Assembly: GCF_007997295.1 (NCBI RefSeq)
Contig: NZ_VORY01000002.1
Span: forward strand, 1-64,000
Reading direction: 5' to 3'
From: Gillisia hiemivivida
GTDB lineage: Bacteria; Bacteroidota; Bacteroidia; Flavobacteriales; Flavobacteriaceae
DNA: 64,000 nt
The notes below the pieces were generated by a model. The model ran no database searches. It worked only from the letters and a program-made list of their open reading frames with translations, and had not been told where the DNA came from. A program made the translations under genes and the position numbers. Positions 1-64,000 of this stretch are shown piece by piece (within the stretch, counting starts at the first letter, position 1; each line of letters begins with the position of its first letter).

Positions 1-12
1 CTTTTCAGAGCA

Positions 13-23
13 TTTGACGCAAA
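13..23. promoter_or_regulatory. Palindromic TTTGACGCAAA site at window edge
   Basis: An 11-bp near-palindrome that matches the TTTGCGGCAAA sites placed upstream of the mob operon at 23737 and 23779. It lies beside the oriT-like repeat at 74-126 in the same relative arrangement, but inverted. By analogy a mob gene should start on the minus strand just left of the window. Function as an operator is inferred. Confidence 0.35.
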
Positions 24-73
24 TTTAGTAAAAAAGCATAAACTAAAATATGATAACTTATTTACAATCAATG

Positions 74-126
74 AATTAGGAATATATAACATCGCGCTGC
101 GTGTTACCCTCTTGCTATTCCTAATT
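74..126 (-). other. oriT-like inverted repeat, copy 1
   Basis: A 10-bp perfect inverted repeat (AATTAGGAAT at 74-83, ATTCCTAATT at 117-126) encloses a core with an inner TAACA/TGTTA stem and the motif GTTACCCTCTTGCT. The same core, inverted, occurs at 23634-23667 directly upstream of the relaxase operon. The two cores are nearly the same, while the outer arms differ in sequence yet still pair. I infer an origin of transfer belonging to a second element that extends left of the window. Confidence 0.5.
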
Positions 127-301
127 TCATTTTTTTTTACAAAAATAAAAACAAAATATGAATAGAAAATAACATCACTATTAATCATACGGCTTACCTA
201 TTTACTTTTTTTATCCTGAGCACTTTCCTTTTTTGATTGACCTCAAATTTTTCTGAATATAAATTCTCCTTAACTATTAAATCAATTTACTTCTTTCAGA
301 G

Positions 302-455
302 CCTTCGCTACTACCTTTTTTTGATGCTTTTTATTTCAAGATTTAGAATTAGGAAAGGACTTATAAAAGGGCAAAGTATGAAGCCCGTCTTATGTAGTCC
401 GGCTAACTTCTAAATCTTGCTCATTTGCATCTACTATAAAAAAGTAGTAGCGACG
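302..455 (-). other. Large structured palindrome, copy 1
   Basis: An imperfect ~150-nt palindrome with nested stems. Outer: CGCTACTAC at 306-314 with GTAGTAGCG at 444-452, extended by T and A runs. Inner: CAAGATTTAGAATTAG at 337-352 with 403-419. Innermost: GGAC/GTCC and GGGC/GCCC. The reverse complement aligns along its length with 22207-22353 upstream of ssb. The outer stem sequences differ between the copies but each pairs with its own partner, so the fold appears selected. It could be an RNA or a single-strand DNA signal such as a priming origin; which one cannot be told here. The ~185 bp that follow (456-640) show nothing I can assign. Confidence 0.5.
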
Positions 456-639
456 TGGAAAAATAGTTTTTAGGAGAGTCTGTTTTGAAGAAAATCATAT
501 CTTTACAGCACAAAGACGACTAAATAATATGAAGCTCTTTGTTTTATGAAGTTTGGTGAATCATTCGGTGAAACATCAAAGTGATTTTCAGTGAAAGTAC
601 TGTGGATAGGGCGTTTGTTTTAAAATAAATTATCCTGCC

Positions 640-1052
640 ACCCCGACCATTAGAAGCCTTGAACGAAAGTTCAGGGCTTTTTTTTTGTTTAAAAATCATT
701 AGAAAATATAGCAGGTTTTATCGATGCTTCGGAACTACCACTCCGACCATTAGAAGCCTTGAACCAAAGTTCAGGGCTTTTTTTTGTTCAAAAATCAATA
801 GAAAACAGAGCAGGTTCTCCCGATGCTTCGGGACTGCCACCCCGACCATTAGAAGCCTTGAACGAAAGTTCAGGGCTTTTTTTTTGTATGAAAATCATTA
901 GAAAATATAGTAGGTTCTCCCGATGCTTCGGGACTGCACTCCCCGACCACTAGAAGATTTGAATGAAAGTTCATGGCTTTTTTTTGTTTGAAAATCATTA
1001 GAAAATGTAGCAGGTACTCCCTATACTTCGGGACTGCACTCCCCCGACCAAG
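640..1052. repeat. Tandem array of four ~100-bp double-hairpin units
   Basis: Units start with GACCATTAGAAGCC or a close variant at 645, 745, 844 and 945, with the next boundary at 1046, giving a period of 99-101 bp. Each unit carries a terminator-like hairpin (AGCCTTGAAC, GAAA loop, GTTCAGGGCT, then a T run) followed by a second hairpin (TCCCGA TGCT TCGGGA in the best copies). Diverged copies occur at 8500-8655 and a relic at 10943-10997. This is a dispersed, terminator-bearing intergenic repeat family. It is not a CRISPR, because the whole unit is conserved and there are no variable spacers. Confidence 0.75.
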
Positions 1053-1149
1053 ACCATTACTAAATGCTATTAAAACCTTGTTAATATATTGATTATCAAT
1101 ATTTTTTGATTTTAGGCCATTTATAGTATTTAATCCTAAATCATATAAA

Positions 1150-1500
1150 GTTAGTACGATTCGGTGACCTCTTATTATTTCGGGCATATCATCGATTGAT
1201 GCTAAGAATCTAAAATCAGAGAATATTGTAATTGGAATTGATAGAGGAGAATGAATATTTACCGCAAGGGTTAAAACAGAAAAACCGGTAAATCCCCAAT
1301 TCTTTCAAAAGTTATCGAACTTATTAAAAAATATTCGATGTATGCAGAATGTTCTGGATATTTAATGCCGGTGTTTTTCAACCAAATAAACCAATGAATA
1401 TTTAAAGGAGTTGGCAATCAAAACTAAATTAAAAGAACTCAACTTTGATGTCTCATGTCTAAGTCCAATAAAGCGAACCTCTTTTTCTGAAATTGAGTTT
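1150..1500 (+). pseudogene. Decayed tyrosine recombinase (integrase) fragment
   Basis: Across shifting + strand frames the segment reads like the catalytic domain of Bacteroidota-type integrases: LVR..DLLLF near 1157, then IDAKNLKSENIVIGID near 1190-1240, then a GE-stop-IF step where the family has GEEWI, then KTEKPVN, KVIELIKKY, LMPVFFNQ and NEYLKELA. At least two frameshifts and one in-frame TGA interrupt it. The distal HxxR and catalytic tyrosine region is not visible. It sits in the mobile-element scar and probably belonged to the element whose mob end lies at the left edge. The assignment rests on motif resemblance only. Confidence 0.5.
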
Positions 1501-1951
1501 TTCGAAATGAAAGAATAAGTGATAAGTGGCATGGACCATCAAAGTTCTAAATGAACTGATTAACGGCTAGAATTTGAGATTTAATACAAATTATAATGGA
1601 AAAGACAGGGTTGCTAAGCATTTTACGCAAAATCAAGGAAATCAAGAATTTAAAATTATATAATTTATTGATAATCAGTAAATTGTAGTTGTGTAACGGG
1701 GACTCTGACCGTTACCCTCTTGCTTTTCCCCCTCTTAGGTTTATACCCCGTATGAATTTTGAAAAAAGATTTTAGATATTAATAAGGACTAAAAATTTTA
1801 ATATAAACTGAATGGATAGAAAAAATGTAATTTTCTAAATACTACATTTGTAAAATTAAAGTTATTACAAAATTTTAAAAAGGAAATACTTGCAGATTTT
1901 AAGCTTATTATTATCTACATATAATATTGATCAAAAACGAAAATCAATTTA
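1501..1951. other. Intergenic stretch with third oriT-like core
   Basis: No gene seen. GTAACGG (1693-1699) and CCGTTAC (1709-1715) form a stem, followed by the same GTTACCCTCTTGCT motif (1711-1724) as in the oriT-like copies at 74-126 and 23623-23678. The outer flanking arms of those copies are missing here, so this one looks decayed or derives from a different element. Beyond it lies the leader of the regulator gene, including a -7 box at 1843. Confidence 0.4.
1843..1850 (+). promoter_or_regulatory. -7 box (TACATTTG)
   Basis: Matches the Bacteroidota TAnnTTTG -7 consensus about 100 bp before the start codon of the hydrolase/AraC gene. No convincing -33 TTTG was found at the usual spacing. 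Confidence 0.35.
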
Positions 1952-3622
1952 ATGAAACCCACAACTCAATACACTAAGAATGCTCGAATAAACATCGCCT
2001 ATCAGGTATTTGGTTCGGGTTCTATAGACCTGGTATATATTCCAGGATGGGTTTCTAATATAGACTTGATGTGGGCATGTCCAGAACTGGTTAATTTTTT
2101 TACTGAATTAGGAAAAATAGCTCGTGTTATATTATTCGATAAACGAGGTACAGGACTTTCAGATCGAGTTACCGAGCTTTCTACTCTTGAAGAAAGAATG
2201 GATGATCTTCGCGCGGTCATGGATGCTGTAGGTTCTGAAAAAGCTGTTTTATTTGGTCATTCAGAAGGAGGGTCTGTTTCTGCATTATTCGCAGCTACCT
2301 ATCCAAAACGTACTATTTCGCTTATAACTTTTGGAATCTTTGCCAAGCGCATTTATTCTAAAAATTATCCATGGGCACCTACTCATGAGGAACGCCAAGT
2401 GGTTTATGATATGATTGAAAACAGTTGGGGAAGCGGAGAAATGAATTTGGAATCTCTTGCGCCTTCTAAAACCAATGATAAAGTGTTTATGGACTGGCTG
2501 GCAAATTATCTTCGATCTGGTGCCAGCCCTAGTGCTGCGCTGGTACTTACCAAAATGAATACCGAGGTAGATATTGTTGATATTCTGGGATCAATTAAAG
2601 TGCCTACCCTCATCATGCAGCGTACTAATGATGTGGATGTAAAAATTGAAGAAGGAAGATTTATTGCCGAAAGGATTGAAGGAGCTAGGTTCGTGGAACT
2701 TGAAGGAGACGACCATCTTTTTTGGGTAGGTAATACCAAGGAAGTACTGGATCATATGAAAGCCTTTATTTTAAACGAAAATACCGTTGAAAATACTGAG
2801 CAGCAACTTTTTACCATAGGAGCTGCAAAGATAATTTCAGATCAAAGGCCAAATCAAAGGCAGCAGGAATTTTTTACACAATATGTCGAACAGTACCGCG
2901 GAAAAGTTATTGAAAGCGACGGGCAAACGTTTATAGCTACTTTTGAAGGTCCTAGTAAGGCAATAAATTGCGGTCTTGGCCTAATTGAAACAGCAAAAAC
3001 TTTAAACGCGCAACTTGTCTTAGGTGTTCATATCAAGGAATCGCCTGTAGACGAAGCACATTTTATAAGTAGAGAAACAAATCTAACCTTAGAATCTATT
3101 TTTGAACAGGCCCAACCAAATCAAATCTTAGTTACCCAGACCGTAAAATATCTTCTTTCGGGAGCAGGTTTAAGTTTTTCTCAACATAAAACAGTATTTG
3201 ACCCCAACAGTGGTGAGTCTATAATTCTGTATTCAGTTGTAGATGAGTCCAAACTTGATTTACAAAATGATACTCCTTATAAATTCCAGCTTCCTAAAAA
3301 CGATTCATTCCTGGAAAATGTACTCCAGCAAATAGATGATCATCTGGGCGATGAACTCTTTAGCGTTGAAATCCTATGTAATGAATTAGCAATTAGTGAA
3401 AGACAGTTACAGCGAAAGCTAAAAGCTATAACTAACAAGTCACCTATCCAGTTAATATCTTCCGTTCGCCTACACCGCGCAAAAGAACTTCTTCTTAAAG
3501 GAGAATATAATATTGCTGAAATTTCTTACCAAGCAGGTTTTTCTAATCCTTCCTATTTTTCAAAATCCTTTAAAAAGGAATTCGGAATAACTCCATCAGC
3601 TTTGCAGCAAAAGGAGTTCTAA
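1952..3622 (+). CDS. Alpha/beta-hydrolase - cyclase-like - AraC fusion regulator
   Basis: A 556-residue three-part protein. Residues 1-280 are an alpha/beta hydrolase with the nucleophile elbow GHSEGG (Ser104) and a late GDDHLFW that could supply the histidine near residue 255. Residues ~305-440 resemble a degenerate class III nucleotidyl-cyclase domain of the kind that follows this hydrolase in actinobacterial and proteobacterial cyclases. Residues ~455-556 are an AraC-type double helix-turn-helix (AISERQLQRKLK; GFSNPSYFSKSFKKEFGITPSAL). No signal peptide, so it should be cytosolic. I infer a ligand-sensing transcription factor whose hydrolase part binds or converts a small molecule. It precedes the glutamine/ammonium cluster in the same direction, and three direct repeats lie between them, so it is a candidate regulator of that cluster. 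Target and ligand are unknown. Confidence 0.8.
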   Translation: MKPTTQYTKNARINIAYQVFGSGSIDLVYIPGWVSNIDLMWACPELVNFFTELGKIARVILFDKRGTGLSDRVTELSTLEERMDDLRAVMDAVGSEKAVLFGHSEGGSVSALFAATYPKRTISLITFGIFAKRIYSKNYPWAPTHEERQVVYDMIENSWGSGEMNLESLAPSKTNDKVFMDWLANYLRSGASPSAALVLTKMNTEVDIVDILGSIKVPTLIMQRTNDVDVKIEEGRFIAERIEGARFVELEGDDHLFWVGNTKEVLDHMKAFILNENTVENTEQQLFTIGAAKIISDQRPNQRQQEFFTQYVEQYRGKVIESDGQTFIATFEGPSKAINCGLGLIETAKTLNAQLVLGVHIKESPVDEAHFISRETNLTLESIFEQAQPNQILVTQTVKYLLSGAGLSFSQHKTVFDPNSGESIILYSVVDESKLDLQNDTPYKFQLPKNDSFLENVLQQIDDHLGDELFSVEILCNELAISERQLQRKLKAITNKSPIQLISSVRLHRAKELLLKGEYNIAEISYQAGFSNPSYFSKSFKKEFGITPSALQQKEF

Positions 3623-3739
3623 AATGATCTCCCTCTACTGGACACCTTTTTTTTCCGCACCTTAAAAAAGACAATCTTTTATAAACTTATGCATTGAAAA
3701 TATAATCTCAATGTACTGTTATTCAAGTTTTAAGACGTA

Positions 3740-3796
3740 AAATGTCGGAAATGTGATAGCCTGTCGGAATTGTTATTAGGAATGTCGGGAATGTTG
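3740..3796 (+). promoter_or_regulatory. Triple direct repeat TGTCGGnAnTGTT, candidate operator
   Basis: TGTCGG occurs at 3743, 3762 and 3783, each followed by a GAATGT-like tail. The spacings of 19 and 21 bp put the copies on one face of the helix. The array ends about 45 bp before the -7 box at 3842 of the peptide-glnA cluster. Direct repeats about two turns apart are typical of AraC-family operators, and an AraC-type gene lies just upstream. Binding is inferred. Confidence 0.45.
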
Positions 3797-3841
3797 ATTT
3801 TTTCGACGTTTTAGTACTAACAAGAAGGCTCTTCTTCAATT

Positions 3842-3849
3842 TACATTTG
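3842..3849 (+). promoter_or_regulatory. -7 box (TACATTTG) of glutamine cluster
   Basis: TAnnTTTG match 31 bp before the start codon at 3881. Lack of a clear -33 TTTG fits a promoter that needs an activator bound at the upstream triple repeat. Confidence 0.4.
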
Positions 3850-3880
3850 CCCAGGTAAAATAATAAAAATACCGGGCAGT

Positions 3881-4210
3881 ATGAAAAAATATATTCTTAT
3901 AACTTTAGTATTCAGCTTAATAGGTTTGTTGTCTTTTTCTCAACAGAAAAATATAACCGGGCCTAAAGCTAAAAATCGCAAACACTGGGTAGGTCATAAT
4001 TTCAATACTCAGATAATTCTTAAAATTCATGATCATAATCCTGTAACCGGGCCTAAAGCTAAAAATAGCTATGGTAAGAAGGATGATTGTGATACCTACC
4101 ATTTCATGCCATTTGAAAGGACCATTATTGAAGGTCCTAAATTCAAAAACCAGCATTTAAAAAATTCAAATACTAAGAAGGAAGATCTTTCCTTTTTCAC
4201 TCAATTATAA
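3881..4210 (+). CDS. Secreted small protein with GPKAKN repeats
   Basis: 109 residues with an N-terminal signal peptide (MKKYILITLVFSLIGLLSFS, cleavage likely before QQK). The mature part carries three copies of a short motif: TGPKAKN, TGPKAKN and EGPKFKN, spaced about 30 and 29 residues apart. The first two are encoded by an identical stretch of at least 21 bp, so the repeat arose by recent duplication or is kept at the DNA level. No known family is recognised. The mature chain is basic and rich in Lys, Asn and His. It lies first in the cluster ahead of a tiny basic ORF and glutamine synthetase, behind a -7 box. A role linked to nitrogen status is only suggested by position. Confidence 0.65.
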   Translation: MKKYILITLVFSLIGLLSFSQQKNITGPKAKNRKHWVGHNFNTQIILKIHDHNPVTGPKAKNSYGKKDDCDTYHFMPFERTIIEGPKFKNQHLKNSNTKKEDLSFFTQL

Positions 4211-4244
4211 ACTTTTATTGATCATCATTTAAAAAAAGAAAATC

Positions 4245-4352
4245 ATGAGAACTCTAGAACACTTAAGAATAAAAACTAAATCATCCATAAGAACTACTTG
4301 GAATACAAAAAGAAGACACCGCTCAACTATGTATAATTTTAAAAATCAATAA
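4245..4352 (+). CDS. Small basic ORF (35 residues) before glnA
   Basis: Begins MRTLEHLRIKTKSS and ends NFKNQ, with its stop two bases before the glnA start codon and an A/G-rich region (AAAAAAAGAAAA) before its ATG. About a third of the residues are Lys, Arg or His. The tight spacing to glnA suggests translational coupling or a leader peptide. No homologue is recognised, and short length makes chance possible. Confidence 0.4.
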   Translation: MRTLEHLRIKTKSSIRTTWNTKRRHRSTMYNFKNQ

Positions 4353-4354
4353 TT

Positions 4355-5365
4355 ATGAAAACGTTTAAATGTGAGTACATCTGGCTCGATGGCTATAAAC
4401 CAGAAGCAAACTTAAGAAGTAAAACAAAAATTATTTCAGTAAATGAAGAACCTACCCTTAAAGACATGCCAGTATGGTCTTATGACGGGAGTTCAACCCA
4501 GCAGGCCGAAGGCAGTTCTTCAGATTGTATTTTAAAACCGGTAAAAGTATGGAAAGATGCTGGTCGTGAAAATGGATATTTGGTAATGTGTGAAGTTTTC
4601 AATGCTGACCTTACCCCTCATAAAACCAACAACAGATCCAAATATGAGGAGGCTTTAGATTTCTGGTTCGGTTTTGAACAGGAATACGTTATTACTAAAA
4701 ACGGGCTTCCTTTAGGTTTCCCAACAGAAGGATACCCTGCGCCTCAGGGCAAATATTATTGCGGTATTGGCGTCAAGAATGTGGTTGCTCGTGATTTTGT
4801 AGAAGAACATCTTGACCTATGCTTGGCCTGCGGTCTAAATATTACGGGCATCAACGCAGAGGTTATGGTGGGACAATGGGAATTTCAATTATTAGGTAAA
4901 AGTGCTAAAACGGCTGCAGATGATTTATGGCTGGCGAGATATTTACTTTTCAGAATTGCTGAAAAGCATGGCTTGGAAATCGAGTTACATCCTAAACCTG
5001 TAAAAGGTGACTGGAATGGCTCCGGAATGCACGCCAACTTCTCTAATGAACAAATGAGATCTGAAGGTGGAGAAGCATATTTTAAAAATATCCTTAGAAA
5101 CCTATCGGCTACTCATCAAGATCATATTGCAAACTACGGTTCTATGAACCATGAAAGACTAACAGGTCTTCATGAAACTCAATCTATAGATCAATTTTCA
5201 TATGGAGTAAGTGATCGTGGAGCATCAATAAGAATCCCTATTACGACAGTAGAAAATGACTGGAAAGGTTATTTGGAAGACAGACGTCCTGCTTCTAATG
5301 CCTGCCCTTACCTAATCACATCAAAAATCGTTGAAACTGTTACTCAAAAAGAATTGGCTTATTAA
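4355..5365 (+). CDS. glnA: Glutamine synthetase, type II (eukaryote-like)
   Basis: Makes glutamine from glutamate, ammonia and ATP in the cytosol. At 336 residues it has the length of GSII rather than GSI (~470) or GSIII (~700). Visible family features are the beta-grasp segment with WSYDGSSTQQAEG (41-53), the metal-binding FGFEQEY (105-111), GINAEVMVGQWEFQ (165-178), the ATP/glutamate loop NGSGMHANFS near 222-231, and RRPASNACPY near the C-terminus. It is followed by a glutaminase and an ammonium channel, so synthesis, breakdown and uptake of the same nitrogen pool are encoded together. Control is probably at the upstream repeats. Confidence 0.93.
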   Translation: MKTFKCEYIWLDGYKPEANLRSKTKIISVNEEPTLKDMPVWSYDGSSTQQAEGSSSDCILKPVKVWKDAGRENGYLVMCEVFNADLTPHKTNNRSKYEEALDFWFGFEQEYVITKNGLPLGFPTEGYPAPQGKYYCGIGVKNVVARDFVEEHLDLCLACGLNITGINAEVMVGQWEFQLLGKSAKTAADDLWLARYLLFRIAEKHGLEIELHPKPVKGDWNGSGMHANFSNEQMRSEGGEAYFKNILRNLSATHQDHIANYGSMNHERLTGLHETQSIDQFSYGVSDRGASIRIPITTVENDWKGYLEDRRPASNACPYLITSKIVETVTQKELAY

Positions 5366-5388
5366 AATTCAGTGATTACTAGTTAAAT

Positions 5389-5457
5389 AATAGGCTGCTG
5401 GAGATATATCTATTATTCTTAGTTAGGGCTAAAATATGATAACTCAGGCAGCCTATT
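5389..5457 (+). promoter_or_regulatory. Long-loop inverted repeat between glnA and glutaminase
   Basis: AATAGGCTGC (5389-5398) pairs perfectly with GCAGCCTATT (5448-5457) across a ~49-nt loop and is followed by a short T-rich run. It overlaps an upstream in-frame ATG at 5436, which supports 5481 as the real glutaminase start. It could attenuate read-through or set the ratio of synthetase to glutaminase. Confidence 0.4.
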
Positions 5458-5480
5458 TATTTCAATTAAAAAAACTACAT

Positions 5481-7073
5481 ATGATTACCACCACACAAAT
5501 TGATAATAATGCTGCTGATTCCCTTTTCAGAATGTTGGATCATGAAGGCAAAAACAGTATAGATCCAGATAAATTCCTGAGACAGTTATCGGGAGCTGGT
5601 ATTCTCCAGGATGATCCCAGAATACGGGAGCTTCTTGCCTTGCCTCAGTTTAGACAGCAGATCACTAAAGGAAATCAAATAGCGAAAACCGAATTTAATG
5701 AAATTCTACAGCAGAATGCACTGGTGAAAAAATCACTTTCCAAAAACCTGGTCATCCCTGATTTTGAAACTTTCTGTCAACAAATACAAGATATTTTTTT
5801 AGATACTCAAAGAAATAAAGGAGGAAAAGTAGCCGATTATATCCCTCAATTAGCGAGGGTAGATCCAGAGCAGTTTGCTATTTCAATTTGTACCGTAGAC
5901 GGTCAACGATATTCTATTGGAGATTCCAGCACCGATTTCTGTCTTCAATCCTCGTGTAAGCCTATAAATTACTGTTTAGCTCTGGAAGAGTTGGGAGAGG
6001 AAAAAGTACATACACATGTAGGGCGTGAGCCTAGCGGGCAATCCTTCAATGAATTGGCCTTGAATCTTAAAGGTTTACCACATAATCCTATGATAAATGC
6101 AGGGGCTATGATGAGCTGTTCGCTTATTGATAATAAAAACAATATTGCCGATCGTTTTGATAAGGTAAATAAAACATGGCAGGCACTATGTGGCGGAAAA
6201 AAGATGAGTTTCAATAACTCAGTTTATTTATCTGAAAGACAAACAGCCGATAGAAATTTTGCCTTAGCATACTTCATGCGGGAAAAAAATGCCTTTCCGG
6301 AAAACACAAATCTTACTGAAACGCTGGAATTTTATTTTCAAAGTTGTTCAATTGAATCCAGTACTTATGATCTTTCGGTTGCGGCAGCGACTCTCGCAAA
6401 CGCAGGTACAAATCCGTTAACAGGAAACTCGATTTTCAAGTCTTCTACTGTTCAAAATTGCCTTTCTCTAATGTTAAGCTGCGGGATGTACGATTTCTCA
6501 GGAGAGTTCGCTTTTAAAATAGGATTACCTGCAAAAAGTGGAGTGTCAGGAGCACTTATGCTGGTGATTCCAAATCTTATGGGAATAAGTATCTGGTCGC
6601 CAAGATTAGATGCGGTAGGCAATAGTGTTAGAGGTGTAGAATTCTGCGAACGTCTGGTAGAACGTTTTAGTTTTCATCCATATGATTCGCTTACAGGACA
6701 TTCTACTAAAGTGAATCCGCGTAAGAAAGAAAATGAGTTTAAGGCTTCAAAAGTTATGGAGTTAATACGGTCGGCTAGCCATGGTGATCTAGATGAAATA
6801 TTAAGATTAGAGGCTGAAGGAGTGAATCCTGATATTTCAGATTATGACGGGCGTACACCACTTCATCTGGCTGCCTGTGAAGATCAAATTGAAGTGGTAA
6901 AACATCTAATTCAGAAAGAAGTTCAATTGTCACCCAAGGATCGATGGGGGAATACTCCGTTGGAGGATGCTAAAAAATTTAAAAATAAAGACATCGTAAA
7001 CCTACTTGAAAATGCAATCAAATCTCAAAACAAGGATTACAATAAATCTAAAATTTTAGTCTCTAAAAAATAA
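5481..7073 (+). CDS. glsA: Glutaminase with EF-hand-like N-terminus and ankyrin repeats
   Basis: Hydrolyses glutamine to glutamate and ammonia. The 530-residue chain has three parts. Residues ~1-90 are a helical region like the EF-hand-like N-domain of animal GLS. Residues ~95-405 are a serine-dependent glutaminase domain with the SxxK pair in QSSCKP (Ser157, Lys160), NPMINAGAMM and SGVSGALMLVIPN. Residues ~425-520 are ankyrin repeats (DGRTPLHLAACEDQIEVVKHL; DRWGNTPLEDA). This is the order of mammalian kidney-type glutaminase; most bacterial glutaminases are ~310 residues and carry only the middle domain. I prefer the ATG at 5481 to that at 5436, which lies inside a hairpin. The ammonium channel follows eight bases later. 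Confidence 0.9.
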   Translation: MITTTQIDNNAADSLFRMLDHEGKNSIDPDKFLRQLSGAGILQDDPRIRELLALPQFRQQITKGNQIAKTEFNEILQQNALVKKSLSKNLVIPDFETFCQQIQDIFLDTQRNKGGKVADYIPQLARVDPEQFAISICTVDGQRYSIGDSSTDFCLQSSCKPINYCLALEELGEEKVHTHVGREPSGQSFNELALNLKGLPHNPMINAGAMMSCSLIDNKNNIADRFDKVNKTWQALCGGKKMSFNNSVYLSERQTADRNFALAYFMREKNAFPENTNLTETLEFYFQSCSIESSTYDLSVAAATLANAGTNPLTGNSIFKSSTVQNCLSLMLSCGMYDFSGEFAFKIGLPAKSGVSGALMLVIPNLMGISIWSPRLDAVGNSVRGVEFCERLVERFSFHPYDSLTGHSTKVNPRKKENEFKASKVMELIRSASHGDLDEILRLEAEGVNPDISDYDGRTPLHLAACEDQIEVVKHLIQKEVQLSPKDRWGNTPLEDAKKFKNKDIVNLLENAIKSQNKDYNKSKILVSKK

Positions 7074-7080
7074 AAAAGAA

Positions 7081-8292
7081 ATGATGAATTCAGGAGATAC
7101 CGCATTTGTGCTAATTGCAACGGCAATGGTAATGCTAATGACACCAGCAGGTCTAGCACTTCTTTATGGAGGATTGTCCAATAAAAAAAATGTTATGAAT
7201 ACGGTTGGGATGAGCTATGTAGCGTTTTGCCTGGCCAACATTGTCTGGGTAGTCGCTGGTTACAGCATTGCTTTTGGACCTGATGGACACCCCGTTTTTG
7301 GATCGGTTAAAAATCTGTTTTTGAAAAACATTCCTATAGATCAATTAGTTGGATCTATTCCAGAAATGTTGTTTGTAGCTTTTCAAGGTGTTTTTGCTGC
7401 TATTGCTGTTGCCTTGGTTTGCGGCTCGGTAGTTGGCCGTTTAAAATTTAAAAGCTGGATCATATTTTCTATACTTTGGGTGCTATTTGTTTATGCTCCT
7501 CTAGTGAGGATGATTTGGGGAGAAGGATTGTTAAATGGACTTGGAGATCTCGATTTTGCAGGTGGTACAGTAATTCATATAAATGCCGGAGTTGCTGGCT
7601 TATTACTATCAATTTTACTGGGAAAAAGGAAAGAGAAGAATTTGTTCGAGGCTTCCCCATCTTCTTCAAAATTGACCATTTTAGGTTCTGCAATTTTGTG
7701 GTTTGGTTGGTTCGGTTTTAATGCAGGTAGTCAGCTTGCTGCAGACGGTATTGCTGCTAATGCCTTGCTGGTTACAAATGTTGCTGCCTGCGCCGGTGGA
7801 CTCGCGTGGATGGGTATAGAATGGTACTCCAGAAAAAAACCTTCAATTTTAGGTTTGGCGTCTGGTGCGATATCGGGGTTAGTGGGAATAACCCCTGCGG
7901 CTGGATATGTAGGAATGGACGGAGCATTAATTATTGGTCTTGTCTCGGGACTTGTTGGCTACTATGGAGTTGTACATTTGAAAAAAACTTTAAACTATGA
8001 CGATACGCTGGATGTTTTTGGTATTCATGGACTTGTGGGTATTTGGGGCGCTTTAGCTACCGGCCTTTTTGCTGATCCTTCCATAAATGGAGAAGCAGGT
8101 TTATTCTATGGAAATCCCTATCAAATGATTCCTCAAATTAAAGTAATTGCATTGACTATAGCTTTCTCTCTCACAGGTACTTTTATACTATATAAATTTA
8201 CCGGATTCCTTACAAGAGGTACCAGAGTAGATGAGGTTACCGAACTTAGAGGAATTGATAAGGCTTATCACAAAGAGAAAAGCTTTTCCTGA
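7081..8292 (+). CDS. amt: Ammonium transporter, Amt family
   Basis: A 403-residue polytopic inner-membrane protein that conducts ammonium or ammonia. It has about eleven hydrophobic segments and the twin pore histidines in VIHINAG (His166) and FGIHGLVG (His316). GFNAGS and FGIHGL are family signatures. The cytosolic tail is short and carries TRVDEVTELRGIDKAYH, a typical Amt ending. No PII (glnK) gene follows, unlike many amt operons. It lies seven bases after the glutaminase, so the two are almost certainly co-transcribed. Ammonia leaving glutaminase could be exported or recaptured through it. Confidence 0.93.
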   Translation: MMNSGDTAFVLIATAMVMLMTPAGLALLYGGLSNKKNVMNTVGMSYVAFCLANIVWVVAGYSIAFGPDGHPVFGSVKNLFLKNIPIDQLVGSIPEMLFVAFQGVFAAIAVALVCGSVVGRLKFKSWIIFSILWVLFVYAPLVRMIWGEGLLNGLGDLDFAGGTVIHINAGVAGLLLSILLGKRKEKNLFEASPSSSKLTILGSAILWFGWFGFNAGSQLAADGIAANALLVTNVAACAGGLAWMGIEWYSRKKPSILGLASGAISGLVGITPAAGYVGMDGALIIGLVSGLVGYYGVVHLKKTLNYDDTLDVFGIHGLVGIWGALATGLFADPSINGEAGLFYGNPYQMIPQIKVIALTIAFSLTGTFILYKFTGFLTRGTRVDEVTELRGIDKAYHKEKSFS

Positions 8293-8973
8293 TATTACTA
8301 AAGTCAGAATTTTATTTAATTTCAAACCTGAAAAATTTTTAAACTAGGTGCCGTTTTTGAAATGGATTATTTTCCTATGAGTGTGTTTAGATATTTCTCA
8401 AATTTAATTATTTGCTATTCTGATTCCGAATTGGTGACCTTTTGAAACGAAGGTTTTGACAGCTTACTATTAATAATGTTTTCGGCAATTGGTGTAGGTT
8501 CTGCACTCCCCGACTAAAAAAAGCCTTGAATGAAAGTTCAGGGCTTTTTTTTGTTTGAAAATCAATGAAAATATAACAGGTTCACCCGATACTTCGGGAC
8601 TGCACTCCCCGACCAACAGAAGCCTTGAACGAAAGTTCAGGGCTTTTTTGTTTAAAAATTAGCTAGGCATAACTTTACTCCCACAACAGGGATTTGGATA
8701 GATTACGCATCGAAAAGTTTATAAAATTGTAAACACTATAAATTAGCTGTTCCTCAGAATTATGCTTGAGCTATAGAAGTTAAATTGAGTGATGATATTG
8801 AAAAGATTAATGAATTCTGCCAATTTAACATTGTCATTAATATTCGTTACCTATGTATTCAATCTTTAATCCTGCCCTTCAGAAGTATATTACTTAAGAT
8901 GAAAAAGAAAAAGTGAGCAGATAAGGCCGCTTTAAATATTTAGAAATCTGTGGTATTAAACCCTACTAGAATA
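8293..8973. other. Intergenic stretch without recognised gene
   Basis: Apart from the repeat copies at 8500-8655, I see no coding sequence on either strand; both are broken by frequent stops. The double-hairpin repeats may serve as the terminator for the glutamine/ammonium operon. Confidence 0.5.
8500..8655. repeat. Two copies of the double-hairpin repeat
   Basis: AGCCTTGAA, a TGAAAG or CGAAAG turn, then TTCAGGGCT and a T run occur at 8521-8553 and 8620-8650. They are separated by the CCCGATACTTCGGG hairpin and CTGCACTCCCCGACC. Same family as the array at 640-1052. The first hairpin can act as a Rho-independent terminator after amt. Confidence 0.7.
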
Positions 8974-9007
8974 AAAAGGTCTAACTTGAAAAGCCAGACC
9001 TTTTTTT
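8974..9007 (-). terminator. Bidirectional terminator after isochorismatase gene
   Basis: AAAAAGGTCT and AGACCTTTTTTT face each other around a ~13-nt loop, giving a T run on either strand. It lies 22 bp past the stop codon of the minus-strand gene. Confidence 0.6.
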
Positions 9008-9028
9008 GTAAATATTTTAACTTATCCA

Positions 9029-9745
9029 TTATAGTTTGGCTTCATTAAGGGCTTCTTTGAATTCTTCCGTAGTAAATATATGGCTAGTAATCATCCTTAA
9101 ATTCATTAGAGCACCTTTAAACGTATCTAAGCCCGGTAGCTTAGCACTTCCGCTAGCATCGGCTATTACAGCAACTTCAAAACCTTCTTCTAATAATTGG
9201 CGGGTGTGTGACTCTAGACAAAGGTTTGTAGACATTCCAGCCATAAGCACCTTTTGAACTTTATATTTTCTTAATTGTAGGCTAAGGTCACTGTTCTGGG
9301 GACCGTATATTTTATGAGGGTTACATAAAATAATATTATCTTTTTCCAAGTATTGTTTGAATTCATCTAAAAAATCTGCGCCAGAATTTTCAAAACCTTC
9401 CATATTCAGTCTTCCTTTTCGCATATACATTTCTTTAGAGTGCATGAATTTTTCCAGAGCCCCACCAAATTTCCAGCCTTTGTCTGTAGGAAAAAAATAA
9501 TGTGGGGAAATAAAAACTTTTATACCATTTTCCTGTGCCAGCTTAAAAACTTGGCTCATATTTTCTATGGTATTATTTTCCTTTACGCTCTCTTTTACAA
9601 TCGGCCATGCCACTCCATCGGATCTCAGGAAATCATTTTGAGGATCTGTGATTACAATCGCGGTATTTTTATCAATTTCAAATCCTGGATCTGGAATTCC
9701 TGCTTCTTTCGCTGCTTTAATAACTTCCCATTCATTACTTTTCAT
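9029..9745 (-). CDS. Isochorismatase-family cysteine hydrolase
   Basis: 238 residues with the cysteine-hydrolase triad of the isochorismatase/nicotinamidase superfamily: Asp34 in ITDPQNDFL, Lys145 in NPHKIYGPQNSDL, and Cys176 in MSTNLCLESHTRQLLEEGF. The GFEVAVIADASGSA segment is also typical. Cytosolic, without a signal peptide. The substrate cannot be read from the sequence; family members cleave isochorismate, nicotinamide, ureidoacrylate or carbamoyl amides. It stands alone, transcribed toward its own terminator, with the Crp/Fnr gene upstream on the same strand 225 bp away. Confidence 0.85.
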   Translation of the reverse strand: MKSNEWEVIKAAKEAGIPDPGFEIDKNTAIVITDPQNDFLRSDGVAWPIVKESVKENNTIENMSQVFKLAQENGIKVFISPHYFFPTDKGWKFGGALEKFMHSKEMYMRKGRLNMEGFENSGADFLDEFKQYLEKDNIILCNPHKIYGPQNSDLSLQLRKYKVQKVLMAGMSTNLCLESHTRQLLEEGFEVAVIADASGSAKLPGLDTFKGALMNLRMITSHIFTTEEFKEALNEAKL

Positions 9746-9761
9746 AATATTTTAAATTTTG

Positions 9762-9780
9762 ATTATTATTATTATTATTT
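9762..9780. repeat. (ATT)n microsatellite upstream of start codon
   Basis: About six ATT units lie 16 bp before the start of the isochorismatase-family gene (reading AAT on the coding strand). A tract at this position could alter leader length by slippage; there is no evidence that it varies. Confidence 0.4.
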
Positions 9781-9970
9781 CATCCTAACTCGGGATGGAT
9801 ACAAGTAAAAGTAGCGCAGGCTCTAGACACTATTTGTCAGGAAATTGACATTAGTCTTTTATTTAACAAGAGGTAATGAATCTTTTAACTATTTTCAATG
9901 AGGTGTTAAGGTCCAAATTAAACTAACAAGAACAGTTTCTATTGAAGAAAACAAATGGAATTCAGAAAGT

Positions 9971-10651
9971 CTATGAGGTTTCAAGTTTTTTGAAATCCAG
10001 GATACTGATATATGTTCTATCATAATCTATAATATTATGCTTTTTTAAATAGCTGAAAACACTGGAAACTTCCTGTCTGTTGGTAGAAGTGAGTTTAGCT
10101 ATTTTATCATGCGTAAGACTATTTTTTATTCTGAATATACCATTGCTATTTTCTGAAGTATTCACACTGTCTTTGAGAAATTCGATAATCCGTTGCTGAT
10201 TACTTTTGAATATTAGGTCTTCCAGTCTTTTCTGGGTTTTTTCCAATCTTTCCTCCAGGATTTGACTGAATTTAAAATTTAGCATGGGTACCTGAAGTAA
10301 TAACTCTTTCATTTTATTTTCCTTCATGATGCATAGTGAAACCTTATCCTCAGCAATTGCTGCTTCTTTTCTTTTATCCTTTCCCATAACCGAAGCTTCA
10401 CCAAAAATCTCACCTGGATATAAGATGTTTAAGATAAATTCTTTTCCTTTTTTATTGAATTTAGATATTCGTATTCGTCCCACTTTTATAAAATAAATAC
10501 TGTGAGCAAGATCATCCTGAAAATATATCACTTCATTCTTCTCAATTGTTTTCATTTCGGTGTTTCGATGAATAAATTTTTTTTCGGCCACACTGAGTTC
10601 GAAAAAACAATCAAAATTTTCTAAGTGCCAGGTGTTAAGATTTTGATCCAT
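9971..10651 (-). CDS. Crp/Fnr-family transcriptional regulator
   Basis: 226 residues. Residues ~15-135 form a cyclic-nucleotide-binding-type beta barrel (IYFIKVGRIRISKFNKKGKEF; LYPGEIFGEASVMG). A linking helix follows, then a winged helix-turn-helix at ~150-220 (LTHDKIAKLTSTNRQEVSSVFSYLKKHNII). The GEIFGEAS loop resembles the cAMP-type pocket, but no Arg-Ser pair is clear and there are no Fnr-like N-terminal cysteines, so an effector cannot be named. It is on the same strand as the isochorismatase-family gene and may control it. Confidence 0.88.
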   Translation of the reverse strand: MDQNLNTWHLENFDCFFELSVAEKKFIHRNTEMKTIEKNEVIYFQDDLAHSIYFIKVGRIRISKFNKKGKEFILNILYPGEIFGEASVMGKDKRKEAAIAEDKVSLCIMKENKMKELLLQVPMLNFKFSQILEERLEKTQKRLEDLIFKSNQQRIIEFLKDSVNTSENSNGIFRIKNSLTHDKIAKLTSTNRQEVSSVFSYLKKHNIIDYDRTYISILDFKKLETS

Positions 10652-11060
10652 ATCTCTATCTGTCCTTGTGTTTTTATTTAACTTAAAAATATGTTTTATT
10701 CTTATACTTTATCTTATAATATATTTAAAAATTAAAATATTCACAAACTTTAATCATAATTCTATCAATGAGATTAAATTTGATTTGAAAGAAATTTTCA
10801 ATGTTTTTTTTTAAAAATCATCATTATTTGTTTGGCGATATCTGATAATTACAATTAACAACAATGGACTTTTTTATTTGGATTGAATTTAGTAAACAAT
10901 GCGCGAAAATCTTTTTTAAGAACACAAACAAAATAGGAGGTGCGCCCTGCCACCAGTACAAAAAAGACTTAAACGAAAGTTTGAGGCTTTTTTTTTAAAA
11001 AATTGCCAAAAATTGGGTTTTTAACAGATGTTTCGAAACTATTATCTAAAGCAACTACTT
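10652..11060. other. Intergenic stretch, AT-rich
   Basis: Very AT-rich leader of the Crp/Fnr gene (on the minus strand) with no gene seen, ending in a repeat relic at 10943-10997. A -7 box could not be fixed with confidence. Confidence 0.4.
10943..10997. repeat. Relic of the double-hairpin repeat
   Basis: GCCCTGCCACCAGTAC is followed by GACTTAAACGAAAGTTTGAGGC and a nine-T run, a diverged single copy of the unit at 640-1052. The stem is kept (CTTAAAC/GTTTGAGG) although its sequence has drifted. It can terminate transcripts entering from the left. Confidence 0.55.
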
Positions 11061-11730
11061 TTACTTGCTTATAACATCAGTCATAATAAACTCCTTTTCA
11101 TTAATTTCACTTTCACTGTTTTCATCTTCCGGCAACATGTTCATGATCATTGAATTTACTATTCTACTCTTAATTAAGTCGGGTTTTACAATTCTTGCTC
11201 TATGGAACACACCTAAGGTTTCTCGGTCTAATTTCGGGTTGCTGTTGTTAATGAAAACAATCTTATAAGTGTCTTTCTCAAAAGGTTTTACTTTGGTGAT
11301 AAAAGGCGCAAGTAAAGATTCATCGCTTATAAATACCGGAGAGAAATTTTTAAGATAATCTGTTGGGCGAGCCTCGCCTTCATTTGCATATTTAAAATAG
11401 TCTGCTAAATACAGCTCACTATCTATTTCGCTTGGCTCATATCCTAACATCAAAAATGATTGATCTCCTGCATTATCTATATGGTACGGCGTATTAACTT
11501 GTTGATCAAAGCGCACAAGCCAATGATAGGTCAATTTTTTATTGAATTGTTTTTGTAGTGTATTTGGATAGTTCCTTCTTTAGGTCAACCATAATACCCC
11601 TAAATTGATAGGAGTCTATATCTTTCCCAAAATCCAGATGAACGAAGCCTGACTTATCAGTAGTTGTCCCAAATACATTTTCGATACAATACTGAGCGAT
11701 ATTTTCTATGTTGACTTCTTTTATTTCCAT
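11061..11730 (-). pseudogene. Frameshifted gene, possible 2OG-Fe(II) dioxygenase-like
   Basis: Two minus-strand frames, 11539-11730 (MEIKEVNIENIAQYC...) and 11061-11534 (the latter opening only with TTG), join into one reading of about 225 residues if a single frameshift near 11550 is allowed. The combined text then runs KKELSKY, LQKQFNKKLTYHWLVRFDQQ without a break. After the join there is NTPYHIDN, an HxD motif, and a later GVFHRARI with a distal His and a following Arg (KSRIV), the pattern of 2-oxoglutarate/Fe(II) oxygenases. That family call is tentative. Either the gene is broken, or the shift is a sequencing error or a programmed event. No partner genes are evident. Confidence 0.5.
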
Positions 11731-11891
11731 GCTGACTCAATTATAATCCTAATTTAAAATCTTTTACTGTTAACCTATTTTGTAATTTATTATTGGACCA
11801 GGTTACCTTTGTCCATGACTCGTAGGTTACATAAGCATTCTAGATAGATTATTTATATTCAAGCTTCATCAACTATAGAGTATCTATTACA

Positions 11892-12049
11892 TCAAAACCA
11901 ACAAAAGTCTAAAAGGAAATTGTCTATCAATACTGACGTTTTGCTTATAAAGAGCTTATAACTACCAGTAATCTTGTTTTTAGTTAAATCAAAAGTCACT
12001 TTAACAATGCCATATTCGGTGCTATAAAATGTTTTCTTCTATGTACCAA
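11892..12049 (-). pseudogene. Possible protein fragment in intergenic region
   Basis: After a TAG stop near 12036-12044, one minus-strand frame reads KKTFYSTEYGIVKVTFDL and then NKITGSYKLF before a stop at 11892. It looks protein-like and resembles beta-rich secreted proteins, but no start codon or family is recognised. The rest of 11731-12087 is empty. Confidence 0.25.
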
Positions 12050-12087
12050 TATTTTAAAATTTTGTAATAAAACTTTCAATCCCAATT

Positions 12088-12519
12088 TCACCAATCATCC
12101 ATTAAATCAGTTACATATTGATTTAAGGTGCCTTTATTGAATTTTGAATATAGCACGGGTGTGTGACTATCCGAAAAATAGTTTGAAAACTCCGGGTTAG
12201 AATCCAGTAGATAATCTTTAAATTCTTCGGGATTTTTAGACTTCCTAGCGCAGTTTCTCAACAGTTTAGTAAGCTCCTTTTTACTTAAATTTTGTAACCC
12301 TATTTGGAACTTTTCATTGGACTTTCTTGATTCTCTCAAAAAAGCACGATACTTAAAATTTTCATTAGAGATCACTTTCGTGGAATAGCTGGTAATTCTA
12401 TTTTCGGGTACGGTCTCTATCGCTTCTTTATAAGTGAATTTATAAGCTCGAAAGTTCATCTGAGCAGTAATCGATACAGAATATAATACTATGGCTATTG
12501 TTAAGAATAAATTTTTCAT
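12088..12519 (-). CDS. Hypothetical secreted protein
   Basis: 143 residues with a signal peptide (MKNLFLTIAIVLYSVSITAQ, cleavage after TAQ). The mature part is charged, without repeats or recognisable motifs; it includes KELTKLLRNCARKSKNPEEF and ends YVTDLMDDW. No family recognised. It stands alone between two intergenic stretches. Confidence 0.55.
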   Translation of the reverse strand: MKNLFLTIAIVLYSVSITAQMNFRAYKFTYKEAIETVPENRITSYSTKVISNENFKYRAFLRESRKSNEKFQIGLQNLSKKELTKLLRNCARKSKNPEEFKDYLLDSNPEFSNYFSDSHTPVLYSKFNKGTLNQYVTDLMDDW

Positions 12520-12819
12520 AATAGTAAAATTTAGAAACTAACCAATTGTTTAGTTTAAGTTAAAAAATATGTTAGACGTTATTAAGTACGTTCTCTATAT
12601 AATTTCACAATTGAGTTTTACTAAAAATTCTTGTTTTCTATGTCAATCCAAACATAAAAATGTTTAGAAAAACTGCTTATTGATCTAATTTTTTATCATA
12701 ATACAAAGTTAAACTATTGGCAATCAATATAAAAGACTTTTCGATAGCTTTTTATGCGCTAATGAGATACTAAACAGTTTATTAAAAAATGTTAGGATTA
12801 ATGGAGATTTTGTTGAGGC
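12520..12819. other. Intergenic stretch, nothing recognised
   Basis: AT-rich, both strands closed by stops. It lies between two minus-strand genes and should contain the promoter of the secreted-protein gene, but no clear -7 box was found. Confidence 0.4.
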
Positions 12820-14673
12820 TTAGAGTTTATGATTTTTAAGTTCACTACTTCCAATTTTCAGGTCTTCTATCATAAGTTTTTCTTGCTGCGCTATTTCTTC
12901 CCTTGCCCTGAAAATATATTCTTTTTCATCCTTAGGTGCAGCCGCTAATCGCTTTAAACCCTCTACATCCAGTTTGATGAATTTCTTTGCTTGCGCTTTG
13001 GTAGCGTCTACATCAAAGCCCATGTAAAATAGTAGATCACTGGCCATTTCAACCGAGGTGTCAAGCGATTCTCTATAAATATCTTCAATACCTATATTAT
13101 GTAATTTATAAGCATCTTCGCGATTTCTTGCTCGAACCATTAATTTCACCTGTGGATATTTCTCCTTCAGTTTTTTCATCAGCTTTGGAGTAAGGTCTGG
13201 ATTATCTATGGCTGAAATTAAAAAGTCAGCTTCAGCGATTCCTGCAGATTCCAGTAAATCAATTCTTGACACATCCCCATAATATACTTCAAATCCCATT
13301 TTTCTTAAAAAATCTACCCGATTCGAATTCTGCTCAATTACAGTAGTTTTTATACCGTGAATTCGAAGAAATCTCACAATGGTACTTCCAAAGTGTCCAA
13401 AGCCTAACAAGATCACCTTATGAGTTTCTTCGATGGCATCCATGGGTCTTTTATCAGCTTCAATAGTGCCGATTCGGGGTAAGAGTAATTTCTCATTTAA
13501 TAACCAAAGAATTGGGGTTAATGTCATAGTAAGTGCCGTTACAACCAATAAAATATCCAGTTGTTCCTGAGTAAAGATGTTGAGTTGAAAAGCAAATGAG
13601 ATCAAAACAAAGGCAAACTCCCCAATTTGAGCCAAGCCAACGGTTAATAGCAATCTTTGGTCTAATTTTAATTTGAAAATCAATCCTACAATAAAAAGAA
13701 CAAGCGCTTTTAAAATAATTACACCAATTACAAGACCTGCTATCATTAGTGGTTTTTCCGCTATTACAGTAAAATTAATAGATGCTCCTACCGCCATAAA
13801 GAACAGCCCTAAAAGCAAGCCTTTAAATGGGTCTAAGGTGCTATCGAGTTCATGTTTAAACTCACTGGTAGCCAAAACAACTCCCCCAAGGAAAGCACCA
13901 AGTGCGGGGCTTAAACCCACCAAACCCATGAGGTAAGAAATGCTTATTACAATTAATAGCGCAGCCGCCACTAAAAGTTCTCTTACTCCCGTTTTGGCAA
14001 CTAATCTTAACATGGGAACAATTAAATAACGGCCTGCAAAAATAATTGCAATAACTGTAAAGATAATTGATAGTGCCTGTAGACCCAAAGGCAAATTATC
14101 AAGGAGATTTTCATGCCCCTCTTCTAACCCATTTTCGCCAACGCTTGCGCTGGAAACCGAAGACAATAATGGGAGAATACCCAACATGATAATTACAATG
14201 ATATCTTGAAAAAGAAGGATGGAAAAGGAAGAAGTTCCATAAGTAGTATTCATCAGGCCTTTCTCCTTATTTGTTTGCAGCGTAATTGCAGTAGAAGAAA
14301 GGGCTATTGCCATAGCTATAGTCAGAGAGACCTGCCATTCTAATCCAAATGCATAGAAAACCAAATAGGAAAGAAGCATAGTCCCAAAAACCTGGGTAAA
14401 CCCCATACCAAGAATTACTCTCCGCATTTTCCAAAAGCTCTTGGGTTCTATCTCAAGTCCAATTAAAAAAAGCATCATCACCACGCCAAATTCTGCGAAT
14501 TCTAGAATATCTTCTCCTTCATGCCCAATAAAACCTAATATATAAGGACCAATTAGAATTCCGGCCAGCAAATAACCAATCACCGAACTCAAGCCTAACT
14601 TTTTAACAATAGGGACACAAATAATTGCCGCAGCTAGAAAAACTATGGCCTCGAAAAGAATACTTCCACTCAT
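12820..14673 (-). CDS. CPA2 monovalent cation:proton antiporter (KefB/KefC-like)
   Basis: 617 residues. Residues ~1-395 form about twelve membrane segments of the Na+/H+ exchanger fold (GYLLAGILIGPY; ALSSTAITLQ; LSPALGAFLGGVVLA). Residues ~415-530 are a TrkA-N Rossmann domain (VILLGFGHFGSTIVRFL; VYYGDVSRIDLLESAGI). A helical C-terminus follows. This is the architecture of glutathione-gated KefB/KefC K+ efflux systems and their CPA2 relatives. K+ or Na+ for H+ exchange in the inner membrane is the expected role. No KefF/KefG-type oxidoreductase lies beside it. The N-terminal MSGSILFEAIVFL start is well placed. Confidence 0.88.
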   Translation of the reverse strand: MSGSILFEAIVFLAAAIICVPIVKKLGLSSVIGYLLAGILIGPYILGFIGHEGEDILEFAEFGVVMMLFLIGLEIEPKSFWKMRRVILGMGFTQVFGTMLLSYLVFYAFGLEWQVSLTIAMAIALSSTAITLQTNKEKGLMNTTYGTSSFSILLFQDIIVIIMLGILPLLSSVSSASVGENGLEEGHENLLDNLPLGLQALSIIFTVIAIIFAGRYLIVPMLRLVAKTGVRELLVAAALLIVISISYLMGLVGLSPALGAFLGGVVLATSEFKHELDSTLDPFKGLLLGLFFMAVGASINFTVIAEKPLMIAGLVIGVIILKALVLFIVGLIFKLKLDQRLLLTVGLAQIGEFAFVLISFAFQLNIFTQEQLDILLVVTALTMTLTPILWLLNEKLLLPRIGTIEADKRPMDAIEETHKVILLGFGHFGSTIVRFLRIHGIKTTVIEQNSNRVDFLRKMGFEVYYGDVSRIDLLESAGIAEADFLISAIDNPDLTPKLMKKLKEKYPQVKLMVRARNREDAYKLHNIGIEDIYRESLDTSVEMASDLLFYMGFDVDATKAQAKKFIKLDVEGLKRLAAAPKDEKEYIFRAREEIAQQEKLMIEDLKIGSSELKNHKL

Positions 14674-14742
14674 ATCACTATATCTTCATAAATTAATTTT
14701 GTTTGCTGAGTTTTCTATTGGTTTTTTTAAAGTAATAGTCTT

Positions 14743-14853
14743 TTATTTCAAAGTCTTAGAGTCAGCAAAAAAAGTATTCGAATTCCATTTCATAAAGTTC
14801 TGTAACCAATCAATTGATTTAAGTTCCAATTCCTCCAAAGATACAGTGTCCAT
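14743..14853 (-). CDS. Small ORF (36 residues) upstream of antiporter
   Basis: Reads MDTVSLEELELKSIDWLQN and on to FADSKTLK, an acidic start with amphipathic helix character. It lies 69 bp upstream of the antiporter start on the same strand. Too short to judge; it may be a leader peptide, a remnant or chance. Confidence 0.25.
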   Translation of the reverse strand: MDTVSLEELELKSIDWLQNFMKWNSNTFFADSKTLK

Positions 14854-14909
14854 TCCTTAACTCTTTTAAGTTTTCTATAATAAACTGTCAATCGCTTTAA
14901 TCTGGTGCT

Positions 14910-14957
14910 GATCGGGCTAAATTAGCTATGAGTTATTATTGATTTTTTAGCCCGATT
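14910..14957. terminator. Inverted repeat after VOC gene
   Basis: ATCGGGCTAAA and TTTAGCCCGAT pair perfectly around a ~25-nt loop, 15 bp past the stop of the minus-strand VOC gene. The following sequence is only moderately T-rich, so termination is likely but not strong. Confidence 0.45.
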
Positions 14958-14971
14958 ATTTTCTTCAATAT

Positions 14972-15484
14972 TTAGTTTGAATAAGCACCCGAAGAATAAG
15001 TTAATTCATAACTATGGGTGTAAATCTCAAATACAATTCCAAATGGATCTTCTACATAACACATTTTGTAAGGTTTGTCATTTGGATAATATTCTCTAAT
15101 TGGCATTCTTTGTTTACCTCCATGAGAAACTATTTCTTGCACTAAATTCTCAATATTAGGATCTTGAATACAAAAATGGAAAAGTCCGGTATTAAAAGGA
15201 TTAAATTCCGGGGCTTCTTTACTTGCGTGAGGAAAAGAAAATAGCTCAATTCCAATACCGTCTGAAGTAGACATATGAGCGATCTCAAATTCTTCCCAAT
15301 CTTCTCCAAAAACATCAATACACATTTGCCCAATAGCAGTTTCTTTTTCTTTTTTCACTGTTGAAGGTTCCATAATAATATACCAGCCCATAACATCTGA
15401 ATAAAATTTTACAGCCTCTTTTATATTCGGAACTGTAATTCCAATATGTGAAAAGGATTTTGGATAATTCTCTTTAGTTTTCAT
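14972..15484 (-). CDS. VOC-family (glyoxalase-like) protein
   Basis: 170 residues with two beta-alpha-beta-beta-beta modules of the vicinal-oxygen-chelate fold: FSHIGITVPNIKEAVKFYSDVMGW at the start, and YVEDPFGIVFEIYTHSYE at the end. The likely metal ligands are His13 or so in the first strand, the FHFC histidine and the C-terminal VFEIY glutamate. Substrate unknown; family members include glyoxalase I, dioxygenases and resistance proteins. It is divergent from an HxlR regulator with a 123-bp gap, an arrangement typical of a redox- or electrophile-responsive pair. Confidence 0.82.
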   Translation of the reverse strand: MKTKENYPKSFSHIGITVPNIKEAVKFYSDVMGWYIIMEPSTVKKEKETAIGQMCIDVFGEDWEEFEIAHMSTSDGIGIELFSFPHASKEAPEFNPFNTGLFHFCIQDPNIENLVQEIVSHGGKQRMPIREYYPNDKPYKMCYVEDPFGIVFEIYTHSYELTYSSGAYSN

Positions 15485-15607
15485 CTTAATTTAATTTTTA
15501 TAGCGCTAAATAAAGATATATTTGCCTCTTAAGCAATAAGTTACCTAAAAGTTATATAGGTTACTAAAAGAGTGAATTGCTGATAATGAACAATTTAAAA
15601 CTTTATA

Positions 15608-15916
15608 ATGATTAAAGATTTTTGTCCTCTCAATCTCACTATGAATCTAATAGGTACAAAATGGAAGCCTTTGGTCTTATTTCATTTATTAGATGGATGT
15701 GTTCGTTCTGGAATATTAAAGAAAAAAGTTCCAGATATTTCCAATAAGATGTTTACTCAAACCGTTCGGGAATTAGAAAAAGATGGACTTATAAGCAGAA
15801 AAGTGTTTCCCGTTGTTCCTCCTAAAGTGGAATATGAACTCACAGATAGAGGCAGGTCTCTAGAACAAATTTTAAGAAGTTTGGACGCGTGGGGTAAAGA
15901 AATGTCTTCTGATTAA
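15608..15916 (+). CDS. HxlR-family transcriptional regulator
   Basis: 102 residues, the usual length. Opens CPLNLTMNLIGTKWKPLVLFHL, with the conserved N-terminal Cys and the GxKWxxLIL-like segment of HxlR, then a winged helix ending ELEKDGLISRKVFPVVPPKVEYELTDRG. Members sense aldehydes or reactive species through the N-terminal Cys. Divergent from the VOC gene, which is its most likely target. Confidence 0.88.
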   Translation: MIKDFCPLNLTMNLIGTKWKPLVLFHLLDGCVRSGILKKKVPDISNKMFTQTVRELEKDGLISRKVFPVVPPKVEYELTDRGRSLEQILRSLDAWGKEMSSD

Positions 15917-16011
15917 AATTTTTATTGAAGTATTGAGTAAAAATCAAATCAAAATGGGGAAGTCGGCTATAAAAATTACTATTTGAAATAACAGATATTA
16001 CGTATAGCTAT

Positions 16012-16656
16012 TTACAGATTATAATTTCCGTTGGCCCATTTTATTGTGGGCTTCAGCCAAGCCGAGAGCGGTTTAAATAAAAATCCGTGTCCCATTCCGG
16101 TATTCAGTTCAATTTCCTTAAAGTGACCAATTTTGCAATCAGATTTTTTTTGGCGCTCTAATGCAGAAACACCAAATGAATCTGTACGTTCATAAATATT
16201 TAGGATATTTCCGCAATAATTAATATCCGCCAGATTTTCCATGTCACTAACTCTAAAACTTCCAATAAATACAAAATTCAACTTTGGATTATTTACAAAC
16301 GTAGAAACATACTGAGCAATATAACCACCTTTTGAAGTTCCAACTACAGTAATTTTTCTAGGTTCAATTCCACTATTTAGTAAGCTGTCAATTTGAGTTT
16401 TAACTCTTAAAGCATAAGCTCGTATGTTTACATTTTTGTTTCTTTTTTCGCTTATAACATTAAAGCCACTTTTTTTAAATTCATTAATAATTTCTAAAAA
16501 TGCTGAGCGTCCAAATTCTGGATGCAGCTCGTCCAATTCGTGTTCCTCTAAAAACCTGTTGTGAAGAAAGAAAATAAACTTGTCTTCATTATCCTTTCCA
16601 TAAGCAAAAGATGCCGAGCAAAAAATGAGGGCGATTAAAAGACTTATTTTCATCAT
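16012..16656 (-). CDS. Secreted alpha/beta-hydrolase-like protein
   Basis: 214 residues with a signal peptide (MMKISLLIALIFCSASFAYG). The nucleophile elbow is GTSKGGYIAQYV and a C-terminal MGHGFLFKP could supply the catalytic histidine. NKNVNIRAYALRVKTQIDSL precedes the elbow as the usual helix. A serine hydrolase or esterase of the periplasm is likely. Substrate unknown, and no operon partner is seen. Confidence 0.65.
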   Translation of the reverse strand: MMKISLLIALIFCSASFAYGKDNEDKFIFFLHNRFLEEHELDELHPEFGRSAFLEIINEFKKSGFNVISEKRNKNVNIRAYALRVKTQIDSLLNSGIEPRKITVVGTSKGGYIAQYVSTFVNNPKLNFVFIGSFRVSDMENLADINYCGNILNIYERTDSFGVSALERQKKSDCKIGHFKEIELNTGMGHGFLFKPLSAWLKPTIKWANGNYNL

Positions 16657-16856
16657 TTAAAGATTTTAATTAAAAATGAGAAGTATACCAAAGTGAAGGA
16701 ATAGAAAATATTTCATACTTTTCGATTTAGAACAAAGATAGCAGCAATAGCCAAGTTTAAATTTTAGCTCTAATTTACTGTTTTTGGAAAACTTGATAAC
16801 CAAATTTAAATCCCATCAACAAATTTTGTAAAGTATCTGTACTCTTTTATAAAATT

Positions 16857-17183
16857 TTAGTGTGTTACTGCCTTCAGCCCTATTATAGATCCAATTAAAG
16901 TGGTAAGAAAAAACAATCTCATAAAGCTTGCAGGTTCTTTAAAGACCAGAATACCTACTAAAACAGTTCCTATAGCTCCAATTCCCGTCCATACTACGTA
17001 CACGGTTCCGATTGGCATTGTTTGAGTTACTTTAATTAGAAGCCCCATACTAATCATAAGAGCAACCACAAAGCCCGCATACCATAAATACATTTCAGTT
17101 CCTGTAGCTTCTTTTGTTTTTCCCAAACAGAAAGCAAAAGCTACTTCAAATAAGCCTGCAATAATTAAAAAAATCCAATTCAT
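16857..17183 (-). CDS. Small multidrug resistance transporter, SugE/Gdx type
   Basis: 108 residues, four membrane helices, with the essential Glu13 in IAGLFEVAFAF and the VVWTGIGAIGTVLVG signature of helix 3. The sequence is nearer to SugE/Gdx guanidinium exporters than to EmrE. These act as proton-coupled dimers in the inner membrane. No guanidine riboswitch was recognised upstream, so guanidinium is a family-based guess. Confidence 0.85.
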   Translation of the reverse strand: MNWIFLIIAGLFEVAFAFCLGKTKEATGTEMYLWYAGFVVALMISMGLLIKVTQTMPIGTVYVVWTGIGAIGTVLVGILVFKEPASFMRLFFLTTLIGSIIGLKAVTH

Positions 17184-17578
17184 AGCCTTTTTTTTCCTGC
17201 AAAAGACGGAAATATTATTGAAGATAAATTTTACATATGCTGAAAAATTAAATTCTATTTCAACTTTGCCTAAAGTCGATTATCAATTTCTCTATAATAA
17301 GATCAAGATGTAATGGTGTTTTTATTGATTCCGCCTAAACCGAACGATCAAGCTTTCGGTTTAAAATTCTTTGAATTCTCGTTGATTCTAGAAGATATCT
17401 CAACAATTGCGAGCTACTAATCCACTCTTATTCAATACTTAAATAAAATAATTTTTGAAAAAAAATTAAGAATTGCTACATTTTAAGTAACTTTATTCTC
17501 TTATTCTTACAAATTTCACCTCCCCAAAATTTAAGAATTGATAAGTTCAAAATAACAGTTTTGAATAACTTAATATTT
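17184..17578. other. Intergenic region between divergent genes
   Basis: Separates the minus-strand SMR gene from the plus-strand DUF5706 gene. The one visible structure is a hairpin, TAAACCGAA (17336-17344) with TTCGGTTTA (17355-17363), without a strong T run. No coding sequence seen. Confidence 0.4.
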
Positions 17579-18139
17579 ATGGAGCAAACAGCAGCTTTAA
17601 TAGAAGAACCAAGAATAAAGAACAAGCACACCGATGATCTAATAGATCATTACTGGGGCAGCATTAACTATGTTACGAGTCTTATTAAAGCTTCAGAATT
17701 AAAGGCGGGGCTTATACTTACCTTCTATGGAATCTTATTAAATTTTATTTACCAAAGCTGGGGGATGCTTATACAAGAGGTTTTCAGCGATTTACTGTTT
17801 GATGTACTGGCTGGTTTTTGGTTTTTTTGTACTGCAGCATCCATATTTTTTAGTGTGCGCTGTTTTATGCCAAAAATAGAAGGTAATTATGATAAGAACA
17901 TTTTCTTTTTTGGAGATGTGATTTCTAAGTTTGGAAATATTAAGCAATTCAGTAAAACCTTTTATGATATAAGTCTTGATGAGGATCAGCTTTTTGAGCA
18001 ATTAGGTGAGCAAATTTATATTATTTCGAAAATTGCCGCTTGGAAATTCAGAAATGTTAAAAGGTCAATTCACCTGCTAGCATTGAGTCTTTTTTTATTG
18101 CTTGTAGTTGTGGTTTATTATATCCTCGCAACTTTATGA
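17579..18139 (+). CDS. DUF5706 membrane protein (Pycsar effector-like)
   Basis: 186 residues from the ATG at 17579; the six-codon extension to 17561 would need a TTG start. Three membrane segments are visible: AGLILTFYGILLNFIYQSW, AGFWFFCTAASIFFSVRCF, and a C-terminal LALSLFLLLVVVVYYILATL. The run DLIDHYWGSINYVTSLIKAS before helix 1 and the whole layout match DUF5706, the family of the PycTM membrane effectors of cyclic-pyrimidine (Pycsar) defence. No pyrimidylate cyclase gene lies nearby, so it is either a stand-alone homologue with another trigger or an orphan. A TerB-like gene follows 42 bp downstream on the same strand. Confidence 0.72.
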   Translation: MEQTAALIEEPRIKNKHTDDLIDHYWGSINYVTSLIKASELKAGLILTFYGILLNFIYQSWGMLIQEVFSDLLFDVLAGFWFFCTAASIFFSVRCFMPKIEGNYDKNIFFFGDVISKFGNIKQFSKTFYDISLDEDQLFEQLGEQIYIISKIAAWKFRNVKRSIHLLALSLFLLLVVVVYYILATL

Positions 18140-18181
18140 TTATCAAAAGGTGAAAATATTGATGGCTAATTAAATTTTATT

Positions 18182-18520
18182 ATGATGAAAAATGAATCAA
18201 AATACTGGTCTAAACAAGAATTAAAGATCTATATCTTATTACTGTGTGCAAAAGCAGACTCTATTGAATCTGATGTAGAAATCAATATGATAAAATCTAA
18301 AATAGATTCAAAAACCTTTGATAGATTATATAAAGAGTTTTCCTGTGACGATGAAGATCTTTGTCTGGATAAAATTCAGTCTGCAGTTGCAAAACACGAA
18401 TATTCCAACAAAGAACTTAAGGGACTTAGAAAAGAAATACATGAATTATTTTTATCAGATAAACAATACAATCTGAAAGAGCGGAATCTAGATAGACTTC
18501 TGGATACTATGCTCTATTGA
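18182..18520 (+). CDS. TerB-like protein
   Basis: 112 residues, all helical and acidic. YILLLCAKADSIESDVEINMIKSKI near the N-terminus matches the tellurite-resistance TerB fold (a membrane-proximal helical bundle with acidic metal-binding sites). No signal or membrane segment. It directly follows the DUF5706 gene and may bind the same membrane site. Function outside the ter operon is not established. Confidence 0.6.
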   Translation: MMKNESKYWSKQELKIYILLLCAKADSIESDVEINMIKSKIDSKTFDRLYKEFSCDDEDLCLDKIQSAVAKHEYSNKELKGLRKEIHELFLSDKQYNLKERNLDRLLDTMLY

Positions 18521-18765
18521 TATATAGATAATGTATAGCTACTTAACAATACAATGAAGAGATAAAGACTATCTAGCTTTTCTTTGATATATGCTCAACA
18601 GCGGGATTATTTAAGCTTTAATATTGAGTGTTTTAACCATTTAACCTAATTTTTAAAATTCATCAGGATTTATATAATCTTATCTAAAAAATAAATAATC
18701 CAGTTTAAAAGGAAATATAGTTAACTTGAGTACCTGTTTTAAAGCCATTATTTATTTAAGAACTC

Positions 18766-19242
18766 ATGCCAATATTCAATTTTAAGATTCTAATTATTGT
18801 TGCTATTAGCGCATTTATCATGAGTTGTAATAAAACTGCATCTGTAGAAACCTTGCCTGAGCCGGTTTTGGTGAAAGCTATAAAAAAAAGTGAGTTAGAG
18901 AAAGAAATAGACCTAAAGAGATCCTATTGTTTTAGAAATGAGATTCCCTTCAAAGATAATTCTGAAGATATTGATATCCTTGAATTAAAACTAGATGTTA
19001 TTGGGAACTCCGTATCTGGGATCTATAATTGGCTTCCCAAATTTAAGGACAGAAGAGAAGGAACAATAACCGGGCTTATAGAAAAAAACATTATCAAGGG
19101 AAAATACCAATTCATTCAAGAAGGAAAAGAACAAACCATACCTATCGTTATTAAATTAAACGAAGATTCTGTTATTATTTCTGATGACAAAAATGGTGTT
19201 GGAATAGGTGCAGTAATCAATAGAACAAACTGTTCGCTTTAA
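18766..19242 (+). CDS. Hypothetical lipoprotein
   Basis: 158 residues with a lipobox-type signal (IVAISAFIMSCNK, Cys at about residue 21). The mature region looks beta-rich (LKLDVIGNSVSGIYNWLP; GTITGLIEKNIIKGKYQF), like small lipocalin-type lipoproteins of Flavobacteria that bind hydrophobic ligands. No specific family named. Alone on this strand before the convergent TauE gene. Confidence 0.6.
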   Translation: MPIFNFKILIIVAISAFIMSCNKTASVETLPEPVLVKAIKKSELEKEIDLKRSYCFRNEIPFKDNSEDIDILELKLDVIGNSVSGIYNWLPKFKDRREGTITGLIEKNIIKGKYQFIQEGKEQTIPIVIKLNEDSVIISDDKNGVGIGAVINRTNCSL

Positions 19243-19260
19243 TTTATTTCTGCTGTAGTT

Positions 19261-19989
19261 TTAATTTATAATAAGTACCGTTCCAGAGAAAAAAAGCAAA
19301 ACCAATAGTACTTTTTTAAAGTAGAATTCATCTATTTTGGAGTATACCACTTTCCCTATGTACTGGGCCAAAAGAAATACTGGAAAGATAATCAAAGCTA
19401 CTTTCCAATGATCAAAGGTTAAAATCCCATTTACACTTAGCATGGGAATTCGTACTAAGGTAATTAACCCCATAATTCCTATCATAGTGGCTCGAAAGGT
19501 TGTAACATCTATCGACATATTCTTTACAGAAATCACATATAACGGACCACCTGTAGAAAACACCCCTGAAAAGAAACCTCCTAAAATTCCTAACATCGTA
19601 ACTAATTTTCTCCCTACTTGAAAATCAGCTTTTATTAAAGAAACATAGATAACATATAAAATTATAAAGATGCCTAGGGCTTTCTTAAGAAGAATAGGAT
19701 TTGTGAAAGCAAGAACTAAAATTCCTAATACAACTCCAATTAAAGTGGGAAAAGCCAATTTATATAAAATAGAAAAGTCTATGTTATTCCATTCCTTATT
19801 TATAAGGAAAACACTTGAAAAAATATAGAATATAGAAATATAGGCAATTGCATCTGGAAGGCCAACACTAAGCAGCAATATGGGCAAGGCAATTAAAGAC
19901 CCCGCAAAACCTACTACAGTCTGCACGAAAAAACCAAAAAAAATAGCTACTGAAACAATCAAATAGAGATCTATTTCCATAATAATCAT
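19261..19989 (-). CDS. TauE/SafE-family membrane transporter
   Basis: 242 residues, about seven or eight membrane helices, with the family features FFVQTVVGFAGSLIALPILL near the N-terminus and GILGGFFSGVFSTGGPLYVI in the middle (internal repeat). The family exports sulfite, sulfoacetate or related organic anions, but substrates are rarely proven. An in-frame ATG three codons later (19980) is also usable. Divergent from an Lrp/AsnC gene, its probable regulator. Confidence 0.85.
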   Translation of the reverse strand: MIIMEIDLYLIVSVAIFFGFFVQTVVGFAGSLIALPILLLSVGLPDAIAYISIFYIFSSVFLINKEWNNIDFSILYKLAFPTLIGVVLGILVLAFTNPILLKKALGIFIILYVIYVSLIKADFQVGRKLVTMLGILGGFFSGVFSTGGPLYVISVKNMSIDVTTFRATMIGIMGLITLVRIPMLSVNGILTFDHWKVALIIFPVFLLAQYIGKVVYSKIDEFYFKKVLLVLLFFSGTVLIIN

Positions 19990-20102
19990 ATAATTTCAAA
20001 CAAAATTACATGGTCAAGCTTTGATTATGAAACTGAAAAAATGGTATAATCAATATAATACCAATTAATAAATGTAAATTTAGGTAATAAATCAATTATT
20101 CA

Positions 20103-20516
20103 ATGTTAGATAGAATAGACCGAAAGATTATAGAGGTATTGCAACAAAATTCCAGAGCATCTTTTGTGGAAATTGGAAAACAAATTCCACTTTCAGCTTC
20201 TTCTGCAAGGGAACGCATTCAAAAATTGGAAGACTTAGAAATAATAAAGGCTTATAGCTTAAAAGTAGATCATGCTAAAATGGGTTTTGGCTTAGAGGTC
20301 TTTATCATGATAAAATTATTTAGTGGAAAACTAAAAAGTTTTATGGGAGCGATAGATTCTTTTCCTGAGGTAAAAAGAGCTTCAAGAATAACTGGTTCCC
20401 ATAATATACATATGAAGGTAGTATTAAAGGATCAATTACATCTTCAACAATTTATAGACAAGCTTATAAATTACGGGGAACCCACCACGCATTTAATACT
20501 TTCAGAGTTGAAATAG
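20103..20516 (+). CDS. Lrp/AsnC-family transcriptional regulator
   Basis: 137 residues: an N-terminal helix-turn-helix (LDRIDRKIIEVLQQNSRASF; LSASSARERIQKLEDLEII) and a C-terminal RAM-type ligand domain (FPEVKRASRITGSHNIHMKV). Slightly short of the usual ~150. The gap of 113 bp to the divergent TauE/SafE gene is shared regulatory DNA and suggests local control of that transporter in response to an amino or organic acid. Confidence 0.88.
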   Translation: MLDRIDRKIIEVLQQNSRASFVEIGKQIPLSASSARERIQKLEDLEIIKAYSLKVDHAKMGFGLEVFIMIKLFSGKLKSFMGAIDSFPEVKRASRITGSHNIHMKVVLKDQLHLQQFIDKLINYGEPTTHLILSELK

Positions 20517-20692
20517 CTTTTGGTTTTACTCTTTATCGATTATAAAATAATTTTCGTAGAGGATATTACTTATTCCTGTGATATTTTATTTTTTAACTCT
20601 ACTTTTATCATCCCAAATACTACTTACAATAAACTTAACTGCTTCTAAATGCAGGTATTGGCATAATTAAATTTTAGAATAAAATTGACGTT

Positions 20693-20948
20693 ATGAATAC
20701 TATTTTAGAACCAGAAGTATCAACTCAGGAATCACTTTCCTATATCACTGCTGTAAAAATGCACGTGGATGAATTGTATGATAAACAAGAAATTTTCGGA
20801 CTCTCATTAGAAACTTTAGAGCTTACCATAATATTTCAATCTCTATACACTAATAGAAAAGCTAACTGATGCAACTCCTTTTGCTTTAAATCAATTATTA
20901 TCCATAACTCAGCACCTAGAACGCAATCTTATCAAGGAATTTAAATAA
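20693..20948 (+). pseudogene. Small frameshifted ORF
   Basis: From ATG 20693 the frame reads MNTILEPEVSTQESLSYITA and on to a TGA at 20867 (58 residues). A second frame continues without a gap from about 20851 as EKLTDATPFALNQLL to a TAA at 20948. Joined, they give a plausible ~83-residue helical protein with one frameshift near 20850. No family recognised. It may be a real short protein broken by one base or a sequencing error. Confidence 0.35.
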
Positions 20949-21071
20949 ATTTTATTTTCAGTTTTAAGCTGAATTTTAAGCAGTTAGCAATAGCTGCTTT
21001 TTTATTTTTTATTTTTGATTAAAAAAACCTTGTTTTAAATATAAAGTAAGTTATATTTGCACCGCGAAAAC

Positions 21072-21145
21072 GGTCGCGTAGCTCAGTTGGATAGAGCACC
21101 TGCCTTCTAAGCAGGCGGTCCCAGGTTCGAATCCTGGCGCGATCA
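21072..21145 (+). tRNA. tRNA-Arg (anticodon TCT)
   Basis: A 74-nt cloverleaf. The acceptor arms GGTCGCG and CGCGATC pair (one G-T), the D arm contains AGCTCAGTTGG, the anticodon stem CCTGC/GCAGG has loop CTTCTAA (anticodon TCT), and the T arm carries GGTTCGAATCC. CCA is not encoded. It borders the conjugative element on the left and tRNA genes are common integration sites, but I found no second copy of its 3' end at the other side. Confidence 0.95.
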
Positions 21146-21154
21146 CGCTCAAAA

Positions 21155-21178
21155 ACCCCGTACTTACGGGGTTTTTTT
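21155..21178 (+). terminator. Terminator after tRNA-Arg
   Basis: CCCCGTA and TACGGGG form a tight hairpin directly followed by seven T residues, ten bases after the tRNA end. Confidence 0.85.
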
Positions 21179-22206
21179 ATTTTAAGAGAATTATTGCCTG
21201 AAAAATTTTGTTGAAAACGCACACTTTACGCACACAAATCGATATTTAACAATACTTTAGTATAATTGATGTCTTTCTGATGTATCCTGTCTGAAATTTC
21301 CATATCCAAAATAAATTTGATGATTATTTTTATAGATTGCGGGATCATTTATTCTTGGGTCTAGCTCTGTTATTATGGACTATGCGCAAATCTTTTTTAA
21401 TTTTGCAAGAAGAATGGAATATTATTAATTCCTCAGATATGGTTTTTAGTGAATTTTATTGGATCATGACTAATTGTTGTGTTTTTGCAAAAATTGTGGT
21501 TAATCTGTAAAAAGGAAGAATTCTACATTTTTTACTCCCCTGAACTGTGCTCTAAAGGCTTTTATTTTTGCGTTGGAAGATTTGCCGATGTTATTATACT
21601 TCTGTATAAAATCCACTTTCAAATAAGTTCTCTAATTAATTTTGCCATTAATCAATATCTGAATTAAGTTCATTGAGCTTTTCATTAAGAAGGCTTTTTG
21701 ACTTTTAATAAGTTGTGGAGTTTGTTCCTTATCCATTCAGCACATTCCCCTACATTCCGCGAAAAGCTTCATTTTGGAAAAAGCGCTTCATTATAGTAGC
21801 CTTGGACACAACTCCAAAGCTTCCGATTTCCATTCCACTTGCCCACTCATTCCCGAGAAAAATCGGGAAGCGGCCAAACTCCATTCCCATCTACATCCTT
21901 GAAGTCAAGTCCGCTTTAAATTCATCTAAACAAGAGCAGTTTGTTTTCATATCCATTTCAGCACATTCCCCAGCATTCCGCGAAAAGCTCCTTTCCGGGT
22001 AAAGAGCTTCACTACAAAAAGTCTTGGACACAATCCAAAAATTACACATTTCCATTTCGCTACCCCGATAAAAAATCGGAACACTTCATTACAACTTATA
22101 ATTTTTGGGTTGAGTCCGCCAGTATGGAATTCAATTTATTATTCTTTTTTCCTCTTCAAATTCCTTTAATACTTCCCATGTTTATTTAAACCCACTCCCC
22201 GACCTC
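21179..22206. other. Gene-poor stretch at the left edge of the element
   Basis: About 1 kb without a convincing gene between the tRNA terminator and the structured element. Its right half is made of a two-copy degenerate repeat (21715-22145). The CTCCCCGACC at 22194-22203 resembles the start of the double-hairpin repeats. The left half may contain an old integration scar, but nothing specific is recognisable. Confidence 0.4.
21715..22145. repeat. Degenerate direct repeat, two ~220-bp copies
   Basis: Copy A from about 21719 and copy B from about 21938 share GTTTGTT, CAGCACATTCCCC, CATTCCGCGAAAAGC, TTGGACACAA, ATTTCCATT, a short ATCGGGA-type hairpin and AGTCCGC, in the same order. Short open frames in it are not coding-like. 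Such noncoding repeats at element edges may be decayed insertion sequences or integration scars. Confidence 0.5.
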
Positions 22207-22353
22207 CACTGTCTTTACCTTTTTTGTAATGCAAAATACCATGATTTAGAAGTTAGTCCAGACTGCATAAAGCCGGTCACTGCGCTCCCTTTTTATAAGT
22301 CCTCCCTAATTCTAAATCCTGAAACTGTATCAGCATCAAAAAAGGTAACAGTG
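22207..22353 (+). other. Large structured palindrome upstream of ssb, copy 2
   Basis: Outer stem: CACTGT..TTACCTTTTTTG (22207-22226) with CAAAAAAGGTAACAGTG (22337-22353). Inner stem: GATTTAGAAGTTAG (22243-22256) with CTAATTCTAAATC (22306-22318). The reverse complement aligns with 302-455, and the outer stem has different bases but still pairs. The element lies ~185 bp before ssb, in a module that handles single-stranded DNA, so a single-strand initiation or priming origin, or a structured leader RNA, is plausible. No known RNA family is recognised. Confidence 0.5.
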
Positions 22354-22389
22354 AAGGCTCTACGGAAAGTAAATTTTAAAACAGAAACC

Positions 22390-22470
22390 ATGAAATCTTA
22401 TCAAATCCATAAAACTGAAGCGGAAAAAGAGTTAAAAAATCAAAAAAGGAAAACGCTCAGGATACAATAA
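22390..22470 (+). CDS. Small basic ORF (26 residues) before ssb
   Basis: Opens MKSYQIHKTEAEKELKNQKR, is highly charged, and is followed by a GAACC/GGGTTC hairpin (22481-22500) before ssb. It may be a leader peptide in the ssb transcript or chance. Confidence 0.25.
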   Translation: MKSYQIHKTEAEKELKNQKRKTLRIQ

Positions 22471-22537
22471 GTAAATTTTTTGAACCTACCTGTGGGTTCT
22501 AGCAGGAAACTTAACAATTCATTTAATTTTTTCAATC

Positions 22538-22894
22538 ATGAGTACACTTAGAAACAAAGTTCAATTAATCGGAAATGTGGGGAATGCCCCTGAAATCAAG
22601 AACCTAGAAAGCGGTAAAAAAGTAGCCAACTTTTCAATCGCTACCAATGAATTTTATAAAGATTCAAATGGTGAAAAAGTACAGGACACCCAATGGCACA
22701 ATATTGTAGCCTGGGGAAAAATCGCAGATATCGTTGAAAGTTATGTAGGAAAAGGAAAAGAAATTGCCCTCGAAGGTAAACTGTCTTCCCGCTCCTATGA
22801 AACAAGCGAAGGCGAGAAAAGGTATGTTACCGAAGTGATAGCGAGTGAAATCCTGTTGCTAGGTAGTAAAAATGGAAACAATGCTGACGAATAG
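22538..22894 (+). CDS. ssb: Single-stranded DNA-binding protein
   Basis: 118 residues forming one OB fold: KVQLIGNVGNAPEIK, then WHNIVAWGKIADIVESYVGKG and GEKRYVTEVIASEILLLG. It ends in NADE soon after the fold and lacks the long linker and the acidic DDxPF-type tip of chromosomal SSB, as is usual for short element-borne SSBs. It should coat transferred single-stranded DNA. Gene order ssb-radC-oriT-mob supports a DNA-processing module. Terminated by the hairpin at 22907-22942. Confidence 0.93.
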   Translation: MSTLRNKVQLIGNVGNAPEIKNLESGKKVANFSIATNEFYKDSNGEKVQDTQWHNIVAWGKIADIVESYVGKGKEIALEGKLSSRSYETSEGEKRYVTEVIASEILLLGSKNGNNADE

Positions 22895-22906
22895 CATTTA
22901 AAATAA

Positions 22907-22942
22907 AAGAGGGCGTTCCCTTGATAGTTGCGCCCTCTTTTT
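22907..22942 (+). terminator. Terminator after ssb
   Basis: GAGGGCG and CGCCCTC pair around a 15-nt loop and are followed by five T residues, 12 bp past the ssb stop codon. Confidence 0.85.
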
Positions 22943-22970
22943 AATATTAACCCTTATAATACAGATCAAT

Positions 22971-23420
22971 ATGAAAACTAAAGTTAATGAAATTTCGATA
23001 AAATATCAGGGAAATTTTAAAATGAAACAGGCTCCTAAGATTACTTCTTCAAATAGTGCAGTAGAATTATTATTTGAATCATGGGATAAAGACCGCATTG
23101 GTCTACAAGAATGCTTTAAGGTAATGCTTTTAAACAATTCTAATAAAGTTAAAGGAATTTTTGAAGTTTCCACCGGAGGAATCACAGGAACGCTTGTGGA
23201 TGTACGAATCTTATTTGCAGTAATTTTAAAATCACTTACGACATCTATAATTTTAGCCCATAACCATCCCTCGGGAAATTTAAAACCCAGCGAAGCAGAT
23301 AAACAACTGACGAATAAAATTAAAAATGCAGGTGAGTTTTTAGATATAAAATTATTGGATCATCTCATTATTATTCCAGATGGGGATTACTTCTCTTTTG
23401 CTGATGAAGGGATTTTATAA
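22971..23420 (+). CDS. radC: RadC-family JAB-domain protein
   Basis: 149 residues corresponding to the C-terminal JAB/MPN half of RadC without the N-terminal helix-hairpin-helix part. The metal site is HNHPSGNLKPSEAD with an upstream glutamate (QECFKVMLL). Members are frequent in mobile elements; the catalytic activity is undefined and a role in DNA repair is disputed. Own terminator at 23441-23473. Confidence 0.85.
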   Translation: MKTKVNEISIKYQGNFKMKQAPKITSSNSAVELLFESWDKDRIGLQECFKVMLLNNSNKVKGIFEVSTGGITGTLVDVRILFAVILKSLTTSIILAHNHPSGNLKPSEADKQLTNKIKNAGEFLDIKLLDHLIIIPDGDYFSFADEGIL

Positions 23421-23440
23421 GAACATTTATAATATGATTT

Positions 23441-23473
23441 AAAACGGGTGATGATTTTCATTACCCGTTTTTC
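23441..23473 (+). terminator. Terminator after radC
   Basis: AAACGGGT and ACCCGTTT pair around a 13-nt loop and are followed by further T residues, 20 bp past the stop codon. Confidence 0.8.
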
Positions 23474-23610
23474 TATTTACAGAATTCTCAATTATTCCAT
23501 CTATTAACTGAAGTTAATTTGAAAGGTTTGACTTATTCATCTTAAAAAATAGGTTTCATTTTTCAATCAAAAAAAAGGCTATTAAATTCATTTTAATAGT
23601 TGAAATTTTT

Positions 23611-23678
23611 GTCCCTACGGGACGAAAAGGAATAGCAAGAGGGTAACACGCAGAGCGATGTTAAGTTATTCCTTTTCG
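23611..23678 (+). other. Putative origin of transfer (oriT), copy 2
   Basis: CGAAAAGGAAT (23623-23633) and ATTCCTTTTCG (23668-23678) are a perfect 11-bp inverted repeat around a core with AGCAAGAGGGTAAC and an inner TAACA/TGTTA stem. A GTCCC/GGGAC hairpin (23611-23623) sits just upstream. The region is noncoding and lies 131 bp before the BfmA-like/relaxase operon, where oriT normally sits. The core recurs inverted at 74-126 and in part at 1693-1724. The nick site cannot be placed from sequence alone. Confidence 0.6.
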
Positions 23679-23736
23679 ATTCAATTAACTGATTATTAGC
23701 GGTTTAAGATTTATAAAAAAATCATAAAATTATTGA

Positions 23737-23789
23737 TTTGCGGCAAATAGCCTTGTAACCCCAGTAAAATGGTTTGATTTTGCGGCAAA
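23737..23789 (+). promoter_or_regulatory. Two palindromic TTTGCGGCAAA sites before the mob operon
   Basis: TTTGCGGCAAA at 23737-23747 and 23779-23789, 42 bp (about four helical turns) apart, ending 19 bp before the mobA start. A relative lies at 13-23. They are candidate operators for the BfmA-like DNA-binding protein or relaxosome binding sites. Confidence 0.5.
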
Positions 23790-23808
23790 AACAAAAATTG
23801 AACAGAAA

Positions 23809-24162
23809 ATGAAAGTGTATATCAACATTCGTTTCAAAAAGAAAATTGCTGAACGTTTTCAGCAATTTTCTAAAACTCATTACAAATCTCATACGGAGAC
23901 TATGGCAGGTATGTTGGATTTTTTCTTCTACAATGAGATTTCTCCAAAGGAGAATTTTGGGCCTACCGGAAGGCGTATTGAAAACAGTTTGAAGAAAAGA
24001 ATAAATGCAGTGATCGCAATTATGAAAGATGTAGAAAAGAATAAAGCTAATCCCACTTTGGCAATTTTACAATCGCTTATGGAAGCGACTGATCCAAAAA
24101 ACAAACAGCCTAAAAAAAGGGATTATGAAGAAGATGACACTCATCCTGATTTTTATAAATAA
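23809..24162 (+). CDS. BfmA/BtgA-family mobilisation protein (relaxosome accessory)
   Basis: 117 residues, basic, opening MKVYINIRFKKKIAERFQQF, a short beta strand then helices as in ribbon-helix-helix DNA-binding mobilisation proteins. The acidic tail EEDDTHPDFYK ends six bases before the relaxase start. Position before a DUF5712-type relaxase is that of BfmA/BtgA/MobA in Bacteroidota. It should bind oriT and help load the relaxase, and may repress the operon at the upstream palindromes. Confidence 0.75.
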   Translation: MKVYINIRFKKKIAERFQQFSKTHYKSHTETMAGMLDFFFYNEISPKENFGPTGRRIENSLKKRINAVIAIMKDVEKNKANPTLAILQSLMEATDPKNKQPKKRDYEEDDTHPDFYK

Positions 24163-24168
24163 CTCACT

Positions 24169-25203
24169 ATGTATATCACAATCACAGCCCAGAAACTGGG
24201 AGCAAATTATTCACAAAGCGTTGCAGACTATGTAGATTACTTGGAAAAGGAAAACCAGCTTCCCGACATTGAAAGTGATCACGAATTTTTCTTCAATCAG
24301 AAGGAGGATGATATTTCTCCGGAAGTCGTAATAAAAGAAATAGATGCTAATACCACCAAGCTAAAAAAAATTGAACCGAAATTTTATTCCATTACTGTAA
24401 ATCCCTCACAGTACGAATTGAAAAAACTTCAAAACAGCACAGAAGCTCTAAAACAATATACCAGGGAACTCATGAAAAATTATGCTTCCTGCTTTAACAG
24501 GGAAATCAATGGCCGGCCTGTTGATGTAAGTGATATTAAATATTTTGCAAAAATTGAGCACCAGAGGGCATTTAAAGGAACTGATATTCAAGTGAAGGAA
24601 AACCAGGTTTATGCCACAAAAATACTTCAGCTAAAGAATGAGATCCAAAAAATAAACAGGGGAATAATAGAAGGAAGTGTCAGAAAGATAGAAGGTGAAA
24701 TTAAAAGCTTGGAGACAAATGCTCCTCATCAGCAAAATGGAAAACGGATCACACAGGGAATGCTCAAGGAAGGAAACCAAAGCCATATTCATATTATAGT
24801 GAGCCGTAAAGATGTTTCTAATTCCTTCAGTTTATCTCCTGGGAGTAAATACAAAGCCTCCGAAGTTGAAATGAATGGTAAAATGGTAAAAAGAGGATTT
24901 AACAGGGATGACTTTTTTCAGAAAGCAGAAAAAACATTTGATAAAAACTTTCAATACCAACGCAATTTCGTTGAAACCTATCAAGCACGGAAAGACTTTA
25001 TTAAAAATCCGAAACTATATTTTTCTGCCATTATGGGGCTTCCCGCCTCAGAAAAAGCTCTGGCCATAAAGATGCTTCGGGAAACGGGAATGCCGATGAT
25101 TCCAGTGGTTCCTTTCTCCAAAGCGCAACTAACAGTGAAACTTATTAAATCCATTCAGAAAGGAATTCATGCTGCCTTAAGATCTGGATCAATTGGAATT
25201 TAA
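24169..25203 (+). CDS. MobB-type relaxase (DUF5712-like)
   Basis: 344 residues. The family start MYITITAQKLGANYSQSV is followed by DYVDYLEKE. The likely metal-binding histidines are His131 (KIEHQRA) and His206/His208 in GNQSHIHIIVSRKD, the HxH pattern of rolling-circle-type relaxases. The catalytic tyrosine is probably one of those in the N-terminal SVADYVDYL segment. It should nick oriT and pilot the strand to the coupling protein. The C-terminal third (FVETYQARKDF onward) is family-typical. Confidence 0.83.
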   Translation: MYITITAQKLGANYSQSVADYVDYLEKENQLPDIESDHEFFFNQKEDDISPEVVIKEIDANTTKLKKIEPKFYSITVNPSQYELKKLQNSTEALKQYTRELMKNYASCFNREINGRPVDVSDIKYFAKIEHQRAFKGTDIQVKENQVYATKILQLKNEIQKINRGIIEGSVRKIEGEIKSLETNAPHQQNGKRITQGMLKEGNQSHIHIIVSRKDVSNSFSLSPGSKYKASEVEMNGKMVKRGFNRDDFFQKAEKTFDKNFQYQRNFVETYQARKDFIKNPKLYFSAIMGLPASEKALAIKMLRETGMPMIPVVPFSKAQLTVKLIKSIQKGIHAALRSGSIGI

Positions 25204-25214
25204 ATTGAACTACT

Positions 25215-26828
25215 ATGGAAACTAATGTCATTAATATTATAATCTGTATTGTAACCGTAAGTGCTATTTTTTATAGAATATATAAAATAGCAGCCTATCC
25301 ATTCCTTATTAATTTACTCCTTTGCGGTTTGCTGTTTTGGGCTATTTTACCCACGAACCCATCTCTGGAAGAAATAGCAACTATATTCCTCTATTTAGGT
25401 TGTCCCCTTATTTTGAGTAATACCGTTTTCTATGTATTTATACCTAAAAAAGATATATCAAATACTGAGACTAAATACCAGGTGCATTTTAAAGCCGAAA
25501 ACGGCAAATTTAAGATCGCTAACATTAAGCGAGGAGTTTCCATTATTGGCGCTGCAGGAAGTGGAAAAACAGAAAGTGTAGTTTATAACATTCTGGAGCA
25601 TTTTAGCAAAAATTCTTTCTGCGGACTAATACACGATTATAAGGATTATGAGATTACCGAAATGGCCTATCCCCTATTCCAAAACCCGAATTTGCCATTC
25701 TATATTCTATCATTTGATAAAATTATCCATCGGGTAAATCCTATTGCCCCGAGATATATGGAGAATGAAGAAGATATTAATGAGGTGTCAAGGGTTCTTA
25801 TAGAGAACCTGCTAGAACAAAAAGAGTCTGGTGCCACTGGAGTAGGTAAATTTTTTAATGATGCCGCACAGGGGTTAATATCTGGTCTTATATGGAAACT
25901 GAAAGTTTCTTTTCCGGAGTATTGTACGCTCCCTCACTTGATTGCAATCTACCAATATTTAGACACTGATGAACTCATAGATTTCTTGAAATCCAATCAG
26001 ACTTCTCGTGCTTTTGCAGATGCTTTTATAAGCGGAAAAGATTCCGAAAGACAAACCGCTGGAGTAAAAAGCACACTTTCTACTGCACTAATGAAGATAA
26101 GCAGTAAACGTATTTTTATGGCACTGGCAGCTGATGATATTCCTCTGAATATAAATAACCCAGAGAACCCGGCTGTGATTTCTTTAGTAAATAATCCGAA
26201 ATACGATTCCGCATATTCCCCTGTCATTGCCACGGTAATGCATACCATTGTAAAGCAAATGAGCGTGCGGCATTCCAGATCATCTTTTCTTCTAATTGAA
26301 GAAGCTCCAACAATTAGATTATTAAATATGCATCGCATCCCAGCCACTCTTAGGAGTTATGATATAGCCACGGTATATGTGATGCAAGATAAGATTCAGA
26401 ACGATATGATGTACGGAGATAAAGCCAGCAAGGCAATTTTAAGTAATCTGTCCTATCAGTTCTTCGGAAAAGTGAATGATCCTGATACAGCTAGGTACTA
26501 TGAAAGATTTTTTGAAATTATAAAAGATGAAACCAAAACAGTGATGCGCGGGACAGGTTTAGATTTTGATACTAGAATATCCACGGGGGAAAAAGAGATT
26601 TCTAAGGTTAGAGCAAATGTGTTTTTTAGTTTAAAACAAGGAGAATTTGTTACTTATGCTGATGGAAAAGATAAAAAAGTTCAATTTAAACAGCAGAAAA
26701 TTGAAAGGGCTTTACCTGAAATGAACCAATTTTTTTCAGAGGAAGAAGTTAATGAAAACTATAAAAAGATATACCGGGAAGTTCGTTCCATTTGTAAAGG
26801 TAAAAAAGCAAAAAAGGAGGGGGCTTGA
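25215..26828 (+). CDS. Type IV coupling protein (VirD4/TraG family)
   Basis: 537 residues with about three N-terminal membrane segments within residues 1-80, a Walker A GAAGSGKT (112-119), and a Walker B-like FLLIEEAPTI (358-367). The family's VYVMQDKIQND segment follows. It should link the relaxase-DNA complex to the secretion channel in the inner membrane, powered by ATP. Third gene of the mob operon (11-bp gap). It is separated by ~21 kb of cargo from the tra operon, whose TraG is a different ATPase (VirB4-like). Confidence 0.88.
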   Translation: METNVINIIICIVTVSAIFYRIYKIAAYPFLINLLLCGLLFWAILPTNPSLEEIATIFLYLGCPLILSNTVFYVFIPKKDISNTETKYQVHFKAENGKFKIANIKRGVSIIGAAGSGKTESVVYNILEHFSKNSFCGLIHDYKDYEITEMAYPLFQNPNLPFYILSFDKIIHRVNPIAPRYMENEEDINEVSRVLIENLLEQKESGATGVGKFFNDAAQGLISGLIWKLKVSFPEYCTLPHLIAIYQYLDTDELIDFLKSNQTSRAFADAFISGKDSERQTAGVKSTLSTALMKISSKRIFMALAADDIPLNINNPENPAVISLVNNPKYDSAYSPVIATVMHTIVKQMSVRHSRSSFLLIEEAPTIRLLNMHRIPATLRSYDIATVYVMQDKIQNDMMYGDKASKAILSNLSYQFFGKVNDPDTARYYERFFEIIKDETKTVMRGTGLDFDTRISTGEKEISKVRANVFFSLKQGEFVTYADGKDKKVQFKQQKIERALPEMNQFFSEEEVNENYKKIYREVRSICKGKKAKKEGA

Positions 26829-27263
26829 TAGCTTTCACCCTCGCGCCCCCGTTTAAAATAAGTCCCTAATATTCTACGACTAGTAATTAATTAATATATT
26901 CTGAAACCAAGTCTTTAGTAATTACTTGAGCCATATATCGAATATAGAAATAAAACTAAAATAAATACTATGATTTAGTTTAGTTTTATCTCGTGCCCTG
27001 TAAAGTCTGGTTACTCTGTCATTTTCATACGTAACTGTTTAGAATTATGTAGCCCTTATTCAGGACGAGTCCATATTGCTTACAACGGCGGTTCACAATA
27101 AGAGAAGTAGCGAGTAGGAATGTAGATCTGAATTCACGAATAACAAAACCAATATTGAATTCTTGAAAAATAGCAAATGTATCTGAGTTTTGACATTCGC
27201 TTATATTAAAAAAATCATTGTACGAAAGACTATTTTTAGAAAGTATCCTTAAACAACAATTTA
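26829..27263. other. Intergenic stretch between mob operon and metal cargo
   Basis: No convincing gene. A GC-rich inverted repeat GGGGGC (from 26819) with GCGCCCCC overlaps the stop of the coupling-protein gene and may end its transcript although no T run follows. A minus-strand open frame at 27025-27303 is judged not coding. Confidence 0.4.
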
Positions 27264-27296
27264 TAAAAAAATGGCTGTGTATATTCACACAGCCAT
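27264..27296 (-). terminator. Terminator of metal-efflux operon
   Basis: ATGGCTGTGT and ACACAGCCAT pair around a six-base loop, followed on the minus strand by a seven-T run. It lies 26 bp beyond the stop of the RND gene. Confidence 0.85.
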
Positions 27297-27322
27297 TTCT
27301 CAAACTAATCAGGGTTTTCTTC

Positions 27323-30300
27323 TTAGATTTTTCGTTTACGAATTACTAACTGATACACACAAGGAATTACAACCAGATTTAAAACCGTGGCTGATAACAA
27401 ACCACCCAAAATTACTACAGCCATTGGGCTTTGTATTTCACTTCCGGGTTCGTCTCCTTTTAAGGCTAAAGGTATCAATGCTAATCCTGTTGTAAAAGCT
27501 GTCATAAGAATAGGATTCAATCTATCTAATGCTCCTGTTTTTATTAATTGAAAGCCTTTCATACCTTCTTTTCTCAAATCCTCATATCGAGACACCAATA
27601 AGATACCGTTACGAGTGGCTATTCCAAACAAACTGATAAAACCAATAGTAGCTGCAATACTTATAATGCCTGAGGTGAAATACACAATTAAGATTCCCCC
27701 AATTAATGCTAAAGGCAGATTGATTAATACTACAAATGCCAATTTCACATCTTTAAATTCATAATACAGTAACAGAAAAATAATAGCTATGGCAATGATT
27801 GCGGTTACCAAAAGCAATTTCGAGGCCTTTGATTCGCTTTCAAACTGACCGCCATATTGCACACGGTAACCTTCTGGCATTTTTACATTCGTGGCAACAA
27901 CTTCCTTTATTTCGTTTACTGCACCACGTAAATCTCTACCTTGAACGTTGGCAGCTACTACGATTTTGCGTTGTACATCTTCGCGATTAATGGTATTTGG
28001 ACTGCTTACCGAAGAAATCGTTGCCAATTCGCCCAAAGTGGTTTGACCCCCATTAGGCAGACTAATTAAGGTGTTTCCTATATTTTCTATGTCATCCCTA
28101 AATGATTTTTCGTAGCGAACTACCAAATCAAAATACTTCTGTCCTTCATAAATCTCGCCAGCTTCTTCACCTGCAAAGGCAATATCTACTTGTTCCATTA
28201 AATTACCTACCGTCATTCCATAAGCCGAAAGAATTTGGCGTTTTGGCTGAATGCGTATTTGCGGCACTTCAACTTGTTGATCAACTGCTACATCTACTAA
28301 ACCATCGATTTCTTTGATATTTTGTTCCACGCTTTTCCCAACTTCAAAAAGCTGCTGCAAATCTGAACCAAATATTTTAATGGCAATATTGGCTCGCGTA
28401 CCTGAGAGCATATGGTCTATACGATGTGCAATAGGCTGTCCCAGTGTTATATTGACACCTGGAGCAATACTTAATTTATTTCGAACTTCCTCAAAAAACT
28501 CTTCTTTGGTCTTGTCCTCCAAAATAAAGGGAACGTCAATTTCAGAAGCATTTACACCTTGCGCGTGTTCGTCTAATTCGGCACGCCCTTGTCTTCGTGT
28601 TACAACTTCCACTTCAGGTAAATCCAGTAAAATTGTCTCTATTAAATTTCCTGTTTTGTTGCTCTCTTCTAAAGACATTCCGGGTGGGCCAACGACACTA
28701 ATTACCATAGAGCCTTCATTAAATTCAGGTAAAAAACTTCTTCCTAATTGTGTTAATGCCAACATACTAATGATGAAAGCAATAACTGTTACACCAATAA
28801 TAGTTTTAGGTATTTTAGTGGCACGTTCCAAGAGGTTGCCATAATACTTTTGTAACCAACGTTCTACTTTTGTTCCTTCTGCTTGCTTTTTTAAAAGCTT
28901 TTCATTATCTAATAAATAGGAGCATAAAATTGGTGTAACGGTTACTGCAACGATTAGTGATGTTAAAACTGAAGTTACAAATGCTATTCCTAATGGCTGT
29001 AATAAGCGTCCTTCCATACCGCTTAAAAAGAATAATGGAATAAAGGACACAATAATAATCAAGGTTGCAATAATGATAGAACTTCTTATTTCTACGGAAG
29101 CATCACGTACAACTGTTAGAGTTGATTGACGTTCTTCTTTTGGTTTTCTAATGTTTTCGCGCAAGCGTTTATATACGTTTTCTACATCGATAATAGCATC
29201 ATCAACCAATGCACCAATAGCGATTGCCATCCCCCCTAAACTCATTGTATTAATTGTATAACCCAACCATTTTAAAATAATGATAGACACCAACAATGAA
29301 ATAGGAATTGCTAATAATGAAATAAGTGTCGTTCTCCAATTCATTAAAAAGATGAATAAAATAATCATTACGAAGAATGCACCTTCCAATAAGGTTTGAT
29401 TTAAGTTACTGATGGAAGCATCAATAAAATCTGACTGTCTAAAGATTTGACTTTTGATGTTGACGCCTTTAGGCAAGGTTTTTTGTAAATCGGCAATGGC
29501 TTCATCCAATCGGTCTGTCAGTTCCAAGGTGTTTACATCGGGTTGTTTTGAAATAGTCAAAATAACTGCTGGTTTTGCATTTAAAGAACCGTCGCCAATT
29601 TTATCGGCAGCACCAATTTGAACAGTTGCGACATCTTTTATTTTGACGGTTTGCCCATTCACTTCTTTTAAAACAGCTTCTTGTAAATCTTCCAAAGCAT
29701 AAGCTCTACCGCTACCTTTTATGATGTATTGATTCCCATATTGATTGATAACGCCTCCAGGTGCATTGGTGTTAGCTTCCTTAACGTGCTCTACCAATTC
29801 AGAAAGACTCACGTTGTAATACTTCATCTTTTCAGGATTGGCAAAGACCTGGTATTGTTTATAATCACCTCCAATTACCACTACATTGGCGATACCACCA
29901 ATGGCTTTTATACGTGGTCTGATTGACCAATCTGATAAGGTTCTTAATTCCATTGGAGACAGGCTATCCGAAGTTACACCTAATAACATTATCTCGCCCA
30001 TAATGGATGAAATAGGCGCCATAGTCGGTGCGCCAATGCCTTCGGGTAAATTTTCACGAACCATCGGGATGCGTTCACTTACAATTTGCCTTGCACGATA
30101 AATATCGGTTCCCCATTCAAATTCTACCCAAACAATGGAGACTCCTGCTGCCGATGAAGAACGGATTCTTCTCACATTAGGCGAACCGTTTAAGGCTGTT
30201 TCCAATTGATAGGTTACTAATTTTTCTACTTCTTCAGATTCCATTCCGTGCGCTTCTGTAAGTATTGTTACCGTTGGCGCAGTAAGGTCTGGGAATACAT

Positions 30301-30409
30301 CTACGTTCATTGTTTGAGTATAGTAAATACCCAACACGCTCAACGCAACTGCTCCCAACAGAATGAGTAGTCTGTTATGAAGTGAAATTGATAATATTTT
30401 ATTTAACAT
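27323..30409 (-). CDS. CusA/CzcA-family heavy-metal efflux RND transporter
   Basis: 1028 residues, the usual RND length with twelve membrane helices and two large periplasmic loops. Starts with FPDLTAPTVTILTEAHGM, typical of the heavy-metal branch. The helix-4 signature reads AIGALVDDAIIDVEN near residues 400-415, with its charged residues. CusA-type copper/silver pumps have VDAAIVMIEN instead, and Czc-type have VDGAVVMVEN, so this variant is closer to the third, nickel/other-metal branch; the substrate is open. It works with the adaptor and TolC-like protein encoded upstream as a tripartite pump, driven by protons. Last gene of the operon. Confidence 0.9.
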   Translation of the reverse strand: MLNKILSISLHNRLLILLGAVALSVLGIYYTQTMNVDVFPDLTAPTVTILTEAHGMESEEVEKLVTYQLETALNGSPNVRRIRSSSAAGVSIVWVEFEWGTDIYRARQIVSERIPMVRENLPEGIGAPTMAPISSIMGEIMLLGVTSDSLSPMELRTLSDWSIRPRIKAIGGIANVVVIGGDYKQYQVFANPEKMKYYNVSLSELVEHVKEANTNAPGGVINQYGNQYIIKGSGRAYALEDLQEAVLKEVNGQTVKIKDVATVQIGAADKIGDGSLNAKPAVILTISKQPDVNTLELTDRLDEAIADLQKTLPKGVNIKSQIFRQSDFIDASISNLNQTLLEGAFFVMIILFIFLMNWRTTLISLLAIPISLLVSIIILKWLGYTINTMSLGGMAIAIGALVDDAIIDVENVYKRLRENIRKPKEERQSTLTVVRDASVEIRSSIIIATLIIIVSFIPLFFLSGMEGRLLQPLGIAFVTSVLTSLIVAVTVTPILCSYLLDNEKLLKKQAEGTKVERWLQKYYGNLLERATKIPKTIIGVTVIAFIISMLALTQLGRSFLPEFNEGSMVISVVGPPGMSLEESNKTGNLIETILLDLPEVEVVTRRQGRAELDEHAQGVNASEIDVPFILEDKTKEEFFEEVRNKLSIAPGVNITLGQPIAHRIDHMLSGTRANIAIKIFGSDLQQLFEVGKSVEQNIKEIDGLVDVAVDQQVEVPQIRIQPKRQILSAYGMTVGNLMEQVDIAFAGEEAGEIYEGQKYFDLVVRYEKSFRDDIENIGNTLISLPNGGQTTLGELATISSVSSPNTINREDVQRKIVVAANVQGRDLRGAVNEIKEVVATNVKMPEGYRVQYGGQFESESKASKLLLVTAIIAIAIIFLLLYYEFKDVKLAFVVLINLPLALIGGILIVYFTSGIISIAATIGFISLFGIATRNGILLVSRYEDLRKEGMKGFQLIKTGALDRLNPILMTAFTTGLALIPLALKGDEPGSEIQSPMAVVILGGLLSATVLNLVVIPCVYQLVIRKRKI

Positions 30410-30421
30410 TCTCTTCTGTTT

Positions 30422-31924
30422 TTAATGTTCATGACCGTGAGCAGGTGTAGAACCCGACATTGAAGCCATTTTAACTTGGTATGCACCAGTTATTACAACC
30501 ACTTCACCTACTTCTAGACCTTGTAGTATTTCTACATTTTCTCCATTTCTTTTTCCGATTTTCACAGGTCGCCTTTCAAAACTTTCACCTGAAAGTTGAA
30601 CAATAACCGAATAACTTCCATAGTCTTCCAATAAGGCATTAACAGGAATCATTGTGTTTTGGGTAGCACTTCCCATCGCTATTTGAACTGGCGTTAAGCT
30701 TCCTTCTGGCATATCGATCTCTACATTTACTTGAGCAAAAACTGAAATCAATGGATTTTCCCGCTCTACATCTTTACCGATAGAAAGAATTTCGCCATCG
30801 CCATCGGTTATGTTTGCCCAATGGCCATCTGTGGTTTGATACCAAATACCTTGTACATTCTCCATTGTAAGTCCATAATTAGGTGCTAATTGTGTTTTTA
30901 GTACTTTGGATTGGTGTGTACCAATAGATAATAATCCTCTGCCTTGTTCTACATAATCGCCATTGGAAACCGTAATTGATTTGATAAAACCGTCGAAAGG
31001 TGCACGGATTTGTTTGCTTCCGCCTGAAACTCCTGATGCTAACGATTGATAATTGGATTTAGCTATTAAAAAATTGCTTTCCACTTTTTCAAATTCAGCT
31101 TTTGGGACAATTTTAGATTCGTACAATTCCTTTTTACGTTCGTATTCTGCTTTAGCCTGTTCAAAATTGGCACGTGCATTGGCAATTTCATTACTCAAAT
31201 TATTAGATGACAGGCCTTGACTGTTTAAACTCATTAACAGTTGGCCTTGTTTTACAGCTGTACCTTCCGTGAGATTATTTACTTTGAAATCCACCACGCC
31301 ATTAGATTTTGCTGCCAAGGATTTTACAGAACCTGGTGATGGCATCCAAACGCCAGAAGTATTGATGACATCGTAAATTTTACCCGAAACTACGGGTGCG
31401 GTTTGAAAATCGATTTTCCAAGCTTGCTCTTTTAAGAACGAAATGCTCCCATCTTCTTCGGCAGCACCTAATGCTTTTATAGCATCGTCGGCATTGGCAT
31501 AAACAATTACATCATCAATCGTAATTTTATCTGAATATTCAGGTGTTTTCAATTCAAAAATAAGTTGGTAAGTCCCTGCTTCTTTAGGTTGAATTGTAGG
31601 CGAAAATATCCCTGGTGAGGATGGTGCATCAACAGTATTCCGTAATCCTTTATCGCCTTTTATCAGACTAACTGTAACCGAACCATCACGCACGGGTTGG
31701 TGCTTATCCAATACCGTAAAGTGGGCTGCAAATCTGCTAGAATTACCAACAATTAATGCAGGAAATTCTACAAATAATTCAGTTTTCTCTGTCCAAATGG
31801 TATGATCCAATCGTGGAATATCTTCTCCAAGATGACTACCATCTTCATTATGTGCGTGTGCGTCTTCTGTCTTGTTATTACAAGCCAGTGCCAAAAAGGC
31901 GAGCACTATTAGTATATATTTCAT
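30422..31924 (-). CDS. RND efflux periplasmic adaptor (membrane fusion protein)
   Basis: 500 residues from the ATG at 31924, chosen because it opens a lipoprotein signal (MKYILIVLAFLALACNNK); a longer frame to 32005 would bury it. After a His-containing stretch (DAHAHNEDGS) come an N-terminal beta domain, a barrel-sandwich segment, a coiled hairpin (residues ~240-310, ANARANFEQAKAEYERKKEL) and a C-terminal beta barrel ending HGHEH. Links the inner-membrane pump to the outer-membrane channel. The stop is 12 bp before the RND gene, so they are co-transcribed. Confidence 0.88.
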   Translation of the reverse strand: MKYILIVLAFLALACNNKTEDAHAHNEDGSHLGEDIPRLDHTIWTEKTELFVEFPALIVGNSSRFAAHFTVLDKHQPVRDGSVTVSLIKGDKGLRNTVDAPSSPGIFSPTIQPKEAGTYQLIFELKTPEYSDKITIDDVIVYANADDAIKALGAAEEDGSISFLKEQAWKIDFQTAPVVSGKIYDVINTSGVWMPSPGSVKSLAAKSNGVVDFKVNNLTEGTAVKQGQLLMSLNSQGLSSNNLSNEIANARANFEQAKAEYERKKELYESKIVPKAEFEKVESNFLIAKSNYQSLASGVSGGSKQIRAPFDGFIKSITVSNGDYVEQGRGLLSIGTHQSKVLKTQLAPNYGLTMENVQGIWYQTTDGHWANITDGDGEILSIGKDVERENPLISVFAQVNVEIDMPEGSLTPVQIAMGSATQNTMIPVNALLEDYGSYSVIVQLSGESFERRPVKIGKRNGENVEILQGLEVGEVVVITGAYQVKMASMSGSTPAHGHEH

Positions 31925-32035
31925 GTGTAAATATTTATTGTTTTTCAATCGGTCACATTTAACATCCATAAAATCATTACTTCGTGAGATAAAGATTTTA
32001 GTCATGGATGTTTCATCTTTTATATTTTTATTTTT

Positions 32036-32272
32036 TTAGTGGTCGTGGTGGTCAGCGCCATCATCGTGTTTGTGAGTTTCAGTTTTCATCTCCATAGAAT
32101 CTTTTCCTACTTGAAATTCTTCCTGTTCCACAGCTTCTTCATCCATATGACCACCATCTGCATCGTGCTCATGACCGTGTTCTTCTGTAGTTTCTTTCTT
32201 TGTATCTCTACAGGAGGTTAGTGTGACCATTGAAACTATAGCTATTGCGAATATTATTTTTGAAATTTTCAT
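32036..32272 (-). CDS. His-rich small lipoprotein
   Basis: 78 residues with a lipobox (VSMVTLTSCRDT). The mature chain is acidic and rich in His (EHGHEHDADGGHMDEE; HKHDDGADHHDH) plus Met. This suggests periplasmic or surface metal binding, as a chaperone or buffer for the pump. Sits between the adaptor and the TolC-like gene in the same operon. No named family. Confidence 0.7.
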   Translation of the reverse strand: MKISKIIFAIAIVSMVTLTSCRDTKKETTEEHGHEHDADGGHMDEEAVEQEEFQVGKDSMEMKTETHKHDDGADHHDH

Positions 32273-32290
32273 AATTGTATATTTTAAAAT

Positions 32291-33475
32291 TTATAATTGA
32301 TGTTTTAATAATTGTGCTTGAAGCAGTTGTAATTCCCTTTCCATTTTCAGCATTTTGTCGGATGCATTACGGTAAAACTGAAGCTCCACATAATAATCCA
32401 TAAACGAATATTCGCCCAACATATAGGCTTTTAAAAGCAATTGCTCACTATTTAAATTGCCCATTGCGAATTGATACTCATTGTATTTTTCGAGCATCAA
32501 CTCGTATCGATTATAGATTTCCTGAAATTGTGCGTAAAGCGAGGTAGTGATTACTTCGGTATTAGATTGCTGATATTCATAATTTGCTTCGGCAGCTTTT
32601 ACTTTGTTCTTGCTATTCCAAAGCGGAATAGAAATACCACCATAAAATCCAGAATTATTGTTACCACTGAAACCTTGATAATTATAGCCAAGGGCTAAAT
32701 TTGGCAATACTTTGTTTTTCTCCAATTTTACTTTTTGAATTGAAGCAGCTTCAATAGCCTTCAATTCCTGCAATCGAGGTTCATTCGATAATTTTCCTTG
32801 CCAAAGATTTTCCATTGTACGAATTTCAAAAGACAAAACTAATTGTGAGGAAATGCCGTCAATAGGATTTCCACCATTCAATGTTTTTAGTTTGGACATT
32901 AAGATTTGGATGTCGCTGTCAATCTGTTGAACTACAAATTGCTCTTGAATCCAGGCAATTTTAGCCTTGTTCAAATCTAAGATACCAACTTGCTCTTTAT
33001 TAAAAAGCTCCTGAATTTGTTCAAAAACCTGCTTGCTTTGGGTTCTCCTTTGGGTTTCAATCGCTTTTTGCTTTTGAAAGAAAGAAAGTTCTATTAAAAG
33101 TTCCTTGGCATTAAGTAACACTTCCTGCCTTCTTTTTTCATACCCGGATTCTAGCAGTTGTGATTTAGAGTCATTCCATTTACCCCGTGCAGCATATACC
33201 GAAGGAAATTCAAAAGATTGTGATATTTGATATTCGGTATAATTTCCAGTTGCATTATCGCCAAAAGGCAAATAAAAGCCAGAAAGCTGTGGGTCGGGCA
33301 AATTGTTAGTGCTTTTGTGTTCGAGTTGTTGGCTTTCAATATAAGATTGATAACCCTTTAACTCTGTATTATTCTGTTCTATTTCATTTAGTAGTTCCTC
33401 AATATTCTTAGTCTGTGAGAAACCAGTAACAAAGAACAGGCATCCGCAAATTGCGAATACGATGTATTTATTCAT
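32291..33475 (-). CDS. TolC-family outer membrane channel of metal efflux
   Basis: 394 residues with a signal peptide (FAICGCLFFVTGFSQ). Two long helical-hairpin halves with TolC-type repeats are visible: LNEIEQNNTELKGYQSYIE, and later LKAIEAASIQKVKLEKNK with the extracellular LALGYNYQGFSGNNNSGFYGG. Length fits CzcC/CusC relatives of Bacteroidota. Forms the outer-membrane duct of the tripartite pump. Confidence 0.87.
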   Translation of the reverse strand: MNKYIVFAICGCLFFVTGFSQTKNIEELLNEIEQNNTELKGYQSYIESQQLEHKSTNNLPDPQLSGFYLPFGDNATGNYTEYQISQSFEFPSVYAARGKWNDSKSQLLESGYEKRRQEVLLNAKELLIELSFFQKQKAIETQRRTQSKQVFEQIQELFNKEQVGILDLNKAKIAWIQEQFVVQQIDSDIQILMSKLKTLNGGNPIDGISSQLVLSFEIRTMENLWQGKLSNEPRLQELKAIEAASIQKVKLEKNKVLPNLALGYNYQGFSGNNNSGFYGGISIPLWNSKNKVKAAEANYEYQQSNTEVITTSLYAQFQEIYNRYELMLEKYNEYQFAMGNLNSEQLLLKAYMLGEYSFMDYYVELQFYRNASDKMLKMERELQLLQAQLLKHQL

Positions 33476-33547
33476 TGTTTGAAATTTTAGGTTTAATCTT
33501 AATTTATATATGGAATAATACCGTAGAGGTAAAATATTCCTAAATGA

Positions 33548-33982
33548 TTAACCTAAAGTTGGTGGGCCTCGCGAATCGAGAGAAGAGCGATATTGGTCAA
33601 AATAGATATTGGGTGGAATATACACCCTAACCTTTTCAGCATCAACATAATTTAAAGAAATGCTATATTGATTTAACGAAATAGGAGCATTTATATGCTT
33701 TTTAACGTTTAATTGCTTGACACTACTTTCGTGTGTCACTAATATCTCATTAGAAACAACTGAATGTATGTGAACCTCCAAAAACAAATTTAAAAGTCCA
33801 TTTTTAGAATTTTCCTTTTCAGGAACGTCTTGATGATGACTATGACTTTCGTGATGTGCAACAATTTTATGCGAGTGCTCAACTTCGTGCTGATGATGGC
33901 TATGAGGTACAACCTGATGCAAAAACAATAGGCAAAATATGCCTAAAAAGAAAAGTGCTTTTATGTGATTGTATTTCTGCAT
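33548..33982 (-). CDS. His-rich membrane-anchored or secreted protein
   Basis: 144 residues. One N-terminal hydrophobic segment (ALFFLGIFCLLFLHQVV) is followed by dense histidines (PHSHHQHEVEHSHKIVAHHE; SHSHHQD). The remainder includes IPPNIYFDQYRSS and ends RGPPTLG. Proteins like it commonly head czc-type operons in Flavobacteria. It may sense or bind the metal in the periplasm. First gene of the operon, 72 bp before the TolC-like gene. Confidence 0.65.
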   Translation of the reverse strand: MQKYNHIKALFFLGIFCLLFLHQVVPHSHHQHEVEHSHKIVAHHESHSHHQDVPEKENSKNGLLNLFLEVHIHSVVSNEILVTHESSVKQLNVKKHINAPISLNQYSISLNYVDAEKVRVYIPPNIYFDQYRSSLDSRGPPTLG

Positions 33983-33988
33983 CAGTTA

Positions 33989-33996
33989 CAAATGTA
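33989..33996 (-). promoter_or_regulatory. Possible -7 box of metal operon
   Basis: On the minus strand TACATTTG fits TAnnTTTG, but it lies only seven bases before the ATG at 33982 and no -33 TTTG is in place. Either the mRNA is almost leaderless or this match is coincidental. Confidence 0.25.
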
Positions 33997-34572
33997 ATTA
34001 TTTAAAATTGGTTTTCGAATTTCATTTTTTTCAATAGAAGCTATTCCCGTGTGCAAAGTCAATAAATAGCTCATTTGTTTTTTTTTTGAGTTGGCGTTTT
34101 GGATTGGGAAGAATAAATGTGCTGTATGTGGGGAATACTTTTTTTGGTTAGGATTTTAATTGAAGTTAGTTTTTTTTCTTGGGCCTAAATGTCTTAGCGA
34201 AAGTAAGTAGGATAAATTAAAACACGAATTTGTCAGTTTAGTTTCTCTGCTACTCGGTCTATAAAACATTACTTTTCACTAGAATACTCGCTATATGCTT
34301 GTAACTGAATTAGCTGTTGTGCTTTGTTTTTCAGTCGTTGGTTTCAAAAAGCTATATGGATTTGTCCACAGGGGTTATAGTTATTGCTCCTTGTGTTATC
34401 TCGATTTTTTTAATAAATAAGCCTATTTGATCGTTGGACTGCTTTATTTTATCAATACCACGTATTTTATGGTAATTATTTAATTTTTCCGATTTTCTGC
34501 AAAAAGTTGTAGACCAAGTGGCAAAAAAATAAATGCCTGAGGAGAAATATGTTAACTTGGATCTATTAAATT
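33997..34572. other. Intergenic stretch, nothing recognised
   Basis: About 575 bp without open frames of note, between two minus-strand genes in the cargo region. It should carry the promoter of the His-rich protein operon. No repeats or hairpins stand out. Confidence 0.4.
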
Positions 34573-36036
34573 TTATGCGTTTTTAAGTGTTTTATACACT
34601 TCATCAAAAATTTCAGGTCTGTCAGCAAGAACAATTAGTGTGTCTTTTGATTCTATTTTTGTTAAACCGTTTGGAATTATATAGCTATCATCTCTCTTTA
34701 TCATTGCTATTATAGCATTCTTTGGAAAACCCAATTCTACAACTTTCTTATCTACTGCAAAGCAGTCTGAAGTTATTAAGAGTTCTTTCATTTCCGCTTT
34801 GGGATTTTCTGCTAAAAGCAAATCAGTTGCGGTCATTTTCTTTGCTTTTTCTGGTAATCCTACATTCAACCATTTTGCAACAATGGAAAGTGTAGTACCC
34901 TGAATTAATATGGATGTAACTGAAATGAAAAACACGATGTTAAAAATCATGTTTGCCTTATCAATTCCTGCCAAAAGCGGATAAGTAGCAAAAACAATAG
35001 GAACAGCACCTCGCAAGCCAACCCAAGAAATATAAAATCTTCTTCTCAATTTCATCTTGAAAAACATCAGACTGAGAAATACGGCTATTGGCCGTGCAAT
35101 CAATATCAGGAACAATGAAATGAGTAATCCAATACCTAAATATGGAACGATTTGAGAAGGAAAAACAAGTAGGCCTAAAGTGAGGAACAGAACAATTTGC
35201 ATTAACCAGGCCAAACCATCAAACATTCTCAAAATGGTTTTTTTGTGTATCAGGTCTTGGTTGCCTAAGTAGACCGCACAAATGTAAATTGCAAGAAACC
35301 CGTTACCACCAACAAAATCGGAGGCAGAAAATGTAATAAACATCAGAGCGATAACTAAAACAGGGTAAAGCCCTTCAAAGTCAAGTTTGATTTTATTAAT
35401 AATGAATTTACTAAGCATACCGAAGGAAATACCTGCAATGCCACCCAAAATCATTTGTTGTAAAAACATAGGGATTATGGAGATAAAACTTTGGTCTTGA
35501 TGGATTACCAAAGTTAAAAATGCAATAGTCAGCACATACGCCATTGGGTCATTACTTCCGCTTTCCAACTCTAAAGTAGGTCTTAGGTTAGTTTTTAATG
35601 CAAGACTTTTTGAGCGTAGAATTGAAAATACCGCTGCTGCATCTGTTGAAGATACTATAGAACCTAATAACAGACTCTCATAAATGGTAAAGTCAGTAAC
35701 AAGCCATACAAATGTACCAAGAGAAATTGCTGTTAATAAAACACCTAATGTAGATAATGCTATTCCTTCCCAAAGAATGGGTTTCACGGTTGTCCAATTG
35801 GTATCAAGTCCTCCCGAAAACAAAATAAAGTTAAGAGATACTATGCCAATAAACTGAGCAAGTTTTGGATCATCAAAACGGATACCTCCAATTCCATCAG
35901 AGCCCGCCAACATTCCAATCGCTAAAAAGAGCAATAACGTAGGAACGCCAAATTTATAAGAAGTTTTACCGGCAAGAATACTTATAAGAAGTAATATAGA
36001 GCCAATCAATAAAATATTTTCAATCGTTAAGTTCAT
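34573..36036 (-). CDS. Potassium/proton antiporter, NhaP2/CvrA-like
   Basis: 487 residues. About twelve membrane segments of a CPA1 exchanger (GVPTLLLFLAIGMLAGSDG; SIVSSTDAAAVFSILRS; LESGSNDPMAYVLTIAF with the essential acidic residue) are followed at ~400-487 by a TrkA-C-type cytosolic domain (AIIAMIKRDDSYIIPNGLTKI). It should exchange K+ (or Na+) for H+ at the inner membrane. It overlaps nothing and is 19 bp after the D-cysteine desulfhydrase gene, so the two are likely one transcript. Inside the conjugative element, hence cargo. Confidence 0.88.
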   Translation of the reverse strand: MNLTIENILLIGSILLLISILAGKTSYKFGVPTLLLFLAIGMLAGSDGIGGIRFDDPKLAQFIGIVSLNFILFSGGLDTNWTTVKPILWEGIALSTLGVLLTAISLGTFVWLVTDFTIYESLLLGSIVSSTDAAAVFSILRSKSLALKTNLRPTLELESGSNDPMAYVLTIAFLTLVIHQDQSFISIIPMFLQQMILGGIAGISFGMLSKFIINKIKLDFEGLYPVLVIALMFITFSASDFVGGNGFLAIYICAVYLGNQDLIHKKTILRMFDGLAWLMQIVLFLTLGLLVFPSQIVPYLGIGLLISLFLILIARPIAVFLSLMFFKMKLRRRFYISWVGLRGAVPIVFATYPLLAGIDKANMIFNIVFFISVTSILIQGTTLSIVAKWLNVGLPEKAKKMTATDLLLAENPKAEMKELLITSDCFAVDKKVVELGFPKNAIIAMIKRDDSYIIPNGLTKIESKDTLIVLADRPEIFDEVYKTLKNA

Positions 36037-36055
36037 TCTATTTTACTCTCATATT

Positions 36056-37051
36056 TCACCTCGCAAAGGTATTATTTTTTAGTTCAGTTGAATATTTAAA
36101 AATAGCCGGGAATCCACCTGTATGCCAAAACAATACATTAGAATTAGCAGGGATTCTTTTTTCTTCAAGGAAATCTAACATTCCATAAAAAGCTCTTCCT
36201 GTATAAACAGGATCTAATAGAATACCTTCATTTTTTGCTAATTCATGTATGGCACTAATTTCATTGTTAGTGACAACACCATAGCCATCTTTATCATAAT
36301 CTCTATTTAATTGAATATCTGAAAGTTGAATATTTTTATTGATATTTAATTTTTTTATTCCTTCTTTAATAATGTTAAAAACAACTTCTTCGAGAGAAAG
36401 ACCATTTGTTTCATCTTTATCAATACTTATTGGAATCAACTCTGAATTTAATTCATAGATTTCTTTTCCAAGGGTGAGTCCTGCTTGCATACCACCAGAA
36501 CTTGAAGCAAAAAAGATATAATCGATTTTTAATTTTTGTTCCATCAATTGCTCCTTTAGTTCCTTAACAGCATTAACGAATCCTAAAGCACCTGTGAAAT
36601 TCGAACCTCCATATGGGATTACAAAACATTTGTTTCCTTCCTTTTCAAGCTTATTTTTTAATATTACTCTGTCCTCTCCTTTTCGGTTCTTGCCCGTAAA
36701 ATGTATGTTAGCTCCTAGAATTGACGAAAGCAATAAGTTTCCATCATAAACTTCCGGTTTTTCGCCTCCTAAAAGTAAATGACATTTTAGTCCGGCTATA
36801 GAGCATGCTGCTGCAGTTTGTCTACAATGATTAGATTGTTGTGCTCCGGCTGTAATAATTGTATCGCAACCTTCATCAAGAGCTTGTTTAATAAGGTATT
36901 CTAATTTTCTAGTTTTATTTCCACCAGAGGCTAGTCCAGTATTATCATCTCTTTTAATGAAAATAGTATAATCAGGATATTTTTTTGATAATTTTCTTAA
37001 TTCTTGAAGTGGAGTAGGAAAAAACCCTAAATTAAATTTATTGTTAATCAT
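36056..37051 (-). CDS. dcyD: D-cysteine desulfhydrase (PLP-dependent)
   Basis: 331 residues from the ATG at 37051. An upstream ATG at 37129 would add 26 residues that do not fit the family. Start MINNKFNLGFFPTPLQELRK, PLP lysine in GGNKTRKLEY (Lys46), and SNHCRQTAAACSI as the phosphate or carboxylate pocket. The two marker sites read DPVYTGRA and HTGGFPAIF, with Thr where ACC deaminase has Glu and Leu. That favours D-cysteine desulfhydrase, which breaks D-cysteine to pyruvate, ammonia and sulfide. Sulfide release beside a metal-efflux operon could favour metal precipitation, but that link is speculative. Confidence 0.82.
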   Translation of the reverse strand: MINNKFNLGFFPTPLQELRKLSKKYPDYTIFIKRDDNTGLASGGNKTRKLEYLIKQALDEGCDTIITAGAQQSNHCRQTAAACSIAGLKCHLLLGGEKPEVYDGNLLLSSILGANIHFTGKNRKGEDRVILKNKLEKEGNKCFVIPYGGSNFTGALGFVNAVKELKEQLMEQKLKIDYIFFASSSGGMQAGLTLGKEIYELNSELIPISIDKDETNGLSLEEVVFNIIKEGIKKLNINKNIQLSDIQLNRDYDKDGYGVVTNNEISAIHELAKNEGILLDPVYTGRAFYGMLDFLEEKRIPANSNVLFWHTGGFPAIFKYSTELKNNTFAR

Positions 37052-37272
37052 ATTGTCATTTTGAGAGTTACTGCCAATAGTCTTGATTAATATAAGAAGT
37101 GTGGAATAGCGACATGTCATGATTGCCATCGGTATTAACGGCGTTTTTGTTTGGTAACTAGTCTCTAAAATATCGCTTTTATTTCATTTCTAAGCTAATT
37201 ACTGGGAACCGTAGTAATGGGCTGACTTAATCTTCGAATTTTATACTTTTATTAAAGCTGCCGTGCGGTTAA

Positions 37273-37728
37273 TTATTTCAAAGGTATATGTAATTCATAT
37301 TGACGACTTCCATCTTTTGCGCTAATTTCAAACAGAATAATATTTAAAGTTGAATTTTCTCTTTTTTTGTGAGCTTCAATTGTAAAGTCAAATCTACCCC
37401 ATTCAGGAGCTCCAGCATCAGTCATTTCGTAACCTTTTTTCAACTCGTTATGACCATCTTCTATTACCCAGTTAAAATTTGCTTCAAAAATTTGAGCTTC
37501 CCCTTGAATGCGGAATTTGTCGGATGCTATTTTTTCAACTATAACTTTGCGAAATCTTTGGTTAGCATATTCCTTCGCAATTTCGTTGTTGGTTTTTATA
37601 GGCTTATCTATTTGAGTTGAATCGCCGGAAATCACTAAATCATTGTCTTTTAATTCTTCATCTTTTTCGTGCTGATTATTACAGGAAAAAAGAATCAATA
37701 GTATTAAATACGCTATAAATTTCATCAA
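37273..37728 (-). CDS. Hypothetical lipoprotein
   Basis: 151 residues with a short lipobox signal (MMKFIAYLILLILFSCNNQ). A Glu/Lys/Asp-rich linker is followed by a beta-rich domain (SDKFRIQGEAQIFEANFNWVI; GRFDFTIEAHKKRENSTLNI), like small Flavobacteria lipoproteins that resemble Gmad2 or similar sandwich domains. No function can be named. Separated by 163 bp from the defence operon that starts on the opposite strand. Confidence 0.6.
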   Translation of the reverse strand: MMKFIAYLILLILFSCNNQHEKDEELKDNDLVISGDSTQIDKPIKTNNEIAKEYANQRFRKVIVEKIASDKFRIQGEAQIFEANFNWVIEDGHNELKKGYEMTDAGAPEWGRFDFTIEAHKKRENSTLNIILFEISAKDGSRQYELHIPLK

Positions 37729-37891
37729 AATAGGTTTTCGTTTATGTCAATACTTTTACAGATCAAATCTAATTAACCAGATTGCATTTAAAGGTCTTAG
37801 TGGATGTAAAAAACGCGAATTAGGTGCCCAAACCGTTAATGCTAATTAACTTTTGCTATTTTAGAGGTTTAATAATACTCTATACTACTTA

Positions 37892-40800
37892 ATGGCATTA
37901 TTTCAAGCTTCGGTACTTAAATCACATCTCGCACTACTCGATGAAACAGTGATCGAAAAGGCATATAAAAAATATCAAAAATATTTCTGGAATACGACGA
38001 TACAGGAAAATATTAAAAGTGCCAAAGAAGAGCAATATCAAGCGACGTTTCTAAACGAACTATTCGTAAATATTTTAGGCTACACGCTATTTCCAAATCC
38101 TAATTCAAATCTAACCACGGAGTTTAAAAACGAGAAAAATGCCCGCAAAGCAGACGGGGCAATAGTTAAAGATGGTAGCGCTATATGCGTGATTGAATTA
38201 AAGGGCACGAACACTAAAGATCTTGAAAGTATTCGACGCCAAGCCTTTGATTACAAAGCGAACCAAAAAGGTTGCGTATATGTGATTACTTCCAATTTTG
38301 AAAAGCTGCGGTTCTATATCAATGATGCAACTGAGTTTGAAGAATTCGATTTGTTTACGCTTTCACGAAAGCGATTTGATCTTCTTTACCTATGTCTACA
38401 TATAGAAAAGGTTCTCAATAATACACCTCTTAAAATTAAGGAAGCATCTATAGCTGAAGAAGAGCAGATCACTAAAGCATTTTATAAAGATTACTCAAAC
38501 TTTAAGCGTGAGCTGTATCGGGATTTGATAAAAAAGAATTCTAAAACGGTTAAAGAAAAATTAAACATATCTGCAAACAGTGAGAACCAGGAGGATATTG
38601 TTCGACTTGAAAAAAATATAAAACTAACCCTATTCCAAAAGTCTCAAAAGCTAATAGACCGTTTCCTTTTTATCTTCTTTGCTGAAGATAGAATGTTACT
38701 ACCCTCTAATTCTACTCTTCAAATTCTTAACAAATGGAAGGATGATTGGGATTTTGGAGATGAACGACCTCTATACGGACTTTTTAAGCAGTATTTTAAT
38801 TATTTGGACAATGGTCGTAAGGGAACAGAGAAACGTGCTGAAATCTATGCATATAATGGCGGACTGTTTAAACCAGATTCCATTCTTAATGCACTGGAAA
38901 TAGATAATGATCTTTTATATAAATACGCTTTAAAACTATCAAATTACGATTTTGAAAGTCAAGTAGATGTAAATATCCTTGGACACATATTTGAAAACTC
39001 ACTCAACGAAATTGAAAGTGTAAATGCAGAGATTGAAGGTGCAGCTTTTGATAAGCAGACCAGTAAGCGAAAAAAGGATGGTGTTTTTTATACTCCAAAG
39101 TATATTACCAAATATATTGTTGAAAATACGGTAGGCAAATTGTGTAATGAGAAAAAACAGGAATTGGGTTTCGATGAAGAACAATATTTTAAAGGTCGTA
39201 AAAACCGAAGTAAAAATACCATTGAAAACCTGGTAACTATTCTTGATAAATATCGTGAGTGGTTATTACAACTAACAATTTGTGATCCTGCCTGTGGCTC
39301 AGGAGCATTTTTAAATCAAGCACTTGATTTTCTAATTAAAGAACATACTTATATTGACGAACTGAAAACAAAAATTTTAGGCGGTGGATTACAATTTCCG
39401 GATATAGAAAATACCATATTAGAAAATAATATTTATGGGGTTGATCTCAACGAAGAAAGTATAGAAATTGCCAAACTTTCCCTTTGGTTACGTACAGCTC
39501 AGCCACGTCGAAAACTCAACGATTTAAGCAGTAATATCAAATGTGGAAACAGTTTGATCCATGATAAAAAAGTTGCTGGAGACAAAGCATTTATATGGGA
39601 AAATGAATTTCCTGCTGTCTTTATAAAAGGTGGTTTTGATGTAGTGATTGGTAATCCACCTTATGTAGTTTACATCAAATCGATTTTTGGAAAATCTACA
39701 TTAGATTACATAAACAAGAATTATAAGTATTCTGAATATAATCCAAACACATATGCATTATTTACCGATTTAGCTTTAAATACACTTTTAAAGGCAGATG
39801 GTTATTTAGGTTTTATTATTCCTAACAGTTGGATGGATGGTCAATATTTTTCCAATATGAGGAAGGATGTCTACAATACTTTAATCGAAGAAATTGTTTA
39901 TTTAAAGAATACTGCATTTGATGAAGTTGTTGAAACAGTAGTAATACATATTAAAAACAGTGATATAACCCCAAATTCAATAAAACTCACAACAGATATA
40001 AAAGAAAATATTTTTAGTCCTGTAACTTTTGAGAAAGATCGTTTTATCAAAGGCCACAATCCATTTATATACTCTTCAAATCCATTATTAGAAAAATTAG
40101 ATAATGATTTTGAAAAATTGAAAGAACACGGTATTGTATATCGTGGTTTAGAAACAAGAAATAATAAATTATGGCTATCAGAAGAAAAAAAAGATGAAAA
40201 TCATTTACCTATTCTTTTGGGTAGAGATGTGAACAGATATGATATAGAATACACAGGTACTTATGTGAATTTCATCCAAAATGAAATGAAAAGTAATGCA
40301 AATCTTGATATGTATTTGCAACCGAAAATACTTATGCGTCGGACTGGTTCGTCAATTATCGCTACAAAGGATGAAGATAATTTAATGGTACTGAAAAATT
40401 CTTATTTGATCATACCCGATGAGATTTATAAATTAGATCAGTTGTTGGCACAACTCAATTCATCCCTATTCGCCTTTTATCACAAATCAATGACAAGTGC
40501 TGAAAATAAAGCATTTGCCCAATTTAAAGGAACATATATATTAGATTTTCCCGTCAACTTTGATGAAGCAATGGATTTTTCTAATCCTGTTAATAAAGCA
40601 ATTTATTATAATACAAATCTCACAAAATTAAAATCTTATTTCAAAACATATTTCTCTGGTCAATATAGTCTTTTGAAAGTTACAAGAACTCTTGAATATT
40701 GGTATGAGCTTGATTTTACCAAATTTATTAAAGAACTCAACAAAGCAATAAAGGCTACCAATAAATTAAGAGCAAAAGAAAATCTTGCTCCTATCGATAC

Positions 40801-40969
40801 GCTCACCAAAAAAGACGAATTCGAGTGGATGGAACTTTTTGAGGAAAACAAGAAAAAAGCACAAGAACTTCAATGCCAAATTGCTAGCACAGAAAAAGAA
40901 ATAGACCAGATGGTTTTTGAGCTATATGGGCTTTCAGTTGAAGAAATTGCGATTGTTGAAAATAGTTAA
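37892..40969 (+). CDS. Type IIG restriction-modification enzyme (Eco57I-like)
   Basis: 1025 residues. The N-terminal ~200 residues carry a PD-(D/E)XK nuclease core: ARKADGA (Asp88) then VIELKG (Glu102, Lys104). The methylase part has motif I DPACGSGAF (465-473) and motif IV NPPYV (588-592), which marks N6-adenine methylation. A target-recognition and helical C-terminus follows (FAFYHKSMTSAENKAFAQF; long charged helices after 900). The fusion can both methylate and cut, so no separate restriction gene is needed. The stop codon touches the next ATG with no gap, suggesting tight coupling with the DUF4365 protein. Confidence 0.83.
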   Translation: MALFQASVLKSHLALLDETVIEKAYKKYQKYFWNTTIQENIKSAKEEQYQATFLNELFVNILGYTLFPNPNSNLTTEFKNEKNARKADGAIVKDGSAICVIELKGTNTKDLESIRRQAFDYKANQKGCVYVITSNFEKLRFYINDATEFEEFDLFTLSRKRFDLLYLCLHIEKVLNNTPLKIKEASIAEEEQITKAFYKDYSNFKRELYRDLIKKNSKTVKEKLNISANSENQEDIVRLEKNIKLTLFQKSQKLIDRFLFIFFAEDRMLLPSNSTLQILNKWKDDWDFGDERPLYGLFKQYFNYLDNGRKGTEKRAEIYAYNGGLFKPDSILNALEIDNDLLYKYALKLSNYDFESQVDVNILGHIFENSLNEIESVNAEIEGAAFDKQTSKRKKDGVFYTPKYITKYIVENTVGKLCNEKKQELGFDEEQYFKGRKNRSKNTIENLVTILDKYREWLLQLTICDPACGSGAFLNQALDFLIKEHTYIDELKTKILGGGLQFPDIENTILENNIYGVDLNEESIEIAKLSLWLRTAQPRRKLNDLSSNIKCGNSLIHDKKVAGDKAFIWENEFPAVFIKGGFDVVIGNPPYVVYIKSIFGKSTLDYINKNYKYSEYNPNTYALFTDLALNTLLKADGYLGFIIPNSWMDGQYFSNMRKDVYNTLIEEIVYLKNTAFDEVVETVVIHIKNSDITPNSIKLTTDIKENIFSPVTFEKDRFIKGHNPFIYSSNPLLEKLDNDFEKLKEHGIVYRGLETRNNKLWLSEEKKDENHLPILLGRDVNRYDIEYTGTYVNFIQNEMKSNANLDMYLQPKILMRRTGSSIIATKDEDNLMVLKNSYLIIPDEIYKLDQLLAQLNSSLFAFYHKSMTSAENKAFAQFKGTYILDFPVNFDEAMDFSNPVNKAIYYNTNLTKLKSYFKTYFSGQYSLLKVTRTLEYWYELDFTKFIKELNKAIKATNKLRAKENLAPIDTLTKKDEFEWMELFEENKKKAQELQCQIASTEKEIDQMVFELYGLSVEEIAIVENS

Positions 40970-42889
40970 ATGAGAAGTAAAACCCATATTTTAGAAGAGA
41001 AAAGCGTCCACCAATTAAGAAATATCTTTCCAGCTAAATGGGTTATAAGGGAGAAGGGAAGAGATTACGGTATTGATATTGAAGTGGAGATATTTGATGA
41101 TAATGAGCAACCTACAGGATTAGTTTTTTGGATACAATTAAAAGCAACAGATAGTAAATCAAAATCAATAAAAAGGTCAATAAATATGCCTATCAAAAAG
41201 ATCAGGCAACTGGCTAATTATGATTTACCAGTAGCTATATTTAGATATAACGCTGATGACAACCAATACTTCTTTGATTGGATTAAGCGTTTTGCATTTT
41301 TATCGTCCAACTCAAAGAATAAATCTTATACTCTAAAATTTAATGATGCCGAGTGCTGGAATACTGAAAGTTCAGAAAAAATTCATTGTGATTTAAAAAA
41401 TTTATCTCAATACACCAGTAAATCATTTAGCTTTCCCTTAGTAGGTTTCATAAATCACATTTCTGGACCTACAAAGTATAAAAGAATTCTATCCGCCGCG
41501 ATTGGAGAGAAACATTTATTGATAAATTTATCAAGACACAAGTCAACAGCACCACTTGAAATAAATCTGTTAGAAGGACAATTGGTTTTAAATTTAAAAT
41601 CAGCTTTCGGTAGTTCGATAGGCTGGGATGAAAAATTAGAAACTATTGATGAAGATTTTCTTTTAGACGTTTTTCATAAAGCCTTAGTTCTGTTTTTAGC
41701 TAACACCGGAAAACGGAAAGATTTAAGGCAACTAATAAGTGAATACGATTTATTGGATAGTTTTTTAATGCACAGTCCAATTCTAACATATATCCTTCCT
41801 GAATTAATTGCTTGTGATACCGACAATATTTTTCTACCCAAAATAATTGATTCGATTTATTTGTCAGATGATTTGATAAATCAAAGCTTCTTACAAGTAA
41901 TAGTCTTTTTAGGTAATAATAATTTTATAGACAGACCAAAGGTTGAAGAATTTTACAACAGATTAATTTTACTTTGTATAAAGCATAATAATCAAAGCTT
42001 TTTAAGTACGGCATATTATAATTATGGTAGTTATTATAAATCCTACTACATTTTAGACAAAGCTCTTCATTACTATAATAAAGCTAGCAAAACAGATAAT
42101 TCTTATTTGGATCGTTTTTATTTCAAAAGGGAATTAGCTGGTATATTATTTCAAATTGGGAGATATAAATGTAGCGTATCATTATACAAGGAAGCTATAC
42201 CATTAGAAAAGGAAAATATTTTTCTTTTTGCCACTTATGGAGATGCTTTGATGTATTCTGGGGAGTATAAATTAGCTTTTGAATATTTTGACAAATTTCT
42301 CACGGCAAATGATAGGCTTGAGGACAACGAAAAACACGATAAATATGAATTTAACATTAAGTTCACGTTATTACACTTCTTAATAAATATTATTGGTATT
42401 GAACATCAAGTACGAAAAGAATTTGCAGCAAATGAGAAGCTTAAAAGATTAAATGAAAGTGAACTAGGGCAGTTTGACAAAATTTTCGAAGTATTATCTC
42501 TCGATGCTATTTATCCAACAGCTTGGTATTTGTTGACAGAGTATTATTTAAAGAATGATAATCCACAAGGCTATTTTTTAAGCATTCTTTTTCAAGCGGT
42601 TGTTGTTCAAAACAACCCGACAATCTGGGCATTTGTTAGCATTCTATGTACGTATCAAGAAATGGAAAACAATATCCTATTCGATATAGTAAATACAGCA
42701 TTTTTCTACTGTCGCAATGATTTTTTGAAAGCTTTAGATCGTCTGATTAATTTAGAAGATTATAAAGACTTTAAAGGAGAAGAATTTATCTCTATGGTAG
42801 AAAATATTATTCGGGATCCTAAAGAATATCCAATGGAAATGAGATACTGGGATGGAGAGAAACCAAAAATAATCAAGCTATCTAAATAG
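40970..42889 (+). CDS. DUF4365 nuclease-like protein with TPR region
   Basis: 639 residues. Residues ~1-160 are a DUF4365 domain with GRDYGIDIEVE (30-40) and FWIQLKAT (53-60), the Asp...Gln-x-Lys pattern of a variant PD-(D/E)XK fold. Residues ~340-450 carry tetratricopeptide-like repeats (YYILDKALHYYNKASKTDNS; FATYGDALMYSGEYKLAFEYF), and helical repeats continue to the end. Starts on the base after the type IIG stop, and its own stop abuts the next ATG. I infer a partner in phage defence: nuclease fused to a protein- or ligand-binding scaffold. Catalytic activity is unproven and the Gln variant may be inactive. Confidence 0.72.
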   Translation: MRSKTHILEEKSVHQLRNIFPAKWVIREKGRDYGIDIEVEIFDDNEQPTGLVFWIQLKATDSKSKSIKRSINMPIKKIRQLANYDLPVAIFRYNADDNQYFFDWIKRFAFLSSNSKNKSYTLKFNDAECWNTESSEKIHCDLKNLSQYTSKSFSFPLVGFINHISGPTKYKRILSAAIGEKHLLINLSRHKSTAPLEINLLEGQLVLNLKSAFGSSIGWDEKLETIDEDFLLDVFHKALVLFLANTGKRKDLRQLISEYDLLDSFLMHSPILTYILPELIACDTDNIFLPKIIDSIYLSDDLINQSFLQVIVFLGNNNFIDRPKVEEFYNRLILLCIKHNNQSFLSTAYYNYGSYYKSYYILDKALHYYNKASKTDNSYLDRFYFKRELAGILFQIGRYKCSVSLYKEAIPLEKENIFLFATYGDALMYSGEYKLAFEYFDKFLTANDRLEDNEKHDKYEFNIKFTLLHFLINIIGIEHQVRKEFAANEKLKRLNESELGQFDKIFEVLSLDAIYPTAWYLLTEYYLKNDNPQGYFLSILFQAVVVQNNPTIWAFVSILCTYQEMENNILFDIVNTAFFYCRNDFLKALDRLINLEDYKDFKGEEFISMVENIIRDPKEYPMEMRYWDGEKPKIIKLSK

Positions 42890-43477
42890 ATGCAGAGTAA
42901 AAGCGCAAAAATAAAACTGAAAGATCACTGGCCATCAAATTTCTTACCTGATGAAACTCGGGAATTTGAGGAAATAACGGAAAGTTTTCCTACAATGCTG
43001 GCTAAGCTTACAGACAAGTCGAGAGTTATAAGTATTTATAAAAACTTTGGCAAAGAAGGAGTAGGAAAAGTAACTTCTCGTAAATCTTTAAAATCCTTAA
43101 TTCCTCAATTAGAGCAAGAAGAAGATTTTACAGGAGTTTATTTGTTTTGGGTACATGATGAGCCATTTTATACAGGTATCTCACGGGGCGTTATTAAGCG
43201 TATTCATCAACACGTAAAAGGATCAAATCATTTTTCATCTTCTTTGAGTTACACGATGGGTAAAGAATTTCACAATGAGATAGAAAGTATAAAGCATACT
43301 GGTACCAGAAAGGAACTTGATTTTGATAAGTTTTCAGGACCTTTCAAAAAAATATTAAGAAAAGAATGCCAGGTATCACTGCTACCTATAAAAGGTTCAA
43401 CAGAACTCTACCTATTTGAAGTATATGTCGCAGTACAGTTAAAATTGCATTATTACAACAGATTTAAAACACATTGA
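42890..43477 (+). CDS. GIY-YIG-fold nuclease-like protein
   Basis: 195 residues. The core reads GVYLFWVHDEPFYTGIS (82-98) with the Gly-Val-Tyr and Tyr-Thr-Gly elements of the GIY-YIG fold. Arg104 (VIKRIHQH) and a late glutamate (ELYLFEVYVA, ~172-177) fill the catalytic arginine and glutamate places. Residues 1-80 are unassigned. Begins directly after the DUF4365 stop codon. As the third abutting gene it is likely a nuclease arm of the same defence unit. The orientation converges with the STAND gene. Confidence 0.75.
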   Translation: MQSKSAKIKLKDHWPSNFLPDETREFEEITESFPTMLAKLTDKSRVISIYKNFGKEGVGKVTSRKSLKSLIPQLEQEEDFTGVYLFWVHDEPFYTGISRGVIKRIHQHVKGSNHFSSSLSYTMGKEFHNEIESIKHTGTRKELDFDKFSGPFKKILRKECQVSLLPIKGSTELYLFEVYVAVQLKLHYYNRFKTH

Positions 43478-43567
43478 ATTATGTCGAGAATAAACCATAG
43501 ATATGTCAATAACTTGATTTTTGGCAAGTAACGGGCAATAATTTGATATTGAAAGGTATGTCAGAAA

Positions 43568-46500
43568 TTATAATCCGGTTTCTTCATCCCGAATTTTTTC
43601 CATTTTAATTTCCTTTTCAAAGTGTTCAATTTCCAATGCTGCCCAGGATTGTATATTTTCAAGATGATGATCTTTTAGATCCTTAAGAATAGTTATTCTC
43701 GATTGTAAATAGGGTACGCGGGAACCAGAGGTCATCATAGAATGTAAATTACTTGATAGAATACTCAAAAAATCAGGATCTTTTCCAAACGCGTCTATAA
43801 GTTTTCTTGTCAATGAAAACCAGCCATTAGCATCACCATATAATGGTAAATAGCGCAACATCCATTTGGCTGCTCTAGGGTGGTCAAATAGCCATTTTTC
43901 GAGTTTGTCAAGGTGTTTCTTATTCTTGAAAAAAGGATGAGAATTTTCAGTTCCCGTCACCCAATTCATATCAAAAATCTCTGAAAAAAACAGAGCCTCT
44001 CCTTCTTGAATTAACAGCTCCCCATAGACCGGCCATGCAGCATCCCAATCAGCTACTAAGGAACCATTGGCCACATTAGCTATATGATAACCGCTTCCTT
44101 GGTTCATCCCCCGGTTTTTAAAAGTCTCGGTGATATTGAGGGCCACAAACATTGCTATAGTCTCATCCACCGTTAAAAGATACATCATTAATTCTTCCCA
44201 CTCATAAAGATCTGTAAACTTCGAATTTAATACCAATTCAAGCAGGTTGGAGCGGCTGACAAAGCCTTTTAAATATTCTACCAGTTCGGTATCCTCCATT
44301 AATTCCTCCCTCTGATGATCCTTGATATACCAATAAACAATCTTAATAATTTGTGCTTTTGTTGAGTCATCTCGTTCCTCCATGTTTTGAAAGTATTCAA
44401 TAAGTTCATCGAGCGATAACTTGGCAAGTTCACGACGAGCAAATCGATACATCTCTGGATCTATACCCTCATCGATTAAATCCAAAAGTTGCTTGGCATT
44501 GTGAAGCACCGGAGACATCGTTTGAAAAATTACAAATGCAAAAGCTGATTTCTGATCAATAAATCGATTAAAAATCTTTTGCACTTCAGACTTTTGCAAG
44601 CTGTTCAAATACCCCGTTAGAAAAGCTGTATTCCAAGAGGCTGTTATTTCATCACCTATCAGAAAATCCTCGATAGCGGTTAGTAATTTCTGGTCATATC
44701 CGTGGACATCCCCATAGGATTCTCCAAATTCTAGCCCCTGGTACTGGGTTCCTGTCATTAAATTTTTCAAATAGGGCACAAGCGAGATTCTCTCTTGATG
44801 AATCTCTTTTGCAAATTCATTCGTTTTAATTTTCTGCTCCTTATGATCCTCTCCTCGATTATATGCATAAGGTTCGGAAACTATTTGCGCAATTTTATCA
44901 GGAATAGTTTGTGGTGCCAGTACACCGATCAAATCTGTGACCAGTGTCTTAAGGGAGTTAGAAGAGCTTGGGGAATGTAGATTTATATTTAATGAGCCTA
45001 AAATTTCCTTTTTTTCAATTGAATCCGCGACGATATTTTCAAGACTCGGCCGTAACTGAGTAATATCATATCCTAATTGGTCCAAATCGTTTAAACTATC
45101 GACAAGTGCCTTCTGACTAATATGTTTTAATACTAGATCGGTCGAGTCTAAAAAGGCTTTTAAAATATTCAATAACTCATCGATATAGAGATATACATCT
45201 TCTATAGTTTCAGGTTGATAATCTTGCAAAGGTGCCGACCCGCCCTCATCTTCTGCACCAATCATTCGATGATTTATTGTTTTATTTAAGGCTGAAGAAC
45301 AGGTTTCCAGCGTTAATTTATAGTAATCAAAATCTTTTTTTCTTAAAGCCCATTTTAAAACTGGAATGCGATCCTTATAGGCTACCTGGGTTCCAGCTAG
45401 CTGAAAGCTAAAGAGCTGTTTGAAGTAACTTGTCGCATTGTTACTATAGAAGAATTCATTTTCGGCAACTGCAAAGGACATCAATACTCTTGCGGCATCA
45501 TAAAACACAGCCTTTCTGAAACAAAGTCGCTCAAGAGCCCAAATCAGGTTTTGTCTACCTTCATTCACAGACTCTAGGTAGGTTTTGGACTTATCCAGAT
45601 AATGTTTAACCATGGTTTTAGTAGTCGCTTCTGGATTCACAATAACAACAGAGCGGAAAAGATGTGAACCCATTCTAGAATTTAAAAGTTCCGCAGTTGA
45701 AAAATTTCCGTTATAACCCCATAATTTACCTACTAAGGTTTTGGCATGTTGGGCGCCTTTCAATTTTTGCAACTGCTCTGCGATCGGAATTTGATATGAT
45801 TTTGGGATAGAATTTATAAAATCCTCTCCTCCAGAAAGACTAGTTTCCTCCCAAAAAATAATAGCCAATTTCAATGCTAATGCATTGGGTCTGATCATAA
45901 TTTTATTTCCTCGCCGCTCAATATTCCGACGTAATAAAAATTTTTTGATTGTCTTTTCAATATGTTCTCTGGATATTTTGAAAAAAGTTGATATAAATTC
46001 AACCCCTTCCAGTAGCTGATCATACCGAGATCGATCTATTTCAAATAATTCAATTCCTGGATATTCAAACACTTTAAAAATGGCTAGGATCTTAAGAATC
46101 CTGAATTCCTCCTCAACCATCTCATTCCGACCAAAAAGTAGTTTTTTGATCAGATCAATATCCACCATTTCATGAAGATTCTGATCCAGGATCGTAGCAT
46201 TGGCAAAATCAATGGCCATTTTCATATTTCCTTCAGAGAAATCGATAAGGTAACGAATAGCCCCATCGGTAAGTATGCCATGATATTTTTCTGTTAATAT
46301 CTGCTCGGTAATTGATTTATAAAACTCATCTTTTAGTTCGATTTTGGAAACCGTATTACAATATCGTTTAGAGAGTTGATCAAAGTCTAGAGTTACTATT
46401 TTTAGTTGACTATCATTACGATCACATTCTGCCTGAAATTTAACATGTAAATCAGGAGAGCAATTATCCAATACTAGAATAGCCTGAAGATTCTGAGCAT

Positions 46501-47359
46501 GACTCCTTACATAATTTAAAACTTCATTAGCATTTTCGGAAATATCAAAATAGACCATTTGTTCAGAAATGGCTTTACGCATTAGGTCAAAAGATCCATT
46601 TTTCAATTCTCCTGGATTGAATACCTCGTTGATTAACCGGGTTTTACCGATTCCTGACGCCCCTTCAATACGCACATGCTTCCCCTCATATATTATTTTA
46701 CGTAAGTTCTGAATGATTAAATTAATTTCATCGTTGGACTTGAACTCCTCATGAGGATATGAATTTAATTCTTCGTAGGTAAATAGACCTAAAGGCTTGG
46801 TTTGATGTGTGCATTTTTGGACATAAGATACCGCTGCAATATATTGATTAGTCCAGTCTCGGATCAGATTGGCATCAAAAATTTCTAACTTTGCCTCCTC
46901 AGCATAATTATCAGCATCATCCTTAGATAATCCTTCATTTATTTTTCCTTCTATAATTCCTTGGCGTAAAGCTGCTATTCTTGGGATGATATCATTAGGG
47001 ACTAATAAATCATTCGTGAAGAGGACATAAATCCCTTTTTTGTCAAGAATTTCGCGAACCCGAGGTTTAAGGACTTTCTTTTTATTAAGAACTTCATTTT
47101 TGCATTTGTTAACCTCCATTTTAGCGGCCTTACTCTGAATTAAGGTATCAGTATTTTTAATCCATTGAGAGTTTTTGGGATCGGTTGTTTGCAATCGACC
47201 ATCTTCACCACCGTCTGCCCTGTTAATATTTTCCGGAACGCTTATATAAATATTTGGAAAGTCATATCTCAAATGCTCATTGTATAATAATTTCAATAAC
47301 AGATGGGGTAGCTGAGAGGCATCCAGTTGTTTGATTTGTTCGGCTGTGACGGTATTCAT
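43568..47359 (-). CDS. STAND-type NTPase with N-terminal nuclease-like domain (Avs-like)
   Basis: 1263 residues. Residues ~1-190 carry GGEDGR (50-55) and LIQSKA (73-78), a PD-(D/E)XK-like Asp...Gln-x-Lys pattern of restriction-type nucleases. Residues ~210-450 are a P-loop NTPase with Walker A GASGIGKT (233-240) and a Walker B-like AILVLDN (293-299). Residues ~450-1263 are a long helical, repeat-like region without recognised motif, suited to target recognition. No signal or membrane segment. This plan (effector, NTPase, sensor) is that of STAND defence proteins such as Avs, which recognise a phage protein, oligomerise and unleash the nuclease. Whether it belongs to a named Avs type cannot be decided here. 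Convergent with the type IIG operon. Confidence 0.72.
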   Translation of the reverse strand: MNTVTAEQIKQLDASQLPHLLLKLLYNEHLRYDFPNIYISVPENINRADGGEDGRLQTTDPKNSQWIKNTDTLIQSKAAKMEVNKCKNEVLNKKKVLKPRVREILDKKGIYVLFTNDLLVPNDIIPRIAALRQGIIEGKINEGLSKDDADNYAEEAKLEIFDANLIRDWTNQYIAAVSYVQKCTHQTKPLGLFTYEELNSYPHEEFKSNDEINLIIQNLRKIIYEGKHVRIEGASGIGKTRLINEVFNPGELKNGSFDLMRKAISEQMVYFDISENANEVLNYVRSHAQNLQAILVLDNCSPDLHVKFQAECDRNDSQLKIVTLDFDQLSKRYCNTVSKIELKDEFYKSITEQILTEKYHGILTDGAIRYLIDFSEGNMKMAIDFANATILDQNLHEMVDIDLIKKLLFGRNEMVEEEFRILKILAIFKVFEYPGIELFEIDRSRYDQLLEGVEFISTFFKISREHIEKTIKKFLLRRNIERRGNKIMIRPNALALKLAIIFWEETSLSGGEDFINSIPKSYQIPIAEQLQKLKGAQHAKTLVGKLWGYNGNFSTAELLNSRMGSHLFRSVVIVNPEATTKTMVKHYLDKSKTYLESVNEGRQNLIWALERLCFRKAVFYDAARVLMSFAVAENEFFYSNNATSYFKQLFSFQLAGTQVAYKDRIPVLKWALRKKDFDYYKLTLETCSSALNKTINHRMIGAEDEGGSAPLQDYQPETIEDVYLYIDELLNILKAFLDSTDLVLKHISQKALVDSLNDLDQLGYDITQLRPSLENIVADSIEKKEILGSLNINLHSPSSSNSLKTLVTDLIGVLAPQTIPDKIAQIVSEPYAYNRGEDHKEQKIKTNEFAKEIHQERISLVPYLKNLMTGTQYQGLEFGESYGDVHGYDQKLLTAIEDFLIGDEITASWNTAFLTGYLNSLQKSEVQKIFNRFIDQKSAFAFVIFQTMSPVLHNAKQLLDLIDEGIDPEMYRFARRELAKLSLDELIEYFQNMEERDDSTKAQIIKIVYWYIKDHQREELMEDTELVEYLKGFVSRSNLLELVLNSKFTDLYEWEELMMYLLTVDETIAMFVALNITETFKNRGMNQGSGYHIANVANGSLVADWDAAWPVYGELLIQEGEALFFSEIFDMNWVTGTENSHPFFKNKKHLDKLEKWLFDHPRAAKWMLRYLPLYGDANGWFSLTRKLIDAFGKDPDFLSILSSNLHSMMTSGSRVPYLQSRITILKDLKDHHLENIQSWAALEIEHFEKEIKMEKIRDEETGL

Positions 47360-47696
47360 AGATGAGATCGGAGTTTAATTTTAAATCCCTAAGATATCAA
47401 ATTCTGAAATTAGTAACAAGATTTATGAACTATTGTGATTGGTTCTATTATTTGCTTAACTTCAATCCGCTCTACTAAATTTGCAGAACAAAATTTCTAA
47501 TATATTGTAAATAAAATTTTTTTATAGTATGTGTTAATAATGCTGGAAACTAAAAATAATTAATGACAAAAAAAAACACCCAATTCAAGTAGAATTGGGT
47601 GTAATTTCGGGTTTCAAACTCATAACTAGCTGATTCTCATCTGACATTGCGGAGGATTCTAATATTCAAATAAATATTGTTTCTGTAAGAAGAATT
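47360..47696. other. Intergenic stretch with tra-operon terminator
   Basis: No gene. It contains the hairpin terminator at 47567-47602 and should also hold the promoter of the STAND gene, which reads from 47359 leftward. Confidence 0.45.
47567..47602 (-). terminator. Terminator of tra operon
   Basis: ACACCCAATTC (47576-47586) and GAATTGGGTGT (47592-47602) pair around a five-base loop. On the minus strand a nine-T run follows. It lies ~95 bp past the stop of the last tra-operon gene and separates it from the STAND gene. Confidence 0.85.
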
Positions 47697-48059
47697 TTAA
47701 AACAATTTCTCCCTAACTCCACTTTCTGTTACCTTCCACTCACCTTCATCCTTAACCAATTTAAAGGTCTCCGGTTTTTCCTCATAAGCGGTCGTGAATT
47801 TCACCCAGGCATTGTTTCCATTAATGCTGTCGCTAATCAGCTTAAAATTTGAATCTTTGGCATTATCCTCCTGAGTAAATAGTTCCTGCACACTAACGAA
47901 AGATTCATAACTCTCTGGGGTGGTGTATTTTTCTAATGTTGGCAGATCCTTACTGTAAAAACTCTCCACTACCGTTTCAGCTGTTTCAGTAGGGCTCATT
48001 TGAGACTCCGCACAGGAAAAAATAACTACCAGGATTAAAATTAAAAATGTGTTTTTCAT
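47697..48059 (-). CDS. Small lipoprotein, DUF4878-like
   Basis: 120 residues with a lipobox signal (ILILVVIFSCAESQ). The rest looks like a single NTF2/DUF4878-type domain (TAETVVESFYSKDLPTLEKY; NAWVKFTTAYEEKPETFKL; GEWKVTESG). Nine bases after traN, so part of the tra operon. It may sit near the transfer channel or in surface exclusion, which is inferred from position only. Confidence 0.65.
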   Translation of the reverse strand: MKNTFLILILVVIFSCAESQMSPTETAETVVESFYSKDLPTLEKYTTPESYESFVSVQELFTQEDNAKDSNFKLISDSINGNNAWVKFTTAYEEKPETFKLVKDEGEWKVTESGVREKLF

Positions 48060-48068
48060 GATAAAATG

Positions 48069-48923
48069 CTAATTAGGGTTATTGATAAAACGCTGTTTAA
48101 CTTTCAGTTTCAAATCGCGTTCGCCATTTTTTTCGTTGAGATCTAATACTACCTCTTTATCAGCAGCAATGGAAAATTTTGGCATTACATAAATAAATCT
48201 GGCAGATTGACCTTCCTTGATTATCCCGGGCATTTGATATTTCAGGGATGGCTCTTGAACCAGTTTTTGCATAGATTTTCTTTTTCCTTTCTTCGTGGTT
48301 TGAACCGACAATTCCAGGAAGCTCACTTCATAATCTATAGTAGATCTATTTTGAATTTCCAGCACAAAAAACAGATGCTCCTTATCGAATACAATGTTTT
48401 CTACTCTTAGAATGATATCATTTTTTCGCTTTTTAATACTTCCAATACCTTGCTTCTTCCCAATTAAATAAGAACAAAATTTTCTGAAATAATTTTTATT
48501 TGAAACGGATATACTCTTATCTGAATCATCCTTTAAACCTAGGTCATTCCTGAGGTCTTTAATCCCGTCAGAAGCCGGAAAAACATTGCCTATACTATTG
48601 GTTTCAGCAATAAAATAATTCAGTTTTTTAAGATCTTCGGAATACTTTACAATATACGAAAAAATAGCTCCTGAATCACTGATAACCAGCAAATTACTTT
48701 CCTTTCCGGGTGTTGCCTGAAGCAATCCGAAATGTTGTTCTTTCTCCCTATTATAGGTGAAAACAAAATTTTCTGAACCTGTAATCCCCTGCTGAATAGG
48801 AGAAGGAAAAAACAAGGCTACATTCTTTTGGTCATTAGCGTAAATGGTGTCAAGCTTTATACTCTGGCTGCATAATTTCAACGAGAACAGAACCATGAAT
48901 ATTATTAAAATTGAATTTTTCAT
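48069..48923 (-). CDS. traN: Conjugative transposon protein TraN (DUF4138)
   Basis: 284 residues with a signal peptide. It has the TraN-type opening IKLDTIYANDQKNVALFFPS and the beta-rich C-terminal KFSIAADKEVVLDLNE. TraN is the VirB9-like outer-membrane-associated component of Bacteroidota type IV secretion. Follows TraM by 30 bp on the same strand. Confidence 0.78.
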   Translation of the reverse strand: MKNSILIIFMVLFSLKLCSQSIKLDTIYANDQKNVALFFPSPIQQGITGSENFVFTYNREKEQHFGLLQATPGKESNLLVISDSGAIFSYIVKYSEDLKKLNYFIAETNSIGNVFPASDGIKDLRNDLGLKDDSDKSISVSNKNYFRKFCSYLIGKKQGIGSIKKRKNDIILRVENIVFDKEHLFFVLEIQNRSTIDYEVSFLELSVQTTKKGKRKSMQKLVQEPSLKYQMPGIIKEGQSARFIYVMPKFSIAADKEVVLDLNEKNGERDLKLKVKQRFINNPN

Positions 48924-48953
48924 TTTTTTAAAATTTTAGTGTTTTTAGAAGTT

Positions 48954-49886
48954 TTAATTAGCCTGCTTTAAAATAAGCTTGTAGTTATTGGTAATGGTCA
49001 CTTTGATATTTTTGTTATTTCTCTGAAAAATCTTTTTGATCCCTCCAACCTGCGGTACTCCCGCAATATTAATATCATCTACCACATCGCCAATTACCTC
49101 CCTAGTGGCATCGGCACGGAAGCTATTTTCCACATAAATTCCCTCACTGCCATCCTGAAGATCGTAAGCTTTCAGTTTTACAGGGTGCTGATTGATATTC
49201 TCCATTTCGATGATCGCACGATTAGGCTGAAAGCGAATAAACCCGTAAATAAGAGTGTTCTTTTTAATAGCAACCCCATCGATTTCTGCCTCTTTGATCA
49301 ATCTCATACGCAATCGGCTATTCACCATAACCACTTGCTCCCCATCCACTTTTGCATAAATAGATTCTTCAGTTTTCAGTGCGGTGATTGCGGCAGTATT
49401 CTTCAGCGGATTTGAACTAAAAAACAACTGATGTTCCAGGCCAATTTCCTTGTTGGCAATCTTATTTTCTTTATTCAGAATAAAAGAGGTATCTGCAATT
49501 ACTTCAGAATAATTGGCCTTTTCAGCTTCACTATTCCTGTAGCGGTTTTCAGTATAATTAATCCGTCCGGAATTATAGATGCTGTCCACAATCCGCTCTT
49601 TTTCCTTTTCCCTTAAATCTGGATCATAGAAACCAAGCGAATCTATCAGCTTTTCATCATAGATGCTTGGCGCATTGGTTTCCCTTACCTCCTTGAGAGC
49701 ATTGACCGCGTCCAGTTTCGATTTGTATTCCTTCTGATCCTGTTTCAGTTCAGGAACTTCAGTTTGTTCGAGGGTTTCAGATTCATCATCCCCATCTCCC
49801 ATCACAAGAACAGAATATGAAATGATGAATATGAGGATCAATGCCAGCACACTCCCGAATACGATTTTGTTTTTCTCAATTTTCAT
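48954..49886 (-). CDS. traM: Conjugative transposon protein TraM (VirB10-like)
   Basis: 310 residues. An N-terminal membrane helix (IVFGSVLALILIFIISYSVLV, ~7-29) and a charged, Glu-rich linker are followed by a C-terminal beta domain (RLRMRLIKEAEIDGVAIKK; LIYGFIRFQPNRAIIEM), the layout of VirB10-like TraM. It spans the envelope as the core-complex scaffold. Its start overlaps the traK stop by 11 bp, so no traL gene lies between them. Confidence 0.83.
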   Translation of the reverse strand: MKIEKNKIVFGSVLALILIFIISYSVLVMGDGDDESETLEQTEVPELKQDQKEYKSKLDAVNALKEVRETNAPSIYDEKLIDSLGFYDPDLREKEKERIVDSIYNSGRINYTENRYRNSEAEKANYSEVIADTSFILNKENKIANKEIGLEHQLFFSSNPLKNTAAITALKTEESIYAKVDGEQVVMVNSRLRMRLIKEAEIDGVAIKKNTLIYGFIRFQPNRAIIEMENINQHPVKLKAYDLQDGSEGIYVENSFRADATREVIGDVVDDINIAGVPQVGGIKKIFQRNNKNIKVTITNNYKLILKQAN

Positions 49887-50490
49887 TAGTTATCTTTTTT
49901 AAAGTGTTTTCAAAATAATTTGTTATCAGCAGTCCGTGGGTATTATTTGGGAAGTTCCTATCAACTTTAATCAGGTTTCCGGTGGAAACCAGTTCATAGG
50001 TATCGACAATAGAACCCCTATTGATTTCAAAAACTGTGGTAGTCCTGAATTGGTTAGGTTGCACCTCAAGATCTACTTCAGATTCTATGCTTAGGACATT
50101 CTGTACCAAAGAATACTGAAGCAAACGGTTATAAACTCCATCTGCCTTTTTCTGCCGGTATAAATTATCTACCGAGCTATTGCCAAGCCATAGTGCTTTT
50201 TCCAGGTTGCGTTCATAATTGCTCGCATCGATATCATAAAAATAGCTGTGGAATAATTCCAGATGCGCTAATGCTTCCACCTTGAGATTTTCTTTCTGGC
50301 TCACCCATTTTAACGGAATTACAGCACCGTCCGAGTTTATGGCAAAGGCATTATTTAAGGCCTCCTTATTTATTTGAAAAACAATCCATGCAGAAATCGA
50401 GGTGGAGAAAAATGCCATCAGAACAACGCTAATCACTACAAACCGATTGATTTTAAGTACCGAGTAAATATTTTTATAAGGTGTTTCCAT
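49876..50490 (-). CDS. traK: Conjugative transposon protein TraK (VirB8-like)
   Basis: 204 residues with one N-terminal membrane helix (INRFVVISVVLMAFFSTSISA, ~14-34) and a periplasmic NTF2-like domain (LAHLELFHSYFYDIDASNYER; FRTTTVFEINRGSIVDTYELVS), as in VirB8-family TraK. It should nucleate assembly of the channel. Follows traJ by 21 bp. Confidence 0.83.
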   Translation of the reverse strand: METPYKNIYSVLKINRFVVISVVLMAFFSTSISAWIVFQINKEALNNAFAINSDGAVIPLKWVSQKENLKVEALAHLELFHSYFYDIDASNYERNLEKALWLGNSSVDNLYRQKKADGVYNRLLQYSLVQNVLSIESEVDLEVQPNQFRTTTVFEINRGSIVDTYELVSTGNLIKVDRNFPNNTHGLLITNYFENTLKKITNEN

Positions 50491-50511
50491 TTCTAAATTA
50501 TTAATCTTCTT

Positions 50512-51354
50512 TTAGGATGTAAAGAGTTTAAGGGTGAATGAAGTTGCACGGGTATAAAGCTTGAATTTTAGAAATACGATAAAAGCAATAGACCCGGCTT
50601 CCACAATGATTCTTATAATGCTGTTATCTGTTGATGACCCCAGAAGGTTGGACCAAAAATTGGCGTTGATCTCTGAATAAAGCGTATTCACGAAAATGTT
50701 CACCAGGAAAAATGCCGGAACAAGCATATAAATCCCCGCATACAACCTAAAAAAATTATAGGCCATCGTGCGGAATTTTTCAAATACCGCTAGGCTGATC
50801 ACCAAAGGAAAAAAAGCCTGCATGATCCCCAGCAAAAAATACCGTTCCGCTAAAAACAACGGGTAGATAAAAAGATCCACAACCCATAAAAACAGACCCA
50901 GAACAAAAGAGATAACCTTTACCGGGTATAATGGCGTTACCAGGGCTTCATATAATAAGGCCATCGCTTTCTTAGCAGCTTCCAGCGCACCTACGTCCTG
51001 TTCAATATCTATATCCTGAAGTTGGAGAGGGATGAGCGCGGGTGCCGTACCCCGATAATTCGATTCTATGGCCACCAGGATCGCGTCAAAAAACCCAAGC
51101 ACCTGGGTGGAAAAAATAACCAGCAGAACAATCGCAAAGTTTTTCGCCAGTTCCCCGGGACTCAATCCCCAGGTATACCCAGAATTTTCAGCAATACCTT
51201 CGTTGTATTTTTTCAGGATATTCACCAGGAAAAATAGTACACCAAGGCTTTTCATCCCCGCAATGGTATATTGGGAGAAATCACTGCTTTTTATGGTTTG
51301 AAAAACAGCATCCACATATTCGAGTCCAATTCCTAAAAAAATACCTGCAGTCAT
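50512..51354 (-). CDS. traJ: Conjugative transposon protein TraJ (VirB6-like)
   Basis: 280 residues with at least six membrane segments (IAGMKSLGVLFFLVNILKKY; LAKNFAIVLLVIFSTQVLG; VISFVLGLFLWVVDLFIYPL; YAGIYMLVPAFFLVNIFV). It has the length and layout of VirB6-type TraJ, the inner-membrane channel part that passes DNA. It ends 21 bp before traK and starts 3 bp after traI. Confidence 0.82.
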   Translation of the reverse strand: MTAGIFLGIGLEYVDAVFQTIKSSDFSQYTIAGMKSLGVLFFLVNILKKYNEGIAENSGYTWGLSPGELAKNFAIVLLVIFSTQVLGFFDAILVAIESNYRGTAPALIPLQLQDIDIEQDVGALEAAKKAMALLYEALVTPLYPVKVISFVLGLFLWVVDLFIYPLFLAERYFLLGIMQAFFPLVISLAVFEKFRTMAYNFFRLYAGIYMLVPAFFLVNIFVNTLYSEINANFWSNLLGSSTDNSIIRIIVEAGSIAFIVFLKFKLYTRATSFTLKLFTS

Positions 51355-51357
51355 GGG

Positions 51358-51990
51358 TTAGAAATTTGTTTCCCTGTTATTGATCTTGTCCTGCATTTCC
51401 CTGAATGAGATTATATCCTGATACCTTTGAATCTTCTGATTGATCTCTGCTACCATCTCTTTCGAGCTCAATTCTTTTTCTTTAAGAATAACCGCTCTTT
51501 CCGCATCCGTCATTTTTAAATAGTTACTGGAAAGCACCTCATCAATAAAATCGAGGTCTTCAAGGGAATTGTTGATGATGGCATTGAACGATTCAGAGAT
51601 TCGGGAAACCTCTTCCGTTTTGATATACGGAGAGTTGAGAATTTTCCGAAGGTCATCACGTACCACATTGAAAAGTCGCTGATTATTTTCAGCGATCTCC
51701 CGCACAGCTTTCAACTGCTTGATAACACTGTTTACTTTTTCCAGATTTTCCTTCTGTTGTTTTAGAAATTCTACCGTTTTAAGCAATTGCGAAGTCTGTT
51801 TCGCAGATTCTATCAGCGATTTAGCCAAGCTTATAAAATTCGTATTATCATAAACCGGCATTCCCTGGGCCGTAGCACGGCCAGGCATTAATAAGACAAT
51901 GGTTATTAAGACTAAAAAGGTCTTGATTTTAGTTTTGCTCACGACACTCTTAATGTTTAAGTATTCGTGAATTTTCTTTGAAATTTTCAT
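51358..51990 (-). CDS. traI: Conjugative transposon protein TraI (DUF4141, VirB5-like)
   Basis: 210 residues from the ATG at 51990, chosen because it lies one base past the traG stop and opens a signal sequence (TFLVLITIVLLMPGRATAQ); a longer frame to 52053 would overlap traG by 62 bp. The mature part is a long helical coiled region (LKTVEFLKQQKENLEKVNSV), as in VirB5-like TraI, a periplasmic pilus-tip or assembly factor. The CTnDOT name is used; it is not a relaxase. Confidence 0.75.
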   Translation of the reverse strand: MKISKKIHEYLNIKSVVSKTKIKTFLVLITIVLLMPGRATAQGMPVYDNTNFISLAKSLIESAKQTSQLLKTVEFLKQQKENLEKVNSVIKQLKAVREIAENNQRLFNVVRDDLRKILNSPYIKTEEVSRISESFNAIINNSLEDLDFIDEVLSSNYLKMTDAERAVILKEKELSSKEMVAEINQKIQRYQDIISFREMQDKINNRETNF

Positions 51991-51991
51991 A

Positions 51992-54400
51992 CTACTTGTT
52001 TTTTGGGTTACTAAATTCTGTGATTGCTTTTTCCATATTTTGATGCTTTTCATAAAGCGCCATTATTTCTTCATTTTCGGCACCATCAGTCAGGTAGGCA
52101 GCATAAACTTCTTTCGGAACTTCCAGGCGGAACACATTGCTCTGCTTTCCTATCTTGATAAATATTTCGGTGTATTTTCTTTGGCCGGAAAGGTTGTTTT
52201 TTATCGATTTAAGCTGGTTTAAATCATGGCTAGAGAGGTTAAGCCGTTTCTTCAGCTCATCATATCCTTTTTCATTATGAAGGCTGTAGATCACCTGAGT
52301 GTTCTCCAAGATGCTTGCTGAAACAGAATTATTTGGTAGTTGGTTTATAGACTGAAGGATAATTCCAATAGCTCCATTCTGTTTCCGGATTGCCTGATAG
52401 TAGAACTCTACACTTTCCAATACATTCTCGAACTTCAGCTGCTTGGCGAACTCATCAAAAAGGATGATCCCCTTCTCTGCCCTGTTTTTCCAGATGGTAC
52501 GCTGAATGGCAGATTTTATCAATTTCAGCATAACAGAAAGGATCTCTTTATTATCCTTTACTTCATCCAGTTCAAAAACAATCAGCCGTTTATCTTCAAT
52601 TTTATAAGTCTGATCTTCCCCTGCTTCAAAAAGAAAGCTGTAAAGACCATCTCCCACATATTCTGACATGATGTGCAGGAAATTTTGAATGTTGAAATAA
52701 TCTGGATGGATACTTAGATCTTTAAGCAGAGTTTTCTGGTTGTTTTCTATAAACCGATAAAAACTCTCCAGTGAATGCTGCCTTGGCACAGTCTGATAAT
52801 AATGAAGCAGAATCTTTTTTGCTGAAACCGACTGACTTCGGCTAATTTTTACATCTGATGCAAAGAGTTCGAAAACAAATACCGATAGATCTTCTAGCCT
52901 CTCCGGGCTCAGATCGTCCAGACTACTGATATAAAAAGGATTTATTCCCAGATTTTTACCGCTCTCATAACGCAGGATGGTGTATTGGCCGGGATATAAT
53001 TTGGCAAATTTGGTATAGGAACCACCAAGGTCGATGATTACCAGACGCACTCCGGCTTCAAAATACTGGCGAAGGATGTTATTGGCCAGGAAAGACTTCC
53101 CTTCACCCGTGGGCGCGAAAATGGCAAAGTTCCTTGCTTTAATCCGGTTTTTCTTCTCATCCCAAACGTCTTTAAGCACAGGAATATTAAACTCCCGGTC
53201 ATTGAAAATAACACCTGTGGAATCAGATTTATAGTTGGTATTATTGATGAACAGGCAGAGTGCATGTTTAAGATCGGTTACATACAGGTCTTCATTTGAA
53301 AAGTTTGGGGAAAAGCAGAAAAAGCTATTCAGAAAATAATTCTTACGCTCTTCCCCACCCGGAGAGTAAGGAATGATATCCAGTTCCTTGAATTCGGTCT
53401 TTATCCTGGAAGCTATCTTTTGGAGCTCTTTAGATTCCGCAGACCAATAAATTACATTTAATTGTCCGCGGATGATCCTTGAGCTGTCATCAGCATTTAT
53501 CTGTTCCAGAATATGCTGGATCTTTTTGAGTACTACTTTGTTCTGCGATCCAAAATTGGAGCTTTTACTAAGTTCTTCAATTTTCTTATCCAGAAGCTTG
53601 CGCCATTTCTGTTTATCATCCAAATAAATTAGCTGGTTTACAATATGGTTTTCATTTAAAGTCAGCCCAAGACCATCAACAAATCCCTGGTGAAACTTGA
53701 AATCATCTGAAGTAAAATGCTCATTAATCTTACTGCTTTGAACGTTTTCTCCAAAACAGAGTTCGCTATTCACAGCCAGAACATCAAAGTAATTTTCCCC
53801 AATATGAATGTGGGATTTATCTAACAGAATATCAGTATCAAAATCCTGATTAAACCCGTTGAAATAAGTGTTACAGATTTCATTGATTTCTTCGGAAGGA
53901 AGAGGTAAAAGTTGAAGCTTACGGCTATTATTTATATAGGAAACCGAATCGCTTACAGCTCCAATAAAACTATGGACGTTCTCATCCAACTGCTGAGAGA
54001 TCTGCTTTGAGATATTTCGGAAAGGATTTACAAATTTCGAATTATTTAAAGTCCTGTTTCTGGTCAGGATAAAAAACAGGTAACAATCGTGCTGGATAAA
54101 ATCACGTCCCCTAAAATGTTGATAGGTAGCTTTTTCAAGAAAAGTGCTATTGGGTAAGTCAGCCGCGGAATATTTCAGTTTTTGATAGACATCCTGTTTA
54201 TGAACGATGCAACCAACAGGCAAAGACTTTAGAGCCTGAAACCAGGTAGTATGTAAATCCTCAAAATCCTTTTCAGATAAAGAATAGATCTCCGGTAATT
54301 TGATTTCATAGCAAAGGGCCACATTACCATTTCCGGCAAATACAATATTCTCCTGAATATTGGCTATTGGTGGATGAGATGCCAGATTAATCCTGCTCAT
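51992..54400 (-). CDS. traG: Conjugation ATPase TraG (VirB4-like)
   Basis: 802 residues. A family N-terminal region (~1-400) is followed by a P-loop NTPase with Walker A APTGEGKSFL (near 427) and Walker B IILFDEFAKQL (near 642), and the ILQSINQL segment after it. This is VirB4-like TraG, the main secretion ATPase at the inner membrane, distinct from the coupling protein at 25-27 kb. Overlaps traF by 14 bp. Confidence 0.9.
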   Translation of the reverse strand: MSRINLASHPPIANIQENIVFAGNGNVALCYEIKLPEIYSLSEKDFEDLHTTWFQALKSLPVGCIVHKQDVYQKLKYSAADLPNSTFLEKATYQHFRGRDFIQHDCYLFFILTRNRTLNNSKFVNPFRNISKQISQQLDENVHSFIGAVSDSVSYINNSRKLQLLPLPSEEINEICNTYFNGFNQDFDTDILLDKSHIHIGENYFDVLAVNSELCFGENVQSSKINEHFTSDDFKFHQGFVDGLGLTLNENHIVNQLIYLDDKQKWRKLLDKKIEELSKSSNFGSQNKVVLKKIQHILEQINADDSSRIIRGQLNVIYWSAESKELQKIASRIKTEFKELDIIPYSPGGEERKNYFLNSFFCFSPNFSNEDLYVTDLKHALCLFINNTNYKSDSTGVIFNDREFNIPVLKDVWDEKKNRIKARNFAIFAPTGEGKSFLANNILRQYFEAGVRLVIIDLGGSYTKFAKLYPGQYTILRYESGKNLGINPFYISSLDDLSPERLEDLSVFVFELFASDVKISRSQSVSAKKILLHYYQTVPRQHSLESFYRFIENNQKTLLKDLSIHPDYFNIQNFLHIMSEYVGDGLYSFLFEAGEDQTYKIEDKRLIVFELDEVKDNKEILSVMLKLIKSAIQRTIWKNRAEKGIILFDEFAKQLKFENVLESVEFYYQAIRKQNGAIGIILQSINQLPNNSVSASILENTQVIYSLHNEKGYDELKKRLNLSSHDLNQLKSIKNNLSGQRKYTEIFIKIGKQSNVFRLEVPKEVYAAYLTDGAENEEIMALYEKHQNMEKAITEFSNPKNK

Positions 54401-54671
54401 AATTGAAATGATTTGATTTCTTATTGCTGATGATCTCAGGAAATACCTTTGAGAAGTGAAATAGTTGAGGAGAAGCTGATATTCTGGTTAGCGCGATATA
54501 AAGTGCGGCATTAAAAATGAATACTCCGACCATCACCGAGAAACTGAATGAAAAAATAATCATCAGCAACGCTCCTACTACGGAAATCATCATTAGTGCG
54601 AAGAGCGAGATGGGCAACCCCCATATCACTGCTCTTTTCCTGATGTTTTTATAAATTTCGAATTTCTTCAT
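54387..54671 (-). CDS. traF: Conjugative transposon protein TraF (DUF4133, VirB3-like)
   Basis: 94 residues, two membrane helices (LPISLFALMMISVVGALLMI; FSFSFSVMVGVFIFNAALYIA), placed between traE and traG as in CTnDOT. VirB3-like; works with TraG at the inner membrane. Confidence 0.8.
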   Translation of the reverse strand: MKKFEIYKNIRKRAVIWGLPISLFALMMISVVGALLMIIFSFSFSVMVGVFIFNAALYIALTRISASPQLFHFSKVFPEIISNKKSNHFNYEQD

Positions 54672-54706
54672 AGTGTTTAGATATTTAAAAGCTTCGCACG
54701 GCTTGA

Positions 54707-54994
54707 TTATACTGTGATTGAAATGAGGTAGGTAAAAATGCCCACTACTGCTCCAGCAATTAGCACGAATACTAAAACCCTGGTAATACCTTTTTTTAAA
54801 TCCGCGTTTTCACCAAAGAAATGTCCGGCGTTAAAAAGGAATCCTACAAGAAATATCACTCCTAAAAGGATGGGGAAAATTGTTCTAACGGTATCAGAAA
54901 TATCCGATACAGAATTTTCTATTCCGCCAATCTGTGCGAAAAGCGGAATAGAAAAAAGAGATAAAAAAAGTGTTAGGTAAATTGATTTTTTCAT
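54707..54994 (-). CDS. traE: Conjugative transposon protein TraE (DUF4134, VirB2-like)
   Basis: 95 residues from the ATG at 54994, selected because it opens a signal peptide (MKKSIYLTLFLSLFSIPLFA); a frame to 55042 exists. Two membrane helices follow (TIFPILLGVIFLVGFLFNAG; ITRVLVFVLIAGAVVGIFTY), the pattern of VirB2-like pilin-type TraE. First recognisable gene of the tra operon; the upstream promoter should lie between it and the divergent amidase gene. Confidence 0.8.
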   Translation of the reverse strand: MKKSIYLTLFLSLFSIPLFAQIGGIENSVSDISDTVRTIFPILLGVIFLVGFLFNAGHFFGENADLKKGITRVLVFVLIAGAVVGIFTYLISITV

Positions 54995-55188
54995 AATGAA
55001 CGTTTTTTGATCTGCTCTCGCAGAGTGGTTGATGATGACCACTTGATGATTAATTTTTATGAAATTTATTGTGAAAAGGAAAGAGGTGCACTAAATGTTC
55101 AAACTTTAACGCCAGTTCATGTTAAACTCTGGAAGATTCTCAAAAAACAGATTGATTCTTTGAATTTTGTTGAAACAAAGAATAATTT

Positions 55189-55845
55189 ATGGAACTCAGG
55201 AAGTCAATTTTTAGCATCTTTTTCTTCAGCACTATAGCTATTTTCCCACTTGAAAATTACTCTCAGACTGAGAAAGCTAATCAGTTTGTTATTGTTGTTG
55301 ATCCCGGACATGGAGGAAGTGACCCCGGTGCTGTTGGAATCAATGGAAATTTGGAAAAAGAAGTGGTCTTGAAAATAGCTCAGGAGATGATTAGAATAAG
55401 CAAGTTATCTCTCGAAGATGAATTTAAGATCTATCTCACTAGATATAAAGACTCCTTAATTTCTTTAGGGGACAGGGCGAAACTCGCAAAAGGATTAAAA
55501 GCTGATGTTTTTATCTCGCTGCACTGCAATCACTCTGATAATCCCGATGCGCAAGGGCTTGAAGTTTATGTATCCAACATCAAATCCCAGCAGTCCAAAG
55601 AGTCGATCCTATTAGCTTACCGAATCCAAAAAGAAATCAGTAAAGAATTGGGTTTCAAAAGCAGGGGTGTAAAATTTGCCAATTTTAAGGTGCTTCGGGA
55701 ATCTATTGCGTACCATCCGGCTGTGCTGATAGAATTGGGGTTTTTAAGTAATTGGGAGGAAGAAATTTGGTTGAGCAATCCGGAAAATTTAAATTATTTG
55801 GCTTCTTTAATTTTGGTTGCTATTCGGAAAAGTTTGGATCTTTAG
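55189..55845 (+). CDS. N-acetylmuramoyl-L-alanine amidase (Amidase_3)
   Basis: 218 residues with a signal peptide (IFSIFFFSTIAIFPLENYSQ). Zinc and catalytic residues of Amidase_3 are all visible: His in DPGHGGSDPG, Glu in NLEKEVVL, His in SLHCNHSD, Glu in VLIELGFLSN. It cleaves the bond between muramic acid and the stem peptide in the periplasm. It is divergent from traE by ~195 bp. Because transfer systems need local wall opening, it probably substitutes for the lysozyme-like gene (traQ region) that CTns usually carry. Could equally be a stray host gene. Confidence 0.83.
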   Translation: MELRKSIFSIFFFSTIAIFPLENYSQTEKANQFVIVVDPGHGGSDPGAVGINGNLEKEVVLKIAQEMIRISKLSLEDEFKIYLTRYKDSLISLGDRAKLAKGLKADVFISLHCNHSDNPDAQGLEVYVSNIKSQQSKESILLAYRIQKEISKELGFKSRGVKFANFKVLRESIAYHPAVLIELGFLSNWEEEIWLSNPENLNYLASLILVAIRKSLDL

Positions 55846-55922
55846 TAAAGTGATTTCACATTCTGGCATATCCGGTGATATTTCTGGGTGAAAATGTATA
55901 TTAGTTTGATTATAATTAATTT

Positions 55923-56153
55923 TTAAGCAACCTTTGCTTTGTGAAAAAGTGTGTTCGCAGTTGCCGATTCGTGGTGCGAGCATATATTGCATGTACGTGA
56001 GAAACCTTTCCTGACCTGTGATTTCTTATGACCACATTTGAGGCATTTCAAACCGTCCTGCCAGTTAATCCCAGCTAAATGTTTCTTGCAATCCTCGTCG
56101 ATTTGGAACCGATCAGAAAACTCTAGAAGGTTTTGCACCTTAAATATATCCAT
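55923..56153 (-). mobile_element. IS1595-family transposase fragment (N-terminal)
   Basis: 76 residues with the paired zinc knuckles CLKCGHKK and CNICSHHES and a start NLLEFSDRFQIDEDCKKHLA, the N-terminal zinc ribbon of IS1595 transposases. The frame ends after TLFHKAKVA, before the DDE-type catalytic core. No matching terminal repeats were found. It is a decay product at the right edge of the conjugative element. Confidence 0.6.
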
Positions 56154-56207
56154 AATATTATGGATCTTAAAGATATAAATACTGAGCTCTATAACTTTTA
56201 ATGTGAT

Positions 56208-57266
56208 TTACACATTGTCATAACTTAAAATAACTTTCGAGGTAATGGGTTGTGCTTGGCAGGTTAAAATCAGGCCATTATCTATATCACTGTCAGTTAA
56301 AATATTATTTTGGAGCATATTTATTTTCCCTTCAGAAAGTATCGCAATGCAACTACTACACACGCCTGCTTGGCAAGAATAAGGAACATCAATATCTTCA
56401 TCTAATGCAGCTTCCAGTATGTTTTTCTTTTGAGGCATATTAAAAGAATAATTTTTCTCATCTAATAAAAGAGTGATTTCTGCATTTCCGTTAGCTGTTG
56501 TTGTTTTTAATGCTTCAATAGGAGTCGTCGATGTGGTAAACAATTCAAAATGAATATTGTCTTTTTCAATACCATGTTTTTGTAATGCTTCTGAAGTGGC
56601 TGCTGTCATTGTTTCTGGACCACAAAGATAAAAGAGATCAAGTTCAAGATTTTTATGTTTATCCTTCACGATATATTCAACTGTATTTTTATCAATACGA
56701 CCAAATAAAGTATTTTCTTCATCGGACTGACTAAAAACAAACTCTAATTTAAATCGGATAGGATATTTGCTTTTAAGTACAAGTAATTCGGAATAAAAAA
56801 TGGTATCTCTAGGGGTTTTATTACCGTAAACAAGGATAAATGTGCTAAGAGGTTCCTCTTCTAAAACGGTTTTTAAAATACTTATAATAGGTGTTATACC
56901 ACTTCCAGCAGCAAAAGCTACAATTGTTCTTTTAATAGATCTAATCGGTTCAAATACAAAACGACCTTTTGGCGGAGCTACTTCTAAAACAGTATTAGCT
57001 TTTAAAAAGTTATTGGCATAAACCGAAAAACTACCTCCTTTAATCATTTTAACAGCAACTTTGAGTTCTCCACTTATAGGAGAAGCGCATATTGAATAAT
57101 CTCTACGGATTTCTTTGCTGTTAATTTCTGTTTTAAGCGTTATATATTGTCCTGCTTTAAATTTAAAAAAAACCTTTAAGTCTTGAGGTATATTAAAATC
57201 AATGATAACGGCATTATTCGTATTTTTATTGATTTTCTTTATCTTGAGTTGGTAAAATTTAGACAT
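56208..57266 (-). CDS. PaaE-like ferredoxin-NAD(P)H oxidoreductase with 2Fe-2S domain
   Basis: 352 residues: an FAD-binding barrel (~1-100, FKAGQYITLK; IRRDYSICASP), an NAD(P)-binding domain (~108-230, FAAGSGITPIISIL; FYLCGPETMT), and a plant-type ferredoxin domain (~265-352) with cysteines in CQAGVCSSC and LTCQAQP. Same three-domain plan as PaaE of phenylacetyl-CoA epoxidase and related class IA reductases. No paa genes are near, so the electron acceptor is open. Stands alone on the minus strand, ~330 bp from the PepSY gene. Confidence 0.86.
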   Translation of the reverse strand: MSKFYQLKIKKINKNTNNAVIIDFNIPQDLKVFFKFKAGQYITLKTEINSKEIRRDYSICASPISGELKVAVKMIKGGSFSVYANNFLKANTVLEVAPPKGRFVFEPIRSIKRTIVAFAAGSGITPIISILKTVLEEEPLSTFILVYGNKTPRDTIFYSELLVLKSKYPIRFKLEFVFSQSDEENTLFGRIDKNTVEYIVKDKHKNLELDLFYLCGPETMTAATSEALQKHGIEKDNIHFELFTTSTTPIEALKTTTANGNAEITLLLDEKNYSFNMPQKKNILEAALDEDIDVPYSCQAGVCSSCIAILSEGKINMLQNNILTDSDIDNGLILTCQAQPITSKVILSYDNV

Positions 57267-57597
57267 ATTTTTGTTTTTATTCGGAGGCTTTTCAACTTTA
57301 ACTCCCTACTAATAAGGTAAAATCACAATTGATTTACAAATATTTATCAAAACATTAAACACTACTAAAAAAGCCTTAACCTTAACCTTAATCTTTCCAA
57401 CCCCCTAGCTTTAAAACAACATTTGCTAATTCAAATAATTAAACGTACTCAAAATTTATAGGAGAAATTGCGGATTATATCGGCCAAATTCAATGAATTA
57501 TTAAGATTAAGAATTAAGACTTATATTTTCTAATATCTTGCTAATAAAATTTAATCAACGGTTCTAATGAAAACCTATCAAATGGAACTTAGGTGAT
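57267..57597. other. Intergenic stretch, nothing recognised
   Basis: AT-rich, no open frame on either strand. It lies between the reductase and PepSY genes, both minus; a promoter for the reductase is expected but no clear box is seen. Confidence 0.4.
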
Positions 57598-58329
57598 TTA
57601 TGTTTTTTTCTTTTTCTTTTTTTTAAAAATCTTTCTAATAGTAGGAGAGGTAGTAAACCATAGCGTAAATCCGCTTAATACTGTTATTAACCCAAGAATA
57701 GAAAACACTCGCAGAATTATATTGTTAAAATCATCTCTGCCTTCATAATCCATCGTATGTGTCATCCATAAAAAATCAAAAATACGCCAGTCGCGATGTC
57801 TTACAGTTTGAAATTGGCCATTATTAACCGATATATATGCTTTTAATGCTTCATCATTTGTATAAGAAACTACATATGCCGGCAATTTTCCTACATCCTT
57901 TCTTTGGCGAAATTCATGATGTCCTCCAGTCTCTGTTAGTACGTCAATTGAAGCCACTTTTAAATCATCCCTCACATTTTTTTTTGCAATATAAAGTGCT
58001 TCATCTTGAGTAATTCCAATTTTTGCATCACCTGTCTTAGCATCAAAGAGTTTGCTATCATTCAGCCAATAATAGGGCTTATCTGCAATATTTAACAATT
58101 CTAATGATGTGATATCTTCATTTGATTCTATTTCGGCTGGGCTAATCAAATTATTGAACGATGTTTTTATCATCGTTTGATTAAGAAATTGGTCCCCATG
58201 AATTTCATCTATATCTGTCCAGCTAAAATAAAGCCCGCTAACAGTCCACATGATGAATTGAATACCAAGAAATAAGCCTAAATACCTGTGAGTTTTCCTG
58301 ATTTTTTTTGCTGTGTGTCTATTTACCAT
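57598..58329 (-). CDS. PepSY-domain membrane protein
   Basis: 243 residues with one N-terminal membrane segment (YLGLFLGIQFIMWTVSGLYFSW) and one near the C-terminus (IILRVFSILGLITVLSGFTLWF). PepSY-type segments lie between (ISPAEIESNEDITSLELLN; DEALYIAKKNVRDDLK). The C-terminal tail is Lys-rich. PepSY membrane proteins of this kind often accompany TonB-dependent uptake loci and iron reductase-like genes. 71 bp after SusD, so likely in the same transcript. Confidence 0.75.
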   Translation of the reverse strand: MVNRHTAKKIRKTHRYLGLFLGIQFIMWTVSGLYFSWTDIDEIHGDQFLNQTMIKTSFNNLISPAEIESNEDITSLELLNIADKPYYWLNDSKLFDAKTGDAKIGITQDEALYIAKKNVRDDLKVASIDVLTETGGHHEFRQRKDVGKLPAYVVSYTNDEALKAYISVNNGQFQTVRHRDWRIFDFLWMTHTMDYEGRDDFNNIILRVFSILGLITVLSGFTLWFTTSPTIRKIFKKKKKKKT

Positions 58330-58400
58330 AATTTTTAAATTGGAAGGGGACGGTTGATATAATCAACAACCTTCCCCTTATCTGTTTTTTATTAACCTTC

Positions 58401-59849
58401 TTAGTAGCCTTCCGTTTGTTCCATTCCAGATGCCTCAATTTCGCTGGCTGGAATTGGACAAATAGTCCTATTATCTGTAGCCTGAATATCCAAATTAGAT
58501 ACATTTACCCCAGTGTTTACGTGTTCAGAAACAGGACGGTTAATATCTTTCCCTCTTCGTATATAGTCATATACACCATGCCCTTCCAAAGCAAGCTCCC
58601 TTCTTCTCTCTTTCGCTATTCTTTCTTGTAGTGCTTCTCCGGTTTCTGTAACCTGATTAGCAGCGAAGTTCGTAGTTCTTTTTTCAATAAGAGTATTCAG
58701 GTAACTTAATGCTTCTGATTCTCCGCCACCAGCACCGTTGGCAGCAGCTTCTGCAGCTATTAAATACATTTCGGAAAGTCTTAGTACTGGAATGTTATGA
58801 GCACTTAAGCCACCTCCATCACTACGGTTTATATATTTTATGAAAGCTAGCTGAGTGCCTTCTCTATCCTCCTCAAGCAATGCAGCTCTTGGGTCTCCTT
58901 CATATGCACTCAATAAGTTCACAAAAGTTTGGGTAGCTATTATATCTCCCTGAGCTCCATTTTTAAAATCAAATTGAGCCCCCAGTCCATTACTACCAAG
59001 AGAGTTCTCATCTGAGATACTCAATTCAAAAAGAGATTCAGAATTATAATCTTCAAAAACGTAAGAATTAACCCCCATAAGTTTATCCTCACCTCTGGTG
59101 GCGATCACTTCTTCTGCATATTTAAGAGCGTTCTCCCAATCTTGTTTATAGAGGTAAACACGGGCTAACAAAGCCTTAACTCCGTTTTTAGTCAGATGTT
59201 TGGTGCTTCCTTGATCCCAGCTGTTTTCCTCTAACAAATCAAGAGAGCTTTGCATATCAAGTATAATTTGATCATATGTTGCTCCAAGACTACTTCTCTC
59301 TATCACAATCTCGTCAGAAGAAAGCTTTAAAGGTAATCCCTGTGAAGATGCTCCTGACTTTATCCACGGATATGCAAAGGTCCTGGCCAAGTCAAAATAA
59401 ATCATTCCTCTTAGACCTAAAGCTTCTCCAAGTATCTCCTGCTTTTCTGCAGAATTACCTTCAGCTGCGTCGATATTGTTTATGATAAGGTTCAAATTAT
59501 TTATTGCCTTAAAAGACTGAATCCACAAGTCTTCGCAGCTTCCACTGCTATTACTGTTTTCTTCATATTTATAGGCTATGATTTCATAATCCCTGGGGTT
59601 ATAGGTGGTTTTAATAAATCTAAAGTCGGTACCTTTAACGGCCGCCCTTTTATATAAAATCCTTCCTAAGTATGTATTTCGGGATATTTCGTTGTACGTC
59701 CCCGTCAATAGTTTATCAAGTTTTTCTACTGAATTAAGCACCAGGTTCTCTGAGATAACATGATCTGGTGTTTGGTCCAGCAGATCCTCGCTGCAACCTT
59801 GAAGAAATACTAATCCTAAGATGAGAATGCTATTTTTAAATATTTTCAT
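58401..59849 (-). CDS. SusD/RagB-family outer-membrane lipoprotein
   Basis: 482 residues with a lipobox signal (ILGLVFLQGCSEDLLDQTP). The helical TPR-like repeat core is recognisable in VKALLARVYLYKQDWENALKY, and the family C-terminal part in RLSEMYLIAAEAAANG, then LAKERRRELALEGHGVYDYIRRGK. It is the surface ligand-binding lid for the SusC channel encoded upstream. Substrate is not apparent; no glycoside hydrolase is in the window. Confidence 0.9.
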   Translation of the reverse strand: MKIFKNSILILGLVFLQGCSEDLLDQTPDHVISENLVLNSVEKLDKLLTGTYNEISRNTYLGRILYKRAAVKGTDFRFIKTTYNPRDYEIIAYKYEENSNSSGSCEDLWIQSFKAINNLNLIINNIDAAEGNSAEKQEILGEALGLRGMIYFDLARTFAYPWIKSGASSQGLPLKLSSDEIVIERSSLGATYDQIILDMQSSLDLLEENSWDQGSTKHLTKNGVKALLARVYLYKQDWENALKYAEEVIATRGEDKLMGVNSYVFEDYNSESLFELSISDENSLGSNGLGAQFDFKNGAQGDIIATQTFVNLLSAYEGDPRAALLEEDREGTQLAFIKYINRSDGGGLSAHNIPVLRLSEMYLIAAEAAANGAGGGESEALSYLNTLIEKRTTNFAANQVTETGEALQERIAKERRRELALEGHGVYDYIRRGKDINRPVSEHVNTGVNVSNLDIQATDNRTICPIPASEIEASGMEQTEGY

Positions 59850-59878
59850 TTTAATGCTTTTTAAGTTCTAAATGAGTT

Positions 59879-62800
59879 CTAAAATTGTAATTGAATTCCT
59901 AACAGTACAGTCTTGGCTGTTGGTACCTGGAAGAAGTTTACTCCGTCAGCAATAGCTTCGGGATCATACCCATCCAGCTCGGTTAACAGAAATAAATTAT
60001 CCCCCTGTAGGTATACAGATCCTCCCTTTATAGTATTCCCTAAGGCCGGAAGATTATAACTCAGTTTGACGTTCTTCAACTTCAGATAATCTGAATCATA
60101 TAAATGTCTTGTGGAAACATCATTTGAGAATGTTGGGTTACCGTTAATCCTGATAGGCACAGTAGCATCTGTATTATTTGGGTTCCATGGACTCAATTGA
60201 GCAACTGTGTTGGTGTACTGCGGAGCAAATCCATCATCATCACGCATAAATGCGGTTCGATCATATACCTTTCCTCCTAAGCCAAAAGTAAATAGGAAAT
60301 CCAGTGTAAAATCTTTATAGAACAACTGGTTGAAGATACCTCCCTGAAAATCCTGCAACGCATCGCCAAAAATCCCAAATCCGGCTTCCTGGGCATCTGT
60401 TGTTATCTCTCCAGTCCTTTCTCCATTCTCTAAAACATGATATTGCGCATATCCATTTGAAGGGTCCACACCAGCATAATCCCTTAAATAAAAGGAATAA
60501 ATACTTTCTCCTTCCTTAATAATTAAAGGATCCTGACCATATCTTGAACTATATGTAGGAACTATATCATTCCTTAACTTTGTAATCTTGTTGTCAAGAA
60601 TGGTTAGATTAGCACTGGTACTCCAAGAAAAATCTTCTGTTGATATAGGATTATATCCAATTTCAAACTCCCATCCTTTATTGATCATTTCACCGAAGTT
60701 CTGCAATTGGGTGATAAATCCAGTAGTATTAGAAACAGGGACGTTTAGTAATAAATCTTCAGTTTTTTTATGGAAGTAATTAATTGTCATATTTAGTTCG
60801 CCAAATAAATTAACGTCCATTCCTACATTAAAATTTTTACTTAATTCCCAGGAAAGATCGGGGTTTTGAAGTTGCCCATAAGACAGGCCGGATTCTCCAC
60901 CATAGCCTTTTCTATCGGTTTCAAAAAACGCCAGAGCGGCATAATATTGAGGAGGCAAATTCCCATTTGTTCCGTAGCTCCCTCTAAATTTCAGATAATC
61001 CAATCCATCTATATCCAAGAAATCTTCTTCGGTCGCTACCCAGGCTCCCGAGAGAGACCAAAATGTTCCCCAACGAGAATCTTTTCCAAATCTTGAAGAA
61101 CCATCACGCCTAAAGCTTGATGATAAATAATATTTTTGATCAAAATTATAAGACACCTGAGAAAAATAAGATAGTAGTGAATAATTTTCTGAAAAACCGG
61201 TATGGGACCAGAGAGTACCAATACTGCTTGCAGATAACAATTCACTATCTAAAACATCATAACCGTAGACATTAATAGAATTCATTTTTGAAACCTGAGA
61301 TTCCTGCCCTAACAAAACATCAAAACCATGTTTTCCGAAGTCGTTATTGTAATTTAAAATATTCGTAACGGTATATTGAAATACTTCACTTTTCACACGA
61401 TTAAGAACACCATTCCAAATTCCTCCACCTGCACCAAATACTTTATTGTCATATAAGGTTTCATCTATTGCCTGTTGATCTACACCAAAGGTGGTCTTGA
61501 AGCTAAGCGGGTCTATGATTTGAAATTCAGCATAGGCATTTCCTCTTACCCTAAATTCAGTATTTTTATATTCTCCCACTGTCAGCAGCCCAATCGGGTT
61601 AGCATTTTTCTCAATATCATTCGGCAGATTTGCAAAACCTCCGAAACCTTCCGGATCATAAATGGGGGCGGCCGGTGGTAATACACGGGCCATATATAGT
61701 GGGTTTAAACCGCCTGCATAGGAGCCATCGATGATCGCTGCATCTCTTTCAGACTTAGCTACAGAAAGATTTACTCCTAATTTAAGCCAGTCCTTAGCCT
61801 GATTTTCAAGATTTACTCTACCGGAGTAACGTTTCAGCCCTGTTTCTATCATCGTTCCTGTTTGATCAAGGTAATTACCTGAAACATAGAAAGAAGTATT
61901 CTCACCCCCTCCTCTTGCAGATAAATTATATTTTCTAATTAAACCATCTTGATAAATAGCATCAAGCCAATCTGAATTGGCATTTGTGGTTCCATATATT
62001 CCTTCGTAATCACTCCTGGCCTGATTCTCATAATTACTATAAAGACCATTATCTCCATACACTCTCGTGAATTCAGCATTTTCAGTATTTTGGATGTATT
62101 GGTTTACTTGTCCTTCAATCCAAAGGCCTTTAAACTGATCATTGTTGATTAACTTTTCTTCAGTAAGATTCTGACTCCAACCTGTTTCAACACCTAATGT
62201 AATTTCCGTTTCTCCTTTTTTTCCATCTTTGGTAGTTATAATAATAACTCCATTTGCAGCTCTGGATCCATAAAGAGATGAAGCCGCTGCATCTTTTAAA
62301 ACAGTGATGCTTTTTATATCTTCTGAATTAATTGTCGATAATGGGTTATACGAGGTAGAACCTACCATATTATCCCCAGCTCTTAAATTTGAATTGGTAT
62401 TAATAACAACACCATCCAAAACATACAAAGGCTGAGTATTACCGTTAATAGAACCAATACCCCTTATCTGAACATTTGATCTTCCTCCCGGCTGTCCTGA
62501 AGTAGAAACATTAATCCCGGAAACCTTTCCTTGAAGAGCAGTTTCAAAACTAGCTGTTGATCCACGTGTAAGTGCCTCGGATTGAACAGTCTCTGCTGCA
62601 CCGGTAAAACTTCTTTTATTAGAAACTCCATATGCAACAACCATCACTTCATCAAGAGATTGTGCGCTATTCTCCATTTTCACATCAATAACATCTTCAG
62701 CGCCAACAGTACGGTTTACAACTTTCATACCTATATAACTAAAGTTAAGCACATCCCCAACATTAGCTTTTATTGAATATAATCCGTCAAAATCGGTTTG

Positions 62801-62959
62801 AGTTCCTGTTCTGGTATTTTCAATACTAACATTCACGCCTGGCATTGTCATTCCGTTTACATCTGTAACAGTACCTGAAATCGTTTTTTCCTGTGCAATG
62901 GTCAACTGCACAACTAACACTAAGAATAGTGTAAAAACTGTTTGAAATTTATTTTTCAT
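59879..62959 (-). CDS. SusC/RagA-family TonB-dependent receptor
   Basis: 1026 residues. A signal peptide, then a carboxypeptidase-like regulatory domain (ISGTVTDVNGMTMPGVNVSI, ~29-110), a plug domain (NVQIRGIGSINGNTQPLYVL; SSLYGSRAANGVIIITTKDG) and a long barrel. This is the classic SusC build for uptake of oligosaccharides or peptides with TonB energy. Ends 29 bp before SusD. Divergent from the LysR gene, with a -7 box at 63068-63075 as the likely promoter. Confidence 0.92.
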   Translation of the reverse strand: MKNKFQTVFTLFLVLVVQLTIAQEKTISGTVTDVNGMTMPGVNVSIENTRTGTQTDFDGLYSIKANVGDVLNFSYIGMKVVNRTVGAEDVIDVKMENSAQSLDEVMVVAYGVSNKRSFTGAAETVQSEALTRGSTASFETALQGKVSGINVSTSGQPGGRSNVQIRGIGSINGNTQPLYVLDGVVINTNSNLRAGDNMVGSTSYNPLSTINSEDIKSITVLKDAAASSLYGSRAANGVIIITTKDGKKGETEITLGVETGWSQNLTEEKLINNDQFKGLWIEGQVNQYIQNTENAEFTRVYGDNGLYSNYENQARSDYEGIYGTTNANSDWLDAIYQDGLIRKYNLSARGGGENTSFYVSGNYLDQTGTMIETGLKRYSGRVNLENQAKDWLKLGVNLSVAKSERDAAIIDGSYAGGLNPLYMARVLPPAAPIYDPEGFGGFANLPNDIEKNANPIGLLTVGEYKNTEFRVRGNAYAEFQIIDPLSFKTTFGVDQQAIDETLYDNKVFGAGGGIWNGVLNRVKSEVFQYTVTNILNYNNDFGKHGFDVLLGQESQVSKMNSINVYGYDVLDSELLSASSIGTLWSHTGFSENYSLLSYFSQVSYNFDQKYYLSSSFRRDGSSRFGKDSRWGTFWSLSGAWVATEEDFLDIDGLDYLKFRGSYGTNGNLPPQYYAALAFFETDRKGYGGESGLSYGQLQNPDLSWELSKNFNVGMDVNLFGELNMTINYFHKKTEDLLLNVPVSNTTGFITQLQNFGEMINKGWEFEIGYNPISTEDFSWSTSANLTILDNKITKLRNDIVPTYSSRYGQDPLIIKEGESIYSFYLRDYAGVDPSNGYAQYHVLENGERTGEITTDAQEAGFGIFGDALQDFQGGIFNQLFYKDFTLDFLFTFGLGGKVYDRTAFMRDDDGFAPQYTNTVAQLSPWNPNNTDATVPIRINGNPTFSNDVSTRHLYDSDYLKLKNVKLSYNLPALGNTIKGGSVYLQGDNLFLLTELDGYDPEAIADGVNFFQVPTAKTVLLGIQLQF

Positions 62960-63067
62960 AAATATTTGATTTTTAGATAATAATGTTTCTGAGGGGAATA
63001 TGTACTGGCTTTTCCAATGTATTGAACACTAAATTCATAATAATCACTCTCCAAACTTTGTACAATT

Positions 63068-63095
63068 CAAACTTAGCGTTATTTTTGATACCAAA
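63068..63095 (-). promoter_or_regulatory. Possible promoter of SusC operon
   Basis: On the minus strand TTTG (63092-63095), 16 bases, then TAAGTTTG (63068-63075), which fits TTTG and TAnnTTTG of Bacteroidota promoters with slightly short spacing. It lies ~109 bp before the SusC start codon. Confidence 0.4.
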
Positions 63096-63125
63096 TAAGA
63101 CCAACTTAGTTAATTATTGATACTT

Positions 63126-64000
63126 ATGAGTGATCAAATAGAAATTAGACATCTTAGATATTTTTTAGCAGTTGCTGAAGATTTACATTTTAGAAAAGCT
63201 GCGGAGCGATTATACATTTCTCAGCCTGGGCTGAGTAGACAAATAAAACAAATGGAAATTGATCTGGGAATCCAATTATTTGAACGACACAATAGAAAAG
63301 TGAAATTGACACATGTGGGAGAATATCTTAAATTTGAAATAACAAAAAATTTAAAAAATTTAAATCAAATAATTAACCATGCCAAATTACTCCAAAATGG
63401 TAAGGAAGGTAGTTTGACTATTGGTTATGTGGGGTCTGCGATACAGAAAATCATTCCAGAATTATTATTAAAATTTGAGGAGAGATCCCCAAACATTATT
63501 TTCGTTCTGAAAGAAATGGATAACCAAAAACAAGTAAAAAATTTACTTTTACAAAATATTGATATAGGCTTTGTTAGACTAGATAGGGTACCGGTAGGTT
63601 TGAGTATTCGATCTGTTTTAATAGAAACTTTCTGTTTAGTTTTACCTAAAGATCATCCAATCGATAGCTCTAATTTCAAGAGCTTATCTCAATTTAAAGA
63701 TGAATTTTTCATATTGTTTGACCCCAAATTTAGTCCGCCATATTATGAAAAAGTAATGCGAATTTTTGACGATAATGATTTTACTCCAAAAGTATCTCAC
63801 AGCACTATACATGCTAATTCTATTTTCAAGCTAATTGAAAATAATTTTGGCATTTCTATTGTGCCCAAATCTTTACAAATGCCATATTATGAAAATATCA
63901 AGTTTATTGAATTAATAGATATTCCACAGCGAACAACTTTATCGGTGGTATGGGATAGGAAAAATACAAATCCTGCTTTAGATGATTTTTTGAAATTACT
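63126..64000 (+). CDS. LysR-family transcriptional regulator (cut by window end)
   Basis: 291 residues are visible to the window end without a stop. The N-terminal helix-turn-helix is IEIRHLRYFLAVAEDLHF and RKAAERLYISQPGLSRQIKQ, followed by a periplasmic-binding-like effector domain (LTIGYVGSAIQKIIPELLLK; FCLVLPKDHPI). It is divergent from the SusC-SusD-PepSY operon, a usual place for a local regulator, with 166 bp between starts. The effector cannot be named. Confidence 0.9.
   Translation, partial: MSDQIEIRHLRYFLAVAEDLHFRKAAERLYISQPGLSRQIKQMEIDLGIQLFERHNRKVKLTHVGEYLKFEITKNLKNLNQIINHAKLLQNGKEGSLTIGYVGSAIQKIIPELLLKFEERSPNIIFVLKEMDNQKQVKNLLLQNIDIGFVRLDRVPVGLSIRSVLIETFCLVLPKDHPIDSSNFKSLSQFKDEFFILFDPKFSPPYYEKVMRIFDDNDFTPKVSHSTIHANSIFKLIENNFGISIVPKSLQMPYYENIKFIELIDIPQRTTLSVVWDRKNTNPALDDFLKL

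Follow-up and report, generated by a model that had tools for sequence, protein, structure and literature searches.

Related Defence Systems

In type IIG restriction-modification enzymes of the Eco57I-like kind (PADLOC model PDLC03609), nuclease, N6-methyltransferase and recognition domain are fused in one protein. Coupling of restriction-modification (R-M) to toxin or Abi genes has been described for other R-M types: in work on PrrC-EcoprrI and on immunity-suicide coupling (Makarova et al. 2012), effector nucleases are found in or beside type I and type III R-M operons, and one effector has repeatedly been displaced by another. PrrC itself is released by inhibition of EcoprrI (PMC3506569 and PMC12707154). 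A DUF4365 nuclease is known from the short-Argonaute system SPARDA, where the DUF4365-APAZ protein together with its Argonaute is a demonstrated nonspecific DNase with a Q-x-K site (PMC10810196).

The operon described here lies in the first 64,000 nucleotides of contig NZ_VORY01000002.1 of Gillisia hiemivivida, a stretch referred to as the window. It resembles the Eco57I-like enzymes in its first gene and differs from them in that partner genes abut directly downstream. Unlike the toxin- or Abi-coupled R-M operons just cited, it is headed by just one gene, of type IIG, and behind relatives of this gene the tails include sets known as whole systems. While coupling in type I and III R-M is already described, a form of it headed by a type IIG gene looks new; among the top literature matches listed, from a collection with poor cover of subscription journals and bioRxiv, no description of such operons with exchangeable tails was recognised, which is weak evidence of novelty.

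The Operon and Its Surroundings

The following features were assigned.

37892–40969, + strand: type IIG restriction-modification enzyme, 1025 amino acids (ORF list, Pfam, PADLOC, catalytic motifs)
38153–38203, + strand: IIG nuclease motif D88 ... E102-x-K104, all three residues invariant in 54/54 proteins
39284–39304, + strand: methyltransferase motif I DPACGSG, residues 465–471, invariant in 54/54
39653–39664, + strand: methyltransferase motif IV NPPY, residues 588–591, NPP in 54/54, followed by Y in 50 proteins and by W in 4
39689–40711, + strand: variable target recognition region, about residues 600–940, conserved flanks on both sides
40970–42889, + strand: fusion of a DUF4365 nuclease and TPR repeats, 639 amino acids (Pfam, alignment, profile search)
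40994–41386, + strand: DUF4365 (PD-(D/E)XK-like) nuclease domain, Pfam residues 9–139
41987–42330, + strand: TPR repeat region, approximate (profile against PDB TPR proteins, profile about 352–456)
42890–43477, + strand: GIY-YIG nuclease, 195 amino acids, domain residues 82–195 (Pfam, family alignment, predicted fold)
43568–47359, − strand: relative of PD-Lambda-4 protein A, convergent and outside the operon (PADLOC PDLC03991, 1.9e-43, residues 4–730)
48069–54400, − strand: conjugative-transposon transfer genes DUF4138, TraM and TraG-type ATPase (Pfam)

The three operon genes share a single reading frame on the + strand. The abutting stops and starts reported in the initial annotation were found at both junctions exactly where it had placed them (TAA|ATG at 40967–40972 and TAG|ATG at 42887–42892, gaps of 0 bp), and the three nuclease-type domains it had named were borne out by Pfam and PADLOC matches and by intact catalytic places. 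Its further claim, strict co-translation, does not follow from the layout. The double abutment is uncommon, as only two of the 36 same-strand pairs in the window (ORFs of at least 100 amino acids) have a gap of 0 and both are the operon's own junctions; close spacing by itself is ordinary. Across 54 loci that carry an IIG relative, a gap of 0 was counted in 1/43 pairs of IIG gene and next gene versus 6/341 other same-strand pairs, gaps of 0–3 bp in 6/39 versus 29/345, and distances of up to 60 bp in 28/39 versus 179/345, the totals varying with a slightly different rule for recognising the IIG gene. Since this spacing does not stand out from background pairs, the abutment does not imply strict co-translation, and spacing as a sign of translational coupling was rejected. 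Scans of the operon for promoters (42 candidates versus 30.0, SD 7.1, in shuffled sequences) and for terminators (4 versus 2.4, SD 1.5) yielded a modest excess and nothing usable.

The DUF4138 gene of the transfer module is presumably of the TraN type, and the three ORFs separating TraM from TraG matched no Pfam family. The module adjoining the operon is its likely carrier element.

The Type IIG Enzyme

The first gene product is a single chain that carries a nuclease, a methyltransferase and a specificity domain, which is the type IIG architecture. It matched the Eco57I N6-methyltransferase (4.2e-40) and TaqI_C specificity domain (3.6e-23) families and the PADLOC type IIG model PDLC03609 (1e-252). 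D88 ... E102-x-K104 is taken by us to be its PD-(D/E)XK-type nuclease motif. The 54 aligned proteins, which take in the enzyme of the window, share the motifs listed above, and in the ten relatives shown identity was 70–98% for residues 501–550, 63–77% for 551–600, 5–50% for the blocks spanning 601–900, 28–48% for 901–950 and 46–84% in the last 75 residues. Judged from these alignments the core is conserved, and the recognition region is scrambled between two conserved flanks across genera, a difference from the Eco57I-like enzymes. Its GC content, 0.281, is the lowest among the operon parts compared. The methyltransferase region is related to that of PglX/BrxX of BREX systems (NCBIfam 3.3e-36, PDB BrxX 5.3e-8); assignment to that family was rejected at a score of 124.6 against a cut-off of 500, and none of the scanned neighbours of the operon was another brx or BREX gene.

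The Two Tail Proteins

The second protein matched Pfam DUF4365 (6.1e-20), whereas its Pfam TPR matches, among them one at residues 421–447, were below cut-off. E9, D36, E38, Q56 and K58 of the DUF4365 domain are invariant in six aligned proteins, and the Q-x-K pair Q56/K58 corresponds to Q62/K64 of TmuRE (PMC10810196). The predicted structure (mean pLDDT 57) is usable at domain level at most, and this low-confidence model matched the SPARDA chains 9jt2_B and 9vx6_T. In contrast to SPARDA, TPR repeats take the place of APAZ and no Argonaute gene was found adjoining: neither APAZ nor a short Argonaute was matched in the operon and its scanned neighbours (eight proteins with Pfam, five with PADLOC), and a PADLOC match to an Argonaute-associated nuclease spans the DUF4365 part only. 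Membership in SPARDA was rejected for the lack of both.

The third protein matched Pfam GIY-YIG with 7.7e-4 and 20.2 bits at a cut-off of 22.6; both the family alignment and the predicted fold back this assignment. Y84, Y94, R104, H108, E177 and N190 are invariant in 10/10 aligned proteins, which includes the catalytic arginine and glutamate places that the initial annotation had pointed out. By motif order, not by superposition, the set Y, Y, R-x3-H, E, N matches R.Eco29kI as given in PMC1952068. The likeness to R.Eco29kI, R.Hpy188I and UvrC lies in kind and order of the catalytic residues and in the modelled fold, for which a UvrC domain was the closest match (E 0.014), with Eco29kI (only E 0.15) and Hpy188I among the other matches; a profile search against PDB sequences gave no chain at E 1. 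What sets the protein apart from these three is its own subfamily, an N-terminal extension and a conserved F-x-TH C-terminus.

The Trio and Its Parts in Other Genomes

A fixed trio would be expected to recur. IIG enzyme, DUF4365-TPR and GIY-YIG protein together were sought in 299 genomes of the family, 395 of the order and nine GIY-YIG loci and were seen only here. Of the extended or layered system proposed in the initial annotation, the idea of layering is supported, with the operon layout and intact domains, and a strict three-gene system is not. The nine loci came from a scan of the GTDB species collection with two peptide patterns only, which does not by itself prove absence of the trio; one had an intact IIG gene with DUF3800 in the middle and one an IIG remnant.

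With the DUF4365-TPR query 14/299 family genomes matched at 1e-3, the own genome included, and besides it only G075 and G173 matched over the whole length; among the 395 order genomes two matched at 1e-15, the own and G656. The stretches in G075 and G656 hold no IIG or GIY-YIG relative, and neither was matched anywhere in the G075 genome. G173 has the IIG gene on one contig and DUF4365-TPR on another of 5.8 kb. The gene also occurs apart from IIG and GIY-YIG genes in stretches of three plasmids, a Vibrio plasmid having a type III R-M pair about 0.7 kb downstream of it, and in two viral contigs, near the contig ends, in the sequence examined. The GIY-YIG family had no relative in viral contigs, and a viral origin was rejected.

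The GIY-YIG gene lies inside an R-M operon in 10/19 loci examined (weak matches L006–L008, E 3e-4 to 8e-4 within proteins of 454–461 amino acids, were left out of this count), and one further locus has it after an IIG remnant; it is without a recognised adjoining R-M gene in three loci (L081, L158, L159) and four plasmids. Besides the loci with an IIG gene or remnant, there are seven in which it precedes hsdR in a type I R-M operon. An arrangement of IIG gene, different middle and GIY-YIG gene was met in two cases besides the window. Arenibacter certesii (L079) has an intact IIG-DUF3800-DUF3800-GIY order, its IIG enzyme being 77% identical to that of the window over residues 1–652 and its GIY-YIG protein 81%, with 32% identity in the recognition region. 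Pairs of DUF3800 and GIY-YIG genes, with 83% and 78% identity, follow an IIG gene in one place and an MmeI-type methylase-helicase set in another. In Mesonia oceanica (L080) the IIG gene is reduced to its last 80 residues, split over two frames with 62% and 77% identity and ending 5 bp before a small gene for a probable membrane protein, which is followed by a GIY-YIG gene 85% identical to that of the window. The Mesonia tail thus persists although its IIG gene is a remnant.

Exchangeable Tails behind Type IIG Relatives

The 54 loci comprise 53 of the 66 places matched outside the window and L079; 13 of the 66 were left out (8/45 from the first search and 5/21 new ones from the second), several being split, partial, interrupted by stop codons or at contig ends. 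In 32/54 loci an ORF on the same strand, 60 amino acids or longer, lay within 60 bp downstream of the IIG gene, some counted ORFs being short and possibly spurious (L072 93 and L126 72 amino acids); in 11/54 one lay within 60 bp upstream. No such downstream ORF is present in the remaining 22, two of which (L123 and L149) reach a contig end, and a tail is therefore dispensable for the enzyme. For this family the view that type IIG enzymes normally work alone has to be amended, given the 32 loci with such an ORF.

A scan of 69/71 tail ORFs (the first four per locus) found Shedu, ThsB (Thoeris-type) TIR, patatin and CD-NTase (CBASS), McrBC, GmrSD, Mrr, DRT-associated, and SIR2 and HerA genes. The tails of L074 and L076 differ while their IIG cores are 94% identical. 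In other bacteria of the group, relatives frequently have defence genes of quite another kind in this place, which makes the IIG gene resemble a constant head to which varying tails are attached. Enrichment of defence genes behind it is plausible: at 1e-10 PADLOC gave 96 families in the 52 nearest downstream genes versus 31 in the 54 nearest upstream, counts of families that run too high wherever a single protein hits many models. In a ten-locus sample upstream genes had four matches and downstream genes three at 1e-5, and none versus three at 1e-20. Upstream neighbours match defence families as well (AbiEi, SoFic, PDC-S01 and others).

Interpretation

The preferred explanation, to which a probability of about 0.62 is given from the sequence comparisons, is that a self-sufficient IIG enzyme heads an exchangeable, element-borne defence tail whose nucleases would form a second line. 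The IIG enzyme would mark self DNA and cut unmarked DNA, and the DUF4365-TPR and GIY-YIG proteins would be further nucleases acting once restriction fails or is bypassed. The former may be a normally silent and largely sequence-independent nuclease which its TPR part holds off or for which this part senses infection; the latter may be a DNA-cutting partner that has repeatedly been attached to R-M operons. We infer an anti-phage function, a triggering of the tail and any contact, physical or regulatory, that the tail may have with the IIG enzyme; the tail nucleases would probably act abortively. A conjugative element probably carries the operon. Against this explanation stand the 22/54 loci lacking a close downstream ORF, the low confidence of the DUF4365-TPR model, the restriction of the IIG-X-GIY order to three genera, one with a remnant only, and the consideration that R-M genes may merely sit in defence islands, as the upstream matches allow.

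That consideration can be taken further: independent defence genes might be stacked in an island or mobile element under a shared promoter with no functional link. Such mere co-residence is possible, if rather doubtful. It would account for the DUF4365-TPR genes found apart from IIG and GIY-YIG genes, for the GIY-YIG genes with no recognised R-M gene adjoining, for the IIG genes lacking a close follower, for the ordinary spacing and for the tail kept in Mesonia. It accounts less well for the higher frequency of defence families downstream than upstream, for the GIY-YIG gene inside R-M operons in more than half of its loci, and for the DUF3800-GIY pair recurring behind two different R-M sets.

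A tighter link, in which the IIG protein or the modification state silences the tail nucleases until phage inhibition or escape of the IIG enzyme releases them, is unlikely. The tail genes do lie directly behind the R-M gene, as a PrrC-like guard requires, behind one conserved head with exchangeable effector-type tails, and the type I and III precedents cited above point the same way. No contact region or trigger was identified, however, the parts occur without an IIG gene elsewhere, and the Mesonia tail outlived its own. Patatin and CD-NTase sets and SIR2-HerA sets, moreover, act without an R-M partner, and both kinds are found as tails (L111 and L141).

Very improbable, though compatible with the other readings, is an Eco29kI-like role in which the GIY-YIG protein would be a further restriction enzyme with specific sites that IIG methylation protects: its invariant catalytic set and the fold matches to Eco29kI and Hpy188I would suit this, whereas the predicted fold is closest to UvrC, and the pairing of one subfamily with unrelated recognition regions, in the window and L079, and with an MmeI-type system makes a methylation-matched enzyme hardly possible. 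Gene context argues against a fixed pairing of GIY-YIG protein and cognate methylase.

Significance

It is conceivable, though improbable, that this IIG family is a universal trigger hub, its core sensing infection or its own inhibition and licensing any tail effector. Bacteria would then re-arm one sensor through separate exchanges of its recognition region and of the tail, and the DUF4365-TPR and GIY-YIG tail would be one among many interchangeable warheads.

The IIG family also offers a practical starting point for searches: the genes directly behind it, namely DUF3800 and families of 235 and 107 amino acids that were each met twice, are candidate defence genes that have so far gone unrecognised. 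An IIG head with tails from lone nucleases to CBASS, McrBC and SIR2-HerA would be a compact natural platform for the question whether a functional link joins R-M to abortive defence or the two are only co-inherited, and as one head is combined with many tails, this question is testable by simple swaps.

Layout and Setting of the Operon

Three open reading frames follow one another in the window without any gap and in one common reading frame:

37892-40969, forward strand, type IIG enzyme
40970-42889, forward strand, DUF4365-TPR protein
42890-43477, forward strand, GIY-YIG protein

The abutting junctions described in the initial annotation are thereby confirmed to the base, and the three genes are likely transcribed together. 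The two junctions are the only ones with a gap of 0 among the 36 same-strand pairs of the window; in the compared type IIG loci such a gap was found in one of 43 pairs of the enzyme gene with the next gene and in six of the remaining 341 same-strand pairs. As short intergenic distances are generally frequent among these loci, the spacing gives no demonstration of the strict co-translation which had been read from it.

Upstream of the operon lie efflux, sodium/hydrogen exchanger, and PALP genes. Downstream a convergent gene encoding 1263 aa is found, past which the conjugative-transposon transfer genes DUF4138, TraM, and a TraG-type ATPase follow:

43568-47359, reverse strand, relative of PD-Lambda-4 protein A (PADLOC 1.9e-43, similarity over the first 730 residues)

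The Type IIG Enzyme

The first gene encodes a protein of 1025 amino acids with matches to the Eco57I methyltransferase (4.2e-40), the TaqI_C specificity domain (3.6e-23), and the PADLOC family PDLC03609 (1e-252). All 54 aligned type IIG proteins, the window's included, have D88, E102, and K104 of the nuclease as well as the DPACGSG and NPP motifs of the methylase. The fusion of nuclease and methylase in one protein that had been proposed holds.

In the comparison with the 53 aligned relatives, identity is 57-88% for residues 1-640 and only 17-38% beyond residue 690. In the ten relatives for which identity is shown block by block it drops at about residue 600, amounts to 5-50% (mostly 10-35%) for residues 601 to 900, and is back at 60-84% in the last 75 residues of nine of them, with 46 and 80% in the tenth. 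The recognition region thus varies between conserved flanks. Across the 54 type IIG loci, variation between genera is seen at about residues 600-930, with the N-terminal core and the C-terminal end conserved.

A second type IIG gene occurs in the same genome (contig C10, 15330-17360; locus L066). Its DNA matches the window's gene at 86.8% over 1783 bases at the start and at 75% over 281 bases at the end, with an unrelated recognition region in between; the proteins are 88% identical in the core and 36% in the recognition region. The homologous flanks could permit recombination between the two copies. A 107-aa AbiD-like frame starts 150 bp behind this second gene, beside a frame of 177 aa. In five other loci (L073, L076, L115, L117, and L120) short HTH-type genes end 0-10 bp ahead of the type IIG start, those of L076 and L117 with control-protein matches in PADLOC and the other three judged by eye; the window's enzyme has no such gene upstream.

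The Two Partner Proteins

The second protein matches DUF4365 (6.1e-20, residues 9-139), and a profile of six proteins relates the repeats which follow to solved TPR proteins, in agreement with the variant nuclease joined to TPR repeats that had been suggested. E9, D36, E38, Q56, and K58 are invariant in all six aligned proteins. Q56 and K58 correspond to Q62 and K64 of TmuRE, a DUF4365-APAZ protein whose complex with Argonaute is described, in the relevant text, as degrading DNA nonspecifically once activated (PMC10810196).

At 1e-3 this protein matched 14 of 299 genomes of the family, the own genome included, and besides the latter only G075 (40%) and G173 (30%) matched over the whole length. 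In the order sample two of 395 genomes matched at 1e-15, the own and G656 (31%). Neither a type IIG nor a GIY-YIG relative was found in the examined stretches around the genes of G075 and G656, on the 5.8 kb contig of G173, or near the gene on three plasmids and on two viral contigs. The orphan gene of G075 (contig C8) belongs to a series of single genes that are unrelated, far apart, and all on the same strand, an arrangement resembling a gene-cassette array. On a Vibrio plasmid (L064, 8986-16493) a type III methylase and endonuclease begin about 0.7 kb downstream of the DUF4365-TPR gene on the same strand.

The third protein yields a weak Pfam GIY-YIG match (7.7e-4, below the curated cut-off). 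A C-terminal F-x-TH and the residues Y84, Y94, G96, R104, H108, E177, and N190 are common to ten aligned members. In the structure prediction (mean pLDDT 81) the fold is closest to the GIY-YIG domain of UvrC (probability 1.00, best E 0.014); R.Eco29kI (E 0.15) and R.Hpy188I (E 0.16) are weaker matches. The same six catalytic residues, in the same order, are described for R.Eco29kI (PMC1952068), and the catalytic arginine and glutamate proposed for this protein are borne out by R104 and E177.

Own genome included, the GIY-YIG protein matched eight of 299 family genomes at 1e-3 (three of them weakly and partially, within larger proteins) and four of 296 order genomes at 1e-10; nine loci were found in the GTDB species collection, the one of Arenibacter certesii among them. 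Among 19 distinct loci whose surroundings were examined, ten have the gene within a restriction-modification operon (the window, the Arenibacter certesii locus L079, L009, and seven type I loci) and one, the Mesonia oceanica locus L080, behind a type IIG remnant; the remaining eight are L081, L085, L158, L159, and the plasmids L059-L062, L085 having a weak HsdM-like match (29%) close by on the opposite strand. In the type I operons (L010, L011, L012, L083, L084, L086, and L157) distant members sit before hsdR, separated from hsdS by one to four other frames; Pfam supports HsdM and HsdR in L010 and L011, HsdM in L012, and HsdS in L011, the other loci being assigned by similarity to L011 and hsdS outside L011 by eye. 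A further gene of the L011 operon encodes 827 aa, with specificity, N6-methyltransferase, histidine-kinase-like ATPase, and HARE-HTH matches, and response-regulator-like genes are recognised there by eye. In genome G254 the GIY-YIG gene (76-78%) comes after a DUF3800 gene, itself preceded by genes for an MmeI-type methylase and a helicase-like protein.

Recurrence of the Operon

The complete trio was not met again in the DUF4365-TPR and GIY-YIG loci examined, an outcome that the initial annotation had named as counting against its reading. The Arenibacter locus has the order type IIG, 2 bp, DUF3800, 47 bp, DUF3800, 7 bp, GIY-YIG, its enzyme matching the window's at 77% over residues 1-652 and its GIY-YIG protein at 81%. 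The two loci are similar in DNA sequence over the first 1.8 kb and the final 245 bases of the type IIG gene and over the GIY-YIG gene, but not over the stretches in between. The second DUF3800 gene (83% identical to that of G254) has an in-frame stop near the N-terminus relative to the latter, and the frame as listed (L079, 8971-9990) begins at an internal methionine.

The Mesonia GIY-YIG gene is 85% identical to the window's. An intact type IIG gene is absent from the examined stretch. What remains is a piece of the C-terminus (8726-8964; E 9e-21), with residues 946-982 (62%) and 983-1025 (77%) in separate frames. A 194-aa gene follows it at a distance of 5 bp, and the GIY-YIG gene lies 410 bp beyond that gene. 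Head (the type IIG gene) and last gene therefore recur in three genera, each with its own middle; the tail (the genes downstream) of Mesonia has persisted beyond loss of the head.

Two families of small proteins resemble, by eye, proteins with two transmembrane segments. The first (48-50% identical) lies downstream of the enzyme in L073 and L117, and in L080 it precedes the GIY-YIG gene; the second belongs to the tails with TIR genes in L074 and L116.

Exchangeable Tails

The 54 type IIG relatives with examined surroundings comprise the Arenibacter locus and 53 of the 66 matched places outside the window. In 32 of them a same-strand frame of at least 60 aa starts within 60 bp downstream of the enzyme, two of these frames being short and questionable; of the other 22 loci, L123 and L149 reach contig ends. 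In 11 of the 54 such a frame ends within 60 bp upstream. The tail scan covered 69 of 71 tail frames, with the best 25 of 45 and the best 25 of 257 families. Among the matches listed, DUF3800 (4), TIR (3), a DRT-associated YodC type (3), McrBC (2), GmrSD (2), and Shedu (2) recur, and patatin, CD-NTase (SMODS), SIR2, HerA, Mrr, and AAA_13 occur once.

Tails assigned by the per-protein scan
L111: patatin and CD-NTase
L141: SIR2 and HerA
L074: two TIR
L133: GmrSD
L071: Shedu
L079: DUF3800 twice
L067: DRT-associated gene
L112: NsnA / PD-T4-2-like gene
L114: Mrr

By sequence clustering, the other tallied members would belong to L070, L110, L115, L116, L134, and L139. With these included and DUF3800 left out, 14 of the 54 loci have a named defence type in the tail. 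The tails of L074 and L076 have no gene in common, their enzymes being 94% identical in the core and 76% in the recognition region.

As a control, the nearest downstream and nearest upstream genes on either strand were compared. At 1e-10, 96 PADLOC families matched the 52 downstream proteins versus 31 for the 54 upstream ones; these are families and not proteins, one Shedu protein alone matching 13 models, and upstream PDC-S01 and AbiEi proteins likewise several each. In a systematic sample of ten loci, three downstream and four upstream genes matched at 1e-5 (the latter HTH, homing-endonuclease, and candidate families), and three versus none at 1e-20. Given the inflated family numbers and these counts, an enrichment of defence genes downstream of the enzyme is plausible but not proven.

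A Possible Second Layer of Defence

Protection and restriction would be carried out by the type IIG enzyme alone, with the tail contributing nucleases of the effector type. The DUF4365-TPR protein is best read as an autonomous nuclease which would be triggered by infection and controlled by its TPR repeats. The GIY-YIG protein is likewise best taken for a DNA nuclease associated with restriction-modification and not tied to one recognition sequence, because the type IIG enzymes that it follows have unrelated recognition regions and it is also found with other restriction-modification types. Together the two would form a second layer behind the restriction by the enzyme, a general reading to which, from the sequence comparisons, a probability of about 0.6 is given. 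That head and tail are only inherited together, as mere co-residents, is a distinctly less probable account, though one to be taken seriously.

Toxin-like genes, repeatedly displaced, were described for type I and III restriction-modification loci by Makarova et al. in 2012 (PMC3506569), and this idea is adopted in a 2025 review, where PrrC and PARIS are called guardians (PMC12707154). A guard of this kind, with the tail wired to the type IIG enzyme, is improbable here. For the layered reading, the difference to the earlier work lies in the head, which is type IIG here and type I or III there (PMC3506569); type IIG heads are unnamed in the relevant text of either paper, and no description of such a version was recognised in the literature searched, the coverage of which was incomplete. 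As the coupling is known for types I and III and none was recognised for type IIG heads, the form headed by a type IIG enzyme is rated as new within a known kind of coupling.
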